From: Candidatus Enterococcus ferrettii
GTDB taxonomy: Bacteria > Bacillota > Bacilli > Lactobacillales > Enterococcaceae
DNA length: 27,277 nucleotides
Direction of reading: 5' to 3'
Assembly (NCBI RefSeq): GCF_017377655.1
Contig: NZ_JAFREL010000073.1
Coordinates: forward strand, 1 to 27,277
Part shown: piece after piece, positions 1 to 27,277 of the stretch
Numbering within the stretch: position 1 is the first letter of the stretch
Layout: each line of letters begins with the position of its first letter
The notes under the pieces: generated by a model
What the model saw: only the letters and a program-made list of their open reading frames with translations
Database searches by the model: none
What the model was told of the DNA's origin: nothing
Program-made: the position numbers and the translations under genes

Positions 1-3000
1 GTTGTTTCCTTATTTTTGTACGTATTAGTGATAGACGTACCTTTTACCTCAGACTCGTATTCTTTAACTGGGTCTTCCTTCACTGTGTAGTTGTAGGCTT
101 CACCTTGTTCATCGTATTTTGGCAAACCGATGAAACTATAAGCCCAGTTGCCTGACTCGTCTGCTTTAATTTCTTTTGCCGCATATTCCTTATCATTTTG
201 GAGTAAGCGAACAGTGATTGACTCTGGACGTGTTTTAAATTTATTTTCGTAGTCCTTCCAGATTTTCTTTCCACTAATTTCGGTGGTCTCTTTATTTTCG
301 TACGTATTAATAATCGTTGTGCCATCAACTTTAGTTTTATAATTTTTAACTGGATCTTCCTTAACGCTGTAGCTGTAAGCTACACCTTTTCCATCATATT
401 TCGGTAAATTAACAAAATGATATCTCCAATTATCAGCAGCATTTACTTCTTGCTGCTTAAACTCTTTACCATTTTGATACAAGCGAATCTTGATTGACTC
501 TGTACGGGTATTAAATTTGTTCTTATAATCTTGCCAGATTTTTTGTCCACTAATTTCGGTCGTTTCATTATTTTCATACCTATTAGTAATGGTTGTACCT
601 TCAACCTTCGTTTGGTAATCCTTCACTGGATCTTCTTTCACTGTATAGTTGTAGGCCTCACCTTTGGCATCGTATTTTGGCAAGTTTGTGAAACTGTACG
701 TCCAATTACCTGTTTTATCCGCTTGAACTTCTTTTTTACCAAACTCTTCGCCATTTTGATAAAGGTGGATATTAATTGATACTGGACGGGTTTTGAATTT
801 GTTGTCGTAATCCTTCCAGATTTTCTTCCCATTAATTTCTGTGGTCTCTTTGTTCTCATACGTATTAGTGATATTGTTGCCTTCAACCTTCGTTTGGTAA
901 TCCTTCACTGGATCTTCTTTCACTGTGTAGTTGTATGCTTCACCCTTGGCATCGTATTTTGGCAAGTTTGTGAAACTATACGACCAGTTACCTGTTTTAT
1001 CCGCTTGAACTTTTTTTGCATCAAATTCTTTATCATTTTGATAAAGGTGGATATTGATTGATGCTGGACGAGTTTTGAATTTATTGTCGTAATCCTTCCA
1101 GATTTTCTTCCCACTAATTTCGGTAGTCTCTTTGTTCTCGTACGTATTAGTGATATTGTTGCCTTCAACTTTAGTTTTATAATCCTTCACTGGATCTTCT
1201 TTTACTGTATAGTTGTAGGCCTCACCTTTATCGTCATATTTTGGCAAGTTCGTGAAACTGTACGTCCAATTACCTGTCTTGTCTGCTTGAATTTCTTTGG
1301 AATCAAATTCTTTGTCATTTTGGTAAAGGTGAATATCGATTGTCGCTGGACGAGTTTTGAATTTGTTGTCGTAGTCCTTCCAGATTTTCTTCCCACTAAT
1401 CTCGGTGGTCTCTTTGTTCTCATACGTATTAATAATCGTTGTGCCTTCAACTTTAGTTTCATAATCCTTCACTGGATCTTCTTTCACTGTGTAATTGTAT
1501 GCTTCACCCTTGTCATCATATTTTGGCAAGTTCGTGAAACTGTACGTCCAATTACCTGACTTATCCGCTTGAATTTCTTTGAAATCAAATTTTTTGTCAT
1601 TTTGGTAAAGGTGGATATTGATTGTTCCTGGACGAGTTTTGAATTTATTGTCGTAATCCTTCCAGATTTTCTTCCCACTAATTTCGGTGGTCTCTTTATT
1701 TTCATACGTATTAATGATCGTAGTCCCATCAACTTTAGTTTTATAATCCTTCACGGGATCTTCTTTTACTGTATAGTTGTAGGCCTCACCTTTATCGTCA
1801 TATTTTGGCAAGTTTTTAAAACTGTACATCCAATTACCTGTCTTATCAGGTTTAATTTCTTTTGTCTCGTACTCTTTGCCATCTTGGAACAGACGAATTT
1901 TGATTGATACTGTACGGGTATTAAACTTATTTTTATAGTCTTGCCAAATTTTTTGACCACTAATTTCTGTAAACTCTTTATTTTCATACGTATTGGTAAT
2001 TGTTGTTCCTTCAACCTTCGTTTCATAATCCTTCACGGGATCTTCTTTCACTGTGTAGTTGTAGGTCTCACCTTTGGCATCGTATTTTGGTAAGTTCGTG
2101 AAACTATACGACCAATTACCTGTTTTATCTGCTTGAACTTTTTTTGCATCAAATTCTTTGGCATTTTGGTAAAGATGAATATTGATTGTTGCTGGACGGG
2201 TGTTGAATTTGTTGTCGTAGTCCTTCCAGATTTTCTTCCCACTAATTTCTGTGGTCTCTTTGTTCTCGTACGTATTAGTGATATTGTTGCCTTCAACCTT
2301 CGTTTCATAATCCTTAACAGGATCTTCTTTCACTGTATAGTTGTAGGCTTCACCTTTGGCATCGTATTTTGGCAAGTTTGTGAAACTATACGACCAATTA
2401 CCTGTTTTATCTGCTTGAACTTTTTTTGCATCAAATTCTTTATCATTTTGATAAAGGTGAATATTGATTGACGCTGGACGGGTATTGAATTTGTTGTCGT
2501 AGTCCTTCCAAATCTTTTGTCCATTAATTTCCGTTGTTTCTTTATTTTCATACGTATTAGTAATGGTTGTACCTTCAACCTTCGTTTCGTAATCCTTAAC
2601 AGGATCTTCTTTCACTGTATAGTTGTAGATTTCACCCTTGTCATCGTATTTTGGCAAATTCATAAAACTATAGATCCAATTACCAGATGCATCTGCAATA
2701 ACGTTTTGCCTTGTGTATTCCATACCATTTTGATATAGGCGAATAGTAATCGATCTTGGACGGGTGTTAAATTTATTATCACTATCTTTCCAGATCTTAC
2801 GACCACTGATTTCTGTTGTTTCTTTGTTCTCATACGTGTTTGTAATATTTGTGCCTTCGATGCTAGTCTTATACCCCTTAACAGGATCTTCTTTTACTGT
2901 ATAGTTGTAAGCCTCACCTTTATTATCGTATTTTGTCAAGTTAGTAAAGCTATAAGTCCAACTACCTGACTTATCGGCTTGAACCTCTTTCGCATCAATT

Positions 3001-6000
3001 TCTTTGCCGTTTTGATAAAGATGAATCTTGATTGATACTGGACGGGTTTTGAATTTATTCTCGTAATCTTTCCAAACCTTTTGTCCGTTAATTTCTGTTG
3101 TTTCCTTATTTTCGTACGTATTAGTGATGGTGGTCCCATCAATTTTTGTGCTGTAATCCTTAATAGGATCTTCCTTTACCGTATAATTATAGGCAGCACC
3201 TTTTTCATCGAGCTTTGGCAAATTGGTGAAAGCATAGTTCCAGTTACCACTTGCATCAGCAATAACATTTTGCTGCGCATATTCTTTGCCGTTTTGATAC
3301 AAGCGGACAGTAATTGATCTTGGACGCGTATTTAATTTATTATCATTATCTTTCCAAATCTTTTGTCCACGTACTTCAGTAGGTTTATTCGTTTGCTTTT
3401 CATTTTCTACGAGTTGTTGAATGACTTTATTGTCTTTACTGGCCGTTACCTCAATAATGACTCCTTTAGCAAACTCTGGACTTATTTCATATCCTTCAGG
3501 CGCTTTTTCTTCTACTAAAAGATATTTCCCTTTCGTTAAATAAGCGAACAGAGCCATTCCGCCTTCTCCAGAGGAGGTTAATCGTTCAACAATTTTATCT
3601 GGGTCTTTCTTTTCTCCACGATACAAGGTAAAAACAGCATCTTTTAGTGGTGTCTGAGTGCCTTTTATCACCTTATAGACCTGAAGCTCCTCTGTTGTAC
3701 CTCTAATGATCCCCATACTTTTCGGAATGATCACTGGCACGGATACTTCTTTGGGCCGATCAACTATTACAAAATCGCTACCTGAAATTCTTACCCCATT
3801 CCCAACGCGAATTGTTTGTCCAGGAACGTCATTTTTTGAATAAATCACTTCTGCATCATAGGTTAATTCAAGTGCTTCGGTTAAATCATTTTTTAATTGA
3901 ATGTGAAAGCTGCGTTCTGTGTGCTCAATCGTATAATCAGTTCCAGCTTTCAATGCCTTCCCTTTATCTTTTCCAGAAGTATAAACCAGCTTGAGCGTAT
4001 CGAACTGCGCTTTGTTATTTATCCAATGATAATCATCAATCGCTACATTTTTCAGGTGAAATCTACTTTCGTTAATTGAAACTTTCCAATTGATAATATT
4101 AGGATCTTTAGGACTGACTTCGCCTTGCTTTTTAACTAATGCGCTTTGATCATTATTTATTTCAACACTGCCTTCAACAGCCGTCCGAGGTGTATTTTCA
4201 TCTTGATAATAGGCGACATTTTTTACTTGTTTGGTTATAATATCTTCCTTATTTTTCAAAACCGTACGGAAAACTAATTGAAATGGATTAGGATTCCCTA
4301 CAGCAAACGTTGCCTGAGTTTTATTTCCAGCCCTATCGTAGCTAGCCTGAGCATTATCAGTGGGCACATAAGCTGTGTTTTGAAATTTTTGTTCTAAAAC
4401 TGTAACAGAACCCTCAACATATGTTTGGTCAGCAGGGATTGAATCTTCTAAAAAATTTTGCTTATTGATCGGATGGCGTTCATTATTGACTCCAACGAAC
4501 CATTCTATTTCACCCGATTCTGGATGGTAAACACCGTACTTATTAGCACTGATCTTGACTTTTTGACGGTAGAATTTTTTCGAAGTGAAATCTAGTTTTT
4601 CTTGACCTTTCTGTACATAATGATACCAACATTCGTTTTGAAGTTCGGTATTATCATCAAAATGTGATTTATAGGTAATTACAAATCTATGATTTGTCTG
4701 TTCTGCTGAAAGATAGCGTATGTTGAACCCTATTATTTTTCCATTTGCTTGATTCAACTCTATTGAGTAGTCAACATTTTCTATCAACTGTCTATTCGTA
4801 GTTACATCCTTGACTATGATTGAATGATCTATCATATAGCCGCTGCTCAACTTGTCGCTTACGGTCCATGAGTTAAAATCACTATTATTTTTATTTACAT
4901 CAATGGTCCAATCTAACTCATTGCTTTTTTGGTCCCAGTAATAATCTTTTGAGAAGTCTGACTTAGTTATTTCTTCACCAGTTCCTGGGATTACCTTGTC
5001 GATCGTTTTATAATTTTTACCGTGATAGACAGTATTAAAAATTGTTGTATCTCCCGCCCCGCGCCTTTCTACTTTCATCTTGTACGTAACGACGATTGGC
5101 TGGTTAATATCTTGATTGAATTGTAGTGTAAAACCACGATCCTCTGCCTTTATTTCATAAGGAACCTGTGGTGAAACTTTTAAACTGCTGGGAATGAAGC
5201 GCTGATCATCACTAGGAACATCTTTAAAATAGGCTTGATCTCTTGGAATATGTCTACCTTTTGGATTAAAAATGACTTCCCAACTGACTTCGCTAGTGTC
5301 CTCATTAAAATCCCCAGCCTTTTTTGTGATATCCATGTGCTCTTCCAACGATGCGGCCGCTGTAGCAACCTCATCTGCTCGATTGCTTCCGCTTAAGGTA
5401 ATTTTATTGGTGATAGCGCCTTGACCTTCAAAGCTTATCGGTGTACTGATATACAATACATACGAATCTTCTATACTGGTAGGGAAATAAGCGGTACCAG
5501 AATCATCAAATGCGATCATCCCTGTTACTGGCTCAAGTTCAGTAATCCTCCCGTCAAAATCCACATTAGCTTTGCTCATTTTTGTAATATTGTATTGAGA
5601 GGCTACGCGTTTTCCTTCACTATTTGTTGTCTCTTCCGTCAGTTTAGGATTATGGACCAGATTCCGGTTGGGGTTAATAAGAACTTTCCAATCAATCACT
5701 GGTGTCCCATCTGCAGCATAACTAGTATTCACATACTCTTTTTGAATAAATGAATCAATACGAGTATTTACGAATATTTCATTGCCTTCTGTATTCGTTG
5801 ACCAAGGAATTCGGATAATATTCTTACCTGGTACAATGATCTTACGTTCATCCATTGTTACTGAAAATCTCAATCTACCTTCAACATTATCATGCTTTTG
5901 TACCTCAGAGTTAAAACTCATCGTTGCCCTGCCTGATGCATCTGAGCTGTAACTTCCATAAACCAGCCCATTAGCAGGATCTTTTAACTCTCCACTTTGT

Positions 6001-6353
6001 CCCCCAGCAAGTATTAAATCCGGTGGTAAGTTAAAGTTAAAATAGTCCCCATCCTGCATTTCTTTGCCTAGTGTATCTGGAATTGAGAATTCATAATCTA
6101 CCTGAAACGTATCCCCCTTTCTTAATGGATTTGATTCAGAAACTACTTTTCCATTCAATGTGAGTAAAACATCTGTAAAAATAGTCTTGTTTCCGCTGCT
6201 ATCTCTAGGAAGCTGTTCTGAGGAAGGTAAGCTAATCAATTCTCTACCCATACCTTCTGCATACACCGGCTGCATCAATAATGTTCCAAAACCATTGAAC
6301 AAAATGTTAAAGACAACCAGCATTGTTACCACTATTCTATTTTTTGCTTTCAT
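1..6353 (-). CDS. Giant Cna-B repeat surface adhesin, N-terminal 2117 residues (3' end outside window)
   Basis: The frame is open from the ATG at 6353 to the left edge, so the C-terminus and any LPXTG signal are not visible. The start follows a ribosome site GAAAGGGG. Residues 1-32 form a signal peptide ending PVYA before EGMG. Residues about 35-875 contain at least four modules with the pattern Lys...W.(V/I).(V/I)N, seen near residues 341, 450, 600 and 745; this resembles Cna-type collagen-binding and isopeptide-forming adhesin domains. Residues about 878-985 look like a SpaA/prealbumin domain (LKDAVFTLYRG, YLLVEEKAPEGY). From residue 992 on come twelve complete Cna-B units. Each keeps the Lys of K(I/V)W, the Glu of VKED and the Asn of ITN(T/R)Y, the residues that form an internal isopeptide bond in this family. 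I infer a long protease-resistant stalk presenting the N-terminal binding head. The ligand is unknown. Confidence 0.93.
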   Translation of the reverse strand, partial: MKAKNRIVVTMLVVFNILFNGFGTLLMQPVYAEGMGRELISLPSSEQLPRDSSGNKTIFTDVLLTLNGKVVSESNPLRKGDTFQVDYEFSIPDTLGKEMQDGDYFNFNLPPDLILAGGQSGELKDPANGLVYGSYSSDASGRATMSFNSEVQKHDNVEGRLRFSVTMDERKIIVPGKNIIRIPWSTNTEGNEIFVNTRIDSFIQKEYVNTSYAADGTPVIDWKVLINPNRNLVHNPKLTEETTNSEGKRVASQYNITKMSKANVDFDGRITELEPVTGMIAFDDSGTAYFPTSIEDSYVLYISTPISFEGQGAITNKITLSGSNRADEVATAAASLEEHMDITKKAGDFNEDTSEVSWEVIFNPKGRHIPRDQAYFKDVPSDDQRFIPSSLKVSPQVPYEIKAEDRGFTLQFNQDINQPIVVTYKMKVERRGAGDTTIFNTVYHGKNYKTIDKVIPGTGEEITKSDFSKDYYWDQKSNELDWTIDVNKNNSDFNSWTVSDKLSSGYMIDHSIIVKDVTTNRQLIENVDYSIELNQANGKIIGFNIRYLSAEQTNHRFVITYKSHFDDNTELQNECWYHYVQKGQEKLDFTSKKFYRQKVKISANKYGVYHPESGEIEWFVGVNNERHPINKQNFLEDSIPADQTYVEGSVTVLEQKFQNTAYVPTDNAQASYDRAGNKTQATFAVGNPNPFQLVFRTVLKNKEDIITKQVKNVAYYQDENTPRTAVEGSVEINNDQSALVKKQGEVSPKDPNIINWKVSINESRFHLKNVAIDDYHWINNKAQFDTLKLVYTSGKDKGKALKAGTDYTIEHTERSFHIQLKNDLTEALELTYDAEVIYSKNDVPGQTIRVGNGVRISGSDFVIVDRPKEVSVPVIIPKSMGIIRGTTEELQVYKVIKGTQTPLKDAVFTLYRGEKKDPDKIVERLTSSGEGGMALFAYLTKGKYLLVEEKAPEGYEISPEFAKGVIIEVTASKDNKVIQQLVENEKQTNKPTEVRGQKIWKDNDNKLNTRPRSITVRLYQNGKEYAQQNVIADASGNWNYAFTNLPKLDEKGAAYNYTVKEDPIKDYSTKIDGTTITNTYENKETTEINGQKVWKDYENKFKTRPVSIKIHLYQNGKEIDAKEVQADKSGSWTYSFTNLTKYDNKGEAYNYTVKEDPVKGYKTSIEGTNITNTYENKETTEISGRKIWKDSDNKFNTRPRSITIRLYQNGMEYTRQNVIADASGNWIYSFMNLPKYDDKGEIYNYTVKEDPVKDYETKVEGTTITNTYENKETTEINGQKIWKDYDNKFNTRPASINIHLYQNDKEFDAKKVQADKTGNWSYSFTNLPKYDAKGEAYNYTVKEDPVKDYETKVEGNNITNTYENKETTEISGKKIWKDYDNKFNTRPATINIHLYQNAKEFDAKKVQADKTGNWSYSFTNLPKYDAKGETYNYTVKEDPVKDYETKVEGTTITNTYENKEFTEISGQKIWQDYKNKFNTRTVSIKIRLFQDGKEYETKEIKPDKTGNWMYSFKNLPKYDDKGEAYNYTVKEDPVKDYKTKVDGTTIINTYENKETTEISGKKIWKDYDNKFKTRPGTINIHLYQNDKKFDFKEIQADKSGNWTYSFTNLPKYDDKGEAYNYTVKEDPVKDYETKVEGTTIINTYENKETTEISGKKIWKDYDNKFKTRPATIDIHLYQNDKEFDSKEIQADKTGNWTYSFTNLPKYDDKGEAYNYTVKEDPVKDYKTKVEGNNITNTYENKETTEISGKKIWKDYDNKFKTRPASINIHLYQNDKEFDAKKVQADKTGNWSYSFTNLPKYDAKGEAYNYTVKEDPVKDYQTKVEGNNITNTYENKETTEINGKKIWKDYDNKFKTRPVSINIHLYQNGEEFGKKEVQADKTGNWTYSFTNLPKYDAKGEAYNYTVKEDPVKDYQTKVEGTTITNRYENNETTEISGQKIWQDYKNKFNTRTESIKIRLYQNGKEFKQQEVNAADNWRYHFVNLPKYDGKGVAYSYSVKEDPVKNYKTKVDGTTIINTYENKETTEISGKKIWKDYENKFKTRPESITVRLLQNDKEYAAKEIKADESGNWAYSFIGLPKYDEQGEAYNYTVKEDPVKEYESEVKGTSITNTYKNKET
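3..3380 (-). repeat. Tandem array of 12 Cna-B coding units, 282 bp each (one of 276 bp)
   Basis: On the minus strand, units begin at 3380, 3098, 2816, 2534, 2252, 1970, 1688, 1406, 1124, 842, 560 and 284; a thirteenth begins at the window edge. Each encodes 94 residues starting (T)E(I/V)xGxKIW. The unit at 560-285 is 276 bp because two residues are missing where the others read ADKTGNW (it reads AADNW). Units fall into two sequence flavours, IHLYQN and (I/V)RL(Y/L/F)Q, arranged as a mosaic. The central units (2534, 2252, 1124) are nearly identical over long stretches, while the outer ones diverge. This is a coding minisatellite expected to vary in copy number by recombination. Confidence 0.95.
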
Positions 6354-6494
6354 AGTATCCCCTTTCGATTATTATATTTTGAGTTTTTACACTCACTCTC
6401 TCAATTTTAAGTATTCCAATTTGTTTTCCTATACACAGTTCCTCACCACGTTATAACCAAATGAATACCTTTATTTACTGGCGGAATCTTCGGA

Positions 6495-6534
6495 CAAAAA
6501 ATAGACCGATCAACTTCCTAAGAAGATCGGTCTA
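6495..6534 (-). terminator. Distal intrinsic terminator of the ldh-pfl operon
   Basis: A perfect 10-bp stem, TAGACCGATC (6502-6511) with GATCGGTCTA (6525-6534), has a 13-nt loop. On the minus strand it is followed by six T residues (complement of 6496-6501). It lies just upstream of the adhesin gene and insulates it from the fermentation operon. Confidence 0.85.
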
Positions 6535-6540
6535 AATGAC

Positions 6541-6577
6541 AAAAAAACTGATATGGTGATAGCATTCCACCACATCA
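6541..6577 (-). terminator. Proximal intrinsic terminator of the ldh-pfl operon
   Basis: The stem TGATATGGTG (6549-6558) pairs with CACCACATCA (6568-6577) with one A-C mismatch and a 9-nt loop. On the minus strand it is followed by GTTTTTTT (complement of 6541-6548). Together with the next hairpin it makes a tandem terminator. Confidence 0.8.
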
Positions 6578-6618
6578 ATTTTTATTATTCGCTATTAAAA
6601 TCAACTCTCTACTAACTA

Positions 6619-6882
6619 CTAAGAGTTTTTTATTAAGTGGTTATCTGTTTTCCATTGTTTTAGAAATTCTTGATCAGTCCAAATGTTTGCACATGTATCT
6701 TTTCATATACCGCTGTTGCCTCGTACCCCTTATCCAAAACATTGGCAATCATTTTTTCCGTAACTGTTCTTTTGATTAGTCAAAGGATTATAAATAGGCA
6801 AACTATACAGAAGATTGTAACCTGGTCTGGCTGCATCCGAAACGGCTGACATAACAAGGTCATCAAATAAATTGGTAGCATT
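6619..6882 (-). pseudogene. Possible degraded reading frame downstream of the formate channel gene
   Basis: No intact frame exists here, but protein-like stretches on the minus strand can be stitched together across two frame changes. The first piece is open from 6882 to a stop at 6730 (contains SDAARPGYNLLYSLPIYNPL). The second is in another frame and ends at 6660 (contains EKMIANVLDKGYEATAVYEK). The third returns to the first frame and ends at 6619 (contains WTDQEFLKQWKTDNH). The segment sits between the channel gene and the operon's tandem terminators, on the same strand, where a last operon gene would be. I do not recognise the family. Chance open frames in AT-rich DNA are the main alternative. 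Confidence 0.3.
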
Positions 6883-6930
6883 TTAATCCCTTATGAATAA
6901 ATTTATTAACTTACGTTATAAATCTGATTT

Positions 6931-7776
6931 CTAGTCTAAATATTGAGTAGTATTACTGTTTAACCAAGAATATCCAAAACCCATTATTAATCCCCCGCCA
7001 ATGTAATTACCCAAAAGCGCAAAAAAGATATTACGTAAAATGTTTGAAGGAACAAGATCGTTTAAAGTTCCGTGAGAAACAAATAGAGCAAGTGAGAATG
7101 TTGGAAAATTAGCAATAACATGTTCATATCCTAAAAAGGCAAATATATAAATGATGAAGATCATTACTAAAATTTTTCCAGTATCCTCTTTTATTCGCAG
7201 CCCCATCAATACTGCAATATTCACTACAATATTTGCAAAAATTCCTTCCACAAATATTTGACTCGATGGCTTCAATAATTTGGCCTGGACACTGTCAAAG
7301 AAATAATTGTGACTTGCTAACTGTGCAAATGTTCCTGTATGCGATAATAAATAAGCACATACAATAGCCCCAACCAAATTAAAGAAAATACAAATGAAAA
7401 GTATTGACACAGCTGTCTTAAAGGATACGATCTTTCTATGAACAGCAATAGTCATATAAAGCATATTTGCCGTTCCTAATTCTCCATTTAGAAACAAAAT
7501 CATTACCAGCGACCAACTAAACATAAAAGCATATAAAAATTTCCCACTGTTAGACACAATGGACTCCATCTTCATTGCAACAGAAAATGCTATTGTGGTT
7601 CCCAGTGATAAAAATAAGCATGCATAACAAGAACGCACTGCATAACGGCAAAAACTAGTTTTAAATAGGTGATCCTTTTTTTCAATCCCTATTCGAATTT
7701 GCTGCATCATGGGTGATAACTCTGTTACAACACTAGTTTTCTCAAAAGTAGTTTTCTTACTTTCACAATCCATCAT
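6931..7776 (-). CDS. Formate/nitrite transporter (FNT/FocA-family) channel
   Basis: This 281-residue integral membrane protein has the FNT signature. The motif GYEHVIAN (His219) matches the conserved G(F/Y)EH.(V/I).N segment carrying the central pore histidine. The C-terminal GNYIGGGLIMGF matches the final FNT helix pattern. FNT proteins are pentameric channels passing formate and, in some members, lactate or nitrite, with protons. It is the last intact gene of the ldh-pflB-pflA operon, its start 13 bases after the pflA stop, so the likely role is export or re-import of formate made by PflB. The ribosome site GAGAGGA fits the first ATG (7776) or the second (7773). The roughly 45-residue cytoplasmic N-terminus before the first helix is somewhat long. 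I leave the symbol blank because substrate choice within the family cannot be read from sequence. Confidence 0.92.
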   Translation of the reverse strand: MMDCESKKTTFEKTSVVTELSPMMQQIRIGIEKKDHLFKTSFCRYAVRSCYACLFLSLGTTIAFSVAMKMESIVSNSGKFLYAFMFSWSLVMILFLNGELGTANMLYMTIAVHRKIVSFKTAVSILFICIFFNLVGAIVCAYLLSHTGTFAQLASHNYFFDSVQAKLLKPSSQIFVEGIFANIVVNIAVLMGLRIKEDTGKILVMIFIIYIFAFLGYEHVIANFPTFSLALFVSHGTLNDLVPSNILRNIFFALLGNYIGGGLIMGFGYSWLNSNTTQYLD

Positions 7777-7789
7777 AGATTCCTCTCTT

Positions 7790-8545
7790 TTAACTATAGC
7801 TATTACTTTGTAACAATTGTTCAGCTCGTTTTAAACAATTATCAGTAGGAGGTTCTATCCCAACTAACGGATATACCAGCCCTAACCTCTCCCACTTTTC
7901 TTTTCCCATAGTATGATATGGTAGTATCTCAACACGTTTTACATTGCTTAACCCTTGGATAAACAAGCTTAATCTTTTTAAATATGCCTCTTGATCATTA
8001 ATTTTAGGAATTAAAACATGACGTATCCATACTGGTTTACCCACCTCGGATAGGTAACTTGCTAACTCTAAAATTGAGTAATTTTGAAATCCAGTCAACT
8101 CTTTATGACAAGTTGTATCTATATGTTTAATGTCTAATAAGATCAAATCTGTGTACATCAACATTTTTTTGAATTTTGAAAAAAAAGGTTCAGCTTTTGT
8201 AAAGGGTTGACCACAAGTATCTAGAGTAATGTGAATTCCTGCTAATTTCGCTTTCTGGAAAAATTCTAGCAAGAAATCAAGTTGTATTAAAGGTTCTCCT
8301 CCACTAATGGTGATTCCGCCATTTTTCCCCCAATATTTTTTGTATTGCAATGCTTTGGCCAATAAATCATCTGATGTATAACTCATTGAATTGACATCAT
8401 TTATTTTCCAAGTATCAGGATTATGACAAAACTGACAGCGCATTGGACATCCTTGCATAAAAACTACAAAACGAACACCTGGACCATCAACAGCTCCAAA
8501 ACTTTCTATTGAATGTACTCTCCCCATTGCTTCTGTTTTTTTCAT
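7790..8545 (-). CDS. pflA: Pyruvate formate-lyase activating enzyme (radical SAM)
   Basis: This 251-residue protein is the usual PflA length. It carries the radical SAM cluster motif CxxxCxxC (Cys33, Cys37, Cys40) in QGCPMRCQFCHNP, the SGGEPL motif that helps bind S-adenosylmethionine, and the family segment LILLDIKHID. PflA uses a 4Fe-4S cluster and S-adenosylmethionine to abstract hydrogen from the glycine of PflB, switching the lyase on under anaerobic conditions. The start at 8545 follows a strong GGAGGG site directly after the T-run of an intrinsic terminator, so its expression probably depends on read-through from pflB. The stop is 13 bases before the FNT gene start, consistent with one transcript. 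Confidence 0.97.
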   Translation of the reverse strand: MKKTEAMGRVHSIESFGAVDGPGVRFVVFMQGCPMRCQFCHNPDTWKINDVNSMSYTSDDLLAKALQYKKYWGKNGGITISGGEPLIQLDFLLEFFQKAKLAGIHITLDTCGQPFTKAEPFFSKFKKMLMYTDLILLDIKHIDTTCHKELTGFQNYSILELASYLSEVGKPVWIRHVLIPKINDQEAYLKRLSLFIQGLSNVKRVEILPYHTMGKEKWERLGLVYPLVGIEPPTDNCLKRAEQLLQSNSYS

Positions 8546-8560
8546 TAGATTATTCCCTCC

Positions 8561-8596
8561 AATAAAAAATGGACGGATTGAAAGTTAAATCCGCCC
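8561..8596 (-). terminator. Intra-operon terminator/attenuator between pflB and pflA
   Basis: On the minus strand, GGGCGGATT (8596-8588) pairs with AATCCGTCC (8579-8571): nine pairs including one G-U, with an 8-nt loop, followed directly by ATTTTTTATT (8570-8561). The pflA ribosome site (complement of 8555-8560) comes straight after. This is a complete intrinsic terminator inside the operon and probably leaks. It would give much more PflB than PflA, which suits an enzyme and its catalytic activase. Confidence 0.8.
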
Positions 8597-8605
8597 ACTT
8601 AACCA

Positions 8606-10861
8606 TTACATTTTTTTGTGGAAAGTGCGGCTAATGACATCTTGTTGTTGTTCACGTGTTAAGTCTATAAATTTAACCGCATAGCCTGATACTCGAATAG
8701 TAAAATTCGCGTATTCTTCTTTTTCTGGATGTTCCATAGCATCCATTAGTTTTTCTTTTCCAAAAACATTCACGTTTATATGATGTGCTCCTTGATCAAA
8801 ATATCCATCTAAAACATTCGAAAGATTTTCAATTTTTTCTCCCTGACTATGACCTAGTGCATCAGGATTAATACTTTGCGTATTAGAGATACCGTCAAGT
8901 GCATAGGAATACGGTAGCTTAGTTACTGAGTTCAAAGAGGCTAATAGGCCGTTTTGTTCCGCTCTATAAGAAGGATTTGCTCCTGGCGATAAAGGTTCTC
9001 CCGCTTTACGTCCATCTGGTAAATCTCCTGTGGCTTTTCCATAAACAACATTTGAAGTAATGGTCAATATAGACGTAGTCGGCTCCGAATCTCTATAAGT
9101 TTTATAATGCTTAATTTTGCTCATAAAATTTTTCAACAGCTCTACCGCAATTTCGTCTGCTCGATCATCATCATTGCCATACCTCGGGAAATCCCCTTCT
9201 ATTTTATAGGAAACAACTAATCCGTCATCATCTCTAATTGGATAAACTTCAGCGTATTTTATTGCTGCTAAGGAGTCAACAACATGAGAGAATCCAGCAA
9301 TTCCTGTTGCAAATGTCCGTTTTACGTTGGTGTCCATCAGAGCTAATTCTGCTGCTTCGTAATAGTACTTATCATGCATATAATGAATACAATTTAATGT
9401 ATTCACATATATCCCAGCTAACCATTCCATCATACTATCGAATTTTTTAACAACTACTTCGTAATCCAGCATGTCATCGCTTTCTATTCCACGATAAGGT
9501 GGCGCAACCTGAGCTTTTGTATTTTCATCAATACCACCATTAATCGCGTATAATAAGCATTTTGCTAAATTCGCTCGGGCACCAAAAAACTGCATTTCTT
9601 TCCCTGTTTGTGTTGCTGAAACACAACAGCAAATTGCATAATCATCTAGCCAAATTGGACGCATCACATCGTCATTCTCATATTGAACAGAAGACGTATC
9701 AATAGATATTTTAGCAGCATATTCTTTAAACCCTTTTGGCAAACGAGATGAATATAAGATTGTTAAATTCGGCTCTGGTGAAGGTCCCATATTTTCAAGA
9801 GTATGCAAGAAACGGAAATCACTTTTTGTAACCAATGTTCGGCCATCGATTCCCATCCCTGCTATTACTAATGTTGCCCAGATGGGGTCACCTGAGAAAA
9901 GTTCATTATAGGAAGGGACTCTAGCAAATTTCACCATTCTTAATTTCATTACTAAGTGGTCAATCAATTCTTGAGCTTCTTCCTCAGTCAAAACACCTTT
10001 TTCCAAATCACGTTGAATATAAATATCCAGAAATACTGAAATTCTGCCAATTGACATCGCAGCTCCATTTTGTTCCTTAATAGCTGCAAGATACCCAAAG
10101 TAGAGCCATTGCACAGCCTCATGAGCATTTTTCGCAGGACGAGAAATATCGTAACCATAGATAACAGCCATTTCTTTCATTCTCTTCAAAGCATTATATT
10201 GATTAGTAATTTCTTCTCGTAAACGTATATCATCTTCAGTAAACTGTCCGTTGCCACAATTCTCGTAATCCTTAACTTTCTGTTCCATCAGATAATCAAT
10301 ACCATATAAGGCTACACGTCGATAGTCTCCTACAATTCGACCGCGACCATACGTGTCAGGCAAACCGGTGATAATTTTATTTCGTCGAGCAGAACGAATT
10401 TCTGACGAATAGACATCAAAAACTCCTTGATTATGAGTTTTATGAAATTTTGTGAATATTTCATTTAATTTTATATTTGGCTCATAACCATAGCTCCTTA
10501 AAGACTCTTCAGCCATATTAATACCACCATAAGGCATAAAGGCCCTTTTTAATGGTTTATCGGTTTGGATTCCTACAACTTTTTCTTTTCCCTTCAACTC
10601 TTCGCAGATATAACCTGGTCCATATGCATCCGCAGCAGATACAACATCGACCTCCATATCTAAGACTCCACCATTTGCACGTTCTTTCTTTTGCAATTCT
10701 TGCAGCTTACTCCATAATTGGTTTGTGGATTCTGTAGGATTAGTTAAAAATTCAGCTCTCCCTTCATAAGGAGTATAATTTGATTGAATAAAATCTCTCG
10801 TGTTGATTTCATTTTTCCAGCTATCTCCTTGAAATCCATGCCATGCTATATTGTTATCCAT
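8606..10861 (-). CDS. pflB: Formate C-acetyltransferase (pyruvate formate-lyase)
   Basis: This 751-residue glycyl radical enzyme converts pyruvate and CoA into acetyl-CoA and formate in the cytoplasm. The active-site cysteine pair is in [14 protein letters not shown] (Cys412-Cys413, preceded by an extra Cys411), equivalent to Cys418-Cys419 of E. coli PFL. The glycyl radical loop is RVSGYAV with Gly726, 25 residues from the C-terminus, as in the family. The length is near full size and no domain is missing. The start ATG at 10861 lies 19 bases after the ldh stop; the ribosome site (CCAAGAGAA) is weak, so translation may be coupled to ldh. PFL is inactive and oxygen-sensitive without PflA, which is the next gene. 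Confidence 0.98.
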
Positions 10862-10880
10862 TTCTCTTGGTCAACTTCTT

Positions 10881-11837
10881 TCATAGTATTTTTTGAGGCG
10901 ATACGCATAAAGGATTGTTTTGACGTAATACATCAGCAGAGTGAGCAAATTGATTTAACTCATCTGGTGTTAAATTCGGCGTAATCGTCTCCAGTACACC
11001 TCTTCGTCCGATCACACACGGAACACCTGCAAAGACATCCTCCTGACCATATTCACCTTCTAACAATGTGGAAGTCGTCAAAACTGCATGCTCATCCTTT
11101 AGAATTGCTTTACTAATTCTTGATAAAGCCATGGCAATACCATAATAAGTAGCTCCTTTAGCTTGTATAATCTTATAAGCAGCATCTCTTGTTCGCTTAT
11201 AGATTCCCTCTAGTTCTTCATTTGATATCTCAAGTCTTTCTCTAACATCAGATAAATTCAAACCTGCAATTTTTACAGTTGACCATGGAACAAATTCTGA
11301 GTCACCATGTTCACCAAAAACATTGGCTAAAATATCTTGTGGTGCCAAGTCTAAACGTCGGCTTAGTTGATATCTTAACCTTGCTGTATCTAAGGTTGTT
11401 CCTGATCCAATTACACGTTTTTTTGGAAAATTAGAATATTTCCAAACAGCATAAGAAATGATATCTACGGGGTTTGAAGCGATTAAGAATATACCGTCAA
11501 AACCTGATTGAATGACTTCTTCTGTAATCTTCTGTGCAATTTTAATGTTGGTATTAATTAAGTCAAGACGCGTCTGTCCCACTTTCTGTGGTACTCCTGC
11601 ACAAATACAAACAATATCAGCATTCTTACAATCCGAATAACTTCCACGCCAAACATCAACATTCGTAGAGAAATTCGGTAATCCATCTTGAATATCCGCT
11701 ACGTCAGCATTGACTTTGGCTTCATTTAAATCAATTAACACTAGTTCGTCACAGATATTTTGGTTAACAACTGAAAAAGCATAGCTTGCTCCTACCGATC
11801 CCGTACCTATTAAGATAATTCTCTTATTTGCTGCCAT
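10881..11837 (-). CDS. ldh: L-lactate dehydrogenase
   Basis: This 318-residue NAD-dependent dehydrogenase reduces pyruvate to L-lactate. It has the Rossmann motif GTGSVG (11-16), Asp36 ending the second strand (VLID), the substrate arginine of the mobile loop GQTR (Arg90), LDTAR (Asp150 and Arg153) and the catalytic histidine in GEHGDSE (His177). These match the family's Arg109, Asp168, Arg171 and His195. ASNPVD is also present. The start at 11837 follows AGGTGG. It is the first gene of the ldh-pflB-pflA-FNT operon, so lactate- and formate-forming routes share a promoter. Lactobacillales often carry several ldh genes; this may be a secondary, anaerobically regulated copy rather than the main glycolytic one, which is inference. 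Confidence 0.96.
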   Translation of the reverse strand: MAANKRIILIGTGSVGASYAFSVVNQNICDELVLIDLNEAKVNADVADIQDGLPNFSTNVDVWRGSYSDCKNADIVCICAGVPQKVGQTRLDLINTNIKIAQKITEEVIQSGFDGIFLIASNPVDIISYAVWKYSNFPKKRVIGSGTTLDTARLRYQLSRRLDLAPQDILANVFGEHGDSEFVPWSTVKIAGLNLSDVRERLEISNEELEGIYKRTRDAAYKIIQAKGATYYGIAMALSRISKAILKDEHAVLTTSTLLEGEYGQEDVFAGVPCVIGRRGVLETITPNLTPDELNQFAHSADVLRQNNPLCVSPQKIL

Positions 11838-11866
11838 AGATGCCCACCTGTTCTTTTATTTTGTAT

Positions 11867-11880
11867 AGGAAGCGCTTCCT
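11867..11880. promoter_or_regulatory. Perfect palindrome at the ldh transcription start, cre-like (CcpA) site
   Basis: AGGAAGCGCTTCCT is a perfect 14-bp palindrome. It keeps the core of the catabolite-responsive element (AA.CG..), with A and T instead of T and A at the outermost positions. It spans about +1 to +14 of the predicted ldh transcript, where a bound repressor would block transcription. Confidence 0.55.
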
Positions 11881-11885
11881 CTACT

Positions 11886-11915
11886 GTTATAGTACACCTC
11901 TCAGTTTTCTGTCAG
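11886..11915 (-). promoter_or_regulatory. Predicted promoter of the ldh-pflB-pflA-FNT operon
   Basis: On the minus strand, the -35 is CTGACA (complement of 11910-11915, 5/6 match) and the -10 is TATAAC (complement of 11886-11891, 5/6), with an 18-bp spacer. An overlapping alternative -10, TACTAT (11894-11889), lies 23 bp from the PrfA-type box, the spacing typical of PrfA-activated promoters. The -35 directly abuts that box. Confidence 0.6.
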
Positions 11916-11933
11916 CATTAACATTTGTTAATG
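11916..11933. promoter_or_regulatory. Perfect PrfA-type box upstream of the ldh promoter
   Basis: CATTAACATTTGTTAATG is an 18-bp perfect palindrome. Its inner 14 bases (11918-11931), TTAACATTTGTTAA, match the Listeria PrfA box consensus TTAACANNTGTTAA exactly, including the TT centre I recall for the hly/plcA box. Its centre lies about 45 bp upstream of the predicted ldh start when TATAAC is used as -10. The neighbouring divergent gene encodes a PrfA/Ers-like regulator. Confidence 0.75.
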
Positions 11934-12071
11934 GGACACATCGTAGAAAAAGTTTTTCAAACATCTCAGAACAATCTGAAGATTGGCGAAACTTTTACGC
12001 GCTCTTTAGTTCTAAAATTGCCACAATCGATGACAAGCCTTTTATTTTACAGCTTTATTTTTTGTGTGACA

Positions 12072-12106
12072 TTTACATTTGTTATTGAGAAAGCGCTATC
12101 TATAAT
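12072..12106 (+). promoter_or_regulatory. Promoter of the PrfA-like regulator with overlapping PrfA-like and cre-like sites
   Basis: The -35 is TTGTTA (12080-12085) and the -10 is TATAAT (12101-12106), with a 15-bp spacer between hexamers. TTTACATTTGTTAT (12072-12085) matches the PrfA box at 12 of 14 positions and covers the -35. AGAAAGCGCTATCT (12088-12101) is a cre-like sequence lying between -35 and -10. Both placements suit repression rather than activation. Confidence 0.55.
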
Positions 12107-12151
12107 GGTATGGTTGTTTCACCTAGTATGAGTTTAGGAGTGAATTTACTT

Positions 12152-12835
12152 ATGTCTAAGCAAATGTTAACTAACTATTTTTCTTCATATGTCGATAAAA
12201 AAAAGGAAAAAAGTATCACCGCTTGTAAACACGAGTACATTGCTTTTGAAGAACATAGAACTTCTTCTATTTATGTTTTGCATCGGGGCATTCTAAAACT
12301 AAGTACTTTTTTAAAAGATGGAAAGGAATTTAACATAAAATTAGTAGCTCCTGGGGAAATTGTTACTCTTTTAGAAGATGAGACCACTTCCATTGTTTCC
12401 ATGCCCTTTACCATTTGTTCTCTCAGCGAATCTGCTGAAATTTATTTATTGGATCGCTTAAGTTTCTGGCAAGATGTTCGCTCTGACGTTCTTTTAAACG
12501 AATATGTTCGACTTTATTATCGAAAAAATTTGAACATTCAAATACGGAAAACATGTGCTTTAACAAGTAACGGAAAGCTAAGTGCAGTATGTAATTTGCT
12601 TTATGAATTACAAAATTTTTTTGGAAAGGATTCGGTGAACGGACGTTTAATTGATCTTGAATTATCAAATGAAGAATTAGGAAAATTTTGTGGTATTCAT
12701 AATGCAAGCAGCTTTAATCGTATTTTGAGACAACTAAAGGATGCTAAAGTGATAGAAGTTAGTTCAAATAAAATATTGATCTGTAGTTTGGAACGGCTGA
12801 AAAATATGGGTGGGAGTATTAATATCAATTTTTAG
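12152..12835 (+). CDS. Crp/Fnr-family transcriptional regulator, PrfA/Ers-like
   Basis: The protein has 227 residues from the ATG at 12152, chosen because it follows AGGAGTG while the in-frame ATG at 12110 sits on the predicted transcription start. An N-terminal cyclic-nucleotide-binding-type beta-roll (about 20-120) is followed by a Crp-type helix-turn-helix (about 171-205). Against PrfA as I recall it, the C-terminal half aligns clearly: NGKLxxxC, ELGxxxGI, then SSxxxRIxxxLKxxKVI, including the Ser-Ser and Arg of the recognition helix. It has six cysteines. It is divergent from the ldh-pfl operon, and the gap holds a perfect PrfA box, so it is the prime candidate regulator of that operon and of itself. 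Its ligand is unknown; the glycine-rich cAMP phosphate-binding loop of Crp is not evident. Confidence 0.88.
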   Translation: MSKQMLTNYFSSYVDKKKEKSITACKHEYIAFEEHRTSSIYVLHRGILKLSTFLKDGKEFNIKLVAPGEIVTLLEDETTSIVSMPFTICSLSESAEIYLLDRLSFWQDVRSDVLLNEYVRLYYRKNLNIQIRKTCALTSNGKLSAVCNLLYELQNFFGKDSVNGRLIDLELSNEELGKFCGIHNASSFNRILRQLKDAKVIEVSSNKILICSLERLKNMGGSININF

Positions 12836-13092
12836 ATTTTCTGCGAGTGACGACTGATCCTATTAAACACAACAATTGATTGAAAAAAGGCTTCATTTGA
12901 TATTCATTTTATTTCTGCTCCTTTAGTCTACTTTGTACAGACAGTATAAGCCGTGGAGATCACTCACTGGTAAGAGACACACCAAAATTTGCCCTATTTA
13001 TATTTTCTCTTACAAATTAAGAGTATTTCCTTTAGAAACAATAGCCACTTAAATGCTGTTAAAAATTTGGCCAAAAAGGTTAGGTTAATCTC
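12836..13092. other. Non-coding gap between the regulator and the aldo/keto reductase
   Basis: I find no convincing gene, RNA or strong terminator. There is only a weak hairpin (CTCTTA, CAAAT, TAAGAG, near 13010-13026) without a T-run. The end of the regulator's transcript is not obvious from sequence. Confidence 0.5.
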
Positions 13093-13123
13093 TTGCCCTT
13101 GAGCTAACTCCATAGTTTAAGAT
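13093..13123 (+). promoter_or_regulatory. Promoter with 19-bp spacer and central dyad, MerR-family type
   Basis: The -35 is TTGCCC (13093-13098) and the -10 is TAAGAT (13118-13123), separated by 19 bp. The spacer carries the dyad GAG-CTAA-CTC (13101-13110). Over-long spacers with a central dyad are the hallmark of promoters untwisted by MerR-family activators. Aldo/keto reductase and alcohol dehydrogenase genes of Firmicutes are known targets of the AdhR-like subgroup. Confidence 0.6.
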
Positions 13124-13158
13124 AGACCTATATTAACTATCGAATGGAGTGAGCATTT

Positions 13159-14124
13159 ATGAAAATGAGACGATTAGGTAAAACAACTATTGAGATTTCT
13201 GCGATTGGTTTAGGAACAATGGGGATGGATCATGCTTATGGTCCTCAAGCTGATCGTAGTGAGATGATTGAACTTTTGCGTAAAGCCGTTGAACTTGGCT
13301 GTAATTTTTTTGATACAGCTGTAGTCTATGGTGAAGCAAATGAAGAACTATTAGGTGAAGCATTTGAACCGATTCGTGACCAGGTTGTGTTAGCAACAAA
13401 ATTTGGTATCACTGGTCAAGAAATCGTAGATGGAAAGCCACAAAATATTTTAAACAGTCAGCCTGAGTCAATCCGGGAACAATTAAAAGGATCTCTGAAA
13501 AGGCTAAGAACGGATGTCATTGATCTGTATTATCAACACCGGGTAGATCCCCACGTTGAGCCAGAAACTGTAGCAGTAACAATGAAAGAACTGATCGCAG
13601 AAGGAAAAATCAAAGCATGGGGATTATCAAACGCCCCAATCGATTATATCAAACGTGCTCATGCTGTTTGCCCAGTTTCAGCCATTGAAAATCAATACTC
13701 TATGGTATGGAGAGAACCTGAAGAGGAGCTATTTGCTTTGTGCGAAGGGCTTGGCATGTCCTTCGTGGCTTATAGTCCATTAGGAAATGGTTTTCTCAGT
13801 GGAAATATTACTAAAGATACGAAGTTCCCTGAAGGAGACTTCAGAAACTTTATGGGTCGCTTTAAGCCAGAAGTATTAGACCATAACCAAGGCCTACTTG
13901 ATGTCATTGCAAATGTGGCAAAACGAAAAAATGCCACATCTGCACAAATCGTCTTCGCTTGGGAACTAGCCCAAAAACCATTCATCATTCCAATACCTGG
14001 TACAACGAAGCTTCATCGACTCGAAGAAAATCTTGGCGGTGCAGATATCGTTCTTACTCAGACTGAGCTTAATGAAATCAATGAAACTCTTGCTAAGATT
14101 GAGGTTGACGAAACCCACTTTTAA
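13159..14124 (+). CDS. Aldo/keto reductase
   Basis: This 321-residue NADPH-type oxidoreductase has a TIM-barrel layout. The catalytic tetrad is visible: Asp52 and Tyr57 in FFDTAVVYGEA, Lys81 in LATKFG and His127 in YYQHRVDP. The C-terminal cofactor-binding region IPIPGTTK is also typical. It probably reduces aldehydes or ketones; the physiological substrate cannot be read from sequence. The start at 13159 follows GGAGTGAG at normal distance. It stands alone, with its own MerR-type promoter upstream and a bidirectional terminator downstream, suggesting induction by reactive aldehydes or electrophiles. No MerR-family gene is in the window, so the regulator would be encoded elsewhere. Confidence 0.93.
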   Translation: MKMRRLGKTTIEISAIGLGTMGMDHAYGPQADRSEMIELLRKAVELGCNFFDTAVVYGEANEELLGEAFEPIRDQVVLATKFGITGQEIVDGKPQNILNSQPESIREQLKGSLKRLRTDVIDLYYQHRVDPHVEPETVAVTMKELIAEGKIKAWGLSNAPIDYIKRAHAVCPVSAIENQYSMVWREPEEELFALCEGLGMSFVAYSPLGNGFLSGNITKDTKFPEGDFRNFMGRFKPEVLDHNQGLLDVIANVAKRKNATSAQIVFAWELAQKPFIIPIPGTTKLHRLEENLGGADIVLTQTELNEINETLAKIEVDETHF

Positions 14125-14129
14125 CATTC

Positions 14130-14170
14130 AATAAGGAGCAGCTTCTATTTTTGAGAAGCTGTTCCTTATT
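14130..14170. terminator. Bidirectional terminator between convergent genes
   Basis: A 17-bp stem with one wobble pair, AATAAGGAGCAGCTTCT (14130-14146) and AGAAGCTGTTCCTTATT (14154-14170), has a 7-nt loop. A/T-rich flanks lie on both sides. It separates the aldo/keto reductase from the oppositely oriented DUF11 surface protein gene. Confidence 0.75.
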
Positions 14171-14201
14171 TAGTGATTTTCTATCCAGCAATCACATTTT
14201 T

Positions 14202-17200
14202 TTACTTTCTCGTTAAACTCTTTCTTCTATAAAGATAGTACATTACGAGTGCACTCACCAGCATGAGTCCTAGATACACATAAATTGTCTTTTTTTCACC
14301 CGTGCTAGGTAATTTTTTATTTGATGGCGGCGTCAATGGATTTCCTGACACTTTTGAATCTTCACTCTTCACAGATACTTGACTTGATCCACCATGAGAA
14401 GTTCCTGCAGGTCCTTCTCCCTTAAATGAGGCAACATTTAAAATTGACTTTTCTTTACTAGTGTCTGTTAGAATCACCGTAAACAGAATCTCCCAAGTTT
14501 CACCACCACTCAGCTCTGCCCGAGTATAATTGAAGACATTCTCATGCCAATGAATACTGTCCGACAACTGCTTACCATTTAAGCTAGTTGAATTTGGAAC
14601 ATATGTTAACTCTGCTGGTAATTGATCTGTTACCCGCATGTTAGTTGCTGTCCCAGTCCCTTCATTTCCATTTGTAACAAGTAAACGGTAGACCAGTTTC
14701 TCCTGCGGTTTACTTGTTAATTTATCGGATACTGTTGTGAAGGTTGAATCTTCTATTTTTTTTACACTCTTTTCGAGCTTAGGCTCTGGAGGTGTTACAA
14801 CTTTAATTGATATCTTACCTTCAATCGGAGGATAAGGTTCATCAGTTGGTGTAAAACCCTCAACAACTGCTCTATTTTCGATGATCCCTGCTTGAGTCGT
14901 AGTTACCCTAAACTCAATGACCGTTGTGTCTCCACCTTCGAAGGGTGATGGAAGTTTATAAGTGAGGGCAGAATCTTCCCAAATACTATCATCAACGGTT
15001 TTCCCGTCTATTTTTGTAGTCCCCGCTACGTAACTTAAACCCGCTGGGAGCTTATCTGTGACTGTCCCATTCAGCAGGTCCCCAGCTAATTTTTTATTGC
15101 TTACCGTCAATCGATAAGTGACTTCTTCTCCTTGTTTAATTAGTCTATCGTCAGGTTTCGCTACCGTTTTTTCGAAAGTGATTTCCGGACTTTTCATGAC
15201 GATTGCTTGGTCTTTAATCTCAGGTAATTCTGTCAGTTCTGTAGGATTCGTTACATTTCGAACCTGACCGTTAGCGTAGGCTATATTTTCTATTGTCCCT
15301 GCTGCTTGATTAGTTACCTGGACCTTGAATTTTATCGTTTTGCTTTCTCCAGTTTTTAACAAGCCAACATTTAAAAATAGCTTCTGCCCTTCGATACAAG
15401 AATCATCATAAGCTGCACTATCTATCATCAATGAGTTTTTTTGGTAAGTTAAACCGATGGGTATCTCATCCCAGATTGTTACGTTTTGAACCTCTGATGG
15501 AGCTGTTTCTGTGTTTGTAACAACAATCTCATAAAACAAGAAATCTTCGTGTGCAACCAGTTGTTTTTCGTAGTCATTACCTGCTGCATCTAGTACATTT
15601 TTCTCAATAGCAAGTTTTCCTGGTCCTCTGGCAACAGTCACGGTAGTGCTTCCCTTTTTGTCATAAGGCGTTTTTTCAGCATCCAGTCCTCTGACATGAG
15701 CTTCATTAATCAACTCAATTAATTCAGCTTCTTTGGTTGCATAACGAACTTTCACCTCATAAGTAATTTCAACTTTAGTTCCCCCAGCTACAGCACCTTG
15801 ATCATCAGTATCCATAGTGTAGCTAAAGGCATTTCCTATCCAAATCCCAGCATCAGCCGCTTGTTTCCCATTTATCTTGGTCGATCCCTTAACGTATTCT
15901 AAACCATCAGGTAAGGTATCAGTTACCGTTCCTTCAAATAGATCCCCCGTTTGTTCCTTGACTCCGTTAGTGACTACTAGCTTATAGGTAATAATCATAT
16001 CTTTTGTAACTGTTTTGTCATCTAGTGACTTTCCAGTCTGGTCAAAAACAGATTTTTTAATGGCAGGATCAGGTAGTTTCTTCAAGAAAACGGGTGGTGT
16101 CTTATCCCAGGGAGGTGTTTCACTTCCAAATTCTGGCGGATTCTCCCCGGTTGCTTCGGCTACATTTGGAATTACCTTAGCTGAATCAGAATTTACCCTG
16201 ACCTTGAAAGCGATTTCTTTGGATTCATTTTGTTTTAGCGTTCCTGCTTTTATTTTAATCGTTCGAGTAGCTGTGTCATATTCTGCAGTTACTTCTTCTG
16301 GGAGCGGTAAAAATTCCACAAAAGTAAGATCTTTATCCAAAATGTCAGTTACCTCAACGTTTGTAACCGAGGTACTGCGATCAGGGTGTTTCTCATCAAT
16401 GTTTCCAACAACCAAAGTATACGTAACTTCTTGATCAGATTTAACCATTTGAACGTCTGCTTTTTTTGTTAACTTCAAAACCCCTGGAGCCTCAACAGGT
16501 AGTACTGTTGCTGTATCTTTCCCTCTGCCTGCCTCCAGCTCCTTCTCACCATCTTTGTATTTTCCTGTTACTGTGGCTTCATTAACAAGTTTCTGAGGCT
16601 TTGCAATTGTACTTAGCTCATGGGAGTCAACCATTACATTGTAAACAATTCGAATATCTCCCCCAGCTTCTAAAGTAAAGCCTTCGTAAGTGAAAGTATG
16701 ATTATTGGGATCCACAACCAATGTTGCATTGGAATCTACAGGATAAATAGTCGGACCTTCGCTCGTATAAGCTAATCCATCAGGCAAGGTATCTGTAACT
16801 TGACCTTTAATTACTTTAGCTCCATTGTCATTGCGAACAACAACAATATACGGTACAGTCGCTCCATTAGTCGCTGTATATTCCTTTTGTCCTTCTTCAC
16901 CAACGGATTTTTCAATGGTTAAATTTGGAGCAATCGAGTTGGTTGTTGTTGAGGATCCACCACTGGGTTCATCTGGGCCATCAGGTGTTTTATTAATCTT
17001 ACCTTCAGCTTTTGCTGCATTAATTAAAGTCCCATTAGCTGCTTTAGTAACCGTAACATCAAAGGAAATCAGGACTTCCGTTTTCCCAGGGATATCTCCT
17101 AAGTCCAATTTGAAACTGTTTGAATCTGTAGAAAAAGTCAGATTATGGGCAGCAGTTACCGGTACGTCATTGACAGTAAAGGAAGCTTCATCTATTTTCA

Positions 17201-20200
17201 AACCATCAGGTACCAGGTCCTCTACTTGAACCTCTTTGACAACCGATTCTGCCGCAGCACTATTTTTTGCCAAAATAGTATAGGTTACCTTATCTCCTAT
17301 TGAAACCTTCTGCTGATTGATACTTTCGAATCCTGTTTTAGCAAAGACATCTTTTTCAACTTCTAGCTTTCCTGGAGGATTAATTACTTCAATTGCAGCA
17401 GAAGCTCCAGCCTTCGTGTAATACTCAATATCCTTAGTTGGATCAGAACCTGAAACTTCAGCTTGATTCACTAGATGTTTTTTTCCAATAACCTCCACAT
17501 TTGCTACTGCATTATACGTTAATTCAAAGGTCATTCCTAAAGTCATAGGACTCAATAAGTACTGAGCTAAATCTAAACTTAAGTGGTCTTTCTTCTCGCC
17601 TTTATTCCAAATATAGTCGTCTTTAATTATTTGATCGGATAAAATACGATCAGCTGCATCCTTTACGACTAAACGTGTAGTTGTAGGTTCAGCAGTAACG
17701 CCTTCAGGTAGTTGGTCCGTTAGAAGACCATGATACATGGCACCTGATCCTGGATTTAATTGACCCTTAATAGTATAGGTAAACGGCGTATCTGGAAAGA
17801 CTTTGTCTGCACTAACATTTTTTTCTAACGTAATGTCTGGTTTAACTTTGACAGTCACTTGATTTGTTTCGTGTATCTCTTTTTTATCATCCCATACCCA
17901 GCCCAAGTTAGTTTCAGCTTTACGACCTTGGGTTTCAACATTCGCAACATTCTTCAAGACACCAATTGCTGTCTCGCCAACCTGTACATCTATTTCAATC
18001 TCCAGTTTTCTTGCTTCTATATTTTCCTTAGAGATATAAAGTACTTGATCAGGTTTGACGGTTAATAACCCCGTCTCGTCTAACTCATAATCCCAGCTTT
18101 CAACCTCTCTTCCATTTAAACGAATCCTCAAATTCTTCTTCTCGCTGATAATCAAACCATTTGGCAATTGATCCGTAAAACTAGTTACTTTAATTTGACC
18201 AGTTTCTTCTATTTTTTGAGTATCTGCAGGTTCGGCTGTCAGAATAATTTTGTATCTGAGCCACTCTCCAACGTTGACCTCTTTTCCATTTGCTTCAACA
18301 GCTTTATCATCCAGCATTTGATAAACTTCCTTTTTCGGCGTTGCCAATACAGCGTTTCTAGCATAAGCCTTTACCGTTTTAACACCAGGTTGTATGTTTG
18401 AACCTATTCCGTTACTGTCTTTACTTTGTGCAGCAACAGAAAGGTCATAGCTAGCATTCGGATTTCCTGCTCCCGGCGTAGGCTCCAATAGTTCCCATTG
18501 TGCTTCCATACAAAATTTATAGCCTTTTTGTAAAGGTTCTTTCAATTTATACTCATAATTCATCGTATAACCTGAACGTTCATCGTTGACATCCACTATT
18601 TTCCAGATATCGCTACCGGGAATACTTACTTCCTCAATTTTTTCTCCTTTGTCATCCAACATATATAAAACAACATCACCAATGAGTTTCATATTAAAAG
18701 CAGTTGCTTCGCCTAGTCCATGAAAGAAATGGACACTTACAGAATCATTTCCTGCGGCATATCCTATTGTTTGGGTAGATTTCACCAAATCTCCGAAGTT
18801 ATTGACTTGTTTTGATATTTTTAGATCGTTGGTTATATCTGGATATTTTTCTTTAAGAATAACTGTGTATGGTTGCGCACTATATCCTGATGTGACACAA
18901 AAGTTTCCGGCGCCTTTGATGGACGAATCTTTGTAGTCATATTCCTGCGAATTATAGTAAAGCTTTGACTCATCTATTATTATTTTGAAGTTTTTATCTG
19001 GTAATCCTATTGGAATATTCTCATTCTCTGGATCATAAGTATACTGAGTAAGAAGTTCATTTGTCTCGGGGTCAACAATCGAAAACTTTACTTTGTCATC
19101 GTCTACACGTTGGCCATTAATTCTTTGAAATGAAACAAGGAGTGGTCGCGGCGCTACTGCTTTAGTAGTTACTGTCTCATTAAACAACTCAGTCTTCTTA
19201 TTTATTGTTACATTTACTGCTTGCTTAAAATAATTAAGACCATCCTCTTGGTTAAAATAGTTATCAAAATTGACTGATGTACTATAGTCTAAGAAATTAA
19301 CAACAAACTCCAACGTATAAATACCGGCAGTTGGTTTTTTTATTCCGTAAGAATTCATGGAGCCAAAAGAAACCGTTGTTTGGATGTTATTAGGATCAAT
19401 CAACGTAGCACTTTTATTCAAACCTCCCCAAGGATCTGATTGCTCAGGAACCTCGAAAACAATGGTTTCATCACTGTCTTCTGCGACAGCCAATCTGACT
19501 ATGTATTTAATTCCTTTTCCTTGATAATACTGTTGATAGTCCGTAATTTCTGTATCAGTTCCCCAAGTATTCTCTTTTAAATCCCATACACTTGTCGTAA
19601 CACTAACATTGTAATTCTCACTGGTAAAAGGAATATTCTCTTCATACTTCACAGCAGGTGTCCCCTCTGAGTCATTCGTTGGTTCGATATCATCGGGGGC
19701 TACTGAGTCCAACTCTTTCATTGGTGTTTTAACCATTTCTTCAGCAACCGACACGGTTACTGGTAGGGAAACATTCCGTGAAGAATTTACCTGGATTGTG
19801 TAAGTTCCCGTTTGAGGAGCAGTCACTGCCAGCCAAACAAGATTGTTCACGGCTTCTTTGATTACTGGTTCCATTACAGCAGCTTGAAAATTTTCGCTGC
19901 TATTGTTAGTTGGATTTGCATTAGTCCAACTAACTATCACATTGGCTGCTTCTTGACTATAAGCAACATTTGCATTGGTAATCTTATTCGCTTCTGTCGT
20001 TTGATTCTGTTCTAAGGACAAGCCTTCTAATGATATTTGAACATTTGTATCTTCACTGTCTGTAGAGCGAAGACCTATTAACTTTGTTTCATTTGCTTTC
20101 ATTTCCAGCTGACTAATCTCTGCTTCTGACTCATCGACAAACATTAATCTGATATCGACTGTCTTAGCTTCTGCAATCGTTCCAATTACAGCAGGAACGA

Positions 20201-20279
20201 GCATTTGTACTAAAAGAGTTGACAACATCACTATTCTGAAAATTTTTTCTATTGATAGCACTGGATTCTTCTTATGCAT
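14202..20279 (-). CDS. Giant LPXTG-anchored DUF11/isopeptide-repeat surface protein
   Basis: The protein has 2025 residues. Residues 1-38 are a signal peptide ending AEA before KTVD. The C-terminus has LPSTG (1990-1994), a hydrophobic segment and a basic tail, a sortase A anchor. About residues 40-630 form a non-repeated head. From about 641 come nine modules of roughly 140-150 residues (near 641, 810, 968, 1115, 1263, 1403, 1551, 1693, 1831) of the DUF11 type. Most show EK(N/S/D/T)V at the start, a (V/T)(T/E)D.LP.GL strand and (I/L/V).N.A at the end. Paired Lys and Asn with a central acidic residue suggest one internal Lys-Asn isopeptide bond per module. It is the last gene of a likely minus-strand operon (gap of 26 bases from the gene before), beside a divergent Mga-like regulator. 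The role is probably adhesion or cell-surface structure; no ligand can be assigned. Confidence 0.94.
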   Translation of the reverse strand: MHKKNPVLSIEKIFRIVMLSTLLVQMLVPAVIGTIAEAKTVDIRLMFVDESEAEISQLEMKANETKLIGLRSTDSEDTNVQISLEGLSLEQNQTTEANKITNANVAYSQEAANVIVSWTNANPTNNSSENFQAAVMEPVIKEAVNNLVWLAVTAPQTGTYTIQVNSSRNVSLPVTVSVAEEMVKTPMKELDSVAPDDIEPTNDSEGTPAVKYEENIPFTSENYNVSVTTSVWDLKENTWGTDTEITDYQQYYQGKGIKYIVRLAVAEDSDETIVFEVPEQSDPWGGLNKSATLIDPNNIQTTVSFGSMNSYGIKKPTAGIYTLEFVVNFLDYSTSVNFDNYFNQEDGLNYFKQAVNVTINKKTELFNETVTTKAVAPRPLLVSFQRINGQRVDDDKVKFSIVDPETNELLTQYTYDPENENIPIGLPDKNFKIIIDESKLYYNSQEYDYKDSSIKGAGNFCVTSGYSAQPYTVILKEKYPDITNDLKISKQVNNFGDLVKSTQTIGYAAGNDSVSVHFFHGLGEATAFNMKLIGDVVLYMLDDKGEKIEEVSIPGSDIWKIVDVNDERSGYTMNYEYKLKEPLQKGYKFCMEAQWELLEPTPGAGNPNASYDLSVAAQSKDSNGIGSNIQPGVKTVKAYARNAVLATPKKEVYQMLDDKAVEANGKEVNVGEWLRYKIILTAEPADTQKIEETGQIKVTSFTDQLPNGLIISEKKNLRIRLNGREVESWDYELDETGLLTVKPDQVLYISKENIEARKLEIEIDVQVGETAIGVLKNVANVETQGRKAETNLGWVWDDKKEIHETNQVTVKVKPDITLEKNVSADKVFPDTPFTYTIKGQLNPGSGAMYHGLLTDQLPEGVTAEPTTTRLVVKDAADRILSDQIIKDDYIWNKGEKKDHLSLDLAQYLLSPMTLGMTFELTYNAVANVEVIGKKHLVNQAEVSGSDPTKDIEYYTKAGASAAIEVINPPGKLEVEKDVFAKTGFESINQQKVSIGDKVTYTILAKNSAAAESVVKEVQVEDLVPDGLKIDEASFTVNDVPVTAAHNLTFSTDSNSFKLDLGDIPGKTEVLISFDVTVTKAANGTLINAAKAEGKINKTPDGPDEPSGGSSTTTNSIAPNLTIEKSVGEEGQKEYTATNGATVPYIVVVRNDNGAKVIKGQVTDTLPDGLAYTSEGPTIYPVDSNATLVVDPNNHTFTYEGFTLEAGGDIRIVYNVMVDSHELSTIAKPQKLVNEATVTGKYKDGEKELEAGRGKDTATVLPVEAPGVLKLTKKADVQMVKSDQEVTYTLVVGNIDEKHPDRSTSVTNVEVTDILDKDLTFVEFLPLPEEVTAEYDTATRTIKIKAGTLKQNESKEIAFKVRVNSDSAKVIPNVAEATGENPPEFGSETPPWDKTPPVFLKKLPDPAIKKSVFDQTGKSLDDKTVTKDMIITYKLVVTNGVKEQTGDLFEGTVTDTLPDGLEYVKGSTKINGKQAADAGIWIGNAFSYTMDTDDQGAVAGGTKVEITYEVKVRYATKEAELIELINEAHVRGLDAEKTPYDKKGSTTVTVARGPGKLAIEKNVLDAAGNDYEKQLVAHEDFLFYEIVVTNTETAPSEVQNVTIWDEIPIGLTYQKNSLMIDSAAYDDSCIEGQKLFLNVGLLKTGESKTIKFKVQVTNQAAGTIENIAYANGQVRNVTNPTELTELPEIKDQAIVMKSPEITFEKTVAKPDDRLIKQGEEVTYRLTVSNKKLAGDLLNGTVTDKLPAGLSYVAGTTKIDGKTVDDSIWEDSALTYKLPSPFEGGDTTVIEFRVTTTQAGIIENRAVVEGFTPTDEPYPPIEGKISIKVVTPPEPKLEKSVKKIEDSTFTTVSDKLTSKPQEKLVYRLLVTNGNEGTGTATNMRVTDQLPAELTYVPNSTSLNGKQLSDSIHWHENVFNYTRAELSGGETWEILFTVILTDTSKEKSILNVASFKGEGPAGTSHGGSSQVSVKSEDSKVSGNPLTPPSNKKLPSTGEKKTIYVYLGLMLVSALVMYYLYRRKSLTRK

Positions 20280-20305
20280 CTCTATTTGCGCTCCTTTTCT
20301 GATAC

Positions 20306-20491
20306 TTACTCTACAATAATGACTGCCTCATTTGATTTCGTCTCGATTGTTTTTTCAACTATATAACGATTAGCTGTTTCTTCTTCTGGTTTGTCGTCTC
20401 TAAGCGATTTATTGCAAAAAGTTAGAAACAGCAGAACTGTTGCAAGTAAAATTACTATGCTTAACGATTTTATTCGTTTACTTTTTTTCAC
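20306..20491 (-). CDS. Small membrane-anchored protein, 61 residues
   Basis: The start is GTG at 20491, supported by an AAAGGAG site eight bases upstream. The product has a basic start, one hydrophobic segment (about residues 10-26) and a short charged extracellular tail rich in Glu and Lys. LTFC near the end of the hydrophobic segment resembles a lipobox, but Phe before the Cys is not accepted by signal peptidase II rules, so I do not call it a lipoprotein. It lies between a 137-residue membrane protein and the DUF11 surface protein on the same strand, 26 bases before the latter. A role in the secretion, assembly or regulation of that protein is possible but unsupported. Confidence 0.6.
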   Translation of the reverse strand: MKKSKRIKSLSIVILLATVLLFLTFCNKSLRDDKPEEETANRYIVEKTIETKSNEAVIIVE

Positions 20492-20670
20492 TAATAGGAC
20501 TCCTTTATCAATTTCTTTATGTTTTTATGTTTTTTGCTTTTGTCCCTCCCCCTTTCTTACCACCTCTTCACTAGCAATAAAGAAGAGTACGAAATTACGA
20601 TCGATGAAACTACGAGAAAGAACGGTGCATTCCGATTGGTGTTCATTTTAAGTAGTTTTTTAAGATTCCC

Positions 20671-21084
20671 TTACTTAAAATACTTTAATCCATAGTCCAG
20701 ATAATTAGGATGATGTTTCTTATTCATTGCAAGAATATATTCTCCCTTTAAAGGACTTCCTTTTTCAGATTTCACTAAAATCGCACTGTCTCTTTGTGAC
20801 TTAGGAGAAACTACTGTGTATATTTGTTGTTTAAAAGACAGACTTTCATATTTAGAAGTTCTATTGCTACCCTTTGCAACCACTCGGTAAGGAGCCTCCT
20901 CCGATTCCTCTTCTGATTTGAGAATAATGCTATCCTTAGTGATGGTTACTTGATATTCCTTCTGATAAACATCACTTGCTAACCATTCCCCTTGCAATTG
21001 GCTCGTCTTCAGCAAGGTAAATCCCCAAAAAAGCAGACAAGTTACAAAAATAAAACTCATTATTCCTTTTTTTCTAACTCTCAT
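20671..21084 (-). CDS. Membrane-anchored extracytoplasmic protein, 137 residues, unknown function
   Basis: A basic N-terminus and one transmembrane segment (about residues 8-26) are followed by about 110 residues outside the cell, rich in beta-strand-like stretches (GEWLASDVYQKEYQVTI, SLSFKQQIYTVVS). The ribosome site is AGGA, nine bases before ATG 21084. The GEW...Y.VTI beginning is reminiscent of small lipocalin-like secreted domains, but I do not recognise a family. It is the first gene of a likely operon ending in the 2025-residue LPXTG protein, divergent from an Mga-like regulator across a 99-bp gap. Confidence 0.75.
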   Translation of the reverse strand: MRVRKKGIMSFIFVTCLLFWGFTLLKTSQLQGEWLASDVYQKEYQVTITKDSIILKSEEESEEAPYRVVAKGSNRTSKYESLSFKQQIYTVVSPKSQRDSAILVKSEKGSPLKGEYILAMNKKHHPNYLDYGLKYFK

Positions 21085-21145
21085 AAATTATTCCTGCTTT
21101 CTATCGCGATGAGTCGTTTTGATAAAAAAATTTTTATTTCTCTCG

Positions 21146-21151
21146 TATAAT
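21146..21151 (+). promoter_or_regulatory. Candidate -10 of the first Mga-like regulator gene
   Basis: TATAAT lies 38 bases before the start codon, with only an A-rich, poor -35 region upstream. A strong ribosome site, AAAGGAGG, follows. A weak -35 is common where an activator is needed. Confidence 0.4.
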
Positions 21152-21183
21152 TGATTTAAACCTTTTTAAAGGAGGATCCTTCT

Positions 21184-22668
21184 ATGAAACAAACACTGCC
21201 TCATTTTTCTTTTATATCCAGCGACGAACAGTTAACGATTGAATTGTCCACTTTTTTATCAGAAAAAAATCGCTATGTTCCAATTGCTGAATTGACTGAT
21301 TCTTTTTTGGTTTCACCAGTAAAGATCAGAGAAATTTTAAAAGTTTTAGAAGATGATCTTGGGTCTTTTCAAAATGATGCATTCTTTTTGGATGTTTCCA
21401 AAAAGAAAGGCGCCTTTTTATCCATCGATGATGACCACAACTTGAAAGAATTTATTTCTTTTATTATTTTACGCAGCCCATTAATCCAATTATTTACCGC
21501 AATCAGCTTCCAAAAATTTGTTTCTGTTACTAACTATGCTCAGGAAAATTTTTTAAGCGAATCCACTGTCCGTCGTTCCTTAAAACGAATACGTAGTATT
21601 ATCACGCCTTACGAAATAACAATTACCAAAAATAGTTATTTGCTGTCAGGTTCTGAGACACAAATTCGGTATTTTTTGTTTCTCTTTTTTTGGCGTATTT
21701 ATCGTGGTATTACTTGGCCTTTTCCCTCCGTTGATATAGACCAAATCATTACTTCGACAAACAATATTCTGCAAAAAAAGATGATTCAGTTTGATACACC
21801 TATTGAAAAAAAACGTTTCATGTTTTTTCTTGCTGTCTGTCGTTTGCGAATCAGCAACAAAAACCATATTAAAGAAACTGACTTACAGGTTAGTCCCATG
21901 ACAGAAATAGAGAAATTATTTATAGAAAATTTTCCTACAAGAAACATCAAGCTAGGACTCTCCTTAGCGGAGAAAAGATTCTTTTTCCAATTTTGTAAGG
22001 GTCTCGGCTGGCTATCTAATTTGACGGAACAGTTTGAATTGGAAAAACTACAGCAAACTTCTGAATATCAAGCAACAGAAGATTTTTTCAACAGGTTTCA
22101 AAAGCAATTTTTTTTAATTCCTACTGAAAAGAAATTAGCTGCAAACCTATTTATCTTCCGTGTTCATACAGTTGCTCGTTTATTTAAGAATTTCCACACG
22201 GATATGAATGGTTTTTTTTATAACCACTACTTGATTAACTATTATCCTGAACTAACTGGTAAATTAAGTTACTTAATCGCCGATTTGATTTCAAAAGATC
22301 AACCCCTCTTTAAGCAAGAACAATTTCTGTTGATTCATTATTTAATGTTAGTTGCCTCCGTAGATGAAATCTGTCGTTATGAGAAAACCATCTATTTAGT
22401 TTATGACTCTACCCTGGTGCCTTTGCTGCAAGAAGAACAAATTAATCGTATCTATAGCTACTTTAAAGATTTTTTCCATCTGGATATTTCTCTACCAGCC
22501 GCCGTTAATGCTCCTGATAAAATCAATTTCGTGCTGACTTCAATACCTTTACCAGAATATAGTGCTCAATATCCTAACGCTAAAATACTGACAATTAGTC
22601 GAAATTTGAAAGTAAGTGATTTAATGAAACTTGAGAGCAATATTTCTGAGTTCATTCAACCAAAGTAG
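21184..22668 (+). CDS. Mga-like transcriptional regulator
   Basis: This 494-residue protein belongs to the Mga/AtxA-like family. An N-terminal winged helix (about 10-65) is followed by the Mga helix-turn-helix (about 100-160), with FLSESTVRRSLKRIRSI as its recognition region and the family's GSETQIRYFLFLFFW segment after it. A helical PRD-like middle and a C-terminal EIIB-like fold (INFVLTSIPLPE) complete the layout. Such regulators activate surface-protein genes in streptococci and enterococci and may sense sugar transport by PRD phosphorylation. The start follows AAAGGAGG. The divergent neighbour is the operon encoding the 2025-residue surface protein, its most likely target. Confidence 0.88.
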   Translation: MKQTLPHFSFISSDEQLTIELSTFLSEKNRYVPIAELTDSFLVSPVKIREILKVLEDDLGSFQNDAFFLDVSKKKGAFLSIDDDHNLKEFISFIILRSPLIQLFTAISFQKFVSVTNYAQENFLSESTVRRSLKRIRSIITPYEITITKNSYLLSGSETQIRYFLFLFFWRIYRGITWPFPSVDIDQIITSTNNILQKKMIQFDTPIEKKRFMFFLAVCRLRISNKNHIKETDLQVSPMTEIEKLFIENFPTRNIKLGLSLAEKRFFFQFCKGLGWLSNLTEQFELEKLQQTSEYQATEDFFNRFQKQFFLIPTEKKLAANLFIFRVHTVARLFKNFHTDMNGFFYNHYLINYYPELTGKLSYLIADLISKDQPLFKQEQFLLIHYLMLVASVDEICRYEKTIYLVYDSTLVPLLQEEQINRIYSYFKDFFHLDISLPAAVNAPDKINFVLTSIPLPEYSAQYPNAKILTISRNLKVSDLMKLESNISEFIQPK

Positions 22669-22710
22669 CCTTTACCTCATCAAATTCATCCTATATAAAT
22701 TACTTTTAAG

Positions 22711-22738
22711 CCTGTTAAGAATATTTAACAGGTTTTTT
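22711..22738 (+). terminator. Intrinsic terminator after the first Mga-like gene
   Basis: CCTGTTAA (22711-22718) pairs perfectly with TTAACAGG (22725-22732) around a 6-nt loop and is followed by six T residues. It serves the plus strand only; the opposite side has no T-run. Confidence 0.85.
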
Positions 22739-22820
22739 GGTACTTTTTTATGCATTGATCCATTCAAACTCTGCTAAAGAATATTTCATACTTTTTGTTC
22801 TATAGTTTGGTTAATCTTCA

Positions 22821-24317
22821 TTACCTGTTCGATCCTCCTTTTAATAATACGGTCTGTCTTTTTTTTAGTGCTTGATCAATATTCAGTAAATCCTTTTTCA
22901 AGAACGGGGAACGAATGAGAATGGTTCGTTTTAGTTGTTCTTCAGTAAAGGTTTCTCGGTCAACCGTACTGATAATGACATCTGCATCTTTGGAGTTAGC
23001 TGTAAATAGGAGATGATACTGATTAGAAAAATAAATCTTCAAGTTTTCTTTCGCAGTAGTGTCAAAATTATTATATTGACCTGAAAAATAGAAGACTTTT
23101 ATTGTTGCTATAGCTTTTTCTAGTGGATACAAAGATAAACAGATGCGTAAAAATTTTACTTTGAAATCTGCTATTTGTAATTTCGGATATTGATTACTCA
23201 ATTCTCCAAAAAAATTTTCAAAGCGCATACTATAACAAGGATAGCGTTCTTTTAATTGGAAAATATTATTGTAATTTAATGTTGGAAAAACTTTTTGATC
23301 CACCCTCATAAAAATATCCGCGACATAGATTCGCAGTAATTGATTTTTCAGATGAATTCGTTCATTTTGAGTTAGGTGAGTAAAATTCTTTTGAAATATA
23401 TGTATCCAACTTTGACCAAATAACTGATATTTATTTGACAAGCACATCGCTCCAAATAAATCTTCTCGTACTGGAAAATCAGATAACTGAAAACAATAAC
23501 TTCCTATCAGTAAGAATTGCCAGTTGCTCACAGACCACTGACTAAGACACTCTGGTTTGTCAATAATCTGAATATTCCTAATGATTGATACCTGCTCACT
23601 AGAGAATACTAATTCTTTATTCTTTACTTCAGATAGATTAGTCAGATAAAGCCATAATGCCAATGTTTGCACTTGACTTTCGTTCAACTGCTTATAAAAA
23701 AAATGACCAGTTAAATAATCCACAATCTCTTTTGCTAGTTCGATGTACTCCGACTTTTTCTTCACCCAGTTAATTTCCTTGAATTGAGGATGAATACTGG
23801 TTAAAAAGATGAAAGAAAAAATACGGAAATTTAATTCTGATCCTTTTATCCCGATCTTATTAGAGCAAGTAATGTGAAAGTTATATGTTTTTACTACGTG
23901 ATTTAGTAGTTTAAGCTTTCTCTTTAGCGTTGACTCACTAACACCAAAGGCAACGCAGAAATTATGCGTATTCAGTTTCTTATCAAGGATTAAGCATTTA
24001 ATAATCTCGTACCCAAGATCTAAGGCCAACAGCTGATCATATAATTTATTCAAATTTCCCGAATTTCTTATCAATAAAATCCCTTTATGATTGATTAATA
24101 AGTCTAATTCTTCATAGTTATAATTTTTTTCTACAATGTCTTTAATCTCCTTAACTAAACCAAGAACAGTAGGGGGCGTCCCATAATCAATTTTTTTTGC
24201 CAGTTCTGCTGCTGTTATTGGTTCTGTCAGCTCATCTAATGTTTCAATGATGCGAATTTGTTTCATCGTTTTTTTTTCTAAACAAAACATACCGTAGCCC
24301 CATTCCATTTTTTTCAT
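22821..24317 (-). CDS. Second Mga-like transcriptional regulator
   Basis: This frame of up to 498 residues has the same architecture as the regulator at 21184-22668. An N-terminal winged helix is followed by a Mga helix-turn-helix (VAFGVSESTLKRKLKLL, then GSELNFRIFSFIFL), a PRD-like helical middle and a C-terminal EIIB-like domain (ADVIISTVDRETF). The start is uncertain: the outer ATG at 24317 has no ribosome site, the ATG at 24290 has only a weak GGGG, and the ATG at 24266 (MKQIRI) best matches where the family begins. It converges with the first Mga-like gene and is divergent from the small LPXTG-winged helix-lipoprotein operon, which it probably controls. The two regulators are clearly diverged paralogues, not a recent duplication. 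Confidence 0.86.
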   Translation of the reverse strand: MKKMEWGYGMFCLEKKTMKQIRIIETLDELTEPITAAELAKKIDYGTPPTVLGLVKEIKDIVEKNYNYEELDLLINHKGILLIRNSGNLNKLYDQLLALDLGYEIIKCLILDKKLNTHNFCVAFGVSESTLKRKLKLLNHVVKTYNFHITCSNKIGIKGSELNFRIFSFIFLTSIHPQFKEINWVKKKSEYIELAKEIVDYLTGHFFYKQLNESQVQTLALWLYLTNLSEVKNKELVFSSEQVSIIRNIQIIDKPECLSQWSVSNWQFLLIGSYCFQLSDFPVREDLFGAMCLSNKYQLFGQSWIHIFQKNFTHLTQNERIHLKNQLLRIYVADIFMRVDQKVFPTLNYNNIFQLKERYPCYSMRFENFFGELSNQYPKLQIADFKVKFLRICLSLYPLEKAIATIKVFYFSGQYNNFDTTAKENLKIYFSNQYHLLFTANSKDADVIISTVDRETFTEEQLKRTILIRSPFLKKDLLNIDQALKKRQTVLLKGGSNR

Positions 24318-24343
24318 TTTAGAGCATTTTCGATTAAATAGAC

Positions 24344-24380
24344 GGTCAATAATAGCAAAATATAAAATAGGTTTTTGACC
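24344..24380. promoter_or_regulatory. Inverted repeat GGTCAA-N25-TTGACC around the second Mga-like gene's candidate promoter
   Basis: GGTCAA (24344-24349) and TTGACC (24375-24380) are inverted copies 25 bp apart. Between them, on the minus strand, lies an extended -10-like TGCTATTAT (24357-24349). This could be an operator or chance; I find no matching pair upstream of the first Mga-like gene. Confidence 0.3.
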
Positions 24381-24537
24381 ACTTTTTTCTTATCCCTCAA
24401 AAAATTGATGACATGGCTGTTTAAGCTAATTTATTCAAACGGACACCCTCTTAAAAAATCTGATTTCACCATTTTCCAGGTCATTTCTTTCTTTTTTTGA
24501 ATAAATAATATGATCTTTAAATCAAAAAGAAATGTTT

Positions 24538-24572
24538 TATAATTATTCCAAGTTTAGGAGGGTTTCAGTTTG
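24538..24572 (+). promoter_or_regulatory. Candidate -10, ribosome site and TTG start for the small LPXTG protein gene
   Basis: TATAAT (24538-24543) is followed by AGGAGGG (24556-24562) and, seven bases later, TTG (24570-24572). The TTG frame stops after six codons (TAG at 24588). The frame encoding the signal peptide is one base off, so this perfect ribosome site points to a start that does not reach the gene. Confidence 0.5.
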
Positions 24573-25239
24573 ATTCATATTAAAGGTTAGAATCGAGAAG
24601 AAAAAAATAGTCATTAGTGTCGTCTTGTTATTACTGTTAGCCTTAACAATATTCCTAGAAGTAATCCAAGTAGATGCTCTTTCCGACTGGTGCATCACCG
24701 ATACTAACAACCAATTAAGCATTCGCGTACACCCAAAAAATTATAAAGGGTGGTTAGTCCGAGATACCCCGCCGACAGCCAGCGAAAATTTATCAGTAAC
24801 TGTTGGGCATTTAACCTGTATTGCTCGACATTCAGGATCGTACTCTTTTGCAGAATCAAAAACAAAATGGCTTGCACCTTTTGATGAAATTTTAAAAGCA
24901 GTTAAACATGCGATCAACAATCAATTCATTTTAAACGACTTTGAAGCAACTCCATCATCTACTGAGCCTAGTACTGCAGGATCTAGTACTACATCTTCAA
25001 GTATTGCATTGGGGATGACACACAATAAAATTGACAAAAATGATACGAATAAAGCAGGTGGATTAGGATCAAATAATTCAAGCAATCAAAGAAAGCTACC
25101 CACAACTGGTAGTCAACAGTCTTTTTTGTTCATTGACTTAGATAGTTTATTGTTGATCATTGCAGCTTCTCTCTTACTATTTGCTAACTATAGGAAAGTA
25201 GACTTACGGAGATTGGAGGTGAACTTATGGTTCAAATAA
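24570..25239 (+). CDS. Short LPXTG-anchored secreted protein with abnormal 5' end
   Basis: The frame is open from 24574 and encodes RIEKKKIVISVV, a leucine-rich core and VDA before LSDW: a textbook signal peptide with no ATG, GTG or TTG ahead of it. The strong ribosome site at 24556-24562 fits a TTG at 24570 in another frame, so one inserted base, a sequencing error or a rare start (ATA at 24577) must be invoked. The mature part has about 100 residues with two cysteines and many Trp/His, then a Ser/Thr-rich linker. LPTTG (from 25096), a hydrophobic segment and a basic tail follow, which is a sortase anchor. I do not recognise the domain. It overlaps the next gene by 13 bases, so it is translationally coupled to the winged-helix protein. 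If the frameshift is real this is a pseudogene. Confidence 0.65.
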
Positions 25240-25937
25240 TGATTTTGACTGAAAATATAGCAAACGAAACCTATTTTTACGAGAAACTTCAAAGACTTAA
25301 TCATGAAGCTTTCGTTTCTTGTTCAGTATTGAACTCTTGGAGAAGTGGTCAAAAAATAGATAGCTGGATAAAAAACTTTTCGTTATTGGTTATCAGTGAA
25401 ACAATTGCTGATAACGATGCACTCAAATTATTGGATACTGTGAAAAAGCATGACATCTTTTTGTTGAGAAAACTTGACGAATACCCTTTAAAAGAAGAAA
25501 AATCTGACTTAGAACTGCAAGGATTTTACCATTGGATTTTTTCTCAAGCTTCCTTAACTGAATTACGAGAGTCCTTATTTTTTTTAAGAGAACTAGATCA
25601 AACAAGCCTTGGACAACATTTAGCACACGATGATGCTTATCTGCAGAATACACTGACGATTTTTAGAGAAAAACTTCCTCCTATTAATAGGCAGATTTTT
25701 TTGGCACTTGAGAAGCAAAACGGACAGGTCATCTCCAGAGAACAATTGTCTACTCAAATTTGGGGATATTGCAATCGATCAAGTCTCAGTCAACTATCGA
25801 GTCGAATGAAAACTATCAAACAAACTATTTTTGAAGAATTCAGCTACGACCACGCTATCTGTACTGAATGGAAAAATGGCTATAGTTTTAGTAACAGTTT
25901 TTATCAAGAGGTGATAAAAAAAGTGATCGCTAGTTGA
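25227..25937 (+). CDS. OmpR-like winged-helix regulator with a degenerate receiver-like domain
   Basis: The protein has 236 residues. The C-terminal part (about 150-232) is a winged helix of the OmpR/PhoB type (VISREQLSTQIWG, SSRMKTIKQ, GYSF). The N-terminal 125 residues have the strand/helix rhythm of a response-regulator receiver (VQIMILTEN, then FSLLVISET, then HDIFLLRKLDE). However, the strand that should end in the phosphorylated Asp reads LLVIS, and the acidic pair after the first strand is absent. I infer phosphorylation-independent action; no histidine kinase is nearby. The start follows GGAGGTGAACTT and lies inside the end of the LPXTG gene. It probably regulates this operon or a partner surface locus. 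Confidence 0.8.
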   Translation: MVQIMILTENIANETYFYEKLQRLNHEAFVSCSVLNSWRSGQKIDSWIKNFSLLVISETIADNDALKLLDTVKKHDIFLLRKLDEYPLKEEKSDLELQGFYHWIFSQASLTELRESLFFLRELDQTSLGQHLAHDDAYLQNTLTIFREKLPPINRQIFLALEKQNGQVISREQLSTQIWGYCNRSSLSQLSSRMKTIKQTIFEEFSYDHAICTEWKNGYSFSNSFYQEVIKKVIAS

Positions 25938-25995
25938 GAATTGGAAAATAGATCATGTTGCACTGAATTGACCTTAAGGAAAGGAATTGAATGAG

Positions 25996-26421
25996 ATGAA
26001 AAAATCATACTTGCTAATTATTATTCTTTTTAACGTCATTTTATTGACTGGTTGCTCCACTGAAGTTGAGCACTCTTTAGATTCAGAGGACATGGCAGAT
26101 TTAGCAGTTGTTCGAAATCAAGATTTTGGCAATGGTACTTTTGAGCTCCTATCGAATCCGATATCTGTCGATAGTAAAGAATTAGAGTTTATTACTTCTG
26201 AAATTGATGAAAATAAAATTACTTACATCTATGTAGCAGATAAGGAAGTTTTTAAACAAAAAATAAAGAACGAGCAACCGTATAAATTTTCTATTAAAGA
26301 TGTTGAGAATGCGCATAGCACAGAATATAACCCCAAAGTACAGTTAGTTCAATATGAAAAGGATAATGACATGAACAACTTCACCACCTTTAAACAAAGG
26401 AGTTATCAGGTCGAAAAATAG
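25996..26421 (+). CDS. Lipoprotein, 141 residues, unknown function
   Basis: From the ATG at 25996, preceded by AAGGAAAGGAA, the product has a lysine-start hydrophobic signal and a clean lipobox LTGC with Cys20, so it should be lipid-anchored on the outer face of the membrane. A TTG nine bases upstream is possible but unnecessary. The mature part is acidic with alternating strands and no motif I recognise. It follows the winged-helix protein by 58 bases on the same strand and is probably the last gene of the LPXTG-winged helix-lipoprotein operon. It could be a surface sensor or chaperone for the LPXTG protein, but nothing in the sequence decides this. Confidence 0.8.
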   Translation: MKKSYLLIIILFNVILLTGCSTEVEHSLDSEDMADLAVVRNQDFGNGTFELLSNPISVDSKELEFITSEIDENKITYIYVADKEVFKQKIKNEQPYKFSIKDVENAHSTEYNPKVQLVQYEKDNDMNNFTTFKQRSYQVEK

Positions 26422-26898
26422 AGACTTATTCTATAGTTTTATCTGACGTACTTTATAAATCATCTGATAAAAGTTAATACTTAAAATGGGCATTATCAAA
26501 CGATTTTGAAATGTTCTCAATAGAATGCGTCCGAATTTGAAAAGTGACGAATCTAGCCCGCTCATTACTTCATCAGCAGTAGCATGCAGTTGATTAAAAA
26601 CATGTGCGCATTTTGAAAAGAAAAGGTGCAATTTTGCTAACTCAAAGGCTGATAAAAGGAGACTTATTACAGTCTTCCCTCATCACTATACTTTGAACAT
26701 AGATAGGACAACGTGTAAAAATTTAAGAAATCTATTACTTAACTCTGAATCCTTTCTAAATGTTTTTTCTTTGAGAATAGTTAGTTCTCTTTTCCTCTTG
26801 ATTAGCTTTGAATCATTATTAAAAAAGGATTCGTGACTAAATACAATTGATATATACATTAAGTTCATTAAGTAGTTTTAGTCTTTTTAAAGACAAAG
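26422..26898. other. Gap after the lipoprotein gene with no convincing intact gene
   Basis: This is AT-rich DNA without a ribosome-site-supported gene on either strand. The minus strand holds the possible degraded frame at 26431-26676. A further 60-codon open stretch at 26686-26868 on the same strand has no ribosome site. I see no clear terminator for the lipoprotein gene. Confidence 0.5.
26431..26676 (-). pseudogene. Possible 5'-truncated reading frame
   Basis: On the minus strand the frame is open from about 26676 to the stop at 26431, starting after stop codons and without a start or ribosome site. It reads protein-like (LLSAFELAKLHLFF, HATADEVMSGLDSSLFKFGR, MPILSINFYQMIYK). The stretch just upstream on the same strand (26868-26686) is another short open frame with basic, helical composition, so both may be parts of one broken gene. 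I do not recognise the family, and this may be chance coding-like sequence. Confidence 0.3.
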
Positions 26899-26932
26899 AA
26901 AGAGTATGGGTGTGTGACTACCCGTACTCTTT
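26890..26932 (-). terminator. Intrinsic terminator of the right-edge LPXTG protein gene
   Basis: AAAGAGTATGGGT (26899-26911) pairs with ACCCGTACTCTTT (26920-26932) over 13 bp with one wobble and an 8-nt loop. On the minus strand it is followed by a T-rich stretch (TTTGTCTTT). It lies about 43 bases past the stop codon of the LPXTG gene; TTT on the plus side may let it work both ways. Confidence 0.75.
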
Positions 26933-26974
26933 TAGTCCACCAAAAGGCTTTGAAAATTAGCAAATGAATTAGTA

Positions 26975-27277
26975 TTATTTTTTTTGTTTTAAAAGAAATA
27001 ACCCTCCCAGCAAACTGATTAGCCCACCTAGAATCGCCAATAAATTACTCTTGGTTTCTCCAGTCCTTGGCAAGGATTCATAAGAAGAATTAGTATTTTC
27101 ATTTGACTTAGTGACAGGGCGGCTTTCTAATAAGTTACTTCCATAATTTGAGGAAGTATCGCTAATTCTGTTATTACGCCTCATTATATCTTTGCTTTCT
27201 ACTAGAGTATTTGGATCTGTAGTTGGTTTTGTATTTGGTTCCGTGCTTGGTTCTGTGCTTGGCTCTGTACTTGGTTC
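26975..27277 (-). CDS. C-terminal end of an LPXTG-anchored surface protein (5' part outside window)
   Basis: The frame is open from the right edge to TAA at 26975, so only the last 100 residues are visible. They begin with Pro-rich EPST/EPNT/DPNT four-residue repeats, a typical wall-spanning spacer. A Ser/Asn-rich linker follows, then LPRTG, a Gly/Leu-rich hydrophobic segment and the tail KQKK, which together form a sortase A sorting signal. An internal ATG at 27184 is not the start, since the repeat frame continues unbroken upstream. The functional domain lies beyond the window. Confidence 0.88.
   Translation of the reverse strand, partial: EPSTEPSTEPSTEPNTKPTTDPNTLVESKDIMRRNNRISDTSSNYGSNLLESRPVTKSNENTNSSYESLPRTGETKSNLLAILGGLISLLGGLFLLKQKK
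27207..27277 (-). repeat. 12-bp tandem repeats encoding (E/D/K)P(S/N/T)T
   Basis: Six imperfect 12-bp units (27207, 27219, 27231, 27243, 27255, then 27267 to the edge) of the form GT(A/G)NTTGGNTCT on the plus strand encode a Pro-Thr spacer on the minus strand. Copies nearest the edge are the most alike, suggesting continued expansion beyond the window. Confidence 0.85.

Follow-up and report, generated by a model that had tools for sequence, protein, structure and literature searches.

The regulator described here is a relative of LarR, Ers and PrfA. LarR, which we take to be the name of the larA-linked regulators, responds to L-lactate. Ers of Enterococcus faecalis is a PrfA-like Crp/Fnr protein of enterococci that acts on metabolic genes. 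It has been linked to glycerol metabolism and EF0082 (PMC5043555), it activates EF0082-3 and EF0104-6 according to an excerpt of PMC2824692, and its box is given as AACATTTGTTG in an excerpt of PMC10380289. For PrfA of Listeria monocytogenes, excerpts of PMC5359189 name S184 and R188 as residues contacting bases and Q61, Y63, F67, K122, Y126, Y154 and W224 as residues binding glutathione. The PrfA box consensus is given in excerpts of the same paper and of PMC3443378, the latter placing the centre of PrfA boxes at -41.5.

The window, i.e., the whole stretch of 27,277 nucleotides of Candidatus Enterococcus ferrettii DNA that was analysed, contains a Crp/Fnr-superfamily regulator gene of this kind (12152-12835, plus strand), divergent from an accessory L-lactate dehydrogenase gene, ldh (10881-11837, minus strand), across 314 bp. 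The locus resembles the Ers system in that a PrfA-like Crp/Fnr protein of an enterococcus is associated with metabolic genes; however, the Ers-like genes linked to an MFS-type gene encode proteins 37-45% identical to the window protein, which adjoins ldh. It has in common with PrfA an exact box, both base-contacting residues and a box that would be centred near -42 if TACTAT is the ldh -10, but overall similarity to PrfA is weak (49.9 bits), the glutathione pocket is not kept and the target here is an LDH operon. LarR-type regulators belong to the same family and are likewise divergent from a gene of lactate metabolism (larA, lactate racemase), whereas they are 33-38% identical to the window protein and form a separate group. 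We consider it probable that the divergent regulator has its operator in the palindrome upstream of ldh, as part of a local switch under catabolite repression by which an accessory LDH-PFL branch is activated.

The box and the divergent regulator

The PrfA/Ers-type box TTAACATTTGTTAA (11918-11931, no strand assigned) is the core of an 18-bp palindrome at 11916-11933. It matches the PrfA box consensus TTAACANNTGTTAA with 0 mismatches, is the sole exact match in the window and meets 12 of the 12 fixed bases of the PrfA box sequence tTAACanntGTtAa. The initial annotation had claimed both an exact match and an 18-bp palindrome; the match is indeed exact, and the palindrome is present but imperfect, with 8 of 9 pairs matched. 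Ten of the 11 bases of the Ers box are shared as well, the last base being A. When the 314-bp intergenic region was shuffled with dinucleotides preserved, an exact box appeared in only 3 of 20,000 shuffles; once 2 mismatches were allowed, a box was obtained in 1,210 of 20,000 (about 6%).

Exact sites are rare in the genome as a whole (2 in 5.40 Mb). The second (C66:118038) falls within a 471-aa ORF, and the intergenic box is the only exact site found outside ORFs. Allowing one mismatch, 37 sites were counted against 51 for the reversed control pattern; the 36 outside the window comprised 27 within ORFs of at least 90 aa and 9 between ORFs. Counts for the Ers-type 11-mer were similar (20 sites vs 17). 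A genome-wide regulon defined by the box was rejected on these numbers, and the lineage-wide PrfA-type switch proposed in the initial annotation found no backing in them, as the genome-wide search showed no excess of boxes. A significant intergenic site with no sign of a wide regulon fits a local switch.

Near-matches were seen at two other places. An intergenic TGAACATTTGTTAATG at C117:23424 lies about 150 bp upstream of a gene for a 414-aa protein that looks NAD-binding by eye, making it a candidate second target. Upstream of another ldh of the same genome (C24:15267) stands TTAAGACTTGTTAA, which recurs upstream of the matching ldh in a genus-mate (genome G005, L071:1276) where a match to the regulator is absent; this near-box is probably unrelated.

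The regulator scores above the cut-off of PF13545 and just below that of PF00027 (26.8 vs 27.5 bits), and its best PDB match is PrfA. The counterparts of PrfA S184 and R188 in the pairwise comparison are S186 and R190, with PrfA positions counted from G145; in an alignment of 17 sequences including the window's own, R190 is kept in all 17 and S186 in 16. The glutathione pocket has fared otherwise. A single residue of the seven is kept (K122, as K125), five are changed (Q61 to K, Y63 to V, F67 to E, Y126 to I and Y154 to F) and W224 lies beyond the aligned part. Glutathione as the ligand by analogy with PrfA is thus unsupported, and the ligand probably differs.

The palindrome could instead be the operator of another protein, such as Rex, an Fnr/ArcR-type regulator or a second Crp/Fnr protein of the genome. 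Rex or Fnr-type proteins often control ldh and pfl genes in other bacteria, and the genome does carry other Crp-type HTH proteins. Against this, a search of the window allowing 3 mismatches gave no Rex-type site, one of the ldh-regulator intergenic region allowing 2 mismatches gave no TGTGA-N6-TCACA site, and the genome yielded no second relative of the divergent regulator at E<=0.001, where the one match was the protein itself. We regard this alternative as very improbable. Another Crp-type HTH match in the genome, at C108:28406, contains one in-frame TAG.

The regulator's own candidate promoter (TTGTTA-16-TATAAT, 12079-12106, plus strand) was recognised by consensus match only, and promoter-like sites are about as frequent as expected (29 found vs 27.8). 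Its -35 is overlapped by a weak second box, TTTACATTTGTTAT (12072-12085, no strand assigned, 2 mismatches), and its -10 is abutted by a cre-like AGAAAGCGCTATCT (12088-12101, no strand assigned). The second box is a possible autorepression site, though of a quality reached by chance in about 6% of shuffles. The exact box might serve this promoter, although it lies 169 bp from the regulator's -10.

Layout of the ldh promoter

On the minus strand, the candidate -35 of ldh, CTGACA (11915-11910), lies 2 bp from the box, and the candidate -10 is either TACTAT (11894-11889) or TATAAC (11891-11886), at 23 and 26 bp from the box, respectively. The initial annotation had placed all of these elements correctly. 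The -10 region, GTGTACTATAACAGTA, is identical in Vagococcus vulneris, in which the gap from the box to TACTAT is 22 bp. In four aligned ldh promoters the order is palindrome, -10-like sequence and cre-like site. Spacing is not universal, since in Metaclostridioides mangenotii 35 bp separate the box from TATACT in the alignment. With TATAAC-like hexamers as the reference, the gaps become 26, 25 and 35, so that they differ by about one helical turn. If transcription is assumed to start 7 nt past the -10, the box is centred at about -42 with TACTAT and at about -45 with TATAAC. The former value, given by the 22-23 bp gap, fits activation.

More widely, -10-like hexamers (at least 5 of 6 bases) peak at 20 and 22 bp from the box on the side of the divergent gene (8 and 5 of 29 regulator loci, respectively), and again at 22 bp on the regulator side (5 of 29 loci, partly related streptococci). 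With peaks on both sides of the box, these hexamers do not point in one direction only. In streptococcal relatives (L095-L099), TATATTATACCA (4 loci) or TATATTTTACCA (1 locus) is located 20 bp from the box on the divergent-gene side.

CTGACA is a usable -35, so the ldh promoter may not need an activator. The regulator could bind the box and repress ldh-pfl by covering the -35 region until a metabolite released it. The 2-bp distance between box and -35 would suit such an arrangement, as would the second, weak box, whose overlap with the candidate -35 of the regulator gene is a position of the repression type. However, the relatives for which data exist activate (PrfA, and Ers on EF0082-3 and EF0104-6 in the excerpt of PMC2824692), and the 22-23 bp spacing to TACTAT suits activation. 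In the alignment of ldh promoters, CTGACA is not conserved in V. vulneris or M. mangenotii, which would be expected of activator-dependent promoters. Repression seems to us rather unlikely. Under activation, which we prefer, a dimer of the regulator would bind TTAACATTTGTTAA through a PrfA-like recognition helix beside a poor -35, and would recruit RNA polymerase to the ldh promoter in the manner of class II activation.

Just past the ldh -10 and before the start of the gene lies a perfect 14-bp cre-like palindrome, AGGAAGCGCTTCCT (11867-11880, no strand assigned), a candidate CcpA site of which the initial annotation made no mention. In a loose form, cre-like sequences are frequent by chance alone (136 found vs 145 expected), and in the symmetric form less so (4 found vs 1.1 expected). 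The cre core AAGCGCTT is present between the -10 and the ldh start in the window, in V. vulneris and in two strains of M. mangenotii. CcpA bound here would block the ldh promoter as long as a preferred sugar was available, and the operon would accordingly be expected to run at low sugar flux.

Conservation of the regulator-ldh pair and the regulator family

The strongest evidence for the putative regulator-ldh switch comes from conservation. Divergent regulator and ldh genes with the palindrome between them were found in V. vulneris and in two M. mangenotii strains. In V. vulneris, LDH and regulator are 70 and 59% identical to those of the window, and the palindrome, TTAGCAAATGCTAA, carries one change per arm with its symmetry kept. 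The M. mangenotii pairs (LDH 68-69%, regulator 44%) have exact boxes. Two V. vulneris loci (L091, and L101 of genome G207) encode the same proteins, so the pair is known from three lineages and four sequences. Loss of the palindrome in relatives with the same gene order had been named at the outset as evidence against a role for it; in the relatives found with that order it is kept. The alternative that the palindrome is a chance or non-regulatory feature could draw on the lack of genome-wide enrichment (37 vs 51 sites; 20 vs 17 for the 11-mer). The rarity of an exact box in shuffles, the presence of the palindrome in all three lineages found with the gene pair and the paired changes in V. vulneris make it hardly credible.

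Neither in V. vulneris nor in M. mangenotii was the pair found linked to pfl. The conserved unit is therefore the regulator with ldh, in place of the ldh-pfl unit that the initial annotation had put under regulation. LDH and regulator entries suggest that the two also co-occur in E. gilvus and E. devriesei, adjacency not being implied; in either species both entries give one value for the longest contig (329,187 and 2,777,134, respectively). A first contig scan gave no further ldh-regulator pairs, and among 29 genomes of the family of G207 a search for the LDH clade yielded G207 alone again. The third genome of the order with such an LDH (L102) shows neither a regulator in its 1.5-kb flanks nor a box within 330 nt upstream. 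A viral scan detected one relative of the regulator (41% identical), without ldh. No report of a link between this regulator and ldh or pfl was found in open-licence PMC papers.

The regulator itself belongs to a large family. Matches at E<=0.001 were obtained in 78 of 147 genomes searched, the own included, mostly at 33-45% identity with some weak ones down to 19%. At 28 of 39 other loci, the 400 nt preceding the regulator gene contain a box with 2 mismatches or fewer, compared with about 6% of shuffles of the window's intergenic region. These 39 loci include V. vulneris and M. mangenotii and are related rather than independent; 10 had no box and 1 was a duplicate. Relatives with a box come mostly from the host's own family or order. 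Together with the likeness to the E. faecalis Ers box, this makes the box a family trait and not the mark of Listeria that the term "Listeria-type" had implied.

Gene neighbours differ among these relatives. The divergent strand codes for one and the same MFS-type N-terminus in 22 of 29 loci (L004-L032). Judged by eye, 3 of these 29 have a larA-like divergent gene, and another two relatives adjoin annotated larA genes. In the two plasmid copies of the larA-regulator arrangement, the intergenic boxes are no better than 2 mismatches. Closer relatives of the window protein (57-70% identical) were found in E. gilvus, E. devriesei, V. vulneris and an E. faecalis entry, and none as close at E<=1e-55 in the other 104 genomes of the host's family. 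In a genus-mate (G008, locus L016), a pflB gene and the gene of an Ers-like regulator converge; the neighbour of that regulator in the tree (L027) has no adjoining pflB match.

In a tree of 48 proteins (midpoint root, with a program warning of long branches), the window protein, its close relatives and the V. vulneris and M. mangenotii proteins lie on one side of a 100/99 branch, across from the MFS-linked Ers-like proteins, a group that presumably contains Ers itself. The window protein is thus not placed as an Ers orthologue. The larA-linked proteins are a group of their own (100/100); the window regulator, with ldh as its neighbour, stands outside it. The label "ldh-linked" does not by itself mark one clade (3 changes; 97 of 500 shuffles as low), because close relatives lacking a neighbour label lie inside: the ldh side includes 7 such relatives.

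The ldh-pfl operon and its possible signal

Downstream of ldh, which scores above the cut-offs of NF000824 and TIGR01771, three genes follow on the minus strand: pflB for pyruvate formate-lyase (8606-10861; TIGR01255 above cut-off) after 19 bp, pflA for its activating enzyme (7790-8545; TIGR02493 above cut-off) after another 60 bp, and a focA-like formate/nitrite transporter gene (6931-7776; PF01226 above cut-off) after 13 bp. NCBIfam FocA models score the last below their own cut-offs. The operon strand carries a terminator-like hairpin (8567-8600) with 13 pairs and a T tail in the gap from pflB to pflA, which may lower pflA; terminator-like sites in the stretch number 5 vs 3.4 expected. Activation by the regulator would turn on ldh-pflB-pflA-focA. 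The core of the initial annotation is supported: a fermentation operon beside which stand a box of the PrfA family and a divergent gene resembling PrfA/Ers.

Its assignment to "central" pyruvate metabolism did not hold. Besides the window genes, the genome encodes two more members of the LDH family (48 and 30% identical to the window LDH) and two more close PFLs (82 and 65%); the loci of these two PFLs showed no box at up to 2 mismatches. Across 60 genomes, the own included, no other LDH exceeds 49% identity to that of the window. These additional copies and the low identity give the window genes the look of an accessory set. The window LDH is 98% identical to that of Enterococcus sp. AZ072. 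Its clade (E<=1e-105) is represented in 3 of 395 genomes of the order, the own included, and in 1 of 398 genomes of the phylum, again the own; the enzyme looks like an accessory LDH of scattered distribution.

The sequence of the enzyme also departs from that of other LDHs at one position. His188 (Bacillus stearothermophilus numbering) presumably binds fructose-1,6-bisphosphate in allosteric LDHs. It is H in the best-matching LDH loci of all 29 other genomes, which are likely to be housekeeping LDHs, and in the C24 LDH of the genome itself, whereas L, V, T, F, S, N or E occupies it in 19 of 20 sequences that include the window's own. The sole exception with H (P0029) is the most distant of the 20 (47% identical). 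An LDH without the fructose-1,6-bisphosphate-binding histidine should stay active when that metabolite is low, and such independence would suit low-sugar conditions.

Could the operon consume lactate? LDH would convert lactate to pyruvate, PFL and FocA would yield acetyl-CoA and exported formate, and the regulator would answer lactate, as its relative LarR does. Relatives of the regulator in the same tree adjoin larA lactate racemase genes, and the missing histidine and the cre-like site fit work at low sugar. But LDH normally makes lactate and lactate use would need an electron sink for the NADH, the larA-linked regulators are a separate group, and pfl is unlinked in V. vulneris and M. mangenotii. 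We hold such a lactate-sensing, lactate-consuming switch to be possible but doubtful.

The locus suggests that a PrfA-type switch also serves ordinary fermentation. In a speculative extension, the PrfA/Ers/LarR branch would at root consist of switches at the lactate/pyruvate node, with a near-constant TTAACA-N2-TGTTAA operator and a swapped partner (ldh, larA or an MFS carrier); Listeria virulence would be a late re-use, and the regulator of the ldh group would sense lactate or a close metabolite, feeding back on an LDH independent of fructose-1,6-bisphosphate. We offer this tentatively, as one of the less likely readings. The arrangement is a simple two-gene system with one regulator, one conserved target and one operator, and its occurrence, operator included, in Enterococcaceae, Vagococcus and a genus of Peptostreptococcaceae means that it can reveal the metabolic signal of the branch. 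That signal is relevant to the question of how virulence genes in Listeria came under a metabolic switch. Nothing pointing to colonisation was found, and the earlier proposal that the switch is shared between metabolism and colonisation gained no supporting evidence.

Elsewhere in the window, a 282-bp unit is repeated in tandem at positions 67-3231 (11.2 copies, 80% match); the minus strand has ORFs there, and the array looks like the repeats of a large surface protein. Positions 14202-20279 and 21184-24317 hold a minus-strand gene for a 2025-aa protein, repeat-rich by eye, and close to it a pair of genes of Mga type (AcpB/EbpR/MafR kind), one scoring above and one below the model cut-off.
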